From positions 186,001 to 250,000 of the forward strand of contig NZ_FOAZ01000002.1 in the NCBI RefSeq assembly GCF_900109465.1: 64,000 nt of DNA. Reading direction: 5' to 3'. The notes under the pieces are model-generated. The model saw nothing but the letters and a program-made list of their open reading frames with translations, was not told where the DNA came from and did not search any database. How positions within the stretch are numbered: the first letter of the stretch is position 1; each line of letters starts with the position of its first letter. The stretch is from Streptacidiphilus jiangxiensis. GTDB lineage: Bacteria > Actinomycetota > Actinomycetes > Streptomycetales > Streptomycetaceae. The position numbers and the translations under genes are program-made. Below, one piece after another: positions 1 to 64,000 of this stretch.

Positions 1-1817
1 GTGGCGGCGGTCCCGGTGTTGGTGACGGTGACGTTGGCGTTGAAGCCGCTGCCCCAGTCGCTGCTGATCGTGTAGGCGGCGGTGCAGCCGCTGCTTCCGC
101 CGCCCGTTCCGCCGCCCGTTCCGCCGCCGGTGCCGCCGCCGCTGGAGGCGGCCGTGGTGGCGGTGACGGCGGCGGAGGCCGCCGAGACGTTGCCCGCCGC
201 GTCCTGGGCGGTGACGGTGTAGCTGTAGCCGGTCGAGGCGGTCAGGCCGGTGTCGGTGTACGTGGTGCCGCTGGTCACCGTGGCGACCTTGGTGCCACCC
301 CGGTAGACGTTGTAGGCGGTGACGCCGACGTTGTCGGTGGAGGCGGTCCAGGACAGCGAGACGCTGCTGGAGGTGGTGCCGGTGACGGTGAGGCCGGTCG
401 GCACGCTCGGCGGGGTGGTGTCGCCGCCGCTGGAGGCGCCGAGGGTCGGGTAGGCGTTGCCGACCAGCTGCTGGAACTGCGCGGCGAACCACTGCCCGGC
501 GGGGACGTCGTAGCCGGGGATGGCGTCGGTCGGATAGGTGCCGCCGTTGCCGTCCGTCTGGGTGCCGTTGGGGTCGCAGTGCGGGTCACCGTGGGTGTGC
601 GTGGCGGTCGGGTAGTCGCCGTCCGACTCACCCGGCGGCTTGACCCAGATGAACGCGATGATCGGGTCGCTGCTGCCGTAGGGCTGGGCCTGCGGCCGCG
701 CGCCGATGCCCGCGCCGTTGACGTTGCACCAGTCACCGCGGAACGGCCGCTGGTCGACCTTGTTGGCGGCCACGTAGGCGTCGACCGTGGTCGGCGTGGA
801 GTTGAGCGCGGTGGGTCGGGCCGATCCGCCCCAGCCGTTGCGCGAGGTGTCGACGATCATGCCGACGCTGCTGGGGAAGCCCTGGGCGACCAGCGCGGCG
901 TGCATGTCCTCGTCGTAGTGGTGCTCGTCGAACTCGGGGTTGTACTGGTAGAACTTGGCCGAGTCGAGCGGGTTGCCGCCCACCTGGAGCGTGGAGTTGG
1001 GCAGGAAGGGCTCGTCCAGCGGGGTGGTGTTGGCGGTGTCGCTGACGAACCCGTCGACACTGGCGAAGCCGGCCGTCGTGGCCTTGGCGACCTTGGCGAA
1101 CTCCTGCGCGGCCGGGCTCATGTTGCTCGACCAGCCGAGCCAGCCCGAGTGGCCGATGTCCAGGTAGTCGTAGACGTTCGGGATGGCGTGCAGCTTGTTC
1201 AGCGTGTACTCGACGCCGGTCTCGTAGTAGGGCGTGGCCGTCTGGCAGGCGGCCTTGCTCTGGTTGGTGACGGCGTTCGGCAACGAGTCCGGCTCGATGA
1301 TCGCGGCGATGCGGATGTTGGCATACTTGCTGTTGCCGAGGATCGCGGTGATCGGGTCGATGTACTGCGACTCGTACTCGGTGAGCCCGGCGGCGGTGGC
1401 CGGGATCTCGCCGTTGGAGGCGAGCGCGGCGCAGTCGCGGCCCGGCAGGTCGTAGATGACGACCTCGAAGAGATTGTCCCCGGCGGCCACGGCGTCGTCC
1501 AGTTGGGCCTGGAGGCCGAGGTGGGTGCTGTCGCCGGCGATGGCGCCGATGTGGTCCATCCAGATCGCGGTCTGGTAGCCGGCGACCTTGCCCTCGGCCG
1601 CGCCCAGGGTCCCGCCGTCGGCGGTGGACTGGGTGGTGACCTCCTTGACGTAGTCCGGGTTGAGGTACGGGGTGGCCCCGACGAAGGGGTTGGCCACATG
1701 GGTGACGGCGGCATGGGCGGCCGGCGCGGTCGCGAGCGGGACGACGAGCCAGGCCATGCCGAGCGTCGCGGCCACGGCCGCGATCCGGCGGCGTCTGCGC
1801 AGGGGTGGATGCGCCAC
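1..1817 (-). CDS. Secreted GH6 cellobiohydrolase with Fn3 and CBM2 (3' end outside window)
   Basis: Extracellular glycoside hydrolase family 6 enzyme that cleaves beta-1,4-glucan, probably releasing cellobiose. The GTG start at 1817 has AGAAAGG upstream and is followed by an Arg-rich signal peptide ending near AHA. The catalytic domain spans roughly residues 40-460. It contains both GH6 signatures, DLPGRDC and IIEPDSLPN, the latter with the acidic residue of the active site. The long catalytic domain fits exo-acting Cel6B-type enzymes better than short endoglucanases. An Fn3 domain follows (about 467-550, beginning TPPSVPTGLTV), then a Gly/Ser linker and the start of a CBM2 (SSDWGSGFNANVTVTN), which the window edge cuts. 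The gene is divergent from a GH5 cellulase and shares a CebR-type operator region with it. Family assignment is firm; exo mode is inferred from length. Confidence 0.93.
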   Translation of the reverse strand, partial: MAHPPLRRRRRIAAVAATLGMAWLVVPLATAPAAHAAVTHVANPFVGATPYLNPDYVKEVTTQSTADGGTLGAAEGKVAGYQTAIWMDHIGAIAGDSTHLGLQAQLDDAVAAGDNLFEVVIYDLPGRDCAALASNGEIPATAAGLTEYESQYIDPITAILGNSKYANIRIAAIIEPDSLPNAVTNQSKAACQTATPYYETGVEYTLNKLHAIPNVYDYLDIGHSGWLGWSSNMSPAAQEFAKVAKATTAGFASVDGFVSDTANTTPLDEPFLPNSTLQVGGNPLDSAKFYQYNPEFDEHHYDEDMHAALVAQGFPSSVGMIVDTSRNGWGGSARPTALNSTPTTVDAYVAANKVDQRPFRGDWCNVNGAGIGARPQAQPYGSSDPIIAFIWVKPPGESDGDYPTATHTHGDPHCDPNGTQTDGNGGTYPTDAIPGYDVPAGQWFAAQFQQLVGNAYPTLGASSGGDTTPPSVPTGLTVTGTTSSSVSLSWTASTDNVGVTAYNVYRGGTKVATVTSGTTYTDTGLTASTGYSYTVTAQDAAGNVSAASAAVTATTAASSGGGTGGGTGGGTGGGSSGCTAAYTISSDWGSGFNANVTVTNTGTAA

Positions 1818-1836
1818 GGTGGATGCCTTTCTCTGC

Positions 1837-1850
1837 TGGGAGCGGTTCCA
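1837..1850. promoter_or_regulatory. Degenerate CebR-type box in GH6 leader
   Basis: TGGGAGCGGTTCCA differs at two positions from the CebR consensus TGGGAGCGCTCCCA. It lies about 20 bp upstream of the GH6 GTG and 78 bp (centre to centre) from the perfect box, so it may be a second repressor site or a roadblock site. Inferred from sequence only. Confidence 0.5.
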
Positions 1851-1914
1851 TCTGGGGGAGTTGGTGTGTGCACGCCTACGGCGGGCAGGCGAGGAAGTGA
1901 GCAGGGACAGCACT

Positions 1915-1928
1915 TGGGAGCGCTCCCA
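1915..1928. promoter_or_regulatory. CebR-type operator between divergent cellulases
   Basis: TGGGAGCGCTCCCA is a perfect 14-bp palindrome identical to the established CebR consensus, which is bound by the LacI-family cellobiose/cellotriose-responsive repressor of cellulase genes in streptomycetes. It lies 98 bp upstream of the GH6 start and 164 bp upstream of the GH5 start, so it could control both. No cebR homologue is recognisable in the window; the LacI gene at 24125 has a different operator. Confidence 0.85.
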
Positions 1929-2091
1929 ATCGTTGGCAGCGACTGACACCCCGTCAAGAGTCTTGTCGGTGTTCAGGAAACTTCCATGCCGAGTGGCGCA
2001 CGGGGCTGTCACCGCGGCCTCCACTCCGCTACGGTGACGGCCGGGCAGCGCAGGGAGCACACCGAACCCGTCGTCAAGGAGTGTGCCTGCC

Positions 2092-3624
2092 ATGCGTCCC
2101 CGTGCCCGATTCGCGGCCGTCGCCGCCGCGCTCGGCGGCTTCACCGCCGCCGTCGTCCCGCTCACCGCGACCGCCGCCGCACCACCGGCGGCCTGCACCG
2201 TGAGCTACGCCGTCAGCAACGACTGGGGCAGCGGCTTCACCGCCGCGATCACCATCACGGACACCGGCAGCGCGCCGCTGTCCTCGTGGACCCTCGGCTA
2301 CGGCTACTCCGGCAACCAGACGCTCCAGTCCGGCTGGAACGGCACCTGGAGCCAGTCCGGCAACGCCGTGACCGTCACCGCCCCCAGCTGGGCCGCGACG
2401 ATCGCCGCCGGCGCCTCGTACACGACGGACGCCAACTTCGGCTACTCGGGCACCAACACCGCACCGACGGCGTTCACCGTCAACGGCCTGGCGTGTGGGA
2501 GTGGCGGCGCCGTCGGTTCGCCGTCACCGAGTGCCAGCCCCAGCTCGAGCCCTGGCAGCAGTTCCAGCAGCAGCCCGAGCCCGAGCCCCACCTCGACCGG
2601 AACACCCGGCGGCCCCGCACCGGCGCTGCACGTCTCCGGCAACCACCTCGTCGACGCGAGCGGACGGGTCGTCACCCTGCACGGGGTCGACCGCTCCGGG
2701 CCGGAGTTCGCCTGTGTCCAGGGCACCGGCATCTTCGACGGGCCCGTCGACCAGACCTCCGTCAGCGCGATGACCTCCTGGAAGATCAACGCCGTGCGGG
2801 TGCCGCTCAACGAGGACTGCTGGCTCGGCACCAACGGCGTCGCCGCCGCCTACGCGGGCGCCAACTACATCGCCGCCATCAAGGCCTACGTGGCGCTGCT
2901 GGAGCAGAACGGCCTGGACGTCGTCCTCGACCTGCACTGGACGGACGGCGTCTACACCGGCAACTCCTCCGGCTGCTCCGGCGCCACCGCCGTGTGCCAG
3001 AAGCCGATGCCGGACGCCGCCGGGGCGGTGCCGTTCTGGACCTCGGTGGCGCAGACCTTCAAGGGCGACGACGCGGTGGTCTTCGACCTGTTCAACGAGC
3101 CCTACCCGGAGCGCGCGACGGGCAGCGAGAGCAGCGGCTGGAACTGCTGGCTGAACGGCGGCTCCTGCCCCGGCATCGGCTACTCCGTGGCCGGGATGCA
3201 GGCGATGGACAACGCGGTGCGCAGCACCGGCGCCACCAACGTGGTGATGGCGGGCGGTCTCGCCTACGCCAACGACCTCACCCAGTGGCTGACCTACGAG
3301 CCCTACGACCCGACCGGGAACATCGTCGCCTCGTGGCACTCGTACAACTTCAACACCTGCAGCAACAGCTCCTGCTGGAGCTCGCAGATCGCGCCGGTGG
3401 CGGCCAAGGTGCCGCTGGTCACCGGCGAGTTGGGTGAGAACGACTGCGCGCACGGCTACCTGGACTCGCTGCTGCCCTACCTGGACAGCATCGGCGTCTC
3501 CTACCTCGCCTGGACCTGGAACACCTGGCCCTGCGGCAGCGGCCCGGCGTTGATCAGCTCCTACGACGGCACCCCGACCGGTTTCGGCGCCGGCTACAAG
3601 GCGCACCTGGCGTCGCTCGGCTGA
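2092..3624 (+). CDS. Secreted GH5 endoglucanase with N-terminal CBM2
   Basis: Extracellular cellulase of 510 residues. AAGGAG lies 10 bp before the ATG at 2092; the in-frame GTG at 2083 would be one base from that site and is rejected. Order: signal peptide (about 1-30), CBM2 (about 33-140, CTVSYAVSNDWGSGF onward with conserved Trp residues), Pro/Ser linker (about 145-175), then a GH5 domain to the end. The acid/base Glu336 is in FNEPYPE and the nucleophile Glu446 in TGELGEN; WHSYNF lies between. It is divergent from the GH6 gene and probably co-induced during cellulose use. Endo activity is the usual one for this architecture but is not proved by sequence. Confidence 0.93.
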   Translation: MRPRARFAAVAAALGGFTAAVVPLTATAAAPPAACTVSYAVSNDWGSGFTAAITITDTGSAPLSSWTLGYGYSGNQTLQSGWNGTWSQSGNAVTVTAPSWAATIAAGASYTTDANFGYSGTNTAPTAFTVNGLACGSGGAVGSPSPSASPSSSPGSSSSSSPSPSPTSTGTPGGPAPALHVSGNHLVDASGRVVTLHGVDRSGPEFACVQGTGIFDGPVDQTSVSAMTSWKINAVRVPLNEDCWLGTNGVAAAYAGANYIAAIKAYVALLEQNGLDVVLDLHWTDGVYTGNSSGCSGATAVCQKPMPDAAGAVPFWTSVAQTFKGDDAVVFDLFNEPYPERATGSESSGWNCWLNGGSCPGIGYSVAGMQAMDNAVRSTGATNVVMAGGLAYANDLTQWLTYEPYDPTGNIVASWHSYNFNTCSNSSCWSSQIAPVAAKVPLVTGELGENDCAHGYLDSLLPYLDSIGVSYLAWTWNTWPCGSGPALISSYDGTPTGFGAGYKAHLASLG

Positions 3625-3660
3625 GCGGCGAGGAACCGACGCCGACAGCAGGTCTGCAGG

Positions 3661-4584
3661 TCAACGGGAACCGTTCAGGAAGTCGGCGCTCGGGACGAAG
3701 AAGAGGCCGCCGCTGACGGCCGTGGAGAAGTCGAGGATGCGGTCGGTGGTGCCGGGCGGGTCGCCCAGGAACATGTTCCGCAGCATCCGTTCGGTGATCG
3801 CCGGCGTTCGGGCGTAGCCGATGAAGAGGGTGCCGTAGGAGCGGCTGCCGACCGCACCGAAGGGCATGTTCTGGCGCAGGATCTGCAGCTGACGCCCGTC
3901 CTCGTCCGCGAGCGAGTTGAGCGCGACGTGCGCGTCGGCGGGCTTGTCCTTGTCGGGGAACTCGACGTTGGCGAGCTTGGTCCGGCCGATCGCCCGCTCC
4001 TGTTCCCCGGTGGGCAGCTCCTCCCAGGCGGCCAGGTCGTGCAGGTACTTCTGCACGACGACGTAGCTGCCGCCGCGGAACGCCGGATCCTCGTCATCGA
4101 TGTGAACGGCCGTCATGGCCGCGGCGCCCTGCGGGTTCTCGCTGCCGTCGACGAAGCCGAGCAGGTCGCGCTCGTCGAAGTAGGTGAATCCGTGCACCTC
4201 CTCGACGACCGTGACCGCCTCGCCCAGCCGGTCGGTGATCAGGCGGGCGGTCTCGAAGCAGAGGTCCGCCCGCTTCGCGCGGATGTGGAGGAGCAGGTCG
4301 CCGGGCGTCGCCGGGGCGCGGTGGACGCGGCCGTCCAGCGCCTGGAACGGGTGCAGTTCACGCGGGCGCGGGCCGTCGAAGAGACGGTCCCAGGCGTCGG
4401 AGCCGATCCCGGCGACGCAGGCGAGCCCGCCGTCCGGGACGCGGAACCCGACCGAGCGCACCACTCCCGCCAGGTCCGCCAGCAGGTCGCGGACGGCCTG
4501 CTCGCCGCCGACATCGACGGTCGCGACGAGGAGGACGGCAGCACGCGCGCCGGTCGGTGCGACGATGCTCTGCGGGGTGGCCAT
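3661..4584 (-). CDS. DyP-type haem peroxidase
   Basis: Cytosolic dye-decolorising-type peroxidase of 307 residues, a haem enzyme that uses H2O2. The GXXDG signature appears as GFVDGSENP near residue 140, and the C-terminal half holds the distal-side Arg segment NMPFGAVGSRSYGT. There is no signal peptide, unlike Tat-exported EfeB-type members, and no adjacent encapsulin gene. The ATG at 4584 follows TAGGAG by about six bases; an upstream extension to 4656 is possible but lacks a ribosome site. It is convergent with the GH5 gene, with no clear terminator in the 36-bp gap. Physiological substrate unknown. Confidence 0.9.
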   Translation of the reverse strand: MATPQSIVAPTGARAAVLLVATVDVGGEQAVRDLLADLAGVVRSVGFRVPDGGLACVAGIGSDAWDRLFDGPRPRELHPFQALDGRVHRAPATPGDLLLHIRAKRADLCFETARLITDRLGEAVTVVEEVHGFTYFDERDLLGFVDGSENPQGAAAMTAVHIDDEDPAFRGGSYVVVQKYLHDLAAWEELPTGEQERAIGRTKLANVEFPDKDKPADAHVALNSLADEDGRQLQILRQNMPFGAVGSRSYGTLFIGYARTPAITERMLRNMFLGDPPGTTDRILDFSTAVSGGLFFVPSADFLNGSR

Positions 4585-4650
4585 GGCGCTCCTAGACTGG
4601 TGTGGCTCGACTTCGTCGTCGCCCGGGATCCGGAAAGGGAGGCGGTCGGG

Positions 4651-4869
4651 ATGCAACCTGCCAAGGGCAACCGGCTGATGGGACAGAACTCCGAGGTGTC
4701 GGCGGAGGCGGACGGCGCGGCGCCGCCCTACCGGGTGACGCTCCCGGACGGCCGCGACGCGGACGTCGGACCCGGGGCGACGGTGCGGATCAGGCCGGGC
4801 TCCCGCTCCGGCGGCCGATCGGTTCGGCCGCGCGTGGAGACGATCCGCCCGGACGCGACGTACCTGTGA
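4651..4869 (+). CDS. Small hypothetical protein
   Basis: Predicted 72-residue protein with AAAGGGA ten bases before the ATG. No family recognised. The middle part (PYRVTLPDGRDADVGPGATVRI) looks like a short beta-rich segment and the C-terminus is basic. It is divergent from the DyP gene, 66 bp apart. GC-rich third positions and the ribosome site support coding; nothing supports a function. Confidence 0.5.
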   Translation: MQPAKGNRLMGQNSEVSAEADGAAPPYRVTLPDGRDADVGPGATVRIRPGSRSGGRSVRPRVETIRPDATYL

Positions 4870-4942
4870 GCCGACGTCCCTGCGAACCGACGCGCCCGTG
4901 AGCCGACGCCCGCGTGAGCCGACGCCGCGTGAGCCGCTGAGC
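4866..4942. repeat. Short degenerate tandem repeat
   Basis: About five imperfect copies of a 14-16-bp unit related to GTGAGCCGACGCCC, running from the stop codon of the small gene at 4651 toward the 3' end of the transporter gene. Seen directly. No strong hairpin results; replication slippage in an intergenic spacer is the simplest reading. Confidence 0.6.
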
Positions 4943-4962
4943 GCCGACCCGCGACCGACCGG

Positions 4963-5154
4963 TCACTCCTTCTTGGCGTGCTCCAGCTCGCAGTCGGAGC
5001 CGGGGTAGACCTCGGCCTGGTGGCCGTCGTCGAACTCGACCAGGTACGGCGGGTCCCCGTCGGGTCCGAGGACCTTCAGGACCCGTCCGTAGCGGTCCGG
5101 GGTGCCCACGTGGTGACCGAGGAACCGCAAGCGATCTCCTGTGTTCGCCTTCAT
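4963..5154 (-). other. DUF1918 domain with possible internal start
   Basis: A 63-codon segment equal to a whole DUF1918 protein, in frame with and continuous from the transporter. The ATG at 5154 has GGAGGG two bases upstream, close but usable. Recorded separately because free DUF1918 proteins are the norm in actinobacteria and this one may be made both fused and free. Confidence 0.5.
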
Positions 5155-6027
5155 GCCCTCCAGCTCAGCACCACCCCTGGGGCCCGGCAACCGGGGCGCG
5201 CCGCGGCGCAGCTGGGCCGTCAGCAGGGCGCCCAGCACGATCAGCGCGCCCAGCCCCTGGACGGGGGTGAGTCGCTGGCCGAGCGCGAGCCAGCCCAGGG
5301 CGGTGGCGACGACGGGGCTCAGCAGTCCGAGGAAGGTGACGGAGGTCGGGGTGAGCGCGCGCAGGCCGCGGAACCAGAGCGCGTAGGCGAGCGCGGCCCC
5401 GACCAGGCCGAGGTAGGCGTAGCCGAGCAGGTTGGCCGCGGTCAGGTGCGCGGGCGGGGCACCCTCGACCAGCAGGGCCACCGGGAGGAGCACCAGCCCG
5501 CCCGCGGTGAGCTGCCAGCCGGCGGTGGCCAGCAGGGGCGCGTCGGAGGTCCAGCGCTTGGCCAGGACGACGCCGGTGGCCATCACCACCGCCCCGCCGA
5601 GGGCCGCGGCCACGCCGAGCCCGTCCAGGCGGGCACCGGCCCGGAGCACCAGCAGGCTGACCCCGCCCACGCCCGCGATCCCGGCGAGCAACGTCCGCGG
5701 GGAGAGCCGCTCGCCGAGCAGGGCGGTCGAGAGTCCGGCCGCCAGCAGCGGCTGGACCGCGCCGACGGTGGCGGCGACCCCTCCGGGCAGGCGGTAGGCG
5801 GCGACGAAGAGCAGCGCGAAGAACGCCCCGATGTTGAGCGTCCCCAGTACGAGCGAGCGCCACCACCAACTGCCCTGCGGCAGGCGCCGGGTCAGTGCGA
5901 CCAGCAGCAGCCCGGCGGGCACGGCCCGGAGCACGCCGGCCAGCAGCGGTCGCCCCGGCGGCAGCAACTGGGTGGTGACGAGGTAGGTCGACCCCCAGAT
6001 GGCGGGGGCGAGCGCGGTGAGCAGCAC
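4963..6027 (-). CDS. EamA/DMT-family transporter fused to DUF1918
   Basis: Inner-membrane exporter-like protein of about ten transmembrane helices arranged as two EamA halves, beginning LLTALAPAIWGSTYLV. The reading frame passes without a stop into a complete DUF1918 domain (MKANTGDRLRFLGHHVG through EVYPGSDCELEH). DUF1918 proteins are normally free-standing at about 60 residues. An ATG at 5154 preceded by GGAGGG could start the domain separately, so both a fusion and an internally initiated second protein are possible. The GTG at 6027 was chosen because the upstream extension (ATG at 6069 or 6111) runs through three operator repeats and uses TTA, AGA and ATT codons unlike the rest of the gene. 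It is divergent from a MarR gene, its likely regulator. Confidence 0.82.
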   Translation of the reverse strand: MLLTALAPAIWGSTYLVTTQLLPPGRPLLAGVLRAVPAGLLLVALTRRLPQGSWWWRSLVLGTLNIGAFFALLFVAAYRLPGGVAATVGAVQPLLAAGLSTALLGERLSPRTLLAGIAGVGGVSLLVLRAGARLDGLGVAAALGGAVVMATGVVLAKRWTSDAPLLATAGWQLTAGGLVLLPVALLVEGAPPAHLTAANLLGYAYLGLVGAALAYALWFRGLRALTPTSVTFLGLLSPVVATALGWLALGQRLTPVQGLGALIVLGALLTAQLRRGAPRLPGPRGGAELEGMKANTGDRLRFLGHHVGTPDRYGRVLKVLGPDGDPPYLVEFDDGHQAEVYPGSDCELEHAKKE

Positions 6028-6043
6028 GATGCCGAAGCGATTT

Positions 6044-6096
6044 CTTAGCACTAAGGCAATATATCTCATCGCTAAGACATCTGCCTCAGCGCTAAG
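6044..6096. promoter_or_regulatory. Triple MarR-type operator
   Basis: Three 12-bp copies of CTYAKCRCTAAG occur at 6044-6055 (CTTAGCACTAAG), 6065-6076 (CTCATCGCTAAG) and 6085-6096 (CTCAGCGCTAAG), spaced 21 and 20 bp, i.e. on one helical face. The region is AT-rich against its surroundings and sits between the divergent EamA and MarR genes. It is the likely binding array of that MarR protein and contains both promoters. Confidence 0.72.
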
Positions 6097-6127
6097 GCAT
6101 CTGTTCGCCATCACCTACCCTGGTCGC

Positions 6128-6625
6128 GTGGCAGATCATGTGGACCGCGTGGTGCAGCAGTGGGCGGCCGAGCGCCCCGACCTGGACATCTCCCCGATGG
6201 AGGTGATCGGTCGGCTCAAGCGGCTGAGCCGCCTCGTCGAGGCCGAACTCAAGCGGACCTTCGCCGCGCACGACCTCGACGCCGCCTCCTTCGACGTCCT
6301 CGCCACGCTCAAGCGCAGCGGCCCGCCCTATCGCCTCACCCCCACCGCCCTGATGCAGTCCGCGATGGTCACCTCCGGCGCGATCACCCAGCGCCTGGAC
6401 CGGCTGGAGGCACGCGGCCTGGTCACCCGCACCCTGAGCGACGCGGACGGCCGCAGCCGCGACGTCGCGCTCACCCCCGAGGGCCACGCCCTCATCGACC
6501 GCGCCCTGCCCGACCACCTCGCCACCGAGCAGCGCGTCCTGTCCGGCCTCGACGCACCCCGCACCGAGGCCCTCGTCGACACCCTGCGCACGTTGCTCAC
6601 CTCGCTGGGCGACGACCTGGGGTGA
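6128..6625 (+). CDS. MarR-family transcriptional regulator
   Basis: 165-residue winged-helix repressor. The helix-turn-helix region is about residues 65-110, with the wing at SDADGRSRDVAL, typical of MarR. The C-terminal helices form the dimer interface. The GTG at 6128 has no good ribosome site, so the transcript may be leaderless. It is divergent from the EamA transporter with three operator copies just upstream, implying autorepression and control of the exporter in response to a small-molecule ligand. Ligand unknown. Confidence 0.9.
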   Translation: MADHVDRVVQQWAAERPDLDISPMEVIGRLKRLSRLVEAELKRTFAAHDLDAASFDVLATLKRSGPPYRLTPTALMQSAMVTSGAITQRLDRLEARGLVTRTLSDADGRSRDVALTPEGHALIDRALPDHLATEQRVLSGLDAPRTEALVDTLRTLLTSLGDDLG

Positions 6626-6689
6626 CGCCGACCGGCACGGCCCAGGGCCTCATGATGCGCGCGCCGCCCGGGCGCGCGATCGTGGAGGG

Positions 6690-6959
6690 GTGGGCATCAT
6701 CGTGCTGATCGAGCCGCAGGCCGGCCACCGGCCGGACCTGGACGGGAAGACCTGGGTCGTCGGCGGCCTCCGCGCCGTCCACGCGGCGCCGACCGATCCG
6801 CAGACTCCGGACGACCCGGCCGACCGCACCCTCTGCGGCCAGGACACGGCCGCCCTGGAGAAGCACAGCTACCACCCCGACTCCCCCGGCGCCCACTGGT
6901 ACCCCGCCAACCTGACCCCGTGGGTCTGCGCCACCTGCGACGCCGCCCTGCGCGCATGA
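6690..6959 (+). CDS. Small Cys/His-containing hypothetical protein
   Basis: 89 residues, start GTG at 6690 just after GGAGGG; a GTG at 6702 is an alternative with better spacing. It holds TLCGQ and a C-terminal VCATCDAAL, plus His residues between, so it might bind one metal ion. No family recognised. It follows the MarR gene on the same strand after 64 bp and could share its transcript. Confidence 0.6.
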   Translation: MGIIVLIEPQAGHRPDLDGKTWVVGGLRAVHAAPTDPQTPDDPADRTLCGQDTAALEKHSYHPDSPGAHWYPANLTPWVCATCDAALRA

Positions 6960-7096
6960 CCGGCGAGTCGCCATGGCTGCAAACGAGGGATTCCGGCGGG
7001 CGCACCGCGTCGGATGGCCGACCGCGGACGGTTTGTCGTCTTTCCTGAAGATACGCGCCGGCGTCGGGCCTGGGCGTGATGCCTCAGGAGGACGGC

Positions 7097-7567
7097 GTGC
7101 TACGCACTCTGACGTCGAAGAAGATCTGGACCCTCGCCGCGTTGACGGCGACCGTGCTCACCGCCGCGACCTCCGCCGTCTCGGCGGCACCCGCGCCGCA
7201 GTGGAAGCCACCCGCGCAGGTGCTCCACCTCGACTTCTCCGGCGATCCCCAGTCCTTCGGCGGTGTCGGCATCGTCAGGTCCGGCAGGCCTTCCGTGCAG
7301 GTGGGCATGGTCTACGACCTGTGCAACAAGGACTCGATCTCGCTGCGCACCGACCTGATCTTCTGCGCCGGGGTCATCCGCCTGATCCACGGCAACAAGG
7401 GCACCATCGCCTTCGAGGCCGCCGCCCCGCGCCCCGGCCTCGCGGCCAAGTACCCGATCCACTTCGACGGCGCCGTCACCGGCGGGACCGGCTACTACAA
7501 GAAGCTCTCCGGCCAGGTGAACTTCACCCAGACCGGCCCCTCGACCTACGACGTCACGTTCTCCTGA
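7097..7567 (+). CDS. Secreted protein, possible allene-oxide-cyclase/dirigent-like barrel
   Basis: 156-residue exported protein. CAGGAGGA lies five bases before the GTG at 7097, which beats the ATG at 7079. The signal peptide runs to about SAVSAAPA. The mature part is beta-rich; its C-terminal pattern (VTGGTGYYKKLSG then a Y-D-V-T-F end) resembles the G-T-G-x-Y strand pattern of allene oxide cyclase/dirigent-like barrels. Two Cys residues (YDLCNK, IFCAGV) could form a disulfide. The fold suggestion is an inference from pattern only; function unknown. Confidence 0.72.
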   Translation: MLRTLTSKKIWTLAALTATVLTAATSAVSAAPAPQWKPPAQVLHLDFSGDPQSFGGVGIVRSGRPSVQVGMVYDLCNKDSISLRTDLIFCAGVIRLIHGNKGTIAFEAAAPRPGLAAKYPIHFDGAVTGGTGYYKKLSGQVNFTQTGPSTYDVTFS

Positions 7568-7569
7568 GT

Positions 7570-7610
7570 CTCTGAGCCCCGAGCCTCTGAGCCTCGAGCC
7601 TCTGAGCCCC
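7570..7610. repeat. 15-bp tandem repeat, 2.7 copies
   Basis: CTCTGAGCCCCGAGC is followed by CTCTGAGCCTCGAGC and a partial third copy, directly after the stop codon of the secreted-protein gene. Noncoding in any supported frame. Confidence 0.75.
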
Positions 7611-7620
7611 GCCGAGCCCC

Positions 7621-7656
7621 TCGGCGTCGGGCGGCAGCGTCGCCGCCCGGCGCCGA
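7621..7656. terminator. Bidirectional hairpin terminator
   Basis: A 15-bp stem with one G-U pair (arms 7621-7635 and 7642-7656) and a 6-nt loop lies between the convergent genes ending at 7567 and 7701. No U tract, as usual in high-GC actinomycetes. Confidence 0.65.
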
Positions 7657-7700
7657 GGCCGTGCCGGGCCACGGCACGCGCCGGCGTCACACGTCACGTG

Positions 7701-8054
7701 TCACGCGTCGCGCTCCCAGATCGGCCGCACCTCGATCGAACCGGTCCGGGCCCCGGGAATCCGCGAGGCGACCTCCACCGCCTCGTCCAGGCCCCCGCAG
7801 TCGACCAGGTAGAACCCGCCGAGCTGCTCCTTCGTCTCGGCGAAGGGACCGTCGGCCACCAGCACCTCCCCGTCGCGCACCCGCACGGTCCGCGCCTCCG
7901 CGCTCGGCCGCACGCGCTCCCCGCCGCGCAGGACGCCCCGCTGTCCCATCTCCTCCCCGAACGCGCCGTACTCCGCCAGCACGGCCGCCCCCTCCTCCGG
8001 GCTGAGCGCGCCCATGGCGCTCTCGTCACTGCCGATCAGCAACAGGTACCTCAT
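7701..8054 (-). CDS. YCII/DGPF-domain protein
   Basis: 117-residue YCII-related protein of the DGPF type: MRYLLLIG at the N-terminus and VADGPFAETKEQLGGFYLVDC in the centre are the family marks. Such proteins are dimeric ferredoxin-like folds, often near ECF sigma genes; none is here. GAGGAGG lies six bases before the ATG at 8054. Biochemical role in this family is poorly defined. Confidence 0.9.
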   Translation of the reverse strand: MRYLLLIGSDESAMGALSPEEGAAVLAEYGAFGEEMGQRGVLRGGERVRPSAEARTVRVRDGEVLVADGPFAETKEQLGGFYLVDCGGLDEAVEVASRIPGARTGSIEVRPIWERDA

Positions 8055-8247
8055 CACGACCTCCTCGTTCCGTTCGTCCGTCACCCTCTGGACGAACGGC
8101 GGGAGCGCCGCAGGACACCTCGAATTTTCAGTTGTGCCGGGCGGACGAGGGCTGCCAGGATCCGCCGCATGACACAGAGAATCGAGTCCACCCCCGCCCG
8201 ATGAGCACCACGGACGAGCGCGGGACGCTCGACCCCGACTGCTCGAC

Positions 8248-8817
8248 CTAGGACTGCTTGTACGGGTAGTGCCGGGAGTGGTCGCCCGCGTCCCAGGCGG
8301 CGCGCAGTTCCGGGAGGGTGGGGTCCCAGTCGGGGCGGATGTCCCGGGTGACGGCGCGCAGGTCGCGGCGGAGGTCCTCGACGGAAGGGCGGCCCCAGTA
8401 CCAGTAGCCGTTGTAGACGCTGTGGACGACCAGGCCCGGCTTCAGGACCAGGGTGTGCGGGATCATCGGGTTGTGGTGGGGGTCGGTGTACTCCTGGATC
8501 TCCAGGTCCTGCTGGACCTTGCGCCCCACGTCGGACAGGAAGGTCCACTGCGCGCCGACCGAGGCACGGAACTCGTTCAGCTCGAACAGGTTGTCCGTCG
8601 CGATGGTCACCACCTGCGTGTAGGCGACCGCGAACTCGGACCAGTGCGCCGCCATCTGCAGGTGCTGCTGGTGGTCCTTGGGACAGAAGTGGCCCCGGGA
8701 GAGGATCAGCACGAGCGGGTCGCCGCCCTGCAGGTCGCTCAGACGGCGCCTGGTGCGGGTGTGGTCGGTCAGCTCGTAGTCGGGGAAGACCCCACCCGGC
8801 ACGATGTCGGCACGCAT
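8248..8817 (-). CDS. Thioredoxin-fold peroxiredoxin-like protein (AhpC/TSA type)
   Basis: 189-residue cytosolic protein. The fold marks are GGVFPDYELTDH, the strand-turn LVLILSRGHFCPKDHQQHL with one Cys at the peroxidatic position (FCPKD rather than the usual PVCT), and the later WTFLSDVGRKV. No second resolving Cys is evident. The C-terminal third (HSVYNGYWYWGRPS) is rich in aromatic residues. The altered active-site context means it could be a redox sensor or disulfide-related protein rather than a peroxidase. It starts 40 bp after the stop of the nitronate monooxygenase gene and is probably co-transcribed with it. Confidence 0.78.
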   Translation of the reverse strand: MRADIVPGGVFPDYELTDHTRTRRRLSDLQGGDPLVLILSRGHFCPKDHQQHLQMAAHWSEFAVAYTQVVTIATDNLFELNEFRASVGAQWTFLSDVGRKVQQDLEIQEYTDPHHNPMIPHTLVLKPGLVVHSVYNGYWYWGRPSVEDLRRDLRAVTRDIRPDWDPTLPELRAAWDAGDHSRHYPYKQS

Positions 8818-8857
8818 CCTCTGCTCCTCTTCGCTCCGCTCTCCGGCTGATCCAGGG

Positions 8858-9895
8858 TCACACACCCGAGCCGAGGCGGGCGAGGATGCGGGCGGCGGGC
8901 TCGTCCGTGGCGTGGCGGTGGCCGGTCCCGGCCCACAGGTTGATCCACTCCGGGTCGCCGGCCGCCGTCGCCGCGCGGCGCAGCGGGCCGGTGAGGTGGT
9001 GCACGGCGGGATAGCCGCCGGGCGCAGTGGTGTCGTGCCGGTCGGTGAAGGTGTTGCGCAACGCGCGCGCCGGGCGGCCGGTGAAGGCACGGGTGACCAC
9101 GGTCCCGCGCCGGGTCGGGTCGGCGAGCGCCGCGCGGTAGGGCGCGGAGGTACCGGCCTCGGCGGAGCGGAGCAGGACCGTGCCCACCGCGACGGCCAGC
9201 GCACCGGCGCCCAGCGCCTCGGTCACCGCCTCCGCAGTGGCCACGCCGCCCGCGGCGAGCACCGGCAGCGGGACGGCGGAGCGGACCTGCCGGACCAGGT
9301 CGGGCAGCGGCACGGCGGCCGGGACGACGGCCGGGGTCAACGTGCCCGAGTGCCCACCCGCGGCGGACGCCTGCACCACCAGCCCGTCGACGCCCGCGTC
9401 CGCCGCGACCCGCGCCTCGGCGGCGGAGGTGACGGTCTGCAGCACGAACGTCCCGGTCCCACGCAGTGCCGCGACCACGGCCGGCCTGGGTACGCCGAAG
9501 GTGAAGGAGACCACCGGGACGGGCGCGGCGCGCAACACGTCGATCTTGGCGGCGAACGCGTCGTCGTCCTCCACGATCGCGCTCCCCCACGCCTGCGTCG
9601 GCACACCGAGCGCGCGGGCCTCGGGTTCGAGGGCGCCGGCATAACGACGGAACGCCTCCGGGTCGACGGGAACGGGGTTGGGGACGAAGAGGTTGACGCC
9701 GAACGGCACACCCTCCGCACGCACCGCCGTCACCTCCGCGTCCATGGCCTCCGGCGTCTTGTACCCCGCCGCGAGAAAGCCGAGCCCGCCCGCCTCGGCG
9801 ACCGCGACCACCAGCGCCGGCGTCGTGGGCCCGCCCGCCATCGGGGCGGCCAGGACGGGGAGGGAGACGCCCAGGGCGGTCAACGGCGACGTCAC
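8858..9895 (-). CDS. Nitronate monooxygenase-type FMN enzyme
   Basis: 345-residue TIM-barrel flavoprotein of the 2-nitropropane dioxygenase/nitronate monooxygenase family, which oxidises alkyl nitronates with O2. Seen: N-terminal LPVLAAPMAGGPTTPALV, GGLGFLAAGY, the FMN-phosphate loops QASAAGGHSG and VLAAGGVATAEAV. His in AGGHSG is the expected catalytic base. The GTG at 9895 follows AAGGAG by eight bases. It is divergent from the PucR gene and heads a likely two-gene unit with the peroxiredoxin-like gene. Confidence 0.9.
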   Translation of the reverse strand: MTSPLTALGVSLPVLAAPMAGGPTTPALVVAVAEAGGLGFLAAGYKTPEAMDAEVTAVRAEGVPFGVNLFVPNPVPVDPEAFRRYAGALEPEARALGVPTQAWGSAIVEDDDAFAAKIDVLRAAPVPVVSFTFGVPRPAVVAALRGTGTFVLQTVTSAAEARVAADAGVDGLVVQASAAGGHSGTLTPAVVPAAVPLPDLVRQVRSAVPLPVLAAGGVATAEAVTEALGAGALAVAVGTVLLRSAEAGTSAPYRAALADPTRRGTVVTRAFTGRPARALRNTFTDRHDTTAPGGYPAVHHLTGPLRRAATAAGDPEWINLWAGTGHRHATDEPAARILARLGSGV

Positions 9896-10208
9896 GGCAG
9901 AGCTCCTTCCGGTCCGTCCCGGGCGGGACGCGTGATCACCATCCTGCGCCTCGTCCCGCGCGGACACCAGGCTCCGACGGTCCCGCGGCGTTGGTGGATC
10001 CTCCAGTCCGCGGTGGTGATCTCCGTGCTCCCCACCAGTCGTGGCGGGCGCGGTCCCCCTGTTTGAATCCCCCTGGGTGCGGGCCGGTGCTGTCCACGCA
10101 GTAGACAGGCACGACGGCGGAGAAGGCTCGCATCTACGATGCTTTGGCGCACTTCCTCCTCGCTGCCGCGAGACCCGGAACCGGCGCGGACGGCAAGGAG
10201 CACCACAC
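9896..10208. promoter_or_regulatory. Divergent promoter region, nitronate monooxygenase / pucR
   Basis: A 313-bp spacer without a supported gene. It holds the palindrome at 10090-10108, the ribosome site AAGGAG of the PucR gene at 10195-10200 and that of the monooxygenase just beyond 9895. No clear consensus -35/-10 pairs were recognised. Confidence 0.5.
10090..10108. promoter_or_regulatory. 19-bp palindrome, candidate operator
   Basis: CTGTCCACGCAGTAGACAG reads the same on both strands except for one mismatched pair and a 3-bp centre. Located 101 bp upstream of the PucR start and 195 bp from the monooxygenase start. A candidate site for PucR autoregulation; inference only. Confidence 0.55.
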
Positions 10209-12101
10209 GTGATCGTCGGGGATCTGCTGCGGTTGGAGGACCTGCGGATCGAGGTGGCCTGGGCCACGCCTGAGCTGCTGGCCCGGGAGGTCACCGGGGT
10301 CACCTCGACCGACCTGCAGGACCCCGCCCGGTACCTGCGTCAGGGCGAGCTGGTGCTCACCGGTCTGGTCTGGTGGCGCCCCGACGACCTCGCTGCCGAC
10401 CCGGTGGCCGCCGCACAGGCGGCCGGCCGGTTCGCGACCGCGCTGCGCAGCGCGGAGGCCGCGGCGCTGCTGGCCGGCGAGGGCACCCACGGCACCGTTC
10501 CCGCCGAGCTCGCCGACGCGTGCCGCCGGCACGGCATCCCGCTGTTGACCGTGCCGGCCGGGACCAGCTTCCGGGCCGTGACCGACCGCGTCTACCTGCG
10601 GCTCTGGGGCGACCTGCAGCACCAGGCCGAGGGCACGGCCGCGCTCCCCGCGGCCGTCAGCCGCGAGCTGCTGGCCCTGCTCCACGCCGGTGCGGAGCCG
10701 TCCACGGTCCTGGCGCGCGCGGTCTCGGACCTGGGCCTGCCGCACTGTTCGCTGCGCACGACGGCGGGACGGCTGCTCGGCAGCTCCGATCCGGCCGGAC
10801 GCCCACCCGGCGACGCCGACCGGACCGGCGGGATGCTCGGCAGCGACGACACGGCGGGGCGGCGGCTCGGCGTCCCGGACGCGGCGGGCCGGAAGCCCGG
10901 CGGCTCCGATCCGGCGGAGTGGGCGCCGGGCAGGGCCGTCCCGGCGGGCCGGCCGCACGGGAACTCCGAAACGGCGGGCCGGGCCAGGCCTCCCCGCCCG
11001 CGCACGGCGGTCCCGCGGACGTCCACGCCGGGGACGGCCTCCACGCGGACCGCAGCGCGCTGGGCGCTGCCCGTGGGCCGGCCGGGTGTGACGCCGTTCG
11101 ACGGTTGGCTGCTGGTGCCGCACGCGGAGCCGGGCCCCGCCGCGGCGGCGGTGCTGCGGGGGCTCGCCGAGCTGCTGGCGCCGCTGGCCGCGCGCAACCG
11201 ATCGACCGCCGCCGCGCAGCGCCAGGGCGGCACGCGCGTCGTGGACCTGCTGCGTGCCTCGGCGGCACCCGGCCCGGGCCGGGACGGCGCGGGCTCGGCC
11301 GCCGAGCTCGGCGAGGCGCTGCGCTCCTGCGGCCTGCCGGAGCAGGCCGCCATGACGCCCGTGGTGGCCCGGGCGTCCGGCGGTCCGGCGTCGTGGGCGG
11401 CGGCGGCGTTGGCGGAGGCGCTGCAGGGGACGGGGGCGCCGTTCGTCGTCGCCCCGGACCCGGACCGGTCCGCCGCCGAGCCGGGAGGCGCGACGGGTCT
11501 GTGCGCGGCGCCGGAGGCCGAGGTCCTGGCCGCGCTCGAACGCGCCTGGCCGCGGCTGCGCGCCGTGCTCGCGGCCCCGGTCCCGCCCCGGACCGAACCC
11601 CGTGAGACCGAGCACGGCGACCAGGCCGAACGGCCGGAGCTCAGCGCCGCCGTGGGGCCCGACGTGGCACCGACCCTGCCCACCCTGCGCGCGGCGCTCG
11701 CCCAGGCCGAGTGGATCCTCGCCGCCGGACCCGGACCCGGCCCCGGAGCCACCGGAACCGCCGGACCGGCCGGCGGTGTGGCCGGGAGCGGCTCGCTCGG
11801 CTCACTGGCCGCGCTGCTGCGCGGCGTCCCCGCCGAGGTGCGGGCGGCCTACCGGGAGCGGCTGCTCGGACCACTCCTCGCCCACGACCGCGTCAACTCC
11901 GTGTCGCTGCTGCACACCCTCGCGGTCTTCCTGGACCTGGACGGCTCCTGGTCCCGGGCCGCGCAGGCGCTCCACGTTCACGTGAACACCGTGCACTACC
12001 GGGTGCGCCGGATCGAGGAACTGACGGGCCGGAACCTGTCCCGTCTGGAGGACCGCACCGACCTGCGCGCGGCGCTGCTGTGCGAGAGCGCCCCGTCCTG
12101 A
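10209..12101 (+). CDS. PucR-family transcriptional activator with decapeptide repeat
   Basis: 630-residue regulator. The N-terminal PucR domain (about 1-125, VGDLLRLEDLRIEVAWATP, with QGELVLTGLVWW) precedes a central variable region. The C-terminal PucR HTH (PF13556, about 565-625) contains SWSRAAQALHVHVNTVHYRVRRI-type sequence. Family members respond to purine or amino-acid-derived metabolites. AAGGAG lies eight bases before the GTG at 10209. Unusual: residues 190-259 are seven consecutive ten-residue units built on L/P-G-x-x-D-x-A-G-R-x, giving a long Pro/Gly/Arg linker. It is divergent from nitronate monooxygenase, its plausible target. Ligand unknown. Confidence 0.88.
   Translation: MIVGDLLRLEDLRIEVAWATPELLAREVTGVTSTDLQDPARYLRQGELVLTGLVWWRPDDLAADPVAAAQAAGRFATALRSAEAAALLAGEGTHGTVPAELADACRRHGIPLLTVPAGTSFRAVTDRVYLRLWGDLQHQAEGTAALPAAVSRELLALLHAGAEPSTVLARAVSDLGLPHCSLRTTAGRLLGSSDPAGRPPGDADRTGGMLGSDDTAGRRLGVPDAAGRKPGGSDPAEWAPGRAVPAGRPHGNSETAGRARPPRPRTAVPRTSTPGTASTRTAARWALPVGRPGVTPFDGWLLVPHAEPGPAAAAVLRGLAELLAPLAARNRSTAAAQRQGGTRVVDLLRASAAPGPGRDGAGSAAELGEALRSCGLPEQAAMTPVVARASGGPASWAAAALAEALQGTGAPFVVAPDPDRSAAEPGGATGLCAAPEAEVLAALERAWPRLRAVLAAPVPPRTEPRETEHGDQAERPELSAAVGPDVAPTLPTLRAALAQAEWILAAGPGPGPGATGTAGPAGGVAGSGSLGSLAALLRGVPAEVRAAYRERLLGPLLAHDRVNSVSLLHTLAVFLDLDGSWSRAAQALHVHVNTVHYRVRRIEELTGRNLSRLEDRTDLRAALLCESAPS
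10776..10985 (+). repeat. Seven 30-bp in-frame repeats in pucR gene
   Basis: Seven 30-bp units encode decapeptides such as LGSSDPAGRP, LGSDDTAGRR, LGVPDAAGRK and HGNSETAGRA. Divergence between units is moderate, so the array is not recent, but register is kept exactly. It separates the sensor and HTH parts of the regulator. Confidence 0.85.
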
Positions 12102-12115
12102 GGGGACGGGGCGCT
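12087..12115. terminator. Hairpin terminator over pucR stop codon
   Basis: Perfect 12-bp stem AGCGCCCCGTCC / GGACGGGGCGCT with a 5-nt loop containing the stop codon region of the PucR gene. It lies between convergent pucR-family and katG genes and likely serves both. Confidence 0.78.
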
Positions 12116-12140
12116 CGGGCGGTGCGGTTCGGGCCGACGG

Positions 12141-14510
<2,370 letters not shown>

Positions 14511-14559
14511 CTAGCGTCGTCCCCTGGGTTACCGATGATCTCCACGGGGGGAGACGAGA

Positions 14560-15267
14560 TTGCCTTCGACCTTTCCGGAGACCGTCCTTCGGACGGACTC
14601 TCTGGTCCTGCGTTCATTCTCACGCGCGGACGTCGAGGACACGCAGCGCGCCGCGTCGGACGAGCTGACCCAGACCTGGCTGCCGCTGCCCCACCCCTAC
14701 ACCCTCGACGACGCGACCGCGTGGTGCTCCCGCACCGCGCACGCGCTGCGGGAGTCCGGCGACTGCATCCACTTCGCTCTCGCCGACCCCGCCACCGACC
14801 GTCTGCTCGGCACGATCGGACTGCGCAGGACCAGCTGGCGGGCCCGAACCACCGAGGTCGGCTACTGGGTGGCGCCGTGGGCCCGCGGGCGCGGCGTCGC
14901 CGCGGAGGCGGCGCGCGTCGTCGGGCGCTGGGCGCTGTGCACGCAAGGGTTCGAGCGGGTGGAGCTCCGGGCCGCCACCGGCAACATCGCGTCGCGACGG
15001 AGCGCGGAGCGGGCCGGGTTCCAGGAGGAGGGCGTGCTGCGCAACGCGGGGGTCACCCACGGCGGGCGCGTGGACCTCGTGGTGTTCTCGCTGACCCCGG
15101 CGGACCTCACCCCGGCGCATCGCTTATCCCCTGGGCACGCGTCCCGGCGACGGGACAGTAGGTTGGCCGGGGTCGAAGCCGGTGGGTCGGCGGGTCGGGA
15201 GGTCGAGAGTGCGCGCTGTGGTGATGGACCGGGTCGGGCAGCCGGTCGAGGTACGGGAGGTCGGTGA
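14560..15267 (+). CDS. GNAT acetyltransferase (RimJ/RimL type)
   Basis: 235-residue N-acetyltransferase. The acetyl-CoA-binding core is about 15-180: RTDSLVLRSFSRADVED at the start, VGYWVAPWARGRGVAAEAARVV as motif A, and ASRRSAERAGFQEEGVLR as motif B. A TTG start at 14560 is supported by GGGGGAG seven bases upstream. The C-terminal 50 or so residues are a low-complexity Arg/Gly tail that overlaps the start of the downstream alcohol dehydrogenase gene by 59 bp; it looks like stop-codon loss rather than a domain. Substrate unknown; ribosomal-protein or small-molecule acetylation are both possible. Confidence 0.85.
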   Translation: MPSTFPETVLRTDSLVLRSFSRADVEDTQRAASDELTQTWLPLPHPYTLDDATAWCSRTAHALRESGDCIHFALADPATDRLLGTIGLRRTSWRARTTEVGYWVAPWARGRGVAAEAARVVGRWALCTQGFERVELRAATGNIASRRSAERAGFQEEGVLRNAGVTHGGRVDLVVFSLTPADLTPAHRLSPGHASRRRDSRLAGVEAGGSAGREVESARCGDGPGRAAGRGTGGR

Positions 15268-16258
15268 TCCGGTCGCGCCCCTGGGCGGGGTCGTGGTGCG
15301 GGTGCACGCGACCGGGTTGTGTCGGAGTGACTGGCACGCGTGGGCCGGGCACGAGGACGTCGCGCTCCCTCACGTGCCGGGGCACGAGCTGGCCGGGGTG
15401 GTTGCGGCGGTCGGGGACGGCGTGGAGCGGTGGGCCGTCGGGGACCGGGTGACCGTGCCGTTCGTCTGCGGCTGCGGCCGCTGCGCGTACTGCGCGTCGG
15501 GCGACGCACAGATCTGCCCGGACCAGGAGCAGCCGGGCTTCACCCACTGGGGCTCCTTCGCGGAGCTCGTCGCGCTGCACGCGGCGGACACCAACCTGGT
15601 GGCCGTCCCCGAGGGGGTCTCCTTCGAGGCAGCTGCGGGCCTCGGCTGCCGGTTCGCCACCGCGTACCGCGCGCTGACGGCGCGAGCACGGCTCGTGCCG
15701 GGCGAATGGGTGACGGTGGTCGGCGCCGGCGGGGTGGGCCTCAGCGCGGTGATGATCGCCAAGGCGCTCGGCGCGCGGGTCGTCGCGGTGGACCGGAACC
15801 AGGGTGCGCTGGACGCGGCGACGGCCCTCGGGGCGGACCACGTCGTACCCGCCGACGGGACGGACGGAGCCGGCGTCCCGACCCGCGTGCACGCCCTGAC
15901 CGGCGGCGGCAGCCACGTCGCCGTGGACGCCGTCGGCAGCGAGCAGACCTGCGCGGACGCCGTGCTGAGCCTGCGCCGCCGTGGCCGTCACGTGCAGGTC
16001 GGGCTGCTGCCGCCGGTCCACGGCCACCCGCGGGTGCCGATGGCGCGCGTCATCGCCTGGGAGCTGGACCTGCTCGGCAGCCACGGCATGGCCGCCGCCG
16101 ACTACCCGGCGATGCTGGCGCTGATCGAACGCGGGGTGCTGCAGCCGCAGCGGCTGATCGAGCGGGTCGTCGGCCTCACCGAGGCCGCCGCGCTGCTGCC
16201 GGGCGTCGCCGACGCCTCCCCGGCCGGGATGACGATGATCGATCCCCGGCAAGGCTGA
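15209..16258 (+). CDS. Zinc-dependent alcohol dehydrogenase
   Basis: 349-residue MDR-superfamily NAD(P)-dependent dehydrogenase. Catalytic zinc ligands: Cys in GLCRSDWHAW, His-Glu in VPGHELAG. Structural zinc: four Cys in CGCGRCAYCASGDAQIC. The Rossmann motif is GAGGVGLSAVMIA. The GTG at 15209 has GGGAGG six bases upstream, and the start lies inside the end of the GNAT gene on the same strand, so the two are probably translationally linked. Substrate not deducible. Confidence 0.93.
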   Translation: MRAVVMDRVGQPVEVREVGDPVAPLGGVVVRVHATGLCRSDWHAWAGHEDVALPHVPGHELAGVVAAVGDGVERWAVGDRVTVPFVCGCGRCAYCASGDAQICPDQEQPGFTHWGSFAELVALHAADTNLVAVPEGVSFEAAAGLGCRFATAYRALTARARLVPGEWVTVVGAGGVGLSAVMIAKALGARVVAVDRNQGALDAATALGADHVVPADGTDGAGVPTRVHALTGGGSHVAVDAVGSEQTCADAVLSLRRRGRHVQVGLLPPVHGHPRVPMARVIAWELDLLGSHGMAAADYPAMLALIERGVLQPQRLIERVVGLTEAAALLPGVADASPAGMTMIDPRQG

Positions 16259-16320
16259 CGTGCGAGGGTCGCGGGCGTGGCGGGCGCGCTTGCGCGGGCG
16301 GGCCGGGTGATGATGGCGCG

Positions 16321-16956
16321 GTGCGACTTGATCACGTTTCCTACGCGGTGGACCGCGGCAGCTTCGTCTCGACCGTCCAGCGGATCGGCTCGGCCCTCGG
16401 GGCCGGCTTCGTCGACGGGGGCGTGCACCCGCGCTTCGGGACCCGCAACTTCATCCTGCCTCTGGCCGGTGGCACCTATGTCGAGGTCGTGACGACCCTC
16501 GACCACCCGGCCGCCGACCGTGCGCCGTTCGGACAGGCCGTCGCGCGGCGTGCGGAGGAGGGCGGCGGCTGGCTCGGCTGGGTGGTCTCCGTGGACGACA
16601 TCACGCCGGTGGAGGCCCGGTTGGGCCGCACCGCCGCCGACGGCCACCGGGCCCGCCCGGACGGCTTCGACCTGCGCTGGAAGCAGATCGGGCTGCTGGA
16701 GCTGATGGAGGACCCGCAACTGCCGTACTTCCTGCAGTGGCTGGTCCCGGCCGAGGAGCGGCCGAGCGCCGATCCGCGGACGGGCAGCACCATCCAGGGC
16801 CTCGCCATCGCGGGCGACGCCGCCGCGATCGCCGAGTTCCTCGGCGAGCCGGCCGACCACCCGCTGGACCAGATCGACGTCACCTGGGTCGACGACGAGG
16901 AACCCGGGCTGGTCTCGGTGGACTTCGCGACCGCGAACGGCATCGTCACCATCTGA
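16321..16956 (+). CDS. Glyoxalase-like (VOC superfamily) protein
   Basis: 211-residue protein with an N-terminal glyoxalase_3-type module: VRLDHVSYAV at the start and GTRNFILPLAGGTYVEVV as the second strand pair with a metal-ligand-like Glu. It could be a dioxygenase, a lyase or a binding protein; the family does not fix the reaction. The GTG at 16321 has no good ribosome site. It follows the dehydrogenase by 62 bp and may be in its operon. Confidence 0.83.
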   Translation: MRLDHVSYAVDRGSFVSTVQRIGSALGAGFVDGGVHPRFGTRNFILPLAGGTYVEVVTTLDHPAADRAPFGQAVARRAEEGGGWLGWVVSVDDITPVEARLGRTAADGHRARPDGFDLRWKQIGLLELMEDPQLPYFLQWLVPAEERPSADPRTGSTIQGLAIAGDAAAIAEFLGEPADHPLDQIDVTWVDDEEPGLVSVDFATANGIVTI

Positions 16957-16983
16957 GCCGTGTCCGTACGGTGGTCCATGCCG

Positions 16984-17571
16984 TCAGGCCTCGACCGGGA
17001 AGGCCTGCTTCAGCCCGGCGAGGAAGAGCGCGATCATCTGCTCGTAGGTGTGGTCCAGCGCCTCCGGGAGCGCGAACGCGCCGGTGCTCTCCAGCGAGGC
17101 GAAGCCGTGCGCGACGACGCGCAGGCAACGCACCGCGTCCACCAGGGCGCCGTCGGCGAGCCCGAAGCCGCGCAGCGCGGCGAAGAGGGGCTCCATGACC
17201 GGGGCGGCGAGCTCGGCGAGCACCGGGTCGGCCTCCTGCGGCAGCGCCGCGTAGCGGCGCGGGTTGCGGCCGGCGTAGGCGCGGTAGGCGCGCAGCACGG
17301 CGGCGACGGCCTCGTCCCTGCTGCGTCCCATGACGGCCTGGGCGAGGTCCGCGCCCAGCTCGTCGAAGATCCGCGCGACGACCTGGCGGCGCAGCTCCGG
17401 CAGGCCTTGCACGTGCTTGTAGAGGGACGGGGTGGCCACGCCGGTGCGGGCGGCGACGGCGGCCAGGGTCAGACCCGACGCTCCCTGCTCGTCGACGACC
17501 GCGAGGGCCGCGTCCAGGACGAGGGCGGGCGTGAGCCCGGCCCTGGTCCTGGCTCCCTCAGCCCTGGGCAC
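16984..17571 (-). CDS. TetR-family regulator
   Basis: 195-residue repressor. HTH about residues 25-65 (LTLAAVAARTGVATPSLYKHV), followed by a TetR_C-type ligand domain (FDELGADLAQAV onward). The GTG at 17571 overlaps the end of the upstream hydrolase gene by 14 bp, so the pair is one operon. Likely regulates that operon and the divergent FMN reductase through the AT-rich inverted repeat at 18474. Inducer unknown. Confidence 0.92.
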   Translation of the reverse strand: MPRAEGARTRAGLTPALVLDAALAVVDEQGASGLTLAAVAARTGVATPSLYKHVQGLPELRRQVVARIFDELGADLAQAVMGRSRDEAVAAVLRAYRAYAGRNPRRYAALPQEADPVLAELAAPVMEPLFAALRGFGLADGALVDAVRCLRVVAHGFASLESTGAFALPEALDHTYEQMIALFLAGLKQAFPVEA

Positions 17572-18406
17572 CGAAGGCCTTGGCGGCGAAGGGGAGCAGC
17601 GCGTCGATCACGGCCTGCGGGGCCTCGGCGCTCGGGTAGTGGCCGGCTCCGTCGACCATGACGAGCTCGCCACCGGCGTGGTCCACGATCCACTCGGCCT
17701 CGTCCTGCGGGTTCGGCTTGAAGTCGGGGTCCTTGCTGCCCATGACCACCTGCACCGGCAGGGCCAGCTCCTTGATCTCGCGCAGGCGCCGCTCGCTGGC
17801 GTCGTGGCCGCTCGCGAACATGGCCCGCAGCGCGGCCATCCGGCCGGGCTCGCCCATCTGCGTGGCAAGGCGCGCCTTGGCGTCGGCGAAGTCCTCGGGC
17901 TTGGTGGTGGCGAAGAGCGTCGTCCAGAAGGCCATCCAGGCGGGGCCGAACCGGCCGACGACGACGGTGCCGAGCCTGGCGACGAGGTTCTGCTCGGCGG
18001 TGCGCACGAACGGGCCGGTCAGCACGAGCCCGGCGAAGGCCTCCGGCTCGTCGGCGGCGGCGATGACGCCGGCTCCGGCGGAGTAGGAGTTCGAGACCAG
18101 CAGGGCCGGTCCGGCGTCGAGGTGGGCGATCAGGGCGCGCAGGTCACCGGCGACGGCGGTGGTGGTGTAGTCGGTGAAGGTCGCGTCGGACTCCCCCGCG
18201 CCGCGCAGGTCCGTAGTGACGACCCGGTAGCCGGCCGCGGTGAGCGCGGGCACGACGAACCGGTAGGTGGTCCGGTTGTCCCCCATGCCGGGGATGAGCA
18301 CGACGAGCGGTCCTGCGGCACCGTTGTCGTCGTAGGCGATCCGGCCGGTGCCGCCGGCGTGGTTCACGGTCAGGTACTGCGTGCTGGGGATCAGGGTCTC
18401 GCTCAT
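17558..18406 (-). CDS. Alpha/beta hydrolase
   Basis: 282-residue alpha/beta-hydrolase-fold enzyme. Seen: oxyanion region LIPGMGDNRTTYR, RGAGESD, a nucleophile elbow LVSNSYSAGAG, and C-terminal GAGHYPSAEAPQAV with the catalytic His. The elbow is S-N-S-Y-S, where the usual glycines are replaced by serine, as in some haloperoxidase/esterase relatives. AAGGAGG lies nine bases before the ATG at 18406. First gene of a hydrolase-TetR operon. Substrate unknown. Confidence 0.9.
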   Translation of the reverse strand: MSETLIPSTQYLTVNHAGGTGRIAYDDNGAAGPLVVLIPGMGDNRTTYRFVVPALTAAGYRVVTTDLRGAGESDATFTDYTTTAVAGDLRALIAHLDAGPALLVSNSYSAGAGVIAAADEPEAFAGLVLTGPFVRTAEQNLVARLGTVVVGRFGPAWMAFWTTLFATTKPEDFADAKARLATQMGEPGRMAALRAMFASGHDASERRLREIKELALPVQVVMGSKDPDFKPNPQDEAEWIVDHAGGELVMVDGAGHYPSAEAPQAVIDALLPFAAKAFGAQG

Positions 18407-18468
18407 GGTGCCCGCCTCCTTCTTGGCGCCCGCCTCTGCGGTCTTCCTTCGTCCTACGGCTTCTTCCG

Positions 18469-18495
18469 TTAGCCATTAAGCTAATGCCATTAGCC
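18469..18495. promoter_or_regulatory. Candidate TetR operator and promoter
   Basis: An AT-rich island contains CATTAAGCTAATG (18474-18486), inverted CATTA/TAATG arms with a 3-bp centre, followed by another CATTA. It lies about 65 bp from the hydrolase start and 94 bp from the FMN reductase start. The likely target of the TetR protein encoded at 16984; inference. Confidence 0.6.
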
Positions 18496-18579
18496 TCTGC
18501 GCGCAACCCCCTTTCCACGAAGCGCTCGAACGGCTCTCCCCGATCGCCGCCGCCGAGCCCGCGGGCTAGCGTGCGGCGC

Positions 18580-19149
18580 ATGAGCACGTACACCGTTGGC
18601 TACTTCGTCGGCAGCCTGTCCCAGAAGTCGATCAACCGCGTCCTGGCGAACGCGCTGATCCGCGTCGCACCACCGGAGCTGGCGTTCCGGGAGATCCCGA
18701 TCAAGGACCTCCCGCTCTACAACCACGACTTCGACGCCGACTACCCGCCGGAGGGCCGCGCCCTCAAGGACGCGATCGCCGCCGTCGACGCGGTGCTCTT
18801 CGTGACGCCGGAGTACAACCGCGACATCCCCGGCAGCCTGAAGAACGCGATCGACTGGGCGAGCCGGCCATGGGGCACCAACTCCTTCACCCACAAGCCG
18901 TCCGCCGTCATCGGCACCTCACCGGGCAAGATCGGTACCGCCGTCGCCCAGCAGAACCTCCGCTCGATCCTGAGCTTCTGCAACTCGCCGCAGATGAACG
19001 CGCCCGAGGCCTACATCCAGTTCGCCCCGGGGTTGTTCAACGACGACGGCGAGGTCACCGACCCGACCACGCAGCAGTTCCTCACGGACTACATGAGCGA
19101 CTTCCGGGATTTCGTGCAGCGCGTCCTTTCGGTCCTGCCGCCTCGGTAA
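18580..19149 (+). CDS. NADPH-dependent FMN reductase
   Basis: 189-residue flavodoxin-like reductase of the FMN_red family (quinone/azo/chromate reduction). Marks: VGYFVGSLSQKSINRVLANAL (phosphate loop region), VLFVTPEYNRDIPGSLKNAIDW and SAVIGTSPGKIGTAVAQ. There is no ribosome site but TAGCGT lies about eight bases before the ATG, suggesting a leaderless transcript. It is divergent from the hydrolase-TetR operon and shares its operator region. Confidence 0.92.
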   Translation: MSTYTVGYFVGSLSQKSINRVLANALIRVAPPELAFREIPIKDLPLYNHDFDADYPPEGRALKDAIAAVDAVLFVTPEYNRDIPGSLKNAIDWASRPWGTNSFTHKPSAVIGTSPGKIGTAVAQQNLRSILSFCNSPQMNAPEAYIQFAPGLFNDDGEVTDPTTQQFLTDYMSDFRDFVQRVLSVLPPR

Positions 19150-19167
19150 GCCGCACTTTGACGAACC

Positions 19168-19194
19168 GTCACCCGCGGGCCACCCGCGGGTGAC
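19168..19194. terminator. Hairpin terminator after FMN reductase
   Basis: Perfect 12-bp stem GTCACCCGCGGG / CCCGCGGGTGAC with a 3-nt loop, 18 bp after the stop codon. Confidence 0.75.
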
Positions 19195-19275
19195 AGCATG
19201 CCGCCGCGTGCATGCCAAGACTGCGCGCGGCCGACGAGGACGTCGGCCCTCCCCTTCCGTGACCCCGGAGGACCG

Positions 19276-20331
19276 ATGGTCGCCCCGCGTCGTCTCGTCT
19301 CCTGCCTGCTGACCGCCGCAGCCTGCCTGATCCCGCTCTCCCTGCCGGGCGGCCCCGCCGTCGCCGCCACCCGCGACACCGGCGACCTCTCGCTCGCCGC
19401 CGGCACCTCCGTCGGCCTGCACAACACCTACAACGACACCAGCGCCTTCCCCTACCTCGCCCAGGCGCTGGACACCGGCGCCTCGCTGATCGAACTCGAC
19501 ACCTGGGTCGACCCGTTCACCCACGAGTGGAAGGTCAGCCACACCAACCCGCTCGGCAACAGCAACAACTGCGTCGACGCGAGCAGCGCCGCCGACCTCT
19601 ACCGGGGCGGGGCCAACAAGGACCTGGGCAGCTGCCTGGACGACATCCGGATCTGGCTGGCCGCGCACCCCGGGCACCCGCCGATCATGATCAAGCTGGA
19701 GATGAAGGCGGGCTTCGACGCCACCGTCGGCCTCGGCCCCACCCAGCTCGACTCGCTCGTCCAGACCCACCTGGGCACGGACGTCTACCGCCCGGCCGAC
19801 CTGATGGCCGGCTACCCCAGCCTCGACGCGGCCGCCCGCGCGAACGCCTGGCCGACGCGCTCCGCCCTTGCGGGCAAGGTGATCCTCGAGGCGATCCCGG
19901 GCACCTTCGAGATGAACAACCCGTTCGACCACCTCTGGACGGACACCGAGTACGCCCAGCACCTCGCCGCGCTGCAGTCCTCCGGCCACCTCGGCGACGC
20001 GCAGGTCTTCCCCTCGGTCCTCGGCGCCGCCTCCGGCGACCCGCGTACCCGCTACTCGGACGCGAGCCTGCGCCCCTGGTTCGTGGTCTTCGACGGCGAC
20101 GCGCACGCCTTCGTGAACGGCGGCATCGACACGTCCTGGTACGACACCAACCACTACCTGCTGGTGATGACGGACGCCCAGAACGTCACCCCGGCCCTCT
20201 CCGACACGACCCCCACCGCCGCCGACGCGACGGCGCGGGTGGCGCAACTGGCCGCCGCGCACGCCTCCTTCGTCTCCTGCGACTGGACCGGCCTGCCGTC
20301 GGTGCTCGCGGAGCAGCTGACGCGCGGCTGA
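19276..20331 (+). CDS. Secreted phosphatidylinositol-phospholipase-C-like protein
   Basis: 351-residue exported protein of the Ca2+-dependent PI-PLC/glycerophosphodiester-type TIM-barrel group. The signal peptide ends about residue 33 (PAVAA). The catalytic barrel has SVGLHNTYN (first active-site His), LIELDTWVDP (metal-binding Glu/Asp), KVSHTNPLG (second His) and PIMIKLEMKAG. GGAGG lies four bases before the ATG at 19276. Likely acts outside the cell on phospholipids or phosphodiesters; exact substrate is an inference. Confidence 0.85.
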   Translation: MVAPRRLVSCLLTAAACLIPLSLPGGPAVAATRDTGDLSLAAGTSVGLHNTYNDTSAFPYLAQALDTGASLIELDTWVDPFTHEWKVSHTNPLGNSNNCVDASSAADLYRGGANKDLGSCLDDIRIWLAAHPGHPPIMIKLEMKAGFDATVGLGPTQLDSLVQTHLGTDVYRPADLMAGYPSLDAAARANAWPTRSALAGKVILEAIPGTFEMNNPFDHLWTDTEYAQHLAALQSSGHLGDAQVFPSVLGAASGDPRTRYSDASLRPWFVVFDGDAHAFVNGGIDTSWYDTNHYLLVMTDAQNVTPALSDTTPTAADATARVAQLAAAHASFVSCDWTGLPSVLAEQLTRG

Positions 20332-20429
20332 CCGGCTCCGAAAAATTCTCTCCCGCGGCTGTCACACTCCCCCGGCGCCGATTGTCATACCTGTGAGAGC
20401 AACGAAAGAGAACGACCGAGGAGATCACC

Positions 20430-20903
20430 ATGGAACCGCGTCTGAACCTGTTCGGCAGCAGCATCGGCGCCTCCTTCTTCAAGTACATCAACTCCGCGGG
20501 CAAGGTGGTCCACGACTCCGGTGTCCCGCACGCCACGCAGGAGCTGGTGAAGATCAGGGCGAGCCAGATCAACGGCTGCGGCTTCTGCACCGACATGCAC
20601 ACCAAGGACGCCACCGCTGCCGGGGAGACCTCCGTCCGCCTCAACCTGGTGGCGACCTGGCGCGAGGCCACGATCTTCACCGAGGCCGAGCGAGCGGCGC
20701 TGGAGCTGGCCGAGGAGGGGACCAGGATCGCCGACGCGGCCGGAGGCGTCTCCGACGAGGTGTGGGAGGCCGCGGCCAAGCACTACGACGAGGAGCAGTT
20801 GGCCGCGCTCATCGGCCTGATCGCGGTCATCAACGCGTACAACCGGATCAACGTGATCAACCGCCAGCCGGCGGGCGACTACGTGCCGGGCATGTTCGGC
20901 TGA
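20430..20903 (+). CDS. Carboxymuconolactone decarboxylase-family protein (AhpD-like)
   Basis: 157-residue alkylhydroperoxidase-D-like protein. The redox motif is Cys50-x-x-Cys53 in NGCGFCTDMHTKDA, with the downstream His that completes the AhpD proton relay. Such proteins reduce peroxide-linked partners or act as stand-alone peroxidases. GAGGAG precedes the ATG at 20430. It stands alone between terminator-like elements, with no ahpC beside it. Confidence 0.93.
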   Translation: MEPRLNLFGSSIGASFFKYINSAGKVVHDSGVPHATQELVKIRASQINGCGFCTDMHTKDATAAGETSVRLNLVATWREATIFTEAERAALELAEEGTRIADAAGGVSDEVWEAAAKHYDEEQLAALIGLIAVINAYNRINVINRQPAGDYVPGMFG

Positions 20904-20921
20904 TCCGGCACGACCGCGCCG

Positions 20922-20954
20922 CCGGGCCCCGACTCCCGTGGAGTCGGGGCCCGG
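20922..20954. terminator. Strong bidirectional terminator
   Basis: A perfect 14-bp stem CCGGGCCCCGACTC / GAGTCGGGGCCCGG with a 5-nt loop lies between the convergent AhpD-like and sugar-binding-protein genes. Confidence 0.85.
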
Positions 20955-20970
20955 TGCGTGCACGTCGTGG

Positions 20971-21948
20971 TCAGCAGGAGGCCTTGTAGACGTACTTGGC
21001 GATCTGCGGGTCGCTCAGGTTGTCCTTGGTGATGGCGACCATCGTGGTGCCGATCGACGCCTGCACCGGCTTGCCGGCCAGCGCGGCGGCCAGCTGGTCG
21101 ACGGCCTGGGTGCCGATCGCGGCCGGGTCCTGGGCGACCAGGACCTGCAGCGTGCCGTTCTTCAGCGCCGTGATCTCGTCAGGTTCGGCGTCGAAGGCCG
21201 CGACCTTGACCTGGCCCTGCTTGCCCGCCTGGGACAGGCCCGTGGCCACGCCCTGGCCGGTGTTGGTGTTGCCCGCGAACACACCGCCGAGGTCCGGGTG
21301 GGCGGCCAGCGTCGACTGGATCTGCGAGGCGGCCGTCGCGGGCAGGTCGTTGTCGTAGAGGGTCGGCAGCACCTTGATGTTCGGATACTTGGCCATCTCC
21401 TCGGTGAAGCCCTTGATCCGGGCGTCCGTGGTGGAGATGCCGGGCTTGACGCTGATGACGATGACGGAGCCCCTCTCCCCCATCTGCTGGGCGAGTGCGT
21501 CCGCGGCGACCTGGCCGCCCTTCTCGTTGTCGGACGAGATCCGGGTGATGCCCACGGACGGGTCCGTCACCGAGGTGTCGACCAGCGCGATCTTCGTGCC
21601 CGAGGACTGGATCTGCTTCAGCGAGGGCGTGAGCGCCTCGGTGTCCACCGGCGAGACCATCAGGCCGTCCGGACGGGCGGCGGCCACGGAGTCGATCAGC
21701 GGGCGCTGCACCGAGACGTCCCACTGCGCGGAGCCGTCGGCGGTGAACGCCAGGCCCCTGGCCTTCGCCTCCGCCTGTGCGGCGCAGGTCATGGTGATGT
21801 AGAAGGGGTCGCTCTTCACGCCCGTGATCAGCGTGATCTTCTTCTGGGCGGTGCTGCCCGGACCGTTGGCGCTCGACGAACAGGCCGCGGTGGTGGCCAG
21901 GACGAGGGCCGCGCCGGCGACCACCAGCACAGTGCGTCGTTTCGACAT
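20971..21948 (-). CDS. Sugar ABC transporter substrate-binding lipoprotein
   Basis: 325-residue periplasmic-binding-protein-like lipoprotein (peripla_BP_4, ribose/galactose type), anchored on the outer face of the membrane. The lipobox is LATTAACSSS with Cys23. Binding-fold marks: ITLITGVKSDPFYITM, DGLMVSPVD, GGQVAADALAQQM, GVFAGNTNTGQGV, and KVAAFDAEPDEI. GGAG precedes the ATG at 21948. Last gene of the ATPase-permease-binding-protein operon. Ligand probably a sugar or cyclitol, not deducible further. Confidence 0.93.
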   Translation of the reverse strand: MSKRRTVLVVAGAALVLATTAACSSSANGPGSTAQKKITLITGVKSDPFYITMTCAAQAEAKARGLAFTADGSAQWDVSVQRPLIDSVAAARPDGLMVSPVDTEALTPSLKQIQSSGTKIALVDTSVTDPSVGITRISSDNEKGGQVAADALAQQMGERGSVIVISVKPGISTTDARIKGFTEEMAKYPNIKVLPTLYDNDLPATAASQIQSTLAAHPDLGGVFAGNTNTGQGVATGLSQAGKQGQVKVAAFDAEPDEITALKNGTLQVLVAQDPAAIGTQAVDQLAAALAGKPVQASIGTTMVAITKDNLSDPQIAKYVYKASC

Positions 21949-21970
21949 GGTGGTTCTCCTCTCTGCTGCT

Positions 21971-23137
21971 TCAGGTGCGCTCGCGCGTGCGGCGGCGCAT
22001 CTGGTCGAGGTGGACGGCGGCGACCAGGACCACGCCCACCGCCACGTCCTGCCAGTACTGCTGGACGCCGATGACGATCAGTCCGGTGGTCAGCACCGCC
22101 GGGATGAAGACGCCGATCACGGTGCCGAGCACGGAGCCGCGACCGCCGAAGAGGCTGGTGCCGCCGAGCACCACGGCGGTGATCACCCGCAGGTTGTCGG
22201 TGGAGTGCCCCGCGATCGAGGTCGTGCCGTAGGAGGCCAGCCACATCACCGCGCCGAGCCCGGCCAGCAGGCCCATCAGCGCGTACACCTTGACGAGGTG
22301 TCGGCCCACCGCGACGCCCGCGCGGCGGCTCGCCGCCGGGTTGGAGCCGATGGCGAAGGTGTGGGTGCCGAAGCGCGTGGTGCCCAGCAACAGCCCGAAG
22401 GCCAACGTGACGACGGCGGCGAGGATCACCAGCCAGGGGATGCCGAGCAGCTTGCCGTACCCGAGGCTGTTCTGCAGGTGCGCGGCGGCCGCGTCGGCGG
22501 GGTCCTGGCCGCCGGTGGCCAGCTCGGCGATGCCGAGTGCCGCGCCGAGCCCGCCGAGGGTGACGATCAGCGGCGGCACCTTGCCGGTGGCGACCACCAG
22601 CCCCTGCAACGCGCCCCAGGCCGCGCCCACGCCCAGCGCGATCAGCGCGCAGACGGCGACCGTCCACCAGCCGGCGTCGGCGCCGCCGTGGTGGATGTTG
22701 TACTCGCCCGCGGCGACGGCCGCGAGCACGAGCACCGAGCCGATCGACAGGTCGATGCCGGCGGTGATGACGACGAAGGTCATACCGACGCCGAGGACGA
22801 GGTAGATGGCGGCGTTGACGGCGATCTGGGTCAGGTCGTAGGTGGTGAAGAAGGTGCGGGGCGCGGCGAGGGTGAAGAAGACGACGAGCCCGGCGAGGAT
22901 CAGGAAGGTCCACACCTCGCTGACGGAGGCGGCGCGGAGCAGCAGCGGCCGCGCCGCCGCGGTGGGCGCGGGGACGGTGGCGGGCGCCGCCGGGGCGGCC
23001 GGACGCCCGGCCCCGGGCGCGGGAGCAGCCGTTGATGCAGCACCCTGCGAGGCGTCGCGAGACACGGAAGTCGGGCCGGCGAGCGAGTCCGGCGGCCGGT
23101 CGTCGGGTTCCCGGTCGGTGGCACCGGTCGTGGTCAT
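21971..23137 (-). CDS. Sugar ABC transporter permease (RbsC type)
   Basis: 388-residue membrane protein of the BPD_transp_2 family. An unusually long Ala/Pro-rich N-terminal cytoplasmic tail (about 65 residues) precedes about ten transmembrane helices. Family marks: GVGMTFVVITAGIDLSIGSVL, TTRFGTHTFAIGSNPAASR (cytoplasmic coupling loop) and ITAVVLGGTSLFGGRGS. The ATG at 23137 overlaps the stop of the ATPase gene by four bases and has GAGGAGG upstream, so translation is coupled. Confidence 0.93.
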   Translation of the reverse strand: MTTTGATDREPDDRPPDSLAGPTSVSRDASQGAASTAAPAPGAGRPAAPAAPATVPAPTAAARPLLLRAASVSEVWTFLILAGLVVFFTLAAPRTFFTTYDLTQIAVNAAIYLVLGVGMTFVVITAGIDLSIGSVLVLAAVAAGEYNIHHGGADAGWWTVAVCALIALGVGAAWGALQGLVVATGKVPPLIVTLGGLGAALGIAELATGGQDPADAAAAHLQNSLGYGKLLGIPWLVILAAVVTLAFGLLLGTTRFGTHTFAIGSNPAASRRAGVAVGRHLVKVYALMGLLAGLGAVMWLASYGTTSIAGHSTDNLRVITAVVLGGTSLFGGRGSVLGTVIGVFIPAVLTTGLIVIGVQQYWQDVAVGVVLVAAVHLDQMRRRTRERT

Positions 23138-23949
23138 CGCGCCTCCTCCTCGCCGCGCGCGTCCTCTTCGCCGCCGACGACCGCGGCGGCAGCCTGTTCG
23201 CGGTCCAGGGAGCCGGTCATCGCGCCGACCAGCTCCTCGATGGTGGTGTCGGCGGCGCGGAGCGAAGCGACCCGGCGACCGAGCCGCAGCACCTCCACGC
23301 GGTCCGCCACCGAGAGCACCTCCGGCATGTTGTGGCTGATCAACACGACCGCGATGCCGCGTTCGGCGACGCGGCGCACGGTGTCCAGCACACGGGCCCG
23401 TTGGACGACGCCGAGCGCCGCCGTCGGTTCGTCGAGGAAGATGACACGGTGGGCGAAGGCGACCGCGCGCGCCACCGCGACCGACTGCCGCTGGCCGCCG
23501 GAGAGCGTCGCCACCGGTGCGGACGGGTCCTTGAGCGTGACGCCCAACTCCGCGAAGGCGCGCACCGCCTCGCGGCGCATCGTGGTCCGGTCGAGCACCC
23601 CGAGGCGCCCCAGCAGTCCGCCGCGCAGCAGCTCCCGACCCAGGTAGAGATTGGTCGGCGCGTCCAGGTCCTGCGCCAGGGAGAGGTCCTGGTAGACCGT
23701 CTCCACACCCAGCCGCTGGGCGTCCTGGGGGCCGGAGAAGCGGACGAGCCTCCCGTCGAGCAGGATCTCGCCCGCATCCGGGGCGACGACGCCCGACAGG
23801 ACGTTGACGAGCGTGGACTTGCCCGCTCCGTTGTCGCCGACCAGGGCGACGACCTCGCCCGCGTGGGCGCGGAAGTCGGCGCCCTGCAACGCCTGCACGT
23901 GCCCGAACCGCTTGACCACGCCGCGTGCTTCCAGCAACGGCTCCGTCAC
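23134..23949 (-). CDS. Sugar ABC transporter ATP-binding protein (single domain)
   Basis: 271-residue ATPase. Walker A GDNGAGKST, signature LSGGQRQSVAVARAV, Walker B RVIFLDEPTAALG and the H-loop ISHNMPEV are intact. Carbohydrate importers of the CUT2/Rbs type usually have a duplicated ATPase near 500 residues; this is the single-domain version and presumably dimerises. The GTG at 23949 has GGAGGAGG seven bases upstream. First gene of the importer operon, with a palindromic operator 17 bp upstream of the start. Confidence 0.93.
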   Translation of the reverse strand: MTEPLLEARGVVKRFGHVQALQGADFRAHAGEVVALVGDNGAGKSTLVNVLSGVVAPDAGEILLDGRLVRFSGPQDAQRLGVETVYQDLSLAQDLDAPTNLYLGRELLRGGLLGRLGVLDRTTMRREAVRAFAELGVTLKDPSAPVATLSGGQRQSVAVARAVAFAHRVIFLDEPTAALGVVQRARVLDTVRRVAERGIAVVLISHNMPEVLSVADRVEVLRLGRRVASLRAADTTIEELVGAMTGSLDREQAAAAVVGGEEDARGEEEAR

Positions 23950-23966
23950 GGCCCACCTCCTCCGTG

Positions 23967-23980
23967 CGACAACGTTGTCG
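23967..23980. promoter_or_regulatory. LacI-type operator O1
   Basis: CGACAACGTTGTCG is a perfect 14-bp CG-centred palindrome, the classic LacI-family operator form, 17 bp upstream of the ATPase gene start. Its core recurs at 24056. Confidence 0.82.
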
Positions 23981-24055
23981 TCGTGGGTCGATTGCACCCG
24001 CAAGCTGACGGAACGTCAATCCCTTTGGCAGGATGAATCATCCCTCCTCTTCCCG

Positions 24056-24067
24056 GGCAACGTTGTC
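24056..24067. promoter_or_regulatory. LacI-type operator O2
   Basis: GGCAACGTTGTC matches 11 of 12 bases of the O1 core GACAACGTTGTC. Centre-to-centre distance to O1 is 88 bp, compatible with looping, and it lies 57 bp upstream of the lacI-family start, compatible with autoregulation. Confidence 0.75.
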
Positions 24068-24124
24068 TATGCTGGGCGCCGTCGGGTGTTCCCGCACGCT
24101 TCCCGGAGGGGTCGGTGGCCGCAG

Positions 24125-25177
24125 ATGCCAGCCAGCACGGATCGTCCCGGCTTCCGCCCCGCTCCCCCGGTCCGGCCCACCATGAAGGACGTGGCCGCGG
24201 CGGCGGGGGTCGGGCTCAAGACCGTCTCCCGTGTCGTCAACGGCGAGCCCGGGGTCAGCGAGGACACCGCGCGCCGGGTCCGTTCCGTGATCGACGCGCT
24301 GGGATTCCGCCGCAACGACGGAGCACGGCTGCTGCGCCAGGGCGCCCGGACGGGCAGCGTCGGACTGCTGCTGGAGGACGTGGCCGACCCGTTCTACTCA
24401 CAGCTGAGCCGGGCGGTCGAGGAGGTGGTGCGGGCCCATGGCTCGCTGCTGCTGACGGGCTCCTCCGCCGAGGACTCCGCGCGCGAACGCGAACTCGCCC
24501 TGGGCTTCTGTGCGCGCCGGGTCGACGGACTGGTGGTGGTCCCCACTTCGGCCGACCACGCTTACCTCGCACCGGAGTTGACGGCCGGAACGGCGATGGT
24601 CAGCGTGGATCGGCCGATGCCCGGCCTGGACGTGGACACCGTTCTCGCCGACAACCGCACCGGCGCCGCCACCGGTGCCTCGCACCTGCTGCGGCAGGGC
24701 CACCGCCGGATCGGTTATCTCGGCGACGCGCCGGACATCTACACCGCCGCGGAGCGTCTGGCCGGCTACCGCGAGGCGATGGCCGCGGCGGGCTGCCCCG
24801 TCGAGGAGCCGTGGGTCGCCATGGGCCGCCCGGACCCGCTGGAGCTGCGCTTCGCTCTGGCCCGCATGCTCACCGGCCCCGAGCCGGTGACGGCGCTGCT
24901 GTGCGGCAACAACCGCACCACCGTCGCGGTCCTGCGCGAACTGGCCGGACGGGTGGAGCGCCCGGCGCTGGTGGGCTTCGACGACTTCGAACTCGCCGAC
25001 CTGCTGGCGGTGCCGGTCACGGTGGTGGCGCAGGACCCGGCTCTGATGGGCCGCACCGCCGCCGAGCTCCTCTTCCGCCGCCTGCGCGGAGAGACGGCGG
25101 CGGCGCAGCAGGTCGTCGTCCGCACCCGTCTCGTGCCGCGCGGTTCCGGCGAGCTGACCCCGCCGGCTACGCGCTGA
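24125..25177 (+). CDS. LacI-family regulator of the sugar ABC operon
   Basis: 350-residue repressor. The HTH is at about residues 20-45 (TMKDVAAAAGVGLKTVSRVVNG), with hinge helix near LLRQGARTG, then a periplasmic-binding-protein-like effector domain (SVGLLLEDVADPFYSQL, HRRIGYLGD, PALVGFDDFELADLL). The ATG at 24125 is 13 bases after GGAGGGG; an ATG at 24182 would remove the N-terminal tail only. It is divergent from the importer operon with two matching palindromes between. Effector is presumably the transported sugar. Confidence 0.93.
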   Translation: MPASTDRPGFRPAPPVRPTMKDVAAAAGVGLKTVSRVVNGEPGVSEDTARRVRSVIDALGFRRNDGARLLRQGARTGSVGLLLEDVADPFYSQLSRAVEEVVRAHGSLLLTGSSAEDSARERELALGFCARRVDGLVVVPTSADHAYLAPELTAGTAMVSVDRPMPGLDVDTVLADNRTGAATGASHLLRQGHRRIGYLGDAPDIYTAAERLAGYREAMAAAGCPVEEPWVAMGRPDPLELRFALARMLTGPEPVTALLCGNNRTTVAVLRELAGRVERPALVGFDDFELADLLAVPVTVVAQDPALMGRTAAELLFRRLRGETAAAQQVVVRTRLVPRGSGELTPPATR

Positions 25178-25352
25178 AGCCTGCCTCGGCGAGCGCGACG
25201 TCGATGCGCGCCCGGTGGTCCGCCTGCCAGTCGTCGAGGGTCTGCGCGGCCTCCTTCAACGGGCGGATGCCCAGGTCCATCACCTGGCCGGCGCCGACGA
25301 CGTCGGCCAGGGTGGTCGGAGACAGGTCGGCGAATTCCTTGATCGAATGCAT
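25167..25352 (-). CDS. Truncated RraA-like aldolase N-terminus
   Basis: 61 residues. The first half (FADLSPTTLADVVGAGQVMD followed by LGIRPL) reads like the N-terminus of RraA/HMG-CHA aldolase-family proteins, which continue for another 180 residues with a Gly-rich active-site loop. Here the frame instead runs into an unrelated charged helix (DDWQADHRARIDVAL) and stops, overlapping the 3' end of the LacI gene by 11 bp. It may be a remnant or a small protein in its own right. There is no strong ribosome site. Confidence 0.45.
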   Translation of the reverse strand: MHSIKEFADLSPTTLADVVGAGQVMDLGIRPLKEAAQTLDDWQADHRARIDVALAEAGFSA

Positions 25353-25399
25353 TCGCCCAACGTAGCAATCGCACCCCGTGGCAACCCGGGAGCACGGGC

Positions 25400-25906
25400 C
25401 TACGGCTGCGGCACGTACCGCACCGCGAGGGTGGCCGGGTGGGCCGTGGGGCTGCTCGGGGCGGGGGTGAAGACGACGGTGCCGGTGCCGGCGCACGGCA
25501 GGACCAGGCTCGTCGGGATCGGCGCCTTCACGGCGTAGAAGTCGAGCGTCACCGGCGCGGTGACCGAGGCGACGCCGAAGCTCACGACGACGCTGGTGGC
25601 CGCGGCGCCGGTGTAGCCGACGTCGGCGGTGCCCGAGGCCGCGGCGGGCAGGACGTCGACGGTCTGGCCTGCCAGCGGGTGGCCCGTCTCGCCCGGCGTC
25701 AGCGGGCCGAAGCAGGCCATCTGGATCGCGGCGTCGACGCCCGCGCCGTTGACCTGGCCGGTGAAGAACTGGTCGGGGCCGATCGGCGCGGGGTCGACGA
25801 CGCCGTCGGCGTGCGCGGCGGGGGCGACCGCGGCGGCGAGGCCACAGGCCAGTGCGACCGCGACGATGGCGCGACAAGCCGAGAAGTTGATGGACCGAGC
25901 TGCCAT
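25400..25906 (-). CDS. Secreted hypothetical protein
   Basis: 168 residues with a clear signal peptide (to about AAHADG, residue 33). GGGAGGA lies seven bases before the ATG at 25906. The mature part is beta-rich with two Cys residues (MACFGPL and VLPCAGTG) that could form a disulfide, and ends in ATLAVRYVPQP. No family recognised; overall look is of a small immunoglobulin-like extracellular protein. Confidence 0.75.
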   Translation of the reverse strand: MAARSINFSACRAIVAVALACGLAAAVAPAAHADGVVDPAPIGPDQFFTGQVNGAGVDAAIQMACFGPLTPGETGHPLAGQTVDVLPAAASGTADVGYTGAAATSVVVSFGVASVTAPVTLDFYAVKAPIPTSLVLPCAGTGTVVFTPAPSSPTAHPATLAVRYVPQP

Positions 25907-26117
25907 GACGTCCTCCCGAAGGTGCGGACCCTTGGGCGTCCGGGCCGGACGCCCGACGGACATGGTGGCGGTCATGACAGGAACAGGGCAATGCCCCCGG
26001 GTTGAACAGTCACCGACCGCGACCACACCGGCGCCCCTCGCCCTGCGGAACCGCATGAAGCGCGGGAGACTGGGCTCTGATGTGGCCTCGGCCCCGATCC
26101 ACCGGAGGGTGATCCGC

Positions 26118-26381
26118 ATGACCCAGCAGAGCCCTGGCGGCGACGACTCGATCCTCGCCAGGATCCACGAGCTGGTGGGCGAGGAGCGGGAGCTGCGCGA
26201 CCAGCTCTCCGCCCAGCGCATCGACGCCGACACCGAACGCGACCGTCTGGCCGCGCTGGAGACCCAGTTGGACCAGTGCTGGGACCTCCTGCGGCAGCGG
26301 CGCGCCCGTATCGACGCGGGCCAGGACCCGGACGACGCCCGCGTGCGTCCCGCCTCGGAGGTCGAGAACTACCTGTCCTGA
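26118..26381 (+). CDS. DUF2630 protein
   Basis: 87-residue acidic helical protein. Marks of DUF2630 are ILARIHELVGEERELRD, the coiled-coil centre and the C-terminal DPDDARVRPASEVENYL. GGAGGG lies eight bases before the ATG. Cytosolic; function of the family unknown. Confidence 0.93.
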   Translation: MTQQSPGGDDSILARIHELVGEERELRDQLSAQRIDADTERDRLAALETQLDQCWDLLRQRRARIDAGQDPDDARVRPASEVENYLS

Positions 26382-26408
26382 CGTGCCGCCTCGGGCACGA
26401 TGGTGCGT

Positions 26409-27116
26409 ATGACGACGACACTGATCACCGGGGCCAACAAGGGCCTCGGCTTCGAGACCGCACGTCGGCTGCTGGCCCAGGGCCACACCGTCTACGTGGG
26501 CAGCCGGGACGCGGGGCGCGGCCGGGAGGCCGCCGCCCGGCTCGGCGCGCGGTTCGTCCAGTTGGACGTCACCGACGACGCCTCCGTCGAGGCGGCCGCG
26601 AAGTCGGTCGCGGCCGACGGCGGGCTGGACGTGCTGGTCAACAACGCCGGGATCGAGGAGTACGCGCCGGACGGCGGCATCGTCGGAGCGGCGGAGCTGA
26701 CCGCGGACGTGATGCGGACCGTGCTGGAGACCAACGTGGTCGGCCTGGTGCGGGTCACCCACGCGTTCCTGCCGCTGCTGGAGCGCTCCGCCGCACCGGT
26801 CGTCGTGAACGTCAGCAGCGGCCTGGCCTCGGTCGCCTCGGTGGCCGATCCCTCGCACCGGACCCACGGCTACCCCGGCGTCGCCTACCCCGCCTCGAAG
26901 GCGGCGGTGAACATGGTGACGGTGCAGTTCGCCAAGGCGTTCCCGGCGATGCGGATCAACGCCGTCGAGCCGGGCCACACCGCCACCGACCTGAACCGGA
27001 ACGCAGGTCGGCAGACGGTGGAACAGGGCGCGGAGGTCATCGTGCAGTTGGCCTCGATCGGCCCCGACGGGCCGACCTGCGGCTACTTCGACGCGCGCGG
27101 ACCGCTCACCTGGTGA
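26409..27116 (+). CDS. Short-chain dehydrogenase/reductase
   Basis: 235-residue classical SDR. Cofactor motif TGANKGLGFETA, NNAGIEEYAP, catalytic Ser in VVNVSSGL, and YPASKAAVNM as the YxxxK motif (Tyr in VAYPASK). The ATG at 26409 lies a few bases after CACGAT, a leaderless arrangement; the ATG at 26400 would add three residues. Substrate unknown. It is convergent with the large fusion gene. Confidence 0.93.
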   Translation: MTTTLITGANKGLGFETARRLLAQGHTVYVGSRDAGRGREAAARLGARFVQLDVTDDASVEAAAKSVAADGGLDVLVNNAGIEEYAPDGGIVGAAELTADVMRTVLETNVVGLVRVTHAFLPLLERSAAPVVVNVSSGLASVASVADPSHRTHGYPGVAYPASKAAVNMVTVQFAKAFPAMRINAVEPGHTATDLNRNAGRQTVEQGAEVIVQLASIGPDGPTCGYFDARGPLTW

Positions 27117-27134
27117 CCGTCACCGGCACGAGCC

Positions 27135-30074
27135 TCACCAGCCCAGCTCGCCGAGGGCCCGGTCCAGCATCGCGGTGAAGAAGTCGACGGCCTCGGCGTC
27201 GATGCACAGCGGCGGCTTGATCTTCAGCACGTTGAGGTGGTCGCCGGTGGGCTGGACCACGACGCCGAGGTCGAGCATCCGGTCGCACAGGGCGGCCGTC
27301 TCCTCGGTGGCAGGCTCCAACGTGGTGCGGTCACGGACCAGTTCGAGGCCGAGATAGAGCCCGGAACCGTGGACGGCACCGACCAGCGGGTGCCGGTCGC
27401 CGAGCGCCTCCAGACCGGCCTTCAGCCGCGCGCCGACGCGGACGGCGTTGCCCTGGAGGTCCTCGTCGCGCAGGACGTCGAGGACGGTGCTGCCGACGAC
27501 ACAGGAGACGGGGCTGCCGCCGGTGGAGGAGAAGAAGTAGCCCTGGTCGCGGTAGCGTTCGGCGACCTCGCGGGAGGTGATGACGGCGCCGAGCGGGTGT
27601 CCGTTGCCCATCGCCTTGGCCACGCAGACGATGTCGGGGACGACGCCCTGCTGCTCGAAGCCCCAGAACCAGTGGCCGAGCCGGCCGTAGCCGACCTGCA
27701 CCTCGTCGGCGACGGCCAGGCCGCCGTGGCGGCGGACGGCCGCGTAGACCTGCTCCAGGTAGCCGTCGGGCAGGGCGACGCCGCCGGCGTTGCCGTACCA
27801 GGTCTCGCCCAGAAAGGCACCGGGCGCCCGTCCGGCGGCCGCGAGTTCGTCGATCGCGGCCACGGCCTCGGGAGCGTAGCGCACGGCGTCGGCGCCGCGG
27901 TGGCGACCGCGGTAGGAGTTCGGCGAGTCGACGGTGTGCACCCAGCGCGGGCGGGTCTCCAGCGCGTTGGGGTTGTCCTGCAGTGAGGTGGAGACGGCGT
28001 CGGAGGCGTAGGTCCAGCCGTGGTAGGCCTCCCGGAGCGCCACCACGTCCTCCTGACCGGTTGCGCCGATCGCCAGCCGGATGCCCAGATCCACGGCCTC
28101 GGAGCCGGAGTTGACCAGGAAGACGGTGTCCAGCGGCTCGGGCAGCAGCGCGGTCAGGCGCTCGGTGAACTCCACGACGGCGCCGTAGTGGAAGCGGGAG
28201 TTGGTGTTGAGGCGACGCAACTGCCGGGCGACGGCGCGTTCGACGGCCGGGTGGGCGTGGCCGATCGCGCTGACGTTGTTGACGATGTCGAGATAGGCGC
28301 GGCCCTGGTCGGAGGCCAGGTGGTGGCGCCAGCCGCGCTCGATGCGGGGCGGCTGGTCGTAGTAGTGGCCCTGCACGGAGGCGAACGAGGCGTCCCGACG
28401 CGCCAACAGCGCAGCATCGTCCTCCGCCTGACGTGTCGGCAGGCCGAGCAGCGGCGCGGGGTCCGCGGTGAGCGCGAGCCAGCCGGACGCGTACTCGGGG
28501 CGCACGAGCGGCGGCACCTCCGGCACGCCGGCGCGGTGCAGCGCCACGAACAGGCGGGCGCCCGCGGGCAGGACCGACAGCCGCTCGCCCGCCCGGACCT
28601 GCGCGCCCGGCGCGAGGTTCGTCCGGACGTCCACCCCGGCCAGGCGCAGCGTCAGCGCGCCGAGATCCAGGTCGAGCCGGCCCGGCTCCGCGACCAGGAC
28701 GCCCGCGTCGACGGGTGCCTGGAGTTCGGCCGCACGGCCGAGCCGCAGTTCGGCGCCGGTGGGCACGGTGGCCTGGGAGTCGGAGCTCAGCACGCGGGAC
28801 CGGCTCAGCCGGGCCTGCCCGTAGGGCGCGACGGTGACGGCCGCGCCGTCGGCCAGCAGCGTGCGGGCGAGCCGCTCCTCCAGGCCGGGCTCCAGCCAGG
28901 CGCCGTGGTCCATGGCGTCCGAGTCGGTGGCCAGGTCGAGCAGGGCCGACTCGGTCGGCTTGAGGTCGGCGAGCAGCGGCACGCCGGGCACCAGGGTGGG
29001 CTGCTCGTCGGCGAGACCGAGGCGGTGCAGGAACAGCCCGGTCATGACCTCCGTCGGCACGCTGACGGCCTGCTCGAGGATCCGCCACTCACGGTCGAGG
29101 GCGGCGCGCACGTAGGCGTTGCTCTCACCGTCGATCGCGGCCTGCTGGCGACCGCTCGCCACGAGCGTGGCGGCGCGCAGCACCACCAGCGGCCACAACG
29201 CACGCGCCTCCGCAGCGGAGAGCGGCCGCTCGGCGTGGAAGGCGGCGACGGCGGGCAGCACGGCGTGCGGCTCGACGCCGTCGTGGTGCAGCAGCGAGGA
29301 GAGCGGGATGGCCAGCTCGGTGACGGCCCAGCTGGTGGCGACGTCGCCGAAGTCGATGACGCCGTCGGGCAGCGGCACGGGCCCGCCGGTGGAGACGAGG
29401 TTGTCGTCGGTGAGGTCCATGTGGACGGCCTGACGCGGCAGCTCCGCCCGCAGGGCTTCGAGCGCGCGCCAGGCGTCGGTGGCGGCGGTCGCGACGGCGG
29501 CGCGCTGGGCCGGGTCGGTGACGTGGGGCAGCAGCAGCGCAATGACGCGGTCGGCGTGCTGGAGGTCCCACTGGAGCACCCGGTCCAGGCCGGGGTGCGC
29601 GAAGTCGGCCAGGGTGGCGCTGACACTGCCCGCGATGCGTCCCATGGCGGCCACGGCGCGTGGCGGCAGGTGACGGGAGCCCGTCAGCGTGCCACCGGAC
29701 AGGTGCCGCAGCAGCCGGGCGACGACCGGCCCGGAGCCGGTCTCCACCACGGCGGCCCGCCGGGTACCGTCCGGGCGGCGCAGCACGGTCGCGACCCGCA
29801 GCTCGGGACGGGCGGTGGCGATGGCGTCGGCGGCCAGGTCCTGCGCCTCGACCTCGGCGAGACTGAACGCCGGATTGGCGATCTTCAGCACCGCGAGGAT
29901 CGCGCCGTCCTCCACGCCGTCGCCCTCCCCGCGCACCAGGAAGTTGGCGTCCTGTTGGCTGCCGAGCCCCTCGACCCGGCCGGGCACGCCCAGCTCCGCG
30001 GCGATCCGCCGTGCCTCCTCGTCGCTGATCTGCGGCGCGGGCAGCGCCTCGTGGGCGAAGAAGTCGACGTTCAT
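27135..30074 (-). CDS. Phosphotransferase-like / class-III aminotransferase fusion
   Basis: 979-residue multidomain protein. Residues about 35-310 are an aminoglycoside-phosphotransferase/homoserine-kinase-II-like fold with VHMDLTDDNLVS (catalytic loop) and GVIDFGDVATSW (metal-binding Asp). A middle region (about 480-570) contains a short beta-rich, M23-peptidase/biotinyl-like segment. Residues about 600-979 are a PLP-dependent class-III aminotransferase: NSGSEAVDLGIRLA, VADEVQVGYGRLG and Schiff-base Lys near 820 in CVAKAMGNGHPLG. Comparable fusions act on amino alcohols or phosphoamines in other bacteria; the substrate here is not known. AGGAAG lies five bases before the ATG at 30074. Confidence 0.92.
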   Translation of the reverse strand: MNVDFFAHEALPAPQISDEEARRIAAELGVPGRVEGLGSQQDANFLVRGEGDGVEDGAILAVLKIANPAFSLAEVEAQDLAADAIATARPELRVATVLRRPDGTRRAAVVETGSGPVVARLLRHLSGGTLTGSRHLPPRAVAAMGRIAGSVSATLADFAHPGLDRVLQWDLQHADRVIALLLPHVTDPAQRAAVATAATDAWRALEALRAELPRQAVHMDLTDDNLVSTGGPVPLPDGVIDFGDVATSWAVTELAIPLSSLLHHDGVEPHAVLPAVAAFHAERPLSAAEARALWPLVVLRAATLVASGRQQAAIDGESNAYVRAALDREWRILEQAVSVPTEVMTGLFLHRLGLADEQPTLVPGVPLLADLKPTESALLDLATDSDAMDHGAWLEPGLEERLARTLLADGAAVTVAPYGQARLSRSRVLSSDSQATVPTGAELRLGRAAELQAPVDAGVLVAEPGRLDLDLGALTLRLAGVDVRTNLAPGAQVRAGERLSVLPAGARLFVALHRAGVPEVPPLVRPEYASGWLALTADPAPLLGLPTRQAEDDAALLARRDASFASVQGHYYDQPPRIERGWRHHLASDQGRAYLDIVNNVSAIGHAHPAVERAVARQLRRLNTNSRFHYGAVVEFTERLTALLPEPLDTVFLVNSGSEAVDLGIRLAIGATGQEDVVALREAYHGWTYASDAVSTSLQDNPNALETRPRWVHTVDSPNSYRGRHRGADAVRYAPEAVAAIDELAAAGRAPGAFLGETWYGNAGGVALPDGYLEQVYAAVRRHGGLAVADEVQVGYGRLGHWFWGFEQQGVVPDIVCVAKAMGNGHPLGAVITSREVAERYRDQGYFFSSTGGSPVSCVVGSTVLDVLRDEDLQGNAVRVGARLKAGLEALGDRHPLVGAVHGSGLYLGLELVRDRTTLEPATEETAALCDRMLDLGVVVQPTGDHLNVLKIKPPLCIDAEAVDFFTAMLDRALGELGW

Positions 30075-30154
30075 GTGTCTTCCTGGCGACTCGGGCATGG
30101 CGGGTGCCCCCCACCATACAAGCCGATCACGTGCTTGGCGAGTGGCAGACGCTC

Positions 30155-30180
30155 GAATCGAGTGTGACAACAATCGATTC
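30155..30180. promoter_or_regulatory. Inverted repeat in divergent promoter
   Basis: GAATCGA and TCGATTC arms are separated by 12 bp in an AT-enriched stretch, 81 bp upstream of the fusion gene and 115 bp upstream of the OYE-type gene. Candidate operator for an unlinked regulator. Confidence 0.5.
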
Positions 30181-30294
30181 AACTGTCGGCTCACTGGAGG
30201 GCGGCCCAGCTCCCCGAGCCGTGGGCATGGTGATCCCGGCTCCGGTCCGTCATGCTGCGAACCGACCGCGCCCCGCAACGACGGGAGAGAAGCC

Positions 30295-31476
30295 GTGTCC
30301 GTCCCCTACGTCTTCGAGCCGACGCGCCTCGGGCCGGTGGCCCTGCGGAACCGGATCATCAAGGCCGCGACGTTCGAGGGCCGCACCCGCGACGCCCTGG
30401 TCTCCGACGAGCTGATCGAGTTCCACCGGCGACACGCCGCCGGCGGGGTGGGCATGACGACGGTGGCCTACTGCGCCGTCGCGCCCGAGGGGCGCACCGA
30501 GCGGCGGCAGATCTGGATGCGGCCGGAGGCGGTGCCGGGGCTGCGTCGGCTGGCCGACGCGGTGCACGCGGAGGGAGCAGCGGTCTCCGCGCAGATCGGG
30601 CACGCCGGGCCGGTCGCCGACGGGCGGTCGAACCGGCTGCCGGCACTGGCACCGTCCGGGTCCTTCAGTCCGCAGTCGGGCCGGCGGGTACGGGCGGCGA
30701 CGCCGGAGGACATCGCACGGATCACCCGGGCCCATGCGGACGCCGCGCGGCTGGCGATCGAGGCCGGCTTCGACGCCGTGGAGGTGCACCTCGGCCACAA
30801 CTACTTCGCCAGCTCCTTCCTCAGCCCCCGACTGAACCGGCGCGACGACGCGTACGGCGGCCCGCTCGCCGCCCGCGCCCGCGTGGCGCGCGAGGTCTGC
30901 CGGGCCGTGCGCGACGCCGTCGGGGACCGGATCGCGGTGCTGGCCAAGTTCAACATGGACGACGGCGTGCCCGGCGGCCTCTGGCTGGACGAGAGCGTGC
31001 GGGTGGCCCGCTGGATCGAGGCCGACGGCAGCGTCGACGCGCTCGAACTGACGGCCGGCAGCTCGCTGTTGAACCCCATGTACCTGTTCCGCGGCGAGGC
31101 GCCGCTGCGCGAGTTCGCCGCCGCGATGCCGCAGCCGGTCCGCCTCGGGGTACGCCTGGCGGGCGGGCGGTTCCTGCGCGGCTACCCCTACCAGGAGGCG
31201 TTCCTGCTCGACAGCGCCCGGCAGTTCCGCGCGGCACTGAAGCTCCCGCTGGTGCTGCTGGGCGGCGTCACCCGCCGTTCGACCATGGACCTGGCCATGG
31301 CCGAGGGCTTCGAGTTCGTCGCCATGGCCCGCGCGCTGCTGCGCGAGCCGGACCTGCCGAACCGGCTGCGGGAGCGGCCGGAGACGCCCTCGCTGTGCGT
31401 CCACTGCAACAAGTGCATGCCGACGATCTACAGCGGCACGCGCTGCGTCCTCGCGACCGAGGGGCGGGACGGGTGA
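30295..31476 (+). CDS. Old-yellow-enzyme-type NADH:flavin oxidoreductase
   Basis: 393-residue FMN TIM-barrel oxidoreductase. N-terminal PTRLGPVALRNRIIKAATFEG, substrate-site VEVHLGHNYFASSFLSP, RRDDAYGG, and a late FMN-phosphate loop LLGGVTRRSTM. A C-terminal Cys cluster (CVHCNKCMPTIYSGTRC) resembles the Fe-S-binding Cys set of the larger 2,4-dienoyl-CoA-reductase branch, but the flavodoxin-like domains of that branch are absent. The GTG at 30295 has GGGAGAG upstream. Substrate unknown. Confidence 0.9.
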   Translation: MSVPYVFEPTRLGPVALRNRIIKAATFEGRTRDALVSDELIEFHRRHAAGGVGMTTVAYCAVAPEGRTERRQIWMRPEAVPGLRRLADAVHAEGAAVSAQIGHAGPVADGRSNRLPALAPSGSFSPQSGRRVRAATPEDIARITRAHADAARLAIEAGFDAVEVHLGHNYFASSFLSPRLNRRDDAYGGPLAARARVAREVCRAVRDAVGDRIAVLAKFNMDDGVPGGLWLDESVRVARWIEADGSVDALELTAGSSLLNPMYLFRGEAPLREFAAAMPQPVRLGVRLAGGRFLRGYPYQEAFLLDSARQFRAALKLPLVLLGGVTRRSTMDLAMAEGFEFVAMARALLREPDLPNRLRERPETPSLCVHCNKCMPTIYSGTRCVLATEGRDG

Positions 31477-31488
31477 CCGGACGAGCCG

Positions 31489-32904
31489 TCAGCGCCCGAG
31501 GTGGGCGGGCGGGCGGAGGAGGTCCCAGCGGCGGTCCGCCTCCAGCTGGGCCGCGAGCGAGATCAACCGGGCCTCGGAGGCGTAGGGGCCGAGCAGCTGG
31601 CAGCCGATCGGCAGGCCGCTCGCGGTGAAGCCGGCCGGGACGTTGACGCCCGGCCAGCCGACCACGTTCCACGGCCAGGCGTAGGGGCAGGTGGTGATCA
31701 TCGCCCGGTCCATCGCGCCCGACCCGAGGCCGTCGGTGGCGCCGATGCGCGGCGGCGGGGCGGCCGTCGTCGGCGTCAGCAGCACGTCGACGCCGTCGAA
31801 GACAGCACCGATCCGGCGCTGCAGCGGGCGCTCCGCCGCGCGGGCGAGGCGCAGCAGCGGACCGTCGAGAAGGGCGCCACGGCGGATGTTGGTGCGGGTA
31901 CGCGGATCGAGCAGCGCAGGGTCCGGCACGCGCCGCGCCCAGGCCCGGATCCCGGCCAGGGCGCGCGGCAGCTGGGCGGGACCGACCAGGCCGTAGCGGG
32001 GGTCGATCTCGACCACCTCGTGGCCCGACCGGGCCAGGGTCTCGGCCAGTTCGAGCGTTGCCGCGCGAATCTCCGGATCGAGCCGGAGCGGGTGGATGGC
32101 GAACGCGGTATGGAAGGACAGGCCGATGCGCAGTCGGCCCGGATCGCGTCGGGCGGCGGGCAGGAACGCCTGCGGGGTGGGTCGGTGCGTGTCCCCCGGC
32201 GCGCTGCCGGCGGCGACGTCCAGCAGCAGGGCGGCGTCGGCGACGGTGCGCGCGAGCGGGCCGAACACCGTCAGGCCGTGGAACGGCTCGGGCTCCGGCC
32301 AGGCGGAGATCCGGCCGCGCTGCGGCTTGATGCCGACCAGATGGGTCCACGCGGCGGGGATGCGCACCGAACCCGCACCGTCCGATCCGACGGCCGCCGG
32401 GACCAGCCCCGCCGCGACCGCGGCGGCGGCGCCGCCGGAGGATCCGCCGGGCGTGCGGTCCAGGTCCCACGGGTTGCGGGTGGCGCCGAAGCCGCGGCCC
32501 TCGGTGAAGGCCCACTGTCCGATCTCGGGCGTGTTCGTCTTCCCGACGATCACCGCGCCCGCGGCACGCAACCGGCGCACCACCTCGCCGTCCTCCCGCG
32601 CGGGCGGGAACGCCCCGGCGCAGCCGAACGCGGTCGGCTCACCCGTCAGCTCGGTGTCGTCCTTGATCGCCACCGGCACGCCCAGCAACGGCAGTCGCTC
32701 CCCCGCCACGAGCCGCCGGTCCGCGTCCTCGGCCTCACCGAGCGCGGCCTCGGCGCGGACCCGCCGGAAGGCGTTGAGCGTCGGCTGCGTCTCCTCGATC
32801 CGCGCCAACGACTCCTCGACGGCCGCGCGGGAGGTGAGCCGACCGTCCCTCAGCAGGGCGGCGAGCTCGACGAGTCCGTGCTGCGCGCGGTTCGCTCGGG
32901 TCAT
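31489..32904 (-). CDS. Amidase-signature enzyme
   Basis: 471-residue amidase-signature hydrolase (GatA/amidase family). The Ser-cisSer-Lys triad is visible: Lys in LLGVPVAIKDD, cis-Ser and Ser in RTPGGSSGGAAAAVAAG, with nucleophile region VGSDGAGSVRIPA. Not GatA itself, since no gatB/gatC flank it and length and inserts differ. Acts on a carboxylic amide of unknown identity. The ATG at 32904 has a distant GAAAGG. Confidence 0.93.
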   Translation of the reverse strand: MTRANRAQHGLVELAALLRDGRLTSRAAVEESLARIEETQPTLNAFRRVRAEAALGEAEDADRRLVAGERLPLLGVPVAIKDDTELTGEPTAFGCAGAFPPAREDGEVVRRLRAAGAVIVGKTNTPEIGQWAFTEGRGFGATRNPWDLDRTPGGSSGGAAAAVAAGLVPAAVGSDGAGSVRIPAAWTHLVGIKPQRGRISAWPEPEPFHGLTVFGPLARTVADAALLLDVAAGSAPGDTHRPTPQAFLPAARRDPGRLRIGLSFHTAFAIHPLRLDPEIRAATLELAETLARSGHEVVEIDPRYGLVGPAQLPRALAGIRAWARRVPDPALLDPRTRTNIRRGALLDGPLLRLARAAERPLQRRIGAVFDGVDVLLTPTTAAPPPRIGATDGLGSGAMDRAMITTCPYAWPWNVVGWPGVNVPAGFTASGLPIGCQLLGPYASEARLISLAAQLEADRRWDLLRPPAHLGR

Positions 32905-33033
32905 GGCGGGGCGTCGGCCTTTCGGGACGAGGGCATTACTACTGCACAGTAACGGGGTCGGTGCCCGCGCGTCAGGGAACTCGGGTCAGGCGGGTGCATT
33001 CACAAGGCGGAGAGCGGAGCCTAGGCTCGGCGC

Positions 33034-33900
33034 ATGAGTGATCGTCTTGCAGTGGGGCTGGTCGGGGCGGGGCCGTGGGCCGGGTTGGCGCACGCGCCTG
33101 CGTTGGCGGGTGGTGAGGGGACGCGGCTCGCGGGCGTGTGGGCGCGGCGCCCGAACGCGGCCCAGGCGGTGGCCGCCCCGCACGGTGCGCCCGTCTTCGG
33201 GCGGCTGGAGGAGCTGTTCGACGCCTGCGAGGCGGTCGCGTTCTGCGTCCCGCCGGACGTGCAGGCCGAGTTGGCCCTGCGTGCGGTCCGCGCGGGCAAG
33301 GCGGTGCTGCTGGAGAAGCCGCTCGCGCTGGACCTGGAGGCCGCGCGGCGCCTCGCCGACGCCGTCGCCGAGGCCGGCGTGGTGTCCCAGATGGTGCTGA
33401 CCGCTCGCTACTCCACCGCCACCAGGGAGTTCCTCACCAAGGCCCGCTCGCTCGAACCGCTCGGCGGCATGGGCGTCTTCGCGGGTTCCCTGCACGAGGG
33501 CCCGTTCGCCACGCCGTGGCGGCTGGAGCGCGGCGCGCTGCTGGACCTGGGGCCGCACCTGGTCGACCTGCTGGACGCGGCGCTCGGCCCTGTGGTCGGG
33601 GTGCGGGCGCAGGGCGATCCGCACGGCTGGGTGGCGTTGACGCTGGAGCACGGGACCGGCGCGGTCAGCCAGGCGTCGATGACCGCCTTCGCGGGCGGCA
33701 CGCTGCCGCTGCCGAGCGTCGAGGTGGTCGGCGCGCGCGGGCACGCGCGCCTGGACTGGCCGGACACGCTGGAGGAGCCGTTCGCCGTGATGACGGCCGA
33801 GTTCGCGCACGCGGTGCGGACCGGCACCGGCCACCCGCTCGACGCCGCGCACGGGCTGCGCCTGCAGGAGCTGCTCGCCGCGGCCGAGGCCCAGCTCTGA
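33034..33900 (+). CDS. Gfo/Idh/MocA-family oxidoreductase
   Basis: 288-residue NAD(P)-dependent dehydrogenase. Rossmann motif GLVGAGPWAGLAHAPAL at the N-terminus, the EKP motif in AVLLEKPLALD, and ARGALLDLGPHLVDLL-type sequence with the DxGPH region of the second domain. TAGGCT lies about six bases before the ATG, a textbook leaderless promoter. Probably acts on a sugar or inositol-like alcohol. Confidence 0.92.
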   Translation: MSDRLAVGLVGAGPWAGLAHAPALAGGEGTRLAGVWARRPNAAQAVAAPHGAPVFGRLEELFDACEAVAFCVPPDVQAELALRAVRAGKAVLLEKPLALDLEAARRLADAVAEAGVVSQMVLTARYSTATREFLTKARSLEPLGGMGVFAGSLHEGPFATPWRLERGALLDLGPHLVDLLDAALGPVVGVRAQGDPHGWVALTLEHGTGAVSQASMTAFAGGTLPLPSVEVVGARGHARLDWPDTLEEPFAVMTAEFAHAVRTGTGHPLDAAHGLRLQELLAAAEAQL

Positions 33901-33901
33901 C

Positions 33902-33928
33902 GCGGGTGGGGCCGTGGGCCCCACCCGC
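33902..33928. terminator. Bidirectional terminator
   Basis: Perfect 12-bp stem GCGGGTGGGGCC / GGCCCCACCCGC with a 3-nt loop, between convergent genes ending at 33900 and 33937. Confidence 0.85.
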
Positions 33929-33936
33929 CTCACCGG

Positions 33937-34797
33937 TCAGACCTGCGGACCGGCCGGGTCGCCCAGCAGCGGCGCGGTGCCCAGGCGCGGCGCCTGGGTC
34001 GTGCCGGAGCCAGACGGCGCGGGCGCGGGCTGGAGCGGGCCGTGCAGCAGCTCCTGCTCCAGCGTCCAGGTCCACACCTCCGCCAGCGCGTCGGGCACCA
34101 GTTGGACCAGGTGCGAGGGCGCGAAGTAGTGGTAGCCGTAGCCGTTGCGGGCGTGGTTGTGACCGTCCACGAGCGGCTCGCTGGTCGCCGTCTGGGCCGT
34201 CACCACGAGGCCGGTGTGGCTCTTGGTGCCGCCGGGGCCGGCGTAGGTGACCACGACGTCGCCGGGCTGGGCCAGCTCGGGGTGGTCGCCGAGGTCCACG
34301 CCGATGCCGCTGTCGTGGAGGTAGTCGGCGAGGTTGTGGTACTGCGGCAGATCGGAGATCAGCAGCAGGTCGTAGACCTCGCCGTTGGGCGCGTGGTAGG
34401 TGAAGTAGTCGTTCTGCGGCGCGTCCGGCGACAGGCCCGGGATCAGGCCGGCGGCGGCCAGCGAGCGGGCCACGAACTCGGCGCACTGGTAGTTCGGCTG
34501 ATCGGCACCGAAGGCGACGGGCGTGCTGTCGTTCCACGCCGTCCAGTTCCAGTGCGCGTTCGCGTAGCGCACCTCGGCGTCGCGCATCAACGTGTCGACC
34601 GGGGACGGCTCGTCCGCGGTGCTCGCGTGCGCGCGGGTGTGACCGTGACCGGCGGCGGGCTTGCTCTTCGCCGGCGCGGGCGCGGCGGAGGCGGGCGCGG
34701 CCAGGACCGGCGCGGCGCCGAGCGCGAGGGCCGCGACGAACGCGGTCGCGCCGAGGCGCCGGGCGGCGGCCCTGCGGCGGCCGTGGGTGTGACTCAT
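33937..34797 (-). CDS. Secreted cysteine amidase-like protein (amidase_6/CHAP-like)
   Basis: 286-residue exported protein. A twin-Arg-rich signal peptide (to about PASAAPA), then an Ala/Lys/His-rich stretch, then a cysteine-hydrolase-like domain: Cys in NYQCAEFVARSLAAAG and His in GTKSHTGLVVTAQ are the expected catalytic pair, with PGDVVVTYAGPGG between. This order fits the putative amidase domain PF12671 and related NlpC/CHAP folds. Target may be peptidoglycan or a peptide; not proven. AAGGGA lies six bases before the ATG at 34797. Confidence 0.8.
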   Translation of the reverse strand: MSHTHGRRRAAARRLGATAFVAALALGAAPVLAAPASAAPAPAKSKPAAGHGHTRAHASTADEPSPVDTLMRDAEVRYANAHWNWTAWNDSTPVAFGADQPNYQCAEFVARSLAAAGLIPGLSPDAPQNDYFTYHAPNGEVYDLLLISDLPQYHNLADYLHDSGIGVDLGDHPELAQPGDVVVTYAGPGGTKSHTGLVVTAQTATSEPLVDGHNHARNGYGYHYFAPSHLVQLVPDALAEVWTWTLEQELLHGPLQPAPAPSGSGTTQAPRLGTAPLLGDPAGPQV

Positions 34798-34989
34798 GGA
34801 TGTCCCTTGCACATGCGACGTCCCGCGCGGCGGGGAGACGACCGCGCGCGGGCGGACGCCTTGTCGATCACGTTCCCCCCTGAGCATGACTACCTCACGG
34901 GCCTCGCGCGTTGCGTCGGGACACGCCTCCAAGGGTGTGGATCAGGTGAACAGACGGAGGGTCAGCCTCCGCACGCCCGAGCCGGGCTC

Positions 34990-35283
34990 TCAGTCGACGC
35001 CTTCGACGATGCGGAAGTCACGCTCGACGCCGTCGGCGAGGGCGACCAGCGCCTCCTGGTAGGCCTCGCTCTCGCGCGCCGCGACGGCCTGTTCAAAGCT
35101 GTCGAACTCGATCAGGATGGTGCGCTCGGCGATTCCGGCGTCGTGAGCGACGATCCGGGCGCCTCGGGAGAAGACCCGCCCGCCCGCGGCCCGGACGGCC
35201 GGACCGGCCAGTCTGTCGTAGGCAGCCAGCTTCTCAGGGTCCGAAATGGTGCGGTAGACACTGACCCAGTAACCCTTGGGCAC
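34990..35283 (-). CDS. DUF1330 protein
   Basis: 97-residue dimeric alpha+beta barrel family. Marks: GYWVSVYRTISDPEKLAAY, RGARIVAHDAGIAERTILIEF and FEQAVAARESEAYQEA. GTG start at 35283 preceded by a G-run. Family function unknown; cytosolic. Confidence 0.93.
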   Translation of the reverse strand: MPKGYWVSVYRTISDPEKLAAYDRLAGPAVRAAGGRVFSRGARIVAHDAGIAERTILIEFDSFEQAVAARESEAYQEALVALADGVERDFRIVEGVD

Positions 35284-35327
35284 GGAACCCCCCGTATTCG
35301 AAACGTATCTGACGTCGTAGGAGAAAT

Positions 35328-35492
35328 TCAGTTCGATCGTACCCGGCGGCCTGCGGCCCCGGGCGAGCGGCGGGCGAGGGCGAGGCTGGTCAGGGTCGTG
35401 ATCGCCATCGCGGCGATGCCGACCAGCGCTGCCGTGGTGTAGGCGCCGTCGCTCGGGAAGAGGTGGTCGGCGTCGGTGCCGGCCGTCAGCAC
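35328..35492 (-). CDS. Possible small membrane protein or MFS C-terminal remnant
   Basis: 54 codons from a GTG, with one hydrophobic helix (TTAALVGIAAMAITTLTSLAL) and a basic C-terminus. It lies between gltD and the DUF1330 gene. The sequence resembles the last helix and tail of an MFS-type transporter, but nothing upstream continues it. There is no ribosome site. Low confidence that it is expressed. Confidence 0.25.
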   Translation of the reverse strand: MLTAGTDADHLFPSDGAYTTAALVGIAAMAITTLTSLALARRSPGAAGRRVRSN

Positions 35493-35515
35493 CAGGACCC
35501 GGAATGTGCGTCGGG

Positions 35516-37063
35516 CTAGAGCGTCAGCGGGCGGTCTCCGGGGGCGACGGGCATCGGGAGGGCGGTGGTGCCGTCCGGGCTGAGGTAGGCGTCGACGCAG
35601 GCGGCCGCCGCGCGGCCCTCGGCGATCGCCCAGACCACGAGGGACTGCCCCCGGCCCGCGTCCCCGGCGACGAAGACGCCGGGGAGGCCGGCCGCGTAGT
35701 GCGCGTCGCGCGCGAACGCGCCGGTCGGGGTCGAGCGCAGGGCGAGCGGCGCGGCAAGGCCGGCGCTCTCCGGTCCGCTGAAGCCCAGTGCCAGGAGCAC
35801 CAGGTCGACCGGGATCACCCGCTCCGTACCGGGCAGCGGCCGGCGCGTGCCGGACTCGGCGCCGGCGAGGCTCAGGGCGGTGACCCGGCCGTCCGGGTCG
35901 CCGTCGAAGCGGACCGTCGCGGCGGAGAAGACGCGGACGTCGCGCAGCGCCTCCTCGCGCGGCAGGCCGTCGCGGTCGCCGGCCACCACCGCACCCTCGC
36001 GGACCAGCTCGCCGCCCTCTTGGTGGGCGGGGCTGACCCGGTGCACCCGCGCGTGCACGGGCCACGGCTCGTCCTCGGCACGCTCCACCCCAGGCTGCGG
36101 TTTGATGTCGAGCTGCACGACGGACGCAGCCCCCTGCCGCAGCGCCGTGCCCAAACAGTCCGCGCCCGTGTCGCCGCCACCGATGATCACCACATGTCGA
36201 CCCTCGGCGCTGATCGGCGGGCAGGGGTAGTCGCCCTCCAGCACGCGGTTGGCCTGGGTCAGGTACGCCATCGCCTGGTGCACGCCGGACAGCTCCCTGC
36301 CGGGCACCGGCAGCTCGCGGGCGGCGGTCGCGCCGACGGCGACGACCACGGCGTCGTGCCGGGTGAGCAGCCGCCCGGCGTCCGTCCCCCCGCCGCCGAT
36401 GTCCATGTCGGTGCGGAAGACCGTTCCCTCGGCCGCGAGTTGGGCCAGGCGCCGGTCCAGGAAGGACTTGTCCATCTTGAACGCCGGGATGCCGTACCGC
36501 AGCAGCCCGCCGGGGCGGTCGTCGCGTTCGTAGACCACCACGGTGTGCCCGGCGCGGGTCAGCTGCTGCGCGCACGCGAGCCCGGCCGGGCCGGAGCCGA
36601 CGACGCCGACGCTGCGCCCGGAGTGCCGCTCGGGCGGGCGCGGCGGCTCCCACTCCTCCTCCCACGCGCGGACCGCGAGGGCCGCCTCCACCGCCTTGAT
36701 GGCCACCGGCGCGTCGTCGATGCCGAGCACGCAGCCGCTCTCGCAGGGCGCAGGGCACAGGAAGCCGGTGAACTCGGGGAAGTTGTTGGTGGCGTGCAGC
36801 CGCTCCGCCGCCTCCTGCCAGTCCTCCCGGGCCGCCAGCGCGTTCCACTCGGGGATGAGGTTCCCCAGTGGGCAGGCGTGGTGGCAGAAAGGGATGCCGC
36901 AGTCCATGCACCGGCTCGCCTGCTCGGTGACCAGCGGCAGCGCCCGCCCGCTCGCGTGGACCTCCTGCCAGTCCGCGACCCGCTCGGCCACCGGCCGCAG
37001 CGGCCAGTCCTGGCGGGGGGTGCGCAGGAAGTCCCAGATGTCGGGGTTGTGGCGTTTCTCCAC
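35516..37063 (-). CDS. gltD: Glutamate synthase small subunit (GltD)
   Basis: 515-residue NADPH-dependent FAD/Fe-S oxidoreductase. N-terminal Fe-S ligands: CMDCGIPFCHHACPLGN and CPAPCESGC. FAD motif GVVGSGPAGLACAQQL, second Rossmann motif VVIIGGGDTGADCLG, C-terminal GVFVAGDAGRGQSLVVWAI. In glutamate synthesis it passes electrons to GltB, which would make glutamate from glutamine and 2-oxoglutarate. No gltB is in the window: the upstream neighbour is a methyltransferase. It may serve a distant GltB or another partner. The GTG at 37063 has only a weak ribosome site. Confidence 0.93.
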   Translation of the reverse strand: MEKRHNPDIWDFLRTPRQDWPLRPVAERVADWQEVHASGRALPLVTEQASRCMDCGIPFCHHACPLGNLIPEWNALAAREDWQEAAERLHATNNFPEFTGFLCPAPCESGCVLGIDDAPVAIKAVEAALAVRAWEEEWEPPRPPERHSGRSVGVVGSGPAGLACAQQLTRAGHTVVVYERDDRPGGLLRYGIPAFKMDKSFLDRRLAQLAAEGTVFRTDMDIGGGGTDAGRLLTRHDAVVVAVGATAARELPVPGRELSGVHQAMAYLTQANRVLEGDYPCPPISAEGRHVVIIGGGDTGADCLGTALRQGAASVVQLDIKPQPGVERAEDEPWPVHARVHRVSPAHQEGGELVREGAVVAGDRDGLPREEALRDVRVFSAATVRFDGDPDGRVTALSLAGAESGTRRPLPGTERVIPVDLVLLALGFSGPESAGLAAPLALRSTPTGAFARDAHYAAGLPGVFVAGDAGRGQSLVVWAIAEGRAAAACVDAYLSPDGTTALPMPVAPGDRPLTL

Positions 37064-37146
37064 AGCTCAACGGTAGGACTCGCCCGCCACGGTCGGCAAA
37101 AGGTGCCGCGCAGGTCACGCGCAGGTGGCGCGCAGGTCGTGCGTCG

Positions 37147-37995
37147 CTACGGCTTGCGGGCGATCGCGCCGTGCATCTGCACGCACGCGTCGGGCAGCGC
37201 GGCGGACTCCTCGTCCGGGTGCCAGCGGTGCACCAACCGCACACCCGGGTCGACGATCTCCAGCCCGGCGGAGGTGAGCAGCGCAGCGACCTCGTCCCGG
37301 GTACGGGCCCGCTCCGGGATGCCGCGGGCGGCGTAGACGGCCAGTCCCTCGGTGACCTCCTTGGGGTTGCTGTCCGCCGTGACGGTGGAGAGCGCCAGGT
37401 AGCTGCCGGAGGCGAGTGGGGCAACCAGGTCCCGGATCACGCCGCGCGCGGCCTCCTCGTCCACCACGAACTGCAGGATCGCGAACAGGCTGACGGCCAC
37501 CGGCCGCTCCAGGTCCAGCACCTGGTGCAGCTGCGGCGAGGCGAGGATGGCGCCGGTGTCGTGGAGGTCCGCGTCGATGTAGGTGATCCGGCCCTCGCGG
37601 GTGCCGGTGAGCAGCGCCCGCGCGTGCGCCAGCACGAGCGGGTCGTTGTCGACGTACACCACCCGGGCGTCCGGGTGCACGGCCTGCGCGACCTGGTGGA
37701 CGTTCGGCTCGGTGGGCAGCCCGGTGCCCAGGTCGAGGAACTGGCGCACCCCGTGCTCGGCGGCGAGACGGTGGACGGCGCGCCGCATGAACTGCCGGTT
37801 GGCGCGCATCGACAGCGGCAGGCTCGGCCACACCGCCTCGATGTCCGCGGCGGCCTCCCGGTCGACGGGGAAGTTGTCCTTGCCGCCGAGGAAGAAGTCG
37901 TAGATGCGGGCCGAGTGCGCGATGTCCGTCCGCAGCGCGGACGCCTGCTGTCCGTCCGCCGACTGCGCCTGCATCCACGTCCTGTCGTCCGTCAT
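37147..37995 (-). CDS. SAM-dependent methyltransferase, PF04672 family
   Basis: 282-residue member of the actinobacterial S-adenosylmethionine methyltransferase family (former DUF574). Marks: HSARIYDFFLGGKDNFPVDRE, RQFLDLGTGLPTEPNVHQVA (SAM motif I), VVYVDNDPLVLAHARALL, and a C-terminal VHRWHPD. A second copy sits at 52873. The ATG at 37995 is preferred over the GTG at 38043, although neither has a strong ribosome site. Substrates of this family are largely unknown. Confidence 0.92.
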   Translation of the reverse strand: MTDDRTWMQAQSADGQQASALRTDIAHSARIYDFFLGGKDNFPVDREAAADIEAVWPSLPLSMRANRQFMRRAVHRLAAEHGVRQFLDLGTGLPTEPNVHQVAQAVHPDARVVYVDNDPLVLAHARALLTGTREGRITYIDADLHDTGAILASPQLHQVLDLERPVAVSLFAILQFVVDEEAARGVIRDLVAPLASGSYLALSTVTADSNPKEVTEGLAVYAARGIPERARTRDEVAALLTSAGLEIVDPGVRLVHRWHPDEESAALPDACVQMHGAIARKP

Positions 37996-38056
37996 CGCCA
38001 AACCCCAACCCTCGATGCGCCGATCCGCCGTCAAGTCGATCACGTGTGCTGACGCA

Positions 38057-38401
38057 TCATGACAGGTCGCCCGCTCCGTCGACGCGGCGGATCAGCTCCT
38101 TGAGACGGTCGATCTCGGCACGGAAGGCGTCATGTCCGGCTTTGGTGCTCCGCACCCAGGTGCGGGCCCGCCGACCCTCGTAGCCCTTGTCGACGACGAC
38201 CAGGCCGGCCTCCTCCAGCACCTGGAGATGGCGGGAGAGGTTGCCGGCGGTCAGGTCGAGCGTGTCGCGCAGGAAGGTGAAGTCGACCTTGGCCGACTCG
38301 TGCAGCACCGCGAGGATGCCGAGCCGTGCGCGCTGGTGGACGGTGTCGTCGAGGCCGTGGGTGGGATGGCGCTCGGGCTGGGGAACGGGGCCGTCGGTCA
38401 T
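38057..38401 (-). CDS. Winged-helix regulator (MarR/ArsR-like, HTH_27 type)
   Basis: 114-residue DNA-binding protein. LGILAVLHESAKVDFTFLRD then LTAGNLSRHLQVLEEAGLV is a recognition-helix pattern, and KGYEGRRARTWV is the wing. The ATG at 38401 overlaps the stop of the upstream membrane-protein gene by four bases, so the two are translationally coupled. This pairing of a small winged-helix regulator with an integral membrane protein is common in actinobacteria. It probably binds the palindrome at 39170. Confidence 0.9.
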   Translation of the reverse strand: MTDGPVPQPERHPTHGLDDTVHQRARLGILAVLHESAKVDFTFLRDTLDLTAGNLSRHLQVLEEAGLVVVDKGYEGRRARTWVRSTKAGHDAFRAEIDRLKELIRRVDGAGDLS

Positions 38402-39135
38402 GCCGGCCGCCCCTGCTGCAGGCGTGCCCGGCCGCGCAGCAGCCGGACCAGACCGAAGCCGAGCCCGCCGAGGAGCAGCGTGCCCCCGGCCAACCAGAGG
38501 TTGGGGAGCAGCTGCCACTGCGCCGACGGCGTCCAGCCGATCCGCGGCGACTGGTTCTCCACGTCGTAGAGGTTGGCGACCAGGGCGACGACGAGGAAGA
38601 GCACCGCGAACCCGGCGAGCGGCAGACTGCGTTCGAGCCTGGCCAGGACGAACAGCCCGGCCGCCAGGGCCAGCAGCGGTGTCATGCCGCGGATCGCCAG
38701 GTCGTCCGTTGTCACGACCCGGCCTTGCAGCAGCCGTAGGCTGACGGCGGGTGTGGCGAGCAGGGTCACGGCGAGCAGCGCCGACCCGGTCGCCAGATAG
38801 GGCCAGACCCGACCGGCCACGCCGACGTGGCTGGCGTGCAGGCGGTAGTAGGCGAGCGTCGCGGCATAGCCGAGGAGGACCGCGAACAGCCAGTACAGGG
38901 GCACCCCGAGCGAGTTCGGCGGCTCCTCGACGCCGGCGAACGAGCAGACGGTGACCGTGCCCGTCCGCGGGCAGTCGGGCTGCGCGAGCGAGTACCAGGG
39001 CGCCGCGCCGATCACCAACAGGCCGAACAGGACCAGCGGGAACCAGAACCCGGGCCGGGCGGCCCGGGTCCGCCGCGCCACGGCGGCCGCCTCGGCCAGG
39101 AGTTGTGCGGGTGACTGCGGTCGGTCTTCGGTCAT
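38398..39135 (-). CDS. Integral membrane protein, about six helices
   Basis: 245 residues with hydrophobic segments beginning near residues 30, 78, 110, 145, 172 and 210. Two Cys residues (PDCPRTGTVTVCSF) lie in the first external loop and could form a disulfide. GAGGGGG precedes the ATG at 39135. First gene of a two-gene operon with the winged-helix regulator. No transporter family recognised; function unknown. Confidence 0.85.
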   Translation of the reverse strand: MTEDRPQSPAQLLAEAAAVARRTRAARPGFWFPLVLFGLLVIGAAPWYSLAQPDCPRTGTVTVCSFAGVEEPPNSLGVPLYWLFAVLLGYAATLAYYRLHASHVGVAGRVWPYLATGSALLAVTLLATPAVSLRLLQGRVVTTDDLAIRGMTPLLALAAGLFVLARLERSLPLAGFAVLFLVVALVANLYDVENQSPRIGWTPSAQWQLLPNLWLAGGTLLLGGLGFGLVRLLRGRARLQQGRPA

Positions 39136-39169
39136 GCTTCCCCCTCGGTCGTTCTGCAATGCCATCAGG

Positions 39170-39182
39170 TTTGCACTGCAAA
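39170..39182. promoter_or_regulatory. Palindromic operator TTTGCACTGCAAA
   Basis: A perfect 13-bp palindrome 35 bp upstream of the membrane-protein gene, with another TTTGCA at 39187-39192. It most likely binds the winged-helix protein of the same operon, giving autorepression. Confidence 0.68.
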
Positions 39183-39278
39183 CCACTTTGCACAAGACCC
39201 ACCCCGCGCACCGCGGTGTTGCGGACGGGCCTGGGCTGTGGGGGCATAGGGGGTACGGGTGGACGTCGGGAGGCAGGG

Positions 39279-41579
39279 ATGTCGGTGGGGACGACCGGGC
39301 GTGGGCGCGCCGGGGTGCGGCTCGTGGGGTGGCTGCGCGCGCACGATCCCGGGTTGGCGGCGACGCGGCGGGCGGGGCGGACCGCGGTGGTGATGCCGGC
39401 GCTGTTCGCGCTCTGCACGCAGGTGCTGCACTCCCCCACCATGGCGAGCTTCGCCGCGTTCGGGTCGTTCTCGATGCTGCTGCTCGTCGACTTCAGCGGC
39501 CCGATGGTGGAGCGCCTGCGCGCACAGGCCGCGCTCGCCGCGGCTTGGGCCGTGCTGATCTGCCTGGGCACGCTGGTGGCCCGCCAGACCTGGCTGGCCG
39601 TGCTGACCACCGTCGCCGTCGCCTTCGTCGTGCTCTTCTCCGGCGTGGTGAGCTCGGTGCTGGCCGGGAGTGCAACGGCGCTGCTGCTCGGCTTCGTGCT
39701 GCCCGTCGCCACCCCCGTGCAGCTCGGGCAGTTGCCGGACCGGCTCGCCGGTGCGGGACTGGCGGCGGCCGCCGCCCTGCCCGCGATCGCGCTGCTGTGG
39801 CCGCGTCCCGTCGCCGATCCGCTGAGCGGCCCGGCGGCCCGGGTCTGCCGGGCCGCCGCCGCGCACCTGCGCGCCGACGCGGCCCGCGCGGGCGGCAGCG
39901 CCCGCGAGGTCGAGGCGGCCCGGACGGCGGCGCAGCACGTCGCCGCCGAGAGCGAGGCCCTGCGGCGGTCCTTCGACGCCACGCCCTACCGCCCGACCGG
40001 GCTGTCCACCAGCTCCCGGACCCTGGTCCGGCTCGTCGACGAGCTGACCTGGCTCAGCGCCGTCCTCGCGGACCGCCCCGACTACCTCGGCGAGCCCCCG
40101 GCCTGCGACCCTGCGGCCCGCACCGTGCGGCTGGCCGCCGCGGACGTGCTGGAGCAGGCCGCCGAGCTGCTCGGCGACCTGCGCGGCGACGTCGGCCCGC
40201 TGCACGACCAGGTGGGGCGGCTGCGAACGGTGCTCGCCGCCATGGCGGACAGCTCCACCGCGCGTCTGCCCGTCGACCAGCCGGTCGGGGAGAGCCCGGC
40301 GGAGGTCTACGGCTTCATCGCGACACTCGACTTCTCCTTCCGCGCCCAGGAGCTCGGGTACGCGGTGCTGCAGATCGCGGGCAACGTCGACCTGGCCGCG
40401 ACCGCCTGGCAGCGCGGCTGGCACGAGCGGCTGCTGGGCCGCGAGCCCGGCGCGCTGACCGCGCCGCTGGCGTCCGCGCGCGAGCGCGCCGCGGCGCACC
40501 TCGGCCGGCGCTCGGTGTGGCTGCACAACAGCCTGCGCGGCGCCGTCGGCCTCGGCATCGCGGTGCTGCTGGCCGACCTGACCAGCGTGCAGCACTCGTT
40601 CTGGGTGCTGCTGGGCACCCTGTCGGTGCTGCGCTCCAACGCCCTCAGCACCGGCCAGAACGCGATGCGGGCCGTGCTCGGCACCGTGATCGGCTCGATC
40701 CTGGGCGCGGGCCTGCTGCAGCTGATCGGCCACCACGGGACGCTGCTGTGGTTCCTGCTGCCGGTCGCGATCCTGGTGGCGGGCATCGCACCCGCGGCGA
40801 TCTCGTTCACCGCCGGGCAGGCCGCGTTCACCGTCACGCTGGTGGTGCTCTTCAACATCGGCCAGAACCCGGACTGGCACATCGTCCTGCTGCGCATCCA
40901 GGACATCGGGCTGGGCTGCGCGGTCAGCGTCCTCGTCGCACTGTTCTTCTGGCCGCGCGGCGCCGCGGCCGCCGTCGACACCGCGTTGGCCGAGGCCTAC
41001 ACCGACAGCGCCCACTACCTCTCCGGCGCCGTCGCCTACGCCCTCGGCCGCTGCCTGGCCGCGGGCGGCGCCCCTGCACCCGCCGAGCCCGCGCAGCAGA
41101 GCCGGGAGGCGGCCGCCTCCGCCCGGCGCCTGGACGACGCGTTCCGCAGCTACCTGGCCGAACGCGGCGCCAAGCCGCTCTCGCTGGCCGACACCACGAC
41201 ACTGGTCACCGGCGTCGTCGGCCTGCGCCTGGCCGCCGACGCGGTCGTCTCGCTGTGGCGGGACTGCGGACGCGTCCTCACCCGGGCCGACCAGACCGAG
41301 GCCCACCGGGCGATCCTCGGCGCCTCGGCCCGGGTCACCGACTGGTACCAGGGGCTGGCCGCGAGCCTCGGCGGCCACACGCCGGTCCCGGCACCGGTGC
41401 CGCTGCGGCCCGAGGCCGCCGCCCGGCTCGTCGAGTCCGTCCGCACCGACCTCGTCGACCGCGACGGCCAGGCCACGGCCACGGCCGTCCGCGTCATCTG
41501 GACCGGCGACCACGTCGACGTCGCCCGGCGCCTGCAGCCCGTCCTCGCTGCCGCCGTCCGGGAGTCCGGCGCGCCGTGA
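39279..41579 (+). CDS. FUSC-family membrane protein
   Basis: 766-residue protein with the fusaric-acid-resistance/aromatic-acid-exporter architecture: two blocks of five to six membrane helices (about residues 33-180 and 425-570), each followed by a cytoplasmic domain. The second block has the FUSC_2 mark VGLGIAVLLADLTSVQHSFWVLLGTLSVLRS, in which the conserved W-V-L-L-G-T segment is visible. Likely exports small aromatic or amphipathic compounds. GGGAGG lies five bases before the ATG. Confidence 0.9.
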   Translation: MSVGTTGRGRAGVRLVGWLRAHDPGLAATRRAGRTAVVMPALFALCTQVLHSPTMASFAAFGSFSMLLLVDFSGPMVERLRAQAALAAAWAVLICLGTLVARQTWLAVLTTVAVAFVVLFSGVVSSVLAGSATALLLGFVLPVATPVQLGQLPDRLAGAGLAAAAALPAIALLWPRPVADPLSGPAARVCRAAAAHLRADAARAGGSAREVEAARTAAQHVAAESEALRRSFDATPYRPTGLSTSSRTLVRLVDELTWLSAVLADRPDYLGEPPACDPAARTVRLAAADVLEQAAELLGDLRGDVGPLHDQVGRLRTVLAAMADSSTARLPVDQPVGESPAEVYGFIATLDFSFRAQELGYAVLQIAGNVDLAATAWQRGWHERLLGREPGALTAPLASARERAAAHLGRRSVWLHNSLRGAVGLGIAVLLADLTSVQHSFWVLLGTLSVLRSNALSTGQNAMRAVLGTVIGSILGAGLLQLIGHHGTLLWFLLPVAILVAGIAPAAISFTAGQAAFTVTLVVLFNIGQNPDWHIVLLRIQDIGLGCAVSVLVALFFWPRGAAAAVDTALAEAYTDSAHYLSGAVAYALGRCLAAGGAPAPAEPAQQSREAAASARRLDDAFRSYLAERGAKPLSLADTTTLVTGVVGLRLAADAVVSLWRDCGRVLTRADQTEAHRAILGASARVTDWYQGLAASLGGHTPVPAPVPLRPEAAARLVESVRTDLVDRDGQATATAVRVIWTGDHVDVARRLQPVLAAAVRESGAP

Positions 41580-41686
41580 CCAAATTCGGTTGACCCGCCG
41601 ATGCGCGCGCGTTGGACTATGGCCGCGCCACGACCCGTGGTATTTCCCAGCACCTGCGTGCGCCCGCACCCACGGAAAGGCCATCA

Positions 41687-42901
41687 GTGGAGATCCGCCC
41701 CACGACCGACCAGGACGTCGACGTCTTCCTGGACAACCTGCACACGGCCTTCGGCATGTTCCGGGACCCGGACAACACCCTGCTGGCCGGCTACGAGTGG
41801 GACCGGAACCTGATGGCGTGGACGGAGGACGGGCGGGCGGTCGGGACCACCGGCGCGTACAGCTTCGAGCTCACGCTCCCCGGCGCGGTCGTCGTCCCGG
41901 TGGCCGGGGTGACCGGCGTGACCGTGCTGCCGACGCACCGCAGGCAGGGCGTACTGAAGGCGATGATGCGCCATCAGCTCGACGCGCTGCGCGAGCGCGG
42001 GGAGTTCCTCTCGGTCCTGCTCGCCTCCGAGGCCACGATCTACCGGCGGTTCGGCTACGGGCCCGCGACCTACACCCAGCGGCTGACCGTCGCGCGCCAC
42101 CGCAACGCCCCCGCGGCGCCGCGCGCGGGTGCGCAGGTGGCACCGGACGCGGGCACGGTCGAGGTGCTGACCCGCGCCGACTCCGGCGAGATCCTGGAGC
42201 AGGTCTACGACCGCTACCGGCGCCTGCAGCCCGGCGCGCTCTCCCGGCCCGCGCACTGGTGGGAGCGGGGCGCCGGCCAGCCGCCGGTCTCGCCGGCCCC
42301 GCGCTTCGTCGCCGTCCACCGCGACGCGGACGGCACTCCCGACGGATACGCCACCTACACGATCAGCCGCGACGCGTCACCGTCCTCCCTGAGCGTGGAC
42401 GAGGTCATCGCCGTCGACGACACGGTCGCCGCGGCGCTGACCCGGGTCCTGCTCGACCACGACCTGGTGGACCAGGTGGTGTTCCGGAGGACCTCGACCG
42501 AGGACCCGCTCTTCTGGCAGCTCGCGGACTTCCGCGCCGCCGAGGTGAGCGGGTTCGACGACTGGCTCTGGGTGCGGATCCTGGACGTCCCGCGCGCACT
42601 GACCTCGCGCGCCTGGTTCGCCGACGGCGAGCTGGTCCTGGAGGTGGCGGACGGGTTCGCGAACGCGGGCGGGCGCTTCCTGCTGAGCGTGCGCGACGGG
42701 AAGGCGAGCTGCGAGCGGACCGACCGCGAGGCGGACCTCTCCCTGGACGTGAGCGACCTGGGCTCGGTCTACCTGGGTGGCACCACGCCCAGCACGCTGG
42801 TGCGCGCCGGGCAGATTCGCGCCCACCGGCCCGGCGCCGCCGCGCTCGCCGACACCCTCTTCCGCTCCGACCGCACGCCGTACTGCCTGCACTGGTTCTG
42901 A
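41687..42901 (+). CDS. Eis-like GNAT acetyltransferase
   Basis: 404-residue two-GNAT-domain protein with a C-terminal sterol-carrier-like domain, the architecture of mycobacterial Eis (which acetylates aminoglycosides or lysine residues). GVTGVTVLPTHRRQGVLKAMM is acetyl-CoA motif A, YRRFGYGPAT is the family hallmark, and the very C-terminal carboxylate of Phe (CLHWF) matches the catalytic base position in Eis. The GTG at 41687 has GGAAAGG six bases upstream. Substrate unknown. Confidence 0.9.
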   Translation: MEIRPTTDQDVDVFLDNLHTAFGMFRDPDNTLLAGYEWDRNLMAWTEDGRAVGTTGAYSFELTLPGAVVVPVAGVTGVTVLPTHRRQGVLKAMMRHQLDALRERGEFLSVLLASEATIYRRFGYGPATYTQRLTVARHRNAPAAPRAGAQVAPDAGTVEVLTRADSGEILEQVYDRYRRLQPGALSRPAHWWERGAGQPPVSPAPRFVAVHRDADGTPDGYATYTISRDASPSSLSVDEVIAVDDTVAAALTRVLLDHDLVDQVVFRRTSTEDPLFWQLADFRAAEVSGFDDWLWVRILDVPRALTSRAWFADGELVLEVADGFANAGGRFLLSVRDGKASCERTDREADLSLDVSDLGSVYLGGTTPSTLVRAGQIRAHRPGAAALADTLFRSDRTPYCLHWF

Positions 42902-42928
42902 CCGGCCGCACCGGAGGGAGTCACGGGG

Positions 42929-42965
42929 TAGTTACTTCTGATTGATTAATCTATTGTAAGTATTC
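42929..42965. promoter_or_regulatory. AT-rich promoter/operator of MarR-MFS operon
   Basis: A sharply AT-rich stretch directly upstream of the MarR start contains the palindrome GATTAATC (42944-42951) flanked by TACTT and AAGTA arms about 18 bp apart. It probably combines -10 promoter and MarR binding site, the transcript being leaderless. Confidence 0.6.
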
Positions 42966-43403
42966 ATGGACTCCACCCCCTTCCCCGCGGACCTCGCCGC
43001 GGCGCTGCGGCTCGCCGTGGGACGGATCGCCCGTTCCCTGCGACAGGCCCACGCCGTGGGCGACCAGACGCTCTCCGAGGTGTCCGTCCTGTCCCGGCTG
43101 GACCGGGACGGGGCGATGTCGCCCAGCGTGCTGGCCGCGCTGGAGCGGGTGCGCCCGCAGGCCATGGCCGCCACCCTGGCCGGCCTGGAGGAACGCGGGC
43201 TGGTGGACCGGCGGCCCGACGCGGCGGACGGGCGGCGACAGCTGATCTCGCTCACCGAGCAGGGCCTGCACATCCTCACCGACCGCCGTTCGGCGTCCCT
43301 GCACCGGCTCGCCGAGGCGGTCGGCCACACGCTCACCCCGGCCGAACAGCAGCAACTGCTGGAGGCCATGCCCCTGTTGGAACGAGTCGCGGAGCAGCTG
43401 TGA
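42966..43403 (+). CDS. MarR-family regulator
   Basis: 145-residue winged-helix repressor: LSEVSVLSRLDRDGAMSPSVL (HTH entry), RPQAMAATLAGLEERGLV (recognition helix) and RRPDAADGRRQLISL (wing). It overlaps the downstream MFS gene by four bases (GTGA), so the two form one coupled operon; it likely represses the exporter until a toxic ligand appears. Confidence 0.93.
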   Translation: MDSTPFPADLAAALRLAVGRIARSLRQAHAVGDQTLSEVSVLSRLDRDGAMSPSVLAALERVRPQAMAATLAGLEERGLVDRRPDAADGRRQLISLTEQGLHILTDRRSASLHRLAEAVGHTLTPAEQQQLLEAMPLLERVAEQL

Positions 43404-45169
43404 TATCCCAGGACTCCCCGACGGGCGGCGCGACCGCCGCCCGCAGCGATCGTTACAAGTGGGTGGCGCTGTCCAACACCACGCTCGGCGTGCTGATCGC
43501 GACGGTGGACGCCTCCATCGTGATCATCTCGCTGCCCGCCATCTTCCGCGGCATCGGCCTCGACCCGCTCTCCCCGGGCAACATCGGCTACCTGCTGTGG
43601 ATGATGCTCGGCTACACGCTGGTGACGGCCGTGCTGGTGGTCGCGCTGGGCCGGCTCGGGGACATGTTCGGCCGGGTCCGCATGTACAACATCGGCTTCC
43701 TGGTCTTCTCCTTCGCCTCGCTCGCGCTCTCGCTGGACCCCCTGCACGCCGGAGCGGGCGCGCTGTGGCTGATCGGCTTCCGCATCGTCCAGGCCGTCGG
43801 CGGCTCGATGCTGACGGCCAACTCCGCCGCGATCCTGACCGACGCCTTCCCGGCGCGGCAGCGCGGCATGGCCCTGGGCATCAACCAGATCACCGCGCTG
43901 GCCGGCATGTTCCTCGGCCTGCTGGCCGGCGGCGTGCTCGCGGCGATCGACTGGCGCGCGGTGTTCTGGGTGAGCGTCCCGATCGGCGTGGTCGGCACCT
44001 TCTGGTCCTACCGCAGCCTGCGCGAGGTCGGCACCCGCAGGCCGGGCCGGATCGACTGGATCGGCAACATCACCTTCACGGCCGGCGCGGCGTGCCTGCT
44101 CGCCGGCGTCACCTACGGCATCCAGCCCTACGGCGGCCACTCGACGGGCTGGACCAACCCGTGGGTCCTCGCAGGCCTGTTCGGCGGCGTCGCGCTGCTC
44201 GCGGCGTTCTGCTTCGCCGAGACCCGGGTCGCCGACCCGATGTTCGAGCTCGGCCTGTTCCGGATCCGGGCCTTCGCGGCGGGGAACATCGCCGCACTGC
44301 TCATCGCGATCGCGCGCGGCGGCATGCAGTTCATGCTCATCGTCTGGCTCCAGGGCATCTGGCTGCCGCTGCACGGCTACAGCTTCGAGTCGACGCCGCT
44401 GTGGGCGGGCATCTTCATGCTCCCGCTGACCGTCGGCTTCCTCATCGGCGGTCCGGCGTCCGGCTACCTCTCCGACCGCTACGGCCCGCGCTTCTTCGCG
44501 ACGACCGGGCTGCTGCTCGTCGCCGCCTCGTTCCTCGGCCTGGTGGCGCTGCCCGTCGACTTCTCCTACACCGGGTTCGCGGCGCTGCTGTTCGTCAGCG
44601 GGCTGGGGCAGGGCATGTTCTCGGCCCCCAACACCTCGTCGATCATGGGCAGTGTGCCGCCGGAACGCCGCGGGGTCGCCTCCGGGATGCGCTCCACCTT
44701 CCAGAACTCCGGCAACGCGCTCTCCATCGGCCTGTTCTTCTCACTGATGGTCGTCGGCCTGTCCGGCACGCTCCCGCACACCCTGGACGCCGGCCTGCAG
44801 GGGCAGGGCGTCCCGGCCGCGACGGCCGGGCAGATCGCGGCGCTGCCGCCGGTCAGCACGCTCTTCGCGACCTTCCTGGGCAGCAACCCCATCGGCCATC
44901 TGCTCGGCCCGAGCGGCGTGCTGCACACGCTGCCCGCCCACGCGGTCGCCACGCTGACCGGCAACCGGTTCTTCCCGGAGCTGGTCTCGGACCCGTTCCA
45001 CCACGGCCTGGTGACGGTCTTCGGAGCGGCGGCCGCGATGGCCCTGGTCGCGGCGGTCGCCTCGCTGCTGCGCGGCCGGCCCGCGGCAGCGGCGGCGGCG
45101 CCCACCACGCCCGGGACGCCCCGGCCCACCACGGCGGGCGAGGGTGACACGACGGCGGCCCGGTCCTAG
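43400..45169 (+). CDS. DHA2-type MFS drug exporter (14 helices)
   Basis: 589-residue major-facilitator antiporter of the EmrB/QacA group. Motif C-like VDASIVIISLPAIF in helix 1, GRLGDMFGRVRMYNIG as motif A, and FRIVQAVGGSMLTANSAAIL in helix 4-5. It has about 14 helices and a Pro/Thr-rich C-tail. The GTG at 43400 overlaps the MarR stop. Likely proton-driven export of hydrophobic drugs or metabolites. Confidence 0.94.
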   Translation: MISQDSPTGGATAARSDRYKWVALSNTTLGVLIATVDASIVIISLPAIFRGIGLDPLSPGNIGYLLWMMLGYTLVTAVLVVALGRLGDMFGRVRMYNIGFLVFSFASLALSLDPLHAGAGALWLIGFRIVQAVGGSMLTANSAAILTDAFPARQRGMALGINQITALAGMFLGLLAGGVLAAIDWRAVFWVSVPIGVVGTFWSYRSLREVGTRRPGRIDWIGNITFTAGAACLLAGVTYGIQPYGGHSTGWTNPWVLAGLFGGVALLAAFCFAETRVADPMFELGLFRIRAFAAGNIAALLIAIARGGMQFMLIVWLQGIWLPLHGYSFESTPLWAGIFMLPLTVGFLIGGPASGYLSDRYGPRFFATTGLLLVAASFLGLVALPVDFSYTGFAALLFVSGLGQGMFSAPNTSSIMGSVPPERRGVASGMRSTFQNSGNALSIGLFFSLMVVGLSGTLPHTLDAGLQGQGVPAATAGQIAALPPVSTLFATFLGSNPIGHLLGPSGVLHTLPAHAVATLTGNRFFPELVSDPFHHGLVTVFGAAAAMALVAAVASLLRGRPAAAAAAPTTPGTPRPTTAGEGDTTAARS

Positions 45170-45189
45170 GACACCACGGGCCGCACGAT

Positions 45190-45223
45190 CCTGACCCGGC
45201 TCCCGGCTCGGAGCCGGGTCAGG
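45190..45223. terminator. Bidirectional terminator
   Basis: Perfect 14-bp stem CCTGACCCGGCTCC / GGAGCCGGGTCAGG with a 6-nt loop, overlapping the stop codon of the convergent reductase gene at 45219. Confidence 0.85.
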
Positions 45224-45779
45224 AACCCAGGCGGTAGTGGAGATGCACGACACCGCTGCGGAAACGCCGCTCGGCCACCAGCTCCAGCCGGGCGCGGAAC
45301 CCCTCCGGCAGCGCGCGCTTGCCGCCGCCGAGCACGATCGGCTGCAGGAACAGGTGGCACTCGTCCACGAGCCCCGCCTTCAACGCCACCCCGGCCAGCT
45401 CGGCGCCCCCGATGCTGAGGTCGCGCTTCGCCGCCTCCTTGAGCGCCCGCACCGCCTCGGGATCGAACTCCCGCTCGATCCGCGTGCCGACCGTCGCGGC
45501 CTCGTAGAGCGTCCGCGAGTAGACGACCTTCTCCGCCGCCCGCCAGATGGTCGCGAACTCCTGCGTCAGCCCGGGCAGGTCACCATCGGCGAACACGTCC
45601 TCCCAGGGCGCCATCGTCTCGTACATCCGCCGCCCGTAGAGGTACGTGCCGATCGGACGCTCGAGGTCGTTGATGTACGCGTGCACCTCGTCGTCCGGCG
45701 CGGACCAGGCGATCCGGCCCTCCACGTCCTCGACGTACCCGTCGAGCGAGGTGATCGCCGAGTAGACCAGCCTGGCCAT
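45219..45779 (-). CDS. Dihydrofolate-reductase-family protein (RibD C-like)
   Basis: 186-residue RibD_C/DHFR-fold protein: LVYSAITSLDGYVED at the N-terminus, YLYGRRMYETM and DLSIGGAELAGVALKAGLVDE with the NADPH-phosphate loop. True DHFR signatures for folate are absent, so an uncharacterised NADPH-dependent reductase is more likely. GGAGG lies five bases before the ATG at 45779. Confidence 0.92.
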   Translation of the reverse strand: MARLVYSAITSLDGYVEDVEGRIAWSAPDDEVHAYINDLERPIGTYLYGRRMYETMAPWEDVFADGDLPGLTQEFATIWRAAEKVVYSRTLYEAATVGTRIEREFDPEAVRALKEAAKRDLSIGGAELAGVALKAGLVDECHLFLQPIVLGGGKRALPEGFRARLELVAERRFRSGVVHLHYRLGS

Positions 45780-46005
45780 GCGACCTCCACCGTCCTCACA
45801 CGCTGTGCTGCTGCGACTCCTCCCTGTTCTACCCCAGCCCCACCGCCGTCCTCGCGCACCGCGCGGCAGCGCGCCTCCCCTGTACGAGCGGAACACCATG
45901 GGGGGCAAGCCGCGCAAGTCCCCCATCGGCAGCGGGAGCGCCCGGTAAACTCGACGCTCACCACAGCACAAGCCCTCTGTTCCAGGGCAGTTGAGGGGGA
46001 CACGG

Positions 46006-47769
46006 ATGCCCGGACGGATCCTCGCGAACCGGTACGAGCTCACCGCGCTGCTCGGCCGCGGTGGCATGGGCGAAGTCTGGACCGCCCGCGACACGCGCAT
46101 CGAACGCCAGGTCGCCGTCAAGCTCCTCAAACACGATCCCGGAACCGACGACGCGGCCGAGCTCTTCCTCCGAGAGGCGCGCACCGCCGGCGGCCTCACC
46201 CACCCGGGCATCGTCACGATCCACGACCTCGGCCAGGACGACGACGGCACCCTCTACCTCGTCATGGAACTTCTGACCGGGCGCGACCTCGCCCAGGTGC
46301 TCCGCCACGACGGGCCGCCCGCCCTCGACGCCGCACTCGACTGGACCGCGCAGATGTGCGACGCACTCACCGTCGCGCACGACGCGGGGATCGTCCACCG
46401 AGACCTCAAGCCCGCCAACGTGCTCCTCACCCCCGCCGGGACCGTCAAGATCCTCGACTTCGGGATCGCCCGGTACACCTCGACCATCACCCAGGCGAGC
46501 CGGATCATCGGCACCCCGCACTACATGCCACCCGAGCGCCTCATGGGCAAGACCGGCGACGGTCGAGGAGATCTCTACTCCCTCGGCTGCATGCTCCACG
46601 AACTCCTCACCGGAGCGACTCCGTTCACCGATCCGGACACCGCGGCGCTCATGTTCGCCCACGTCCAGCGAGCCCCAGAGCCCCCGAGCCTGCTCCGCCC
46701 CGGTCTGCCGCCAACCGTCGACGAGCTCGTCCTCGACCTGCTCGCCAAGGCCCCCGAAGACCGACCACCCACGGCCCGAGCCGTCACCGACCGGATCCGC
46801 AGCCTCATCTCCACCCCCGCCAAGCCAGGACGGGCCGGCTACTCACCGACCGTCATCGACCTGCCCGAGCCCGACCCGGCACCGGCCCTCGACCCGGCCG
46901 GTCCCGCACCCGCACCCGCACCCGCACCCGCCACGCCGACGCCGTCGATCGAGTCCCTCTCCCTGCCGGACGCGGCCTACGAACTCGGCCGCCTGCCCGT
47001 GCCGGCCGCGCTCGACGCGCTCCGGCGGCTCCCGCACCACCAAGTCCCCGCGCTCCTGGAGCGCGTGCCCGCACAACTCGCCGCCGAGGCTCTGCGCGAG
47101 ATGGGGATCGACCACCGGTGCGGCGTCCTGCAGCGGCTACCTCCCTCCGCCGCCGCGGCAGCGCTCGGTCAACTGAGCGACCGCCCCGACGAGATCGCAG
47201 CCGCCCTCAACAACCTCCCCGCGCCGAGCGCCCAGAGGATCGTCGAGCACCTGGCCCCCGAAGTCGCCGTCCCGCTCATCGACGCGCTCAACCCGGCCCT
47301 CACCAGCCAGATCCTCGGCTCGCTGCAACCACCGCAACGGGCCGCCGACGTCCTCACCCGCCTCGCGCCCCGCCCGGCGGCAGTTCTCCTCGAACGAGCC
47401 GGACCACGGCACGCCGCCCAACTGCTCCAACTGATGCCTCCCGTCCAAGCCGCAGCAGCCCTCGCCGGCATGGACGGCGACCTCGCCATCGGCACGCTCA
47501 ACCGCATGCCGCCCAGCAGAGCCGGCCAAGTCGTGGCGGTCCTGCCACCCCGCAGCATCGCCTCGACGCTCATGCGGGCCCGCACCGAAGTCGTGGAGTA
47601 CACCTTCGCCGCCCTGTCCCAGACACGAACCGTGGACATCCTCGAGCAACTCGGCCCCCTCGCCCGAACACTGCTCGAACGCATGGGCCCCCGAGCGGTC
47701 GACAACCTCACCCGCTGGCTCGGCCCCGAACTCGCTGCCCGCCTCCCTCAACGCCGCGACCCACGCTGA
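46006..47769 (+). CDS. Ser/Thr protein kinase with MgtE-N-like helical repeats
   Basis: 587-residue cytosolic kinase. The kinase domain (about 8-270) is complete: GRGGMGEVW (P-loop), VAVKLLK (VAVK Lys), HRDLKPAN with His131-Arg132-Asp133, DFG 151-153 and GTPHYMPPE. A Pro/Ala linker (about 280-312) leads to about 265 residues of short helical repeats with periodic L-P-P/A-A-x-x-L patterns (for example LNRMPPSRAGQVVAVLPP, LLQLMPPVQAAAALAGM), reminiscent of MgtE N-terminal or FliG-middle superhelices. No transmembrane helix, PASTA or PQQ sensor is present. GAGGGGG precedes the ATG. It lies 150 bp upstream of a large SARP gene on the same strand, recalling AfsK-AfsR signalling; the partnership is inferred. 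Confidence 0.92.
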   Translation: MPGRILANRYELTALLGRGGMGEVWTARDTRIERQVAVKLLKHDPGTDDAAELFLREARTAGGLTHPGIVTIHDLGQDDDGTLYLVMELLTGRDLAQVLRHDGPPALDAALDWTAQMCDALTVAHDAGIVHRDLKPANVLLTPAGTVKILDFGIARYTSTITQASRIIGTPHYMPPERLMGKTGDGRGDLYSLGCMLHELLTGATPFTDPDTAALMFAHVQRAPEPPSLLRPGLPPTVDELVLDLLAKAPEDRPPTARAVTDRIRSLISTPAKPGRAGYSPTVIDLPEPDPAPALDPAGPAPAPAPAPATPTPSIESLSLPDAAYELGRLPVPAALDALRRLPHHQVPALLERVPAQLAAEALREMGIDHRCGVLQRLPPSAAAAALGQLSDRPDEIAAALNNLPAPSAQRIVEHLAPEVAVPLIDALNPALTSQILGSLQPPQRAADVLTRLAPRPAAVLLERAGPRHAAQLLQLMPPVQAAAALAGMDGDLAIGTLNRMPPSRAGQVVAVLPPRSIASTLMRARTEVVEYTFAALSQTRTVDILEQLGPLARTLLERMGPRAVDNLTRWLGPELAARLPQRRDPR

Positions 47770-47919
47770 CCTCCGGCCGGCAACACGAGCGACGGGTGAA
47801 CCGGAGGCACTCGACCGAAATCCAGGAAGGAAACCTGATCAGAACTCGACTAGCCTGGCCCTCTGCTCAGAGCCTCTGTCTGAGCCCCGACAACGTGCAG
47901 AGAACGGGTAGACGAGGTC

Positions 47920-50900
47920 GTGCCGGTCATCGAGTTCCAGGTGCTCGGTCCCATGCGGGGCCGGTGCGGCTCCTCGGCGTTGGCGATGGGCAGCCCTCAG
48001 CAGCAGGCGATGCTGGCCACCCTTCTGCTGCGTCCGGGCCGTTCGGCCGGGACGGACGAGCTGATCGAGGCGTTGTGGGGGGACCGCTCCCCCAGCCGGG
48101 CGAAGTCGATCCTGCGCACCTACGCCTGGCGCTGGCGCAAGGCGCTGTGCGGGCAGAGCGATGCCGACGGCACCGAGATCCTGGTCTCGGTCTCCGGCGG
48201 CTACCTGGTCAACCTGCCCGAGCAGGCCGTGGACGCCACCCGGGCCGAACTGCTGGCCGCCCGCGCCGAACAGGCCCGCGCCGCCGAGCGCCTGCACGAG
48301 GCGGCGGAGCTGCTGCGCCAGGCGGTCGCTCTGTGGCAGGGCGAGCCGCTCGCCGGGATCCCCGGGCCCTTCGCGGAGCGGCAGCGGCGGCGCTACAGCG
48401 AGCTGCGGCTGAGCCTGGTGGAGCAGCGGGTCGCCCTGGACGTCGCCCTGGGCCGCGCTGCGGCGTGCACACCCGAACTGACCGCGCTGACCGCGGAGCA
48501 CCCGCTTCGTGAACGCCTGCACGCGCTGCTGATGCAGGCCCTTGCCCAGGACGGCCGCCAGGGGGACGCGCTGGCGTTGTATCAGGTGATGCGCCGCCGT
48601 CTCGCGCGCGAGCTGGGCGTCGACCCCGGTCCCGACCTGACCGCCGTCCATGCCGCCGTCCTCGAGGGCGGCGCCACGACGAGGGTGCCCGGGGCGACGA
48701 CGGCACTGACCACGCGTCCGGTCGGGGAGGGAACGGTCGCCCGCACCGACGGTGGCGGGGGCGCCGACGATGACGTCGCCGCCCGGTCACGACCCGCCGC
48801 CGCATCCGCCGGCGAGCGAACCGCCGACGGTGACGCCGAGCGTGCCGACGGTCCCGACCGCGGCAACCGACCCGGCCGTGCCGACAGCCACGCGGCGCAC
48901 GACCCGTCGCGCCGTCAGCCGCCCGTTCCCGCGCAGCTCCCACCACAGGAGCCGGACTTCGTCGGCCGCTCCGCGCTGGTCGCGGACCTCTGCGCGGCGC
49001 TGTCCGGGGTGGAGCGGACCGCGCCCCCCGTGCTGGCACTGTCCGGGATGGGAGGCGTGGGAAAGACCGCGTTGGCGCTGCACCTGGCTCACCGCAGCCG
49101 GGGCGGGTTCCCGGACGGTCAGCTCTACGTCGACCTGCGCGGCAACACCCGTAGCGCGGCGGACCCCGATGAGGTGCTCGGCGACTTCCTCTGCGCGCTC
49201 GGGCTCACGCCCGACGAGCTGCCGGAGGGGGCCGCGGCGCGCTCCGCGCTGTTCCGCTCGGCCGCCGACGGACGGCGGCTGCTGATCGTGCTCGACAACG
49301 CCGCAGGCGCGGCGCAGGTCCGCCCGCTGCTGCCCGGAGCAGCCGCCTGCGCCGTCGTGCTGACCAGCAGGATGCGACTCGCCGGACTGCCGATCACGCT
49401 CCAGCCGGACATCGGCGTCTTCGCGCCGGACGAGGCACTGCGCCTGCTGCGTGCCGTGGTCGGCGATGCCCGGGTGGACGCGGAGCGGGACGCCGCGGCC
49501 GAACTGGTCCGGGCCTGCGGCCGACTGCCGCTGGCCGTCCGGATCGTGGCGGCGCGCCTGGCCGCCAGGCCGTCCTGGACGGTGCGGGCGCTGGTCGAGC
49601 GACTGGTGGACGAGTGCCGTCGGATCGATGAGCTGCGCATCGGCGAGCTGGCGGTGTCCGCCGCCTTCGAGCTCGGCTACGGCCAGCTGACGGAGGCCCA
49701 GGCGCAGGCCTTTCGACTGCTCGGTGCGGCGGACGGAGCCGAGTTGGGCCTGCCCGCCGCCGCGGCGCTGCTGGACACCGACCCCGCCCGCGCCGAGGAG
49801 CTGCTGGAGTCGCTGGTCGACATGGCGATGCTGGAGTCCCCCGCCGAGACCCGTTACCGGCACCACGACCTGCTCCGCGACTTCGCCCGCCGCCTCTCCT
49901 CCCGCACCGCGCCAGGCGAGGAGCGGGCCGCGCGAGCCCGTCTGCTCGACCACCTGCTCGCCCGTGCGTGCTCGGCGTTCGAGCAGGCGGTCCCGGGCGA
50001 CGCCATCCGCGAGTCCCTCGGCTCGCTGGTGCCGTCCCTGCCCGGACCCGCCTTCGGCAGCGTCGCGGAGGCGCGCGTCTGGGTCCAGGCGGAGAGCCCC
50101 GGCGCGGTCGCGCTGGCGTCCCGGATCGCACGGGAGTCACTCCAGGAGGACCCCCAGCCCGACGCACGCTCACAGTCCGAGGACTGCCTGCCCCGATACG
50201 CGGAACTGCTCCCCCGGGCGGTCGACCTGCTGGTCACGCTCAGCCCCTTCGGCCCGGGCCCCCGGCGCCGACAACTCGCCGAGACCGTGGACGAGCTGGC
50301 TCGCGCCGCGTTCCGGCACGGGGAGCGGCGGGCCGAGGGCCGGGCCCGGTTCCTGGCGGGCAACATCGCCGTGAGCGCCGGTCGGCCCGAGGTCGCCGAG
50401 CCGGAGACGCTGCGCGCGGTGGAGCTGTGCCGGGCCGACGGCGACCTGGTGATCCTGCGTCAGGCTCTCAACGACCTCGGGGCGATCGCCCACCGCCAGG
50501 GTCGGGACGAGCAGGCGGTGCTGCGGTTCACCGAGGCCGTCGAGCTGGCCCGTACCCTCGGCCACCGCAGCGGCGAGACCGCCTCCGCGCTGAACGCCGC
50601 GGTCTCCCGGATCCGCGCGGGGCGCGCCGACCAGGTCCTCGACCAGTGCGGCGCACTGCTCGCCCGTCTGCGGGCGGAGGGCGACGGCCCGGGCACGGCG
50701 CACACGCTCTTCGTGCTCGGCCTCGCCCACGACGCGTCCGGCCGGCCGGACGACGCCGTCACGCACCTGGAGGCGTCAGCGGAGGCGTGGACCGCGGCCG
50801 GTCTTCCCGGCCGCGGTGCGCACGCCCACTTTCGGCTGGCCGCCGTCCTGCACCGCGCCGCCGCGCACGGGTCCGGGGAGGGGTCGAAGGACGCACTCGC

Positions 50901-51060
50901 GCAGGCCCGGCGGCACGCGGAGACGGCGCTCGCCGAGTTCGAACGCTCCGGCAGCCAGGCGGACCGGACCGCCGTGACTCTGCTGCTCGATCAGCTGCCC
51001 GGCTCCGCCGGGCTTCCGGCCGCGTCGAAACTCACTGGGGATGACCCGGACCACCGGTGA
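47920..51060 (+). CDS. AfsR-type SARP regulator (wHTH-BTAD, NB-ARC, TPR)
   Basis: 1046-residue pathway-specific or global activator. Winged HTH (about 1-95, beginning VIEFQVLGP), BTAD (about 100-245), linker, then an ATPase/STAND domain: Walker A GMGGVGKT (376-383), LLIVLDNAAG (Walker B region), RLPLAVRIVAARLAARPSW, and a TPR-rich C-terminus (about 780-1040) with repeats such as LNDLGAIAHRQGRDEQAVLRF. SARPs bind direct heptamer repeats near -35. The GTG at 47920 is the natural start of the LGP motif. It is upstream of the peptide/P450 pair and downstream of the kinase; its 3' end overlaps an antisense small gene by 29 bp. Confidence 0.95.
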   Translation: MPVIEFQVLGPMRGRCGSSALAMGSPQQQAMLATLLLRPGRSAGTDELIEALWGDRSPSRAKSILRTYAWRWRKALCGQSDADGTEILVSVSGGYLVNLPEQAVDATRAELLAARAEQARAAERLHEAAELLRQAVALWQGEPLAGIPGPFAERQRRRYSELRLSLVEQRVALDVALGRAAACTPELTALTAEHPLRERLHALLMQALAQDGRQGDALALYQVMRRRLARELGVDPGPDLTAVHAAVLEGGATTRVPGATTALTTRPVGEGTVARTDGGGGADDDVAARSRPAAASAGERTADGDAERADGPDRGNRPGRADSHAAHDPSRRQPPVPAQLPPQEPDFVGRSALVADLCAALSGVERTAPPVLALSGMGGVGKTALALHLAHRSRGGFPDGQLYVDLRGNTRSAADPDEVLGDFLCALGLTPDELPEGAAARSALFRSAADGRRLLIVLDNAAGAAQVRPLLPGAAACAVVLTSRMRLAGLPITLQPDIGVFAPDEALRLLRAVVGDARVDAERDAAAELVRACGRLPLAVRIVAARLAARPSWTVRALVERLVDECRRIDELRIGELAVSAAFELGYGQLTEAQAQAFRLLGAADGAELGLPAAAALLDTDPARAEELLESLVDMAMLESPAETRYRHHDLLRDFARRLSSRTAPGEERAARARLLDHLLARACSAFEQAVPGDAIRESLGSLVPSLPGPAFGSVAEARVWVQAESPGAVALASRIARESLQEDPQPDARSQSEDCLPRYAELLPRAVDLLVTLSPFGPGPRRRQLAETVDELARAAFRHGERRAEGRARFLAGNIAVSAGRPEVAEPETLRAVELCRADGDLVILRQALNDLGAIAHRQGRDEQAVLRFTEAVELARTLGHRSGETASALNAAVSRIRAGRADQVLDQCGALLARLRAEGDGPGTAHTLFVLGLAHDASGRPDDAVTHLEASAEAWTAAGLPGRGAHAHFRLAAVLHRAAAHGSGEGSKDALAQARRHAETALAEFERSGSQADRTAVTLLLDQLPGSAGLPAASKLTGDDPDHR

Positions 51061-51232
51061 TGATCGTGTTCCAGTCCGTCACAGTGCCGTCGCTGCTGAA
51101 CGCCACCGCGGTGGGCCGTGGGGCCGGGCGGACCGTGGCCGTGGCGAGCACCAGGCCGAGGAGCGCCCCACATCCACCGGCCAGCGCGACGATTCGGACG
51201 GGCAGGGCTCGGGGCGCGGGGCGAGGTCGCAT
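51032..51232 (-). CDS. Small exported peptide next to SARP
   Basis: 66 residues: basic N-terminus (MRPRPAPRALPVRIVAL), a hydrophobic export helix (GGCGALLGLVLATATV) and a short mature part ending DGTVTDWNTIITGG followed by PGHPQ. AAGGAA lies six bases before the ATG at 51232. It is divergent from the peptide precursor at 51531 with SARP-like repeats facing it, and convergent (29-bp overlap) with the SARP gene. Small secreted peptides with DxxWN-type tails near SARPs are common in streptomycetes; role unknown. It could be a signal peptide or a second precursor. Confidence 0.62.
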   Translation of the reverse strand: MRPRPAPRALPVRIVALAGGCGALLGLVLATATVRPAPRPTAVAFSSDGTVTDWNTIITGGPGHPQ

Positions 51233-51324
51233 GGACGTTCCTTCGAGGGTGCGGGGCGGTACGGGTGCGGGGCGCTGCACGGACGGGTCGTCGTCCGTTG
51301 TGCGGGTGAGCATGCCAGAAACAC

Positions 51325-51342
51325 GTCTACGTCCGATCTATG
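51325..51342 (-). promoter_or_regulatory. SARP-like heptamer pair facing the small exported peptide gene
   Basis: On the minus strand CATAGAT and CGTAGAC lie 11 bp apart, the classic SARP spacing. They lie upstream of the gene starting at 51232 and share sequence with the plus-strand array at 51408, so one SARP could drive both directions. Confidence 0.6.
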
Positions 51343-51407
51343 CCCAGCTCGTCCCGGTCTTTCCGGGCTCGCGGGGTGGTCCGGGACCGGCTTCCACGGC
51401 AGCCCTC

Positions 51408-51445
51408 CGTAGACGGGCGTAGATCGGCCGTTGACCGCCGTTCGG
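51408..51445 (+). promoter_or_regulatory. Four SARP-like heptamer direct repeats upstream of peptide precursor
   Basis: CGTAGAC (51408), CGTAGAT (51418), CGTTGAC (51429) and CGTTCGG (51439) are spaced 10, 11 and 10 bp, i.e. one per helical turn on one face of the DNA, as in AfsR/ActII-ORF4 sites. The array ends 85 bp before the precursor ATG. A clear -10 was not recognised. The match to the adjacent SARP gene makes it the probable activator. Confidence 0.68.
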
Positions 51446-51530
51446 CAGCCTTTCCTCCTGTCAGGCACACACCGCAACCCGCGGGGTGTGCACGTGCGCA
51501 CCGCCCTGCCCAGGGAGAAAGGGGACAGAG

Positions 51531-51611
51531 ATGAAGGTCCTGTTCGCCGTCCGCAACGCCGTCTTCGCCCAGAAGAGCCTGAAGGCCAGCGTCTGGTACC
51601 TGTGGTACTGA
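51531..51611 (+). CDS. Atropopeptide (tryptorubin-like) RiPP precursor
   Basis: A 26-residue peptide gene beginning MKVLFAVRN and ending SVWYLWY. AAAGGGG lies six bases before the ATG. The last five residues, W-Y-L-W-Y, match the pattern of tryptorubin A (core AWYIWY), the founder of the atropopeptides, in which one P450 makes aryl C-C and C-N cross-links between Trp and Tyr side chains. The leader contains KSLKAS just before the core, basic as in that family. The downstream P450 at 51735 is the expected modifying enzyme. I therefore call the core VWYLWY. Product, leader peptidase and exact cross-links are inferred. Confidence 0.86.
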   Translation: MKVLFAVRNAVFAQKSLKASVWYLWY

Positions 51612-51656
51612 GCCGACGGACCGCAGCCCCGCTCCCCGCGGGGTGATGCATACTCC

Positions 51657-51707
51657 GGGCCCGCGCCCGGCACGGTCTCTCTTCGCCCCCGTGCCGGGTG
51701 CGGGCCC
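51657..51707. terminator. Attenuator-like hairpin between precursor and P450
   Basis: A 19-bp stem with one G-U pair (arms GGGCCCGCGCCCGGCACGG and CCGTGCCGGGTGCGGGCCC) and a 13-nt loop lies 45 bp after the precursor stop. Such hairpins often let precursor transcript outnumber enzyme transcript in RiPP clusters. Partial readthrough would be needed for the P450, since no separate promoter is obvious. Confidence 0.78.
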
Positions 51708-51734
51708 TTTCGGCCCACCTCCCGGAGACCCGCG

Positions 51735-52826
51735 ATGCCTGCTGCCCCCACCCTGACCACCGGCCGGACCACGGTGTTTTCACCGCGCCTGGCCGCGCTG
51801 CTCGACAACCACCTCGGCCAGGACGCGTTCCGCCTGGAGCCCGACACCGTGGGGGTCGCCGGCCACGACCTGATCGACCGGATACTCGCCGCCCGCCGGG
51901 CCACCGAGACGGAACGCCCCACCTTCAAGCCGCTGCACGGCCGTTCCATCGCGCGCAGCGAGGCGTCGTCGGTGACCCAGACCGTCGGCCGCGACGTGCG
52001 CCGGGCGCTGGCCTCCCCGAACCCGATCCCCGCCAACGCGGATCTCTCCGGGCCTTGGCCGCTCACCGGCCACATGCTGCTGCGCGACATGGTCCTGGGT
52101 GGCGACCCCGGCCGGCTCAAGATCCTGATGAGCCGTAACCTGGAGCTGACGCCCCTCCTGACCTGGACCGTCATCGCCGCCGGGGCGGCCCTGCCACTCC
52201 GCCTGCGCGGCGAGGCCGCCGCCACTGCCGGCAGTCTCGCCGCGCTGACCGCCGAGGCCGGCACCTACCAGGACCGCCGCCATGCGATGGGCATCTACCG
52301 GCGCGCCGCCGCGCCGGTCTGCTTCACCGTCTCCACGCTGGTGGCCAACGCACTGTGGCTGGGCGCGCCGTTCGACGAGGGCGTCTCGAACCGCAACATC
52401 GTCCTGGAGTCGCTGCGACTGCTACCGCCGTCCTGGAACATCCTGCGCCGCGCGTCGCCGGAGTACCCCGGGCTCGACCCGCGGATCGGCACGGCCGACG
52501 ACGTACTGGTGCTGCCACTGCTGTCACACCGCGACCCAGGGCTGTGGGAGGACCCGCACGAGTTCCGCCCCGAGCGCTGGGACAGCCTCGACCCGGACCA
52601 CACCCCGGGCTACCTGCCCTTCGGCCACGTCTCCGAACGGTGCTGGGGCCGGCACATGGTGATGCCGCTGGCCGAGCTCCTGCTGGACCGTCTCCGCACG
52701 GACGGCTTGACCGTGGACCCGGACCAGCGCCGCGCAAAGGTCCCCCTGCTGGGCCTGCTCGGCGTGGAGGAGGTCCGCGTCGTCCCGGACCGGATGCGCC
52801 ACGGCTCACGTGCGGACCGGGGCTGA
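51735..52826 (+). CDS. Cytochrome P450 of the atropopeptide cluster
   Basis: 363-residue soluble P450, some 40 residues shorter than typical class I enzymes. The K-helix ExxR is E225-S-L-R228 and the haem ligand is Cys303. The Cys loop reads F296-G-H-V-S-E-R-C303-W-G, with Val and Glu where most P450s have Gly and His/Arg. The central helix lacks a clean A-G-x-D/E-T-T oxygen-activation motif (the nearest segment is AGTYQDRRHAMG). Both oddities fit a specialised aryl-coupling P450. It follows the precursor gene by 123 bp across a strong hairpin. Ferredoxin partners are not encoded nearby. Confidence 0.92.
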   Translation: MPAAPTLTTGRTTVFSPRLAALLDNHLGQDAFRLEPDTVGVAGHDLIDRILAARRATETERPTFKPLHGRSIARSEASSVTQTVGRDVRRALASPNPIPANADLSGPWPLTGHMLLRDMVLGGDPGRLKILMSRNLELTPLLTWTVIAAGAALPLRLRGEAAATAGSLAALTAEAGTYQDRRHAMGIYRRAAAPVCFTVSTLVANALWLGAPFDEGVSNRNIVLESLRLLPPSWNILRRASPEYPGLDPRIGTADDVLVLPLLSHRDPGLWEDPHEFRPERWDSLDPDHTPGYLPFGHVSERCWGRHMVMPLAELLLDRLRTDGLTVDPDQRRAKVPLLGLLGVEEVRVVPDRMRHGSRADRG

Positions 52827-52872
52827 GTGGACACCCCGGCCGCCACGGGGTCGGCGCGCGCGATCGGCCCGG

Positions 52873-53730
52873 CTACGGCTTGCGGGCGAGGCCCGCGTAG
52901 GCCATGACCTCGTGGTCGGGCAGCGGGCGCTCGTCGGGGTCCGGGTCCGGGTGCCAGTGGGTGATCAGGGCGACGCCGGGGTCGTCCAGCTCCAGGCCCG
53001 TGAAGAAGCGGGCGACCTGTTCACGGGTGCGCAGGTGGTTCTCGATGCCCGCCTCGCGGTAACGGCGCGAGGCGACGGCCGCGTGTTCGGGCGCGGTGTC
53101 GGCCGTTCCGGCCGTCAGCGCGAGGAAGCTGCCCGAGGGCAGGGCCGCGACGAGCTCCGCCACCAGGGGCAGGGCGGCCTCGTCGGAGAGGAAGTGCACG
53201 AGGTTGATCAGGGTCAGTGCGACGGGCTGCCGCAGGTCGAGGGTCTCGCGCAGCGCCGGGTCCGCGAGGACCTTGCCGGGCTCGCGCAGGTCGCCGTCGA
53301 TGTAGGCGGTGCGCCCCTCGGGCGCGCCGGTCAGCAGGGCGCGGGCGTGGGCGAGGACGATGGGGTCGTTGTCGACGTAGACGATGCGGCAGGACGGGTC
53401 GACGTCCTGCGCGACCTCGTGCAGGTTCGGTGCGGTGGGTATGCCCGTGCCCACGTCGAGGAACTGCCGGATGCCGTGCACCGCGGCGAGCCGGCGCACC
53501 ATCCGGTGCATGACCGCGCGGGCGGCCAGCGCGGAGTCGTGCGCGCCCGGCCACTCCGCGAGAATCTTGTCGCCCGCGGCCCGGTCCGCGGCGAAGTTGG
53601 TCTTGCCGCCCAGCATGTAGTCGTAGACGCGCGCGGAGTGCGCGATGTCGGTCCGGAGGTCCACCCGCTCGACCTCGTCGTCCGGTGACGGCCTCATCCA
53701 GTCACCGGCCCCGGCCTCGGGATTCGCCAC
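52873..53730 (-). CDS. SAM-dependent methyltransferase, PF04672 family
   Basis: 285-residue paralogue of the protein at 37147: HSARVYDYMLGGKTNFAADRA, IRQFLDVGTGIPTAPNLHEVA, IVYVDNDPIVLAHARALL and ITHWHPDPDPDE. GTG start at 53730 with GGAGG/GGAG upstream. It is convergent with the P450 gene and not co-transcribed with it, so a role in the peptide pathway is possible but unsupported. Substrate unknown. Confidence 0.9.
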   Translation of the reverse strand: MANPEAGAGDWMRPSPDDEVERVDLRTDIAHSARVYDYMLGGKTNFAADRAAGDKILAEWPGAHDSALAARAVMHRMVRRLAAVHGIRQFLDVGTGIPTAPNLHEVAQDVDPSCRIVYVDNDPIVLAHARALLTGAPEGRTAYIDGDLREPGKVLADPALRETLDLRQPVALTLINLVHFLSDEAALPLVAELVAALPSGSFLALTAGTADTAPEHAAVASRRYREAGIENHLRTREQVARFFTGLELDDPGVALITHWHPDPDPDERPLPDHEVMAYAGLARKP

Positions 53731-53816
53731 AGCTCCACCTCCGCGCTCGTTCCTCGGCGTCCACTGAACCACAGTTGGCGGTGCCCCGTCAGCCCGGTTC
53801 TCGATCTTGACGACAC

Positions 53817-54713
53817 TCAGACGGCCCGGCCGTCGTCCGCAAGAACCGCACGCAGTGTCCGCTCGCCGATGCCCGCCATCAACGGGCTGTCCGCGGAGTG
53901 CGTGTGCAGGACCAGGGCCAGCACGAGCGCCCAACCTCTCGCCCGGGTCCAGGCGTCGTCATCGGCCCGGCCGTAGGCGCGGCGCAGCACCGACCGCCGG
54001 TGGGCGTCGGGGAAGAGCATCCACGCCACGGCCAGGTCCGTGGCCGGGTCGCCGGAGGTGAGGTCGCCGAAGTCGATGACCGCGCTGATCCGGCCCGCGT
54101 CGACGAGGATGTTGGCCGGATGCAGGTCACCGTGGAGCCACAGCGGCGGCCCGGTCCGGGCGGGCGCGGTGACGGCGGTCTGCCAGACCCGTAGCGCGGC
54201 GGCGCGGTCGGAGGCGTCGGCGAGGTGCTCCAGGCCGGCGTGGACGCCCTCGGCGCGACCGACCAACGGGATGCCGCGGAAGACGTTCACCGGCGCGTCG
54301 GGTGCGGCCGGAAGGTGCAGGGCGGCCAGGAAGCCACCCAGCGCGGCGGCTTCGGAGTCCGGGAGCGTCGCGTGTGCGGCGTTGTCGCCCGGCAGGTACG
54401 GCACGACGCTCCACGCCCACGGGAAGCCCTCCGCGGGCCGCCCGACCCGCACCGGCGCGGGGACCGGCAGCGGCAGGCGTCCGGCCAACTCCGGCAACCA
54501 GCGCTGCTCGTGGGCGAGCAGTTCGGCCGCGGCCGCTCGGCGCGGCAGCCGGACCAGCAGGTCGGCGCCGAGCCGGCAGACCAGGTTGTCCCACCCGTTG
54601 GCCAGCACCTCGACCGGCAGTCCGGCGAGATCGGGGTGCTGCTCGGCGAGCAGTCGGCGCACGAGCGCGACGGAGACCTCGACCTCGGCGGCCGGCATGC
54701 GGTGAACGGTCAT
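53817..54713 (-). CDS. Aminoglycoside-phosphotransferase-family kinase
   Basis: 298-residue APH-fold small-molecule kinase. Catalytic loop LHGDLHPANILVD (Asp base and Asn metal ligand) and IDFGDLTSGDPATDLA (DFG-like metal site) are intact; N-terminal NGWDNLVCRLG and LLVRLPRR hold the ATP-binding Lys/Arg region. It could confer antibiotic resistance or phosphorylate an endogenous alcohol. The ATG at 54713 lies a few bases after TAGGGT, a leaderless arrangement. Confidence 0.9.
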   Translation of the reverse strand: MTVHRMPAAEVEVSVALVRRLLAEQHPDLAGLPVEVLANGWDNLVCRLGADLLVRLPRRAAAAELLAHEQRWLPELAGRLPLPVPAPVRVGRPAEGFPWAWSVVPYLPGDNAAHATLPDSEAAALGGFLAALHLPAAPDAPVNVFRGIPLVGRAEGVHAGLEHLADASDRAAALRVWQTAVTAPARTGPPLWLHGDLHPANILVDAGRISAVIDFGDLTSGDPATDLAVAWMLFPDAHRRSVLRRAYGRADDDAWTRARGWALVLALVLHTHSADSPLMAGIGERTLRAVLADDGRAV

Positions 54714-54765
54714 GTCCCGACCCTACGGTGACGCGCGCGCTGCGAGGACCGGACGGTGCCGGGGA

Positions 54766-55221
54766 TCAGCGCGGCACGATCATCTCCACGCCGAGTGTGA
54801 GGCAGACGACGCCGGCCAGCGCGACGAGCACGCAGAAGAACAGCACCACCACCGTGTCGCCCGCCCCCGGCTCCTCCCCCGCGACGAAGGCCCACTCGGG
54901 CCGGTCCGGGAGGTAGCGCAGGGGCACGCGCTCGCCGAGCACGCGGGAGCGGCCGGTGCCGTCCTCGACGCGGAACTCGCGGCCGTCCGGGGCGTAGAAC
55001 CAGACGACGGTGCGGGTGATCGCCTCGCGGCCCTGGTCGCCGGGCTCCCGGTCGACGTCCAGCACCCGGCCCTCGGCCGTCAGCCCCTCGTCGAGCGCCC
55101 GCAGCCGCCAGAACCAGCGGTTGACCAGCCGCACCCCGATGGCCCCGGCGACCAGGGTGAGCCCCGCCCCCAGGACGCCCAGGACCAGGCCGTCCGCGCT
55201 GTGCGCAGGCCAACCGGACAT
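54766..55221 (-). CDS. DUF3592 membrane protein
   Basis: 151 residues. Two membrane helices (about 11-30 and 125-147) flank a DUF3592 beta domain (AEGRVLDVDREPGDQGREA, RVPLRYLPDRPEWAFVAG). Function unknown; anchored in the membrane with the domain on one face. ATG at 55221. Confidence 0.9.
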   Translation of the reverse strand: MSGWPAHSADGLVLGVLGAGLTLVAGAIGVRLVNRWFWRLRALDEGLTAEGRVLDVDREPGDQGREAITRTVVWFYAPDGREFRVEDGTGRSRVLGERVPLRYLPDRPEWAFVAGEEPGAGDTVVVLFFCVLVALAGVVCLTLGVEMIVPR

Positions 55222-55285
55222 GCCACCCCCGTGCGGCCGTTCCCCGATGCTGGTGTGACGCCGGAACAACCCGCGCGGTTCCGGC

Positions 55286-57439
55286 TCACGGTTGTGCCAT
55301 CGTGCCCTGGAGTGACGCGCCTGTCACCGTTCCGGCGAGGGTGACCGTCGTCGTGGGCGCGACGGTGTTCCAGCTCGCCGTCACGGTGAGGTCCGGTGCG
55401 CCGTCGCGGTGGACGGTCAGGCGGGCGGTGACGGTGCCGTCCGTCCGGTCCCAGCGGGCCGTTCCGTCCGTGGTCGCGTCCCCGACCCACCGCGTGCCGT
55501 GGAAGGCGAAGGAGACGGCGGAGCCGCCGGAGCCGCCGGACGCGGAGGCGGACCAACTCCCGCCCCGCGGGCCGAGGTCGTGGGTGCCGCTCAGGTAACC
55601 GTAGCGGGTGAGAGCGTCGTCGACGGTCGCCACGCCCGCCGCGGCCGCCCGGAGTGCGGACGGATCCGCCTGGTTGCCGGAGCCGGCGGCGGCCGGTGCG
55701 ACGTCGGCGAGCAAGGCCGGGTAGGCGGCGAGGGCGGCGATCGGCGTGGTTCCCGCCGTGCAGCCGGTGTCGAGGGAGCCGAGCGAACCCGGGTCGGCGG
55801 TGAACTGCCGGTACAGGCGCTGCCCGCAGGCCTCGGGCCCGGGCCACGCGGCGTCCGCCATGGCCGTGATGTGGGTCAGGTTCGGCACGCCGACGAAACG
55901 GGCCGAGGGGCCCATCTGCTGGGCGACGCGCTGCCCGTCGACGGCCGGGGTGAGCGAGTCGAGGTCGCCGCCGAGGACGAGGACGGGCACGCTCCCCGGC
56001 ACCAGCGGCGGGGTGGCCGTGACCGGCGGGTCGGTGTGGACGGGTGCGGGCCAGTCCAGGCAGCCGGTGAAGGTGTTCGTGTAGGCGTTCATGCCGGTCC
56101 ACTCGGACGCGGTGAACGGCGAGAAGGCGGAAGCCGGTTGGCCCGCCACGGCCTGCCGCAGCTGCTCCGCGCGCCGGTCGGGCGGTGCGCTCCTGTCGAA
56201 CAACTGCGGGTAGTCGGTGCAGGCGACGGCGAAGTACAGGCCGTCGGAGTAGGCGGGCGGAGGCGGCGTGGTGTTGTCGTAGCCGACGGACTGCGCGGCC
56301 AGACGCAGCAGCGGCGCCGGGTCGCCGTCGTCGAGGACGGCGTCGGCGGCGGCCGGCAGGCCCTTGTAGACGGCCGGATCCGAGCCCGCGTTGGTGACGA
56401 GGTCGAGCAACGTGGCGGTGGTGACCGTCTCGCCGACGGTGTGTCCGTTCAGGTCCGTGGTGGTGCCGCTGACCGGCGCGGAGCGCAGCAGCGTGGCGAG
56501 TTGGGAGATCGCCGCCCACGGGTCGCGCGGGGCACCGGCCGCGCAGGCGCTGGAGCGCGCGCAAGCGAGCCCGAAGGCGGTACGCGCGGTGGCCAGGCTG
56601 CTGCGGTACCACGGGTCCAGGCCGAGGACCTCGTAGGAGGCGTCCAGCGTCACGGAGTTCAGGGTCCGGGGGTATCGCGAGGCGTAGCTCTGGGCGAACC
56701 ACGTGCCGTAGGAGTCCCCGTAGAGGTCGACCTTGGGCAGGGCCAACTGCGCCAGCACGTCGGCGAGGTCACGGGCGGCCTGGGCGGTCCCGAACAGGTC
56801 CGCGGCGTGGACCCAGCTGCCGTCGGCGTGCTTCCAGGTGTGGTCGAGCTGGTCGCCGCAGGCACCGACAGCCTGACGGAACGCATCGGTGTCGGTGGAT
56901 CCCTGAGCGTCCTGGAGGGCCTGGCAGGTGATCGCGCCGGAGCGGCCGGTGCCGCGCAGGTCGAGGACGAGCAGGTTCCGCTGCGTGCGCAGCGGGCCGA
57001 GCATGGCCAGGTAGGCGGCGCGGGAGGAGGTGGAACCCCACCCCGGCCCACCGTCCACGGCGACGACGGTGCCGACAGGGTCGGCAAGGCCTGTGGGGCC
57101 GGTGGCCGGGAACCACTCGAAGGCCACGCCGATGGTCGGGCCCGTCGGATCGGAGCGGTCCAGCGGCTCCTGCACCTTGCCGCACCAGCCGGACGGCTTG
57201 GACCCGCACGGTGTCAGTCGCACCGAGCCGACCTGGAGGGCCCCGCCTGCCGCCGTACCCGACGTCGTACCCGCCGTGGTACCCGCCGCCGTACCCGACG
57301 CCACGTCCGTCCGAGCTGCCGGGCGCGACGGCGGCGCCCGGTGCCCCGGCACCGCGAGGTCCGCCGAGACCGCCTGGGCGGCGGGCAGCGTCAGAGCCGT
57401 GGCGAGCACGGCGATGAGCGCGCGGGCGCGTAACCGCAT
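55286..57439 (-). CDS. Secreted TAP-like alpha/beta-hydrolase peptidase with extra beta domain
   Basis: 717-residue exported enzyme related to streptomycete tripeptidyl aminopeptidases. Signal peptide to about QAVSA; catalytic Ser in LYGDSYGTWFAQSY near residue 243; Asp in VLVLGGDLDSLTP and His in NLTHITAMA complete the triad. Cys residues suggest disulfides. A C-terminal segment after about residue 570 (SGTHDLGPRGGSW to the end) is beta-rich, an extension not present in the basic TAP family. A Gly/Thr/Ala low-complexity stretch follows the signal peptide. AGGAGG lies six bases before the ATG. Released outside the cell for peptide processing. Confidence 0.9.
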   Translation of the reverse strand: MRLRARALIAVLATALTLPAAQAVSADLAVPGHRAPPSRPAARTDVASGTAAGTTAGTTSGTAAGGALQVGSVRLTPCGSKPSGWCGKVQEPLDRSDPTGPTIGVAFEWFPATGPTGLADPVGTVVAVDGGPGWGSTSSRAAYLAMLGPLRTQRNLLVLDLRGTGRSGAITCQALQDAQGSTDTDAFRQAVGACGDQLDHTWKHADGSWVHAADLFGTAQAARDLADVLAQLALPKVDLYGDSYGTWFAQSYASRYPRTLNSVTLDASYEVLGLDPWYRSSLATARTAFGLACARSSACAAGAPRDPWAAISQLATLLRSAPVSGTTTDLNGHTVGETVTTATLLDLVTNAGSDPAVYKGLPAAADAVLDDGDPAPLLRLAAQSVGYDNTTPPPPAYSDGLYFAVACTDYPQLFDRSAPPDRRAEQLRQAVAGQPASAFSPFTASEWTGMNAYTNTFTGCLDWPAPVHTDPPVTATPPLVPGSVPVLVLGGDLDSLTPAVDGQRVAQQMGPSARFVGVPNLTHITAMADAAWPGPEACGQRLYRQFTADPGSLGSLDTGCTAGTTPIAALAAYPALLADVAPAAAGSGNQADPSALRAAAAGVATVDDALTRYGYLSGTHDLGPRGGSWSASASGGSGGSAVSFAFHGTRWVGDATTDGTARWDRTDGTVTARLTVHRDGAPDLTVTASWNTVAPTTTVTLAGTVTGASLQGTMAQP

Positions 57440-57525
57440 GGCCACCTCCTGGGATTCGAACCGTGTACGGAGCTTCGCCCCTGGTGAGGTCTCCCCCGCC
57501 CGGCCCTCCGGGAACCACGCCCGGG

Positions 57526-58092
57526 TCACCCCGTACCGGTGACGGCCCTCAGCTGCTCCAGCGCGTCGCGCAGCAGCGGACGCATGTCCTGCTCCTCGTC
57601 GCCCGCGACCCACTGCCCGAACGCGACGTGGAAGACGGCGATCCCGGCCTCGGCCGCGAGGCTCGCGGCCGGTTCGGCGAGGCCACGTCCCCGCAGGGTC
57701 TCGGCCAGGGCGGCGGAGAGGGTGGTCATCTTGATCAGCTCGCGCTCGCGGAGCTCGGGGTTGGCGGCGATCACCGCCTGCCGGCGCCGGGCGTGGGCGT
57801 GCCGACCGCGGAACACCTCCCCGACGGCGTCCAGCGCGGCCCCGACGGCCTCCAGCGGCGTCGCGCCCTGCGGCGCGGCGGCGGCACCGTCGACCATGTG
57901 CTGCTGCAGCAGGAAGGAGCCACCGAAGAGCACCTCCCGCTTGTCGGCGAAGTGCCGGAAGAAGGTCCGCTCGGTCAGCCCGGCCCGCTCGGCGATCTCG
58001 GCGACGGTGGTCCGCTCGAAGCCGCGCTCGACGTACAGCTCCAGCGCCGCCTGCTCCAGCCTGCCGCGCGCGTTCGGCTCCCATCGACCCAT
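57526..58092 (-). CDS. TetR-family regulator
   Basis: 188-residue repressor. The HTH (about 12-52) reads ALELYVERGFERTTVAEIAERAGLTERTFFRHFADKREVL in two overlapping pieces, the E-R-T-F-F-R-H-F form of the SCO-type TetR group. C-terminal ligand domain helices follow. It lies 86 bp upstream of the TAP-like peptidase gene on the same strand and may control it. The ATG at 58092 lacks a strong ribosome site. Confidence 0.92.
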   Translation of the reverse strand: MGRWEPNARGRLEQAALELYVERGFERTTVAEIAERAGLTERTFFRHFADKREVLFGGSFLLQQHMVDGAAAAPQGATPLEAVGAALDAVGEVFRGRHAHARRRQAVIAANPELRERELIKMTTLSAALAETLRGRGLAEPAASLAAEAGIAVFHVAFGQWVAGDEEQDMRPLLRDALEQLRAVTGTG

Positions 58093-58199
58093 GGCCCCGA
58101 TCCTAGGCGACCCCGTACGGCGGGCCAGGGACCGACGGATCGCGCACACTGGAAACCGGTGGTGGACCCGACAGCACACCTCGCGGCGAGGAGACGGCC

Positions 58200-58445
58200 A
58201 TGGCCCGGGACGACGGCATCGCCTACGAGCTGGTCTTCCGCTCGCCCGGCGACGGGAGCGAGGACGTCGTGGTCGTCCACGCGACCGGCGCCACCGGCCC
58301 GGGCGGGCACCCCGTCTACGCCGACGCCAGCGGCATCATCCGCGCCGAGATCAGCGACCGCGCCGAGGCCCGCATGCTGCCCACCGGCGGCCACCAGGCG
58401 CTCCCCCGCCCCGTTGCCTGCCGCACGCACCGCGACGGCGGATAA
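58200..58445 (+). CDS. DUF6296 protein
   Basis: 81 residues. YELVFRSPGDGSEDVVVVHATG and PVYADASGIIRAEISDR match the small actinobacterial DUF6296 family, whose function is unknown. GAGGAGA lies before the ATG. It is divergent from the TetR gene. Confidence 0.8.
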   Translation: MARDDGIAYELVFRSPGDGSEDVVVVHATGATGPGGHPVYADASGIIRAEISDRAEARMLPTGGHQALPRPVACRTHRDGG

Positions 58446-58624
58446 GCCGACGTCAAAGCTCCGTGCAGGGGCGTACGGAGAGCGTCAAAGCGGCAAGGGG
58501 ACGGCTCCCGGTCAGGGTGGAATGGGTCGCGGCGGTGGCCTGGGCGCCCAGGCCACCGCATCCGTCATCGCGCTCGGTCCAAGAGAGCCGCACGAGAGCC
58601 AAGAGAAGAAGAAGGTCGTCGGAC

Positions 58625-59152
58625 ATGTCGCAGCCCGGTCGCGTCGTCGTCGGTGTGAGTGGGACCCCCAGCAGTCTGCAGGCGCTGCGTGTCGCCATGG
58701 GCGAGGCACAGCGAGAGGGGGTCGGCCTGCGGGCGGTGGTCGCCTGGGTGCCGGTGGGCGGCGAGATCGCCTACCGGCGGGCGCCCTGCCCGGAGCTGCT
58801 GCGGATCTGGGAGCAGGAGGCCCAGTGGCGGCTGCGCAACGCCTTCGACGAGGCGTTCGGCGGCGTGCCGGACGTCCCGGCGCTCGAGCTGGTCTCGCTG
58901 CGGGGCAGCGCCGGCCCGGCGCTGGTGGCCGCCGCCGACCGCCCGGACGACCTGCTCGTGCTCGCGGCCGGGCCGCGTGGCGGCCTCGCCCGTCTCACGC
59001 ACGGCGCCACGGCCCGCTACTGCGTCGCGCACGCCGCCTGCCCCGTCCTCACCGTCCCGGCCCCGGCGCTCCTCGCCGACCTCCCCCGCCGCCTGCGCCA
59101 CCGCCGCCCGGTCTCCACCGGGTCCGGCACCCCGCTGACACTCGCCTGCTAG
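58625..59152 (+). CDS. Universal-stress-protein-family protein
   Basis: 175 residues in a single UspA domain: RVVVGVSGTPSSLQALRVAM at the N-terminus and LTHGATARYCVAHAACPVLTVPA at the C-terminus, the latter carrying the G-x-x-A-R-Y-x-x-x-H-A-x-x-P-V form of the nucleotide-binding loop. GAAGG lies about eight bases before the ATG. Such proteins bind ATP or AMP during stress. Its stop codon abuts a transposase remnant. Confidence 0.87.
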   Translation: MSQPGRVVVGVSGTPSSLQALRVAMGEAQREGVGLRAVVAWVPVGGEIAYRRAPCPELLRIWEQEAQWRLRNAFDEAFGGVPDVPALELVSLRGSAGPALVAAADRPDDLLVLAAGPRGGLARLTHGATARYCVAHAACPVLTVPAPALLADLPRRLRHRRPVSTGSGTPLTLAC

Positions 59153-59153
59153 G

Positions 59154-59315
59154 CCGTCTCTCATCGCCTACCGAGGTCGGAACGTCATCGAGCGGTGCTT
59201 CGCCCGGTTGAAGCAGTTCCGCGCCGTGGCAACCCGGTTCGACAAGCCCGCGGCCTGCTACCAGGCAGGGGTGGTCATCGCGGCACTGATCCTCCGTCTC
59301 GGGGCCGACAGCTGA
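59154..59315 (+). pseudogene. IS5-type transposase C-terminal remnant
   Basis: About 54 codons starting right after the stress-protein stop code for YRGRNVIERCFARLKQFR and a tail ending LRLGADS, the C-terminal end of IS5-family DDE transposases (with the E of the DDE triad in NVIERC). Everything upstream is missing and no start codon is present. Confidence 0.85.
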
Positions 59316-59324
59316 TCATCGTGT

Positions 59325-59753
59325 TCAGTCCGAGTTGAACCACACCAGCACGCCGCGACCGTCCGGCGTGATCACCGGTACCCACGCCTCATCGGTCTCA
59401 CGGATCCGGCTCTCATCCAGCCGCAGAGCGTGCGGCTCCTCGGCGGTCCCGTCGGATGCCCAGTAGCGCAGAGCTCCGATGATCTCGCGGAGCCTGTCCC
59501 GCTCGTCATCCGGCCACCCGAAGTTCCAGGTGCCGGCACCACGGAAGTGCTCCTCGAACAGCTCGCGCAACGCGTCCAGCTGATCTGGACCGAACAGCGG
59601 TACCAGGAAGCCCTCGACCCGCCCCTGCCGGCAAGCCGTTCCACCGTACTGCTGCTGGTAGAAGACCCCGGTCTTGGCCTCGACCACGACATACAGCCAG
59701 CCGCCGGCACTCATGCCGTCGGGATCGAGGAAGACGAAGTGTCGAGCGCTCAT
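59325..59753 (-). CDS. DUF6210 protein
   Basis: 142 residues. RHFVFLDPDGMSAGGWLYVVVEA, TGVFYQQQYGG and GFLVPLFGPDQLDAL are typical of DUF6210, a family of unknown function, and the C-terminal WVPVITPDGRGVLVWFNSD is acidic. GGAAGG precedes the ATG at 59753. The gene lies between two transposase remnants and may have come with them. Confidence 0.82.
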   Translation of the reverse strand: MSARHFVFLDPDGMSAGGWLYVVVEAKTGVFYQQQYGGTACRQGRVEGFLVPLFGPDQLDALRELFEEHFRGAGTWNFGWPDDERDRLREIIGALRYWASDGTAEEPHALRLDESRIRETDEAWVPVITPDGRGVLVWFNSD

Positions 59754-59933
59754 GGCGCCAGCCTTCCGGGCAGCCCGCCACGAGCTCAACGGCATTTGGC
59801 CCTGCAAGATCAATTAAGAGAGACGACCTATGGCCCGAACGCACCTGACGATGCTCTGCGCGCACCCGACAGCGGCCCGCCTCAGCCGGAGCCGGACAGA
59901 AACCCGGGCGGGGCGGGTCTTACGATCAGGCCC

Positions 59934-60155
59934 ATGACGAACACTCCGGAATCCTGGACCATTCGCCACTTCTCTCAGGCCAATCCTGCAGGTCCGGGCT
60001 GTGACAGCGTGCCGGCGCTCCTGCGGAGTCTGGCCGATTCGATCGAAGCGTTGGGCCCTGCTGAGGTTCAGGATGTCGTCATCGAGTCGGAGATGACTGA
60101 GCACGGGCCTTGGCGGTCGGGCACGGTCTACTTCCACCTGCCCCAAGACGACTGA
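59934..60155 (+). CDS. Small hypothetical protein
   Basis: 73 residues: MTNTPESWTIRHFSQ, then CDSVPALLRSLADSIEALG and TEHGPWRSGTVYFHLP. The pattern recurs in actinobacterial small proteins that I cannot name. TACGAT lies seven bases before the ATG, so the transcript is likely leaderless. Divergent from the DUF6210 gene. Confidence 0.65.
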   Translation: MTNTPESWTIRHFSQANPAGPGCDSVPALLRSLADSIEALGPAEVQDVVIESEMTEHGPWRSGTVYFHLPQDD

Positions 60156-60170
60156 TCACGGCTCTGGCGC

Positions 60171-60392
60171 TCACGATCGCAGCCAGACCACAGGGGCCGC
60201 TGCAGTGGTGATTGCCCGCTCGATGGCGTTGGGGGCCAGGAGCGGTACCCGAATCTGTCGCATCACCTCCTCGAACCGGGTGCAGTCGGCGCGTTGCCCA
60301 GCGGTGATGACCAGCGACAGAATGCGGCAGCGGCCGTCCACACTCAGGTGGAGCTCGGTGGCGAAGCCGCCGCGCGAGCGATGGAGGCGTCC
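60171..60392 (-). pseudogene. IS5-like transposase central remnant
   Basis: About 74 codons reading RLHRSRGGFATELHLSVDGR and onward to VPLLAPNAIERAITTAA, the R-G-G-x-x-T-x-x-H-L-x-x-D-G region of IS5-family transposases. N- and C-terminal parts are missing and it is opposite in orientation to the remnant at 59154. It ends where the XRE gene's stop codon begins. Confidence 0.78.
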
Positions 60393-60393
60393 A

Positions 60394-61146
60394 CTACGCG
60401 ATCGGTATGCCGCGCCCCCATAGCTCCTCGGCGTGGTCGCGGAAGCGGTCGAAGAGTCCGCCGTCCTCGGCCTTGCGCAGATGCAGCAGCGGGGAATCGT
60501 GGCCGACGAGCCGGGCCAGGTGGGGCGTCACCAACTCCTGGGAGTCGAAGCGGAAGACGCTCAGGGAGACGTGGTTGATGGCATCCTGCGAAGTGCTGTA
60601 GCGCGCCTCCAGGCCGTTCAGCGGACCGAGGGTCCGGAGATTCTCCAGCGTGATCTGGATGCGCGTGGAGACCGACAGGGCCGTGTCCTCGATGACCTCC
60701 CGCTGCCTGGTCACGTCGCCGTCCGGGTCGCCGAGCAGAAACCGCACCCGGCACCCGGCCTCGACCTTGCGCCGGATCGTGTCGGCGAACGCGGGCTGCT
60801 CCAGCCACACGAAATAGTTGGTGTACCCGGCGAGAATCACGTCCTGCTCGGCGTCCGCGATCAACCCGGCCCACACCGACGACGGGCATGCGGAGCGGTA
60901 CGGGTAGAACTGGACCAGCTCGCGGTCATGACCCGTCTTGATCTTGTCTCTGACTGCCTGTGGCCAGATCATTTCCTCGTCCACTCCCAGCGCCCTACAG
61001 GCATCCTCACGGTTCCGTGCATGGGGTACGCGGTCCGGGTCCGCGAGCCAGCGTTCTACCGTCTTGGGGGTGACGCCGCACCGTCCCGCTAACTGTCGCG
61101 GTGTCAGACCGGCATCGGCCATAGCAGACCGTAGCGATTGGTTCAA
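60394..61146 (-). CDS. XRE-family regulator with phospholipase-D-like C-terminus
   Basis: 250 residues. The N-terminal Cro/C1 HTH (MADAGLTPRQLAGRCGVTPK) is followed by a domain with VRFLLGDPDGDVTRQREVIED and a C-terminal HAEELWGRGIPI, a pattern shared by a group of actinobacterial XRE proteins with a PLD-like fold but no HKD catalytic pair. The TTG start at 61146 has GGGGGAG upstream; an ATG at 61122 is the alternative. It is divergent from a small CxxC protein, a frequent pairing. Confidence 0.85.
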   Translation of the reverse strand: MNQSLRSAMADAGLTPRQLAGRCGVTPKTVERWLADPDRVPHARNREDACRALGVDEEMIWPQAVRDKIKTGHDRELVQFYPYRSACPSSVWAGLIADAEQDVILAGYTNYFVWLEQPAFADTIRRKVEAGCRVRFLLGDPDGDVTRQREVIEDTALSVSTRIQITLENLRTLGPLNGLEARYSTSQDAINHVSLSVFRFDSQELVTPHLARLVGHDSPLLHLRKAEDGGLFDRFRDHAEELWGRGIPIA

Positions 61147-61254
61147 CGCTCCCCCATGGGACGTTCGGGCCGTTTCAGAGCCTAGGGCTACAACGGCCCG
61201 ACTGTCCTCGTCCTGGTGGGTGATTCAGCCACGGATGGCCGGTACATCTTGACC

Positions 61255-61443
61255 ATGACCACCACCACGGAGAACTGCGCAGAGTGCGCCAGGCTGGACC
61301 AGCAGGAGACGGCGGCTCGGTTGGCCGGAGACGCCAGTCGCGAGGCAGACGTGAGAGTCCTCCGCCGACGGCACCGTCGGGAGGTACACGGCATCTTTCC
61401 GGAGCCGCCCATGGCGTCTTTGCCGGCCGGTCCGTTCGTGTAG
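61255..61443 (+). CDS. Small CxxC protein paired with XRE regulator
   Basis: 62 residues: TENCAECARLDQQETAARL with one CxxC, then an Arg-rich amphipathic helix (ADVRVLRRRHRREVHG). TACATC lies just upstream of the ATG, so the message is probably leaderless. Such short proteins often sit opposite XRE genes in streptomycetes; function unknown. Confidence 0.7.
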   Translation: MTTTTENCAECARLDQQETAARLAGDASREADVRVLRRRHRREVHGIFPEPPMASLPAGPFV

Positions 61444-61471
61444 GGCAGGCGCGAGGCGGTCGTGGCCTGAC

Positions 61472-62263
61472 TCAGCCGAAGAACTCCCGCAGCAGCGGCT
61501 CCAGGGCCTTCGGGCGCTGGAGGACGGAGTGGTCCTCGCCCGGGAGGATGTGGAGTTCCGCGCCCGGCACGGTGGTGGCGACGGCGCGGGCGGCCGCGGA
61601 GAGCCAGGGGGAGGTGCGGTCGCCGTAGGCAGCGAGGGTCGGGATCCCGATGCCGGAGAGGCGTTCCGGGGGCAGCAGCCGCCAGGGCTCACTGAGGAGC
61701 AGGTCGTAGGGCAGACTCGGGGCCTTTTCGACGAGGAACGGCCAGTTGTCGCTCTCCCGCATCCCGACCAGCGCCTCGCCCGGGACGCCGATGACCTCGC
61801 CGAGGAACAGCTCCGTCGCGCCCTCCGCGTCGCCCGACGCGAGGAGCGCGGTGAGGCGGTCGAGGACGTCGACCGCGGGCCGGGGCAGCGACGGGTCTGC
61901 ACAGAAGGAGGGTTCGTAGACCGCGACGCGGTCGACCGGCAGGCCCTGGGCCGCGGCGTCGAGGGCCAGGGCCGCGCCCGAGGAGTGCCCGAAGACGGCG
62001 GCCCGGCCGCCGACGTGCGCGATCACCGCGGCGAGGTCGTCCAGCTCGGCCGCGACGCGGTACTCGTCGGCGCGGTCGTCGCTGGCGCCGCGACGGCGGC
62101 GGTCGTAGCTGACCGCGGTGAAACGCGGCGCGAGCTCCACGGCGAGCCCGGCCACGGTGGAGCGGTCGTTGAAGGCGCCGCCGACGAGGACCAGGGGCGC
62201 GCCGTGGCCGATGGTGTCGACGGCCAGCGTCGTGCCGTCGCGCGAGGCCAGGTGCGCGGTCAC
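61472..62263 (-). CDS. Alpha/beta hydrolase
   Basis: 263-residue hydrolase. LVLVGGAFNDRS (oxyanion region), nucleophile elbow AVFGHSSGAALALDAA (Ser in GHSSG), and C-terminal LHILPGEDHSVLQRP with the catalytic His. The GTG at 62263 overlaps the stop of the upstream reductase gene by four bases, so the pair is translationally coupled. Substrate unknown. Confidence 0.9.
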   Translation of the reverse strand: MTAHLASRDGTTLAVDTIGHGAPLVLVGGAFNDRSTVAGLAVELAPRFTAVSYDRRRRGASDDRADEYRVAAELDDLAAVIAHVGGRAAVFGHSSGAALALDAAAQGLPVDRVAVYEPSFCADPSLPRPAVDVLDRLTALLASGDAEGATELFLGEVIGVPGEALVGMRESDNWPFLVEKAPSLPYDLLLSEPWRLLPPERLSGIGIPTLAAYGDRTSPWLSAAARAVATTVPGAELHILPGEDHSVLQRPKALEPLLREFFG

Positions 62264-62916
62264 GACGGCGTCCGCCGGGTGAACGTCAGATGGGTGACGC
62301 CGGTGGGCGAGCTGGCCGACTCCACGTCGAACCGCTCGCTGAGGCTCTCCTGACCGTCCCACAGCCGCACCCCGCGCCCGAGCACGATGGGGACGACGAC
62401 CACGTGGAGGAGGTCGACCAGATCCTCCGTCAGGAAGGCGCGCACCGTCGACGGGCCGCCGCCGATCCGCACGTCCAGGCCCCCGGCCGCCTCGCGGGCC
62501 AGCGCCAGGGCCTCCTTCGGCGACGCGTCCACGAAGTGGAAGGTGGTGCCGCCGGCCATGGTGAGGGACGGCCGCGGGTGGTGGGTCAACACGAACACGG
62601 GCGTGTGGAACGGCGGGTTCTCACCCCACCAGCCCTGCCACTCCTCGTCCGGCCACGGTCCGCGCTGCGGGCCGAACTTGCCGCGCCCCATGATCTCCGC
62701 GCCGATGCCCGGACTCCACTGCGACGCGAAGGCGTCGTCGACCCCGAGGGTGCCGTCGGCCTGCTCCTGCTGCATGGCCCGGAAGGAACGGGTGGGGAAG
62801 AACCACTCGTGCAACCGCGTCCCGGCGTGGCCGAACGGAGCCTCCAGGCTCTGGCCCTCGCCGGTGGCGTATCCGTCCAGCGAGACGGAGAAGTTGTGGA
62901 CCCGGACACGCGACAT
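62260..62916 (-). CDS. Dihydrofolate-reductase-family protein
   Basis: 218-residue RibD_C/DHFR-fold reductase: VHNFSVSLDGYATGEGQ, IMGRGKFGPQRG, DVRIGGGPSTVRAFL and VVVPIVLGRGVRLW. GGGAGG lies four bases before the ATG at 62916. First gene of a two-gene operon with the hydrolase. Like the protein at 45219, it lacks true folate-enzyme marks. Confidence 0.92.
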   Translation of the reverse strand: MSRVRVHNFSVSLDGYATGEGQSLEAPFGHAGTRLHEWFFPTRSFRAMQQEQADGTLGVDDAFASQWSPGIGAEIMGRGKFGPQRGPWPDEEWQGWWGENPPFHTPVFVLTHHPRPSLTMAGGTTFHFVDASPKEALALAREAAGGLDVRIGGGPSTVRAFLTEDLVDLLHVVVVPIVLGRGVRLWDGQESLSERFDVESASSPTGVTHLTFTRRTPS

Positions 62917-63043
62917 TTCGCCTCCCGTTGCTCTGTGTCGCCGAGCCTAGCGCGGTGCCGCGCTCTTGCCGGTAGCGACGGTCCGGTGTTTCCATCACTG
63001 GCGGCAGAGAGACTGCCGGCATGGGACGAACGGGGGAACGGTC

Positions 63044-63271
63044 ATGTCCAAGTGGACCGTGCGGGCCGTCGCGGGGCTCGCCGCCGCGGCTGCCGGATTG
63101 ATCATCCACGCGGGGAACCCGAGCACCGGCCCGGCCCGGGTCGCGGCCGTCGTGGCCGCGGACGCGAACGGGAGCAACTTCGACACCGTCACGAGCGCGG
63201 TCGACGTCATCCAGCCGCAGCCGCAAGGGGCCGCGGTGCTGACGGGCGGCCCGACGTACGCCCACGACTAG
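63044..63271 (+). CDS. Small exported hypothetical protein
   Basis: 75 residues: MSKWTVRAVAGLAAAAAGL as export helix, then a short polar tail rich in Gly/Asn and ending GGPTYAHD. GGGGGA lies seven bases before the ATG at 63044. No family recognised. Divergent from the reductase-hydrolase operon. Confidence 0.55.
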   Translation: MSKWTVRAVAGLAAAAAGLIIHAGNPSTGPARVAAVVAADANGSNFDTVTSAVDVIQPQPQGAAVLTGGPTYAHD

Positions 63272-63290
63272 CCTCCCCACCCGTGGGACT

Positions 63291-63334
63291 GTTCGATGTG
63301 GGACGAACACTGTTATGTTCGTCCCACATCGAAC
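63291..63334. promoter_or_regulatory. Perfect 19-bp inverted repeat upstream of tautomerase
   Basis: GTTCGATGTGGGACGAACA and TGTTCGTCCCACATCGAAC are exact reverse complements separated by 6 bp. Each arm is itself a smaller dyad (GTTCG and CGAAC, 8 bp apart), so the element could be two operators for one regulator as well as an RNA hairpin. It ends 13 bp before the tautomerase start. Confidence 0.85.
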
Positions 63335-63347
63335 ACTGGAGGCGACC

Positions 63348-63728
63348 GTGCCGCTCGTCCGTATCGACGCCCGCTCCGACAAGTCCCCCGAGACCCTTCG
63401 CGCGATCTCCGACGGCGTGCACCACGCCCTCGTGGATGCGATCGGCATCCCCGCCGACGACCGGTTCCAGATCCTCACCACCCACCCCGCGCACGAGCTG
63501 GTCTTCGACGAGCACTATCTCGGCGTCGAGCGCCGCGACGTGGTGTTCGTCCAGATCACCCTGGTGCGCGGACGCAGCGACGAGAAGAGGCAGGACCTCT
63601 ACCGCCGCATCGTCCGGAACCTGGAGGCCGACGCGGGCGTGCGTCCCCAGGACGTCGTGGTGACGCTCACGGAGAACGAGCGCGTCGACTGGTCCGTCGG
63701 TGAGGGTGTCGCCCAGTTGGTCCCGTGA
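63348..63728 (+). CDS. Tautomerase-family protein
   Basis: 126 residues of the 4-oxalocrotonate tautomerase superfamily (MIF-like). After Met removal the N-terminal Pro1 (P-L-V-R-I-D) is the catalytic base, which fixes the GTG at 63348 as start, supported by GGAGG five bases upstream. ETLRAISDGVHHALVDAIG and VFVQITLVRGRS follow the family pattern. Substrate unknown. Preceded by the large inverted repeat. Confidence 0.92.
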   Translation: MPLVRIDARSDKSPETLRAISDGVHHALVDAIGIPADDRFQILTTHPAHELVFDEHYLGVERRDVVFVQITLVRGRSDEKRQDLYRRIVRNLEADAGVRPQDVVVTLTENERVDWSVGEGVAQLVP

Positions 63729-63732
63729 CCGG

Positions 63733-64000
63733 TCAGGGCTCGAAGCGGTAGCCCATGCCGGGCTCGGTGAGCAGGTGGCGCGGGTGGGCCGCGTCCGTCT
63801 CCAGCTTGCGGCGCAGGCCGGCGAAGTAGACGCGCAGATAGTTGGTCTTCTGCTCGTGCCCCGGCCCCCAGACCTGCTGCAGGATCCGACGACCCGTCAC
63901 CAGCTTGCCCGGGTGGGCCAGCAGGACGGCCAGGATGCGCCACTCCGTCGGGGTGAGCCGGAGAGCCGGGCCCTCACCCGAGGTGCGGCGCACGACCGCG
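63733..64000 (-). CDS. kdpE: KdpE-type response regulator, C-terminal part (cut by window edge)
   Basis: The last 88 or so residues of an OmpR-family response regulator: ALRLTPTEWRILAVLLAHPG, QVWGPGHEQKTNYLRVYFAGLRRKLE and LLTEPGMGYRFEP. The T-N-Y-L-R-V-Y and E-P-G-M-G-Y-R-F blocks are typical of KdpE, which activates potassium-importer genes with the sensor KdpD. The 5' part, with the receiver domain, is beyond the right edge. It is convergent with the tautomerase gene. Confidence 0.88.
   Translation of the reverse strand, partial: AVVRRTSGEGPALRLTPTEWRILAVLLAHPGKLVTGRRILQQVWGPGHEQKTNYLRVYFAGLRRKLETDAAHPRHLLTEPGMGYRFEP

Follow-up and report, generated by a model that had tools for sequence, protein, structure and literature searches.

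The 64,000-nucleotide stretch of Streptacidiphilus jiangxiensis DNA analysed here (the window) very probably carries a two-gene cluster of the atropopeptide type, in which a 26-residue precursor and a single P450 would give a cross-linked hexapeptide, and which is likely to be switched on by the SARP regulator encoded beside it (Table 1). The preliminary description had proposed a 26-codon frame with a ribosome site at 51531 and a P450 behind it, and both lie exactly where it placed them. The interval that it gave, 51531-52826, is right for these two genes but omits the conserved SARP gene and two conserved boxes upstream.

Table 1. Coordinates of the features discussed
Feature	Position	Strand	Remarks
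Ser/Thr protein kinase gene	46006-47769	+	MgtE_N-like tail; directly upstream of SARP gene
AfsR-like large SARP regulator gene	47920-51060	+	Pfam Trans_reg_C, BTAD, NB-ARC, TPR
Left conserved upstream box GTCTACGTCCGATCTATG	51325-51342	+	conserved in four SARP-bearing loci
Promoter-like box	51420-51451	+	TAGATCG (51420), TTGACCG (51431), CAGCCT (51446-51451); predicted SARP operator, -10-like hexamer
Atropopeptide precursor gene	51531-51611 (stop included)	+	26 aa; open reading frame, NCBIfam NF038372 match
Hairpin between precursor and P450	51657-51707	+	stem 51657-51675 / 51689-51707
Atropopeptide-modifying P450 gene	51735-52826	+	363 aa, PF00067; ExxR 225-228, heme-loop Cys303
SAM methyltransferase	frame 52873-53934	-	downstream of P450
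Phosphotransferase	53817-54713	-	downstream of P450
Alpha/beta hydrolase + TAP-like (tripeptidyl aminopeptidase type) domains	frame 55286-58084	-	~3 kb downstream of P450
Sister loci L101, L102, L110-L113, L155-L167	precursor ~1180-1400, P450 from 1501	minus-strand matches turned	

Results

A precursor of the atropopeptide family

Atropopeptides have been defined by their class P450, a KSLK motif in the leader and a Trp at core position 2 (PMC11450843), and with more than 650 clusters published (PMC11450843) the present locus adds to a known family. The product of the short gene, MKVLFAVRNAVFAQKSLKASVWYLWY, is made up of the leader MKVLFAVRNAVFAQ, with KSLK at residues 15-18, and the core VWYLWY at residues 21-26, in which the hallmark Trp occupies position 2; the ribosome site, AAAGGGGA, ends 5 nt ahead of the ATG. 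Having KSLK and Trp at core positions 2 and 5, the precursor also belongs to the bitryptide subfamily, described as xWxxWx cores with KSLK (PMC11450843). It scores 45.7 bits against the NCBIfam model NF038372 (tryptorubin_fam; curated cut-off 33) and is the sole match to this model in the 9.54-Mb genome at E values up to 10. The expectation that annotation usually misses such genes needs correcting, since this curated NCBI model recognises precursors of this kind.

When the precursor gene was compared with its counterpart in Streptacidiphilus fuscans, 79 of 81 nucleotides were identical and both differences were synonymous. The other three stretches compared were less conserved (5' flank 82/117 aligned positions, precursor-P450 gap 87/122, P450 906/1038). 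Synonymous-only change next to less conserved flanks is what would be expected of a conserved peptide that is translated, and this pattern and the NF038372 score led us to reject a chance reading frame.

For a wider comparison, relatives of the P450 were collected by scanning one genome per species, which gave 116 pattern matches, of which 86 were confirmed and the best 80 kept. A short precursor was found upstream on the same strand in 79 of these best 80 loci (70 by a strict motif script and nine by a looser one); the homologous short gene that had been anticipated beside P450 orthologues is therefore present in nearly all of them. In the one locus without a precursor (L074), the match is partial and close to the end of a contig. 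The Streptacidiphilus loci named in the set are those of S. fuscans, S. anmyonensis and S. melanogenes; over 3078 nt, three further genomes assigned to the genus of the window match them without a difference. In Xanthomonas sp. GPE 39 (L077), tandem precursors with the cores SWPHWY and AWEGYISY stand 520 and 344 nt ahead of the match to one P450. That the short gene of the window is untranslated, or its cluster dead, is in our view very improbable, given the family score, the ribosome site, the synonymous-only change, the 79/80 linkage and the intact catalytic residues described below.

Across 81 precursors, comprising that of the window and those of 79 of the best 80 loci (two from L077; one spurious frame in L012 was excluded), the first core residue is Ala in 72, Ser in six, Val in two and Thr in one. 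The two Val-first cores are those of this locus and S. fuscans, and the commonest cores are AWYIWY and AWYLWY with 22 occurrences each. Hence the core, which had been presented as a variant at two positions, is rare in its Val1 (2/81), whereas its Leu4 is common (AWYLWY, 22/81). The DNA pattern for VWYxWY followed by TGA occurs in two of 394 genomes of the host's bacterial family, again this one and S. fuscans. A precursor above the NF038372 cut-off was detected in 48 of the 394, and all 28 further precursors that were read from fetched loci among those 48 genomes start with Ala. We found no characterised precedent for Val at core position 1, and the string VWYLWY is absent from open-access main texts, to which that search was limited; it may already be on the published list of 683 clusters, which lies outside a main-text search.

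The P450 groups with atropopeptide enzymes

The P450 gene follows the precursor after a 123-nt gap, with GGAG 7 nt ahead of its ATG. In a tree of 89 sequences (the window, 78 of the 80 loci, eight further loci and two named proteins), the P450 pairs with that of S. fuscans (support 100/99) inside a 47-row group (100/97) that also contains the S. laurentii and S. jumonjinensis enzymes. These two, to which it is 72-73% identical, are presumed from their species names to be LauB1 and JumB. Its heme loop, FGHxxERCWGR, is unusual and typical of the family, and both this loop and ExxR are intact. Residues E225, R228, F296, G297, E301, R302, C303, W304, G305 and R306 are invariant in 81/81 canonical P450s, and His298 is kept in 80 of the 81. 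Nested in the atropopeptide P450 clade and with the family heme loop intact, the enzyme is the class-defining P450 of the definition given above. The tree thus answers the phylogenetic check suggested in the preliminary description, as it places the enzyme inside the atropopeptide P450s and not with unrelated families. Wrong P450 kinship was rejected on this basis, and the original reading as an atropopeptide cluster is supported by this nesting as well as by the precursor score and the short gene that accompanies 79 of the 80 P450s.

A 95%-identical protein cluster to this P450 is found on a 45,761-nt metagenome contig (P0002). An AlphaFold2 model of the enzyme (pLDDT 85.0, pTM 0.87) has a P450 fold and resembles P450s generally, with TM scores to the query of 0.45-0.59 among the 50 matches listed. 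No solved relative from the family was recognised among these 50 structure matches or among the best 60 of 154 sequence matches. Gly126, which is private to the two Val-core P450s, was set aside as it has no placement relative to the substrate.

None of the three minus-strand genes downstream of the P450 had a tblastn match (E 1e-10) in the 80 loci, and they were rejected as tailoring genes. The hydrolase frame among them is of a peptidase type that could trim peptides.

The predicted product

In atropopeptides, the leader helix with KSLK has been modelled as an anchor to the P450; the family P450 forms biaryl and C-N links between Trp2, Tyr3, Trp5 and the peptide backbone; and proteases encoded elsewhere set the core free and may remove its first residue (PMC11450843, PMC12352619). 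In the window, KSLK in the leader would likewise hold the P450, which would join Trp2, Tyr3 and Trp5 of the core via a biaryl bond and C-N bonds. A protease coded outside the cluster would then free VWYLWY minus four hydrogens ([M+H]+ 925.4243), and an aminopeptidase may take off Val to leave WYLWY minus four hydrogens ([M+H]+ 826.3559). The loss of four hydrogens is predicted by analogy with varsorubin B1, in which it accompanies three bonds (PMC11450843). WYLWY minus four hydrogens has the same mass as WYIWY minus four hydrogens, the composition expected for tryptorubin B, so that only the mass of the hexapeptide would tell a VWYLWY product from tryptorubin B.

A single P450 of this family can cross-link the same core in several ways, and there are members with one bond (PMC11450843), which makes it conceivable that VWYLWY is cross-linked once, as in scabrirubin, or in several patterns, as in the varsorubins, and that the product is not tryptorubin-shaped. 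However, amyxirubin B and tryptorubin B were the products of the nearest characterised enzymes by the tree (presumed JumB and LauB1, respectively), and VWYLWY departs from AWYLWY at residue 1 only; we consider such a product unlikely.

A large SARP gene and two boxes are conserved with the cluster

The SARP gene reads toward the precursor, and its product scores 757.8 bits against the NCBIfam AfsR model, under the cut-off of 1430. Comparison of window positions 44001-60000 with the three other Streptacidiphilus loci that have the cluster gave DNA similarity from 47815-47934 to 52780-52781. The block conserved in the four genomes consists of SARP, precursor and P450 and nothing else, and the flanking genes differ. 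SARP-like genes are present in all 14 genomes of the genus, and a SARP gene lies beside the cluster in each of the four that bear it; in the other three of these, the best match to the SARP is the gene immediately upstream of the precursor. Among the best 80 of 86 P450 loci, three proved to have a SARP domain ahead of the precursor, and these are those same Streptacidiphilus loci (upstream scope at least 3 kb in 77 of the 79 loci having a precursor).

Two boxes stand between the SARP gene and the precursor. The left one is an inverted copy of CGTAGAC / CGTAGATCGG letters further down and has the four-species form GTCTACGNCCGATMTAYG. The second contains two repeats 11 bp apart that end 8 bp before CAGCCT, a spacing that is the same in 4/4 SARP-bearing loci, where the pattern reads TAGAYCN5TTGAMCN9CAGNNT; the repeats are imperfect and the candidate -10 is CAGNNT-like. 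In published descriptions, SARP sites consist of direct repeats spaced by 11 or 22 bp, the 3' one lying 8 bp from the -10 (PMC10936776, PMC4393881). Both boxes occur in 4/4 SARP-bearing loci and in 0/76 other precursor loci (600 nt upstream), and the second box has three matches in 1.29 Mb of loci, counting both strands, and a single one in the genome that contains the window. As the patterns were derived from these same four loci, all of one genus, shared descent could explain both SARP and box.

From this arrangement, the SARP beside the cluster is likely to switch on the precursor: it would bind the 11-bp-spaced repeats at 51420-51437, whereupon precursor transcription would start. A competing view to which we give appreciable, though lesser, weight is that the SARP is a long-standing neighbour, that the box is an ordinary promoter part and that control is as elsewhere in the family. 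The SARP association is confined to one genus, and no SARP domain was found upstream in 77 of the 80 P450 relatives, most with at least 3 kb upstream, so that clusters of this kind do not need one. Against this view stand the conserved block, which ends at the SARP start and the P450 end between differing flanking genes, the spacing of the second box, which fits SARP sites, and its single occurrence in the genome.

The Ser/Thr kinase was rejected as an AfsK-like partner; it matched one of the 80 loci (L017, 33%), and none of the SARP-bearing ones. A 66-aa frame with a signal-peptide-like start (51032-51232, minus strand) overlaps, in antisense, the last part of the SARP gene and has no convincing relative in the loci searched (best outside its own genome, E 0.1).

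A predicted hairpin in the precursor-P450 gap

The gap between the two genes contains a 19-bp stem closed by a 13-nt loop; TTTC, which makes a weak U run, comes next, and the 123 nt of the gap fold to -74.7 kcal/mol (z -4.73). For 80 such gaps the mean z is -2.79, with 57/80 below -2, compared with -0.59 (11/80) for stretches of equal length ahead of the precursor and -0.15 (1/80) for stretches inside the P450 gene. Both controls are stretches of the same loci; gaps between other genes may often hold terminators as well. The fold is unremarkable (z above -1.5) in 15 of the 80 gaps, and the stem letters vary between clades.

Covariation was assessed in 14 of the 80 gaps, picked for look-alike stems. 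Thirteen consensus pairs are kept in 92.9% of cells, compared with 35-48% when slid, and four are changed on both sides. The covariation score was reached by 5/500 shuffles and the number of both-side-changed pairs by 1/500. Among the five covariation measures, the number of further pair types, reached by 56/500 shuffles, was unremarkable, and covariation contributes little to the RNAalifold score (-0.24 of -23.71). The gap hairpins of eleven loci (L006, L009-L012, L019, L021, L022, L028, L029 and L080) have in common an almost invariant arm around GACATCGTTGTCC, which differs from the GGGCCCG type found in the window and is a candidate for another kind of hairpin or a site for a protein.

Judged from its predicted fold, the hairpin may be a partial terminator or a transcript-end stabiliser favouring the precursor. 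It would end or trim part of the transcripts, and much precursor and little P450 would be made as a result. The strong stem right after the precursor could also be a full terminator of the precursor transcript, with the P450 under its own promoter, but the stem has no long U run and the ~27 nt between it and the P450 start leave no room outside it for a complete promoter; this we find improbable.

Sister clusters with a Trp-His core

P450s 39-40% identical to that of the window, found in two other genomes of the genus, led us to a sister group whose enzymes (six rows in the tree) split from the canonical ones with support 100/100 and, where members were compared, share 39-41% identity with the P450 of the window. 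All 19 sister loci examined have a short upstream gene with a DEDLA-like motif and the core [AS]WxxH[VL]I, in which Trp and His are invariant. A hairpin is predicted after the precursor in the five of the 19 that were folded, without shuffle control. These clusters, from Streptomyces, Kitasatospora and Streptacidiphilus, resemble the window in their short precursor, single P450, core Trp2 and hairpin, but have the DEDLA-like motif in place of KSLK, the core [AS]WxxH[VL]I and the heme loop FGFxGARCWAK. We rejected the idea of an unreported family, since the cyptide roseovertin, with a Trp-to-His link, is known (PMC12299652); because of that link, the sister clusters are probably roseovertin-type cyptides and not new.

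One genome (G235) contains an xWxxH cluster (L113) and, ~0.5 Mb away, a canonical precursor of the KSLK/AWYFWY type (L148). Two P450s (P0207 and P0208), one of them from Amycolatopsis sp. cg5 and both 45-46% identical to an xWxxH P450, stand between the xWxxH group and the canonical P450s.

Discussion

Atropopeptides are unusually rigid ribosomal peptides. A likely dedicated activator would offer a handle on the timing of peptide production, and expressing the SARP would be a simple way to try turning the cluster on. The core VWYLWY provides a position-1 variant for trimming tests. A ribosome site added before the P450 of the sva cluster raised the yield 100-fold (PMC11450843), and the gap hairpin, which is a strong one in most of the relatives examined, may likewise influence yield.

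The words 'SARP', 'promoter', 'terminator', 'hairpin' and 'intergenic' are absent from the main texts of PMC11450843 and PMC12352619, and 'regulat(or)' is confined to the reference lists. The present cluster is a further member of a known family, set apart by the rare Val cap and by two likely layers of control on which these main texts are silent. A bolder proposal, which we put forward with considerable doubt, is that this is the first atropopeptide cluster with its own SARP switch, a precursor:P450 ratio set by the hairpin and a Val cap that resists trimming; the bulky Val, found in two species, would withstand the trimming seen with Ala, and the hexapeptide itself would be the end product.

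Among the closest known systems is that of S. fuscans NEAU-YB345 (L001), which has an identical 26-aa precursor, a P450 89% identical, a SARP, both boxes and a gap hairpin, in the same layout; we found no report of its product. Among characterised clusters, tryptorubin B came from lauA together with lauB1, and amyxirubin B from the jum cluster (PMC11450843). Like the tryptorubin, amyxirubin B (jum) and laurentirubin (lau) clusters, the present one consists of a short KSLK/Trp2 precursor followed by the class-defining P450; unlike them, it has Val at core position 1 and an adjacent SARP gene with a SARP-type box, features of control that go unmentioned in the main text of PMC11450843, and while the lau cluster contains a second P450, here there is one. 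With large SARPs such as AfsR, as described in PMC10936776, the regulator shares the domain order SARP, NB-ARC/NOD, TPR and the predicted target spacing of 11 bp and 8 bp, but, in contrast to AfsR, it falls under the AfsR equivalog cut-off and sits in a RiPP cluster.
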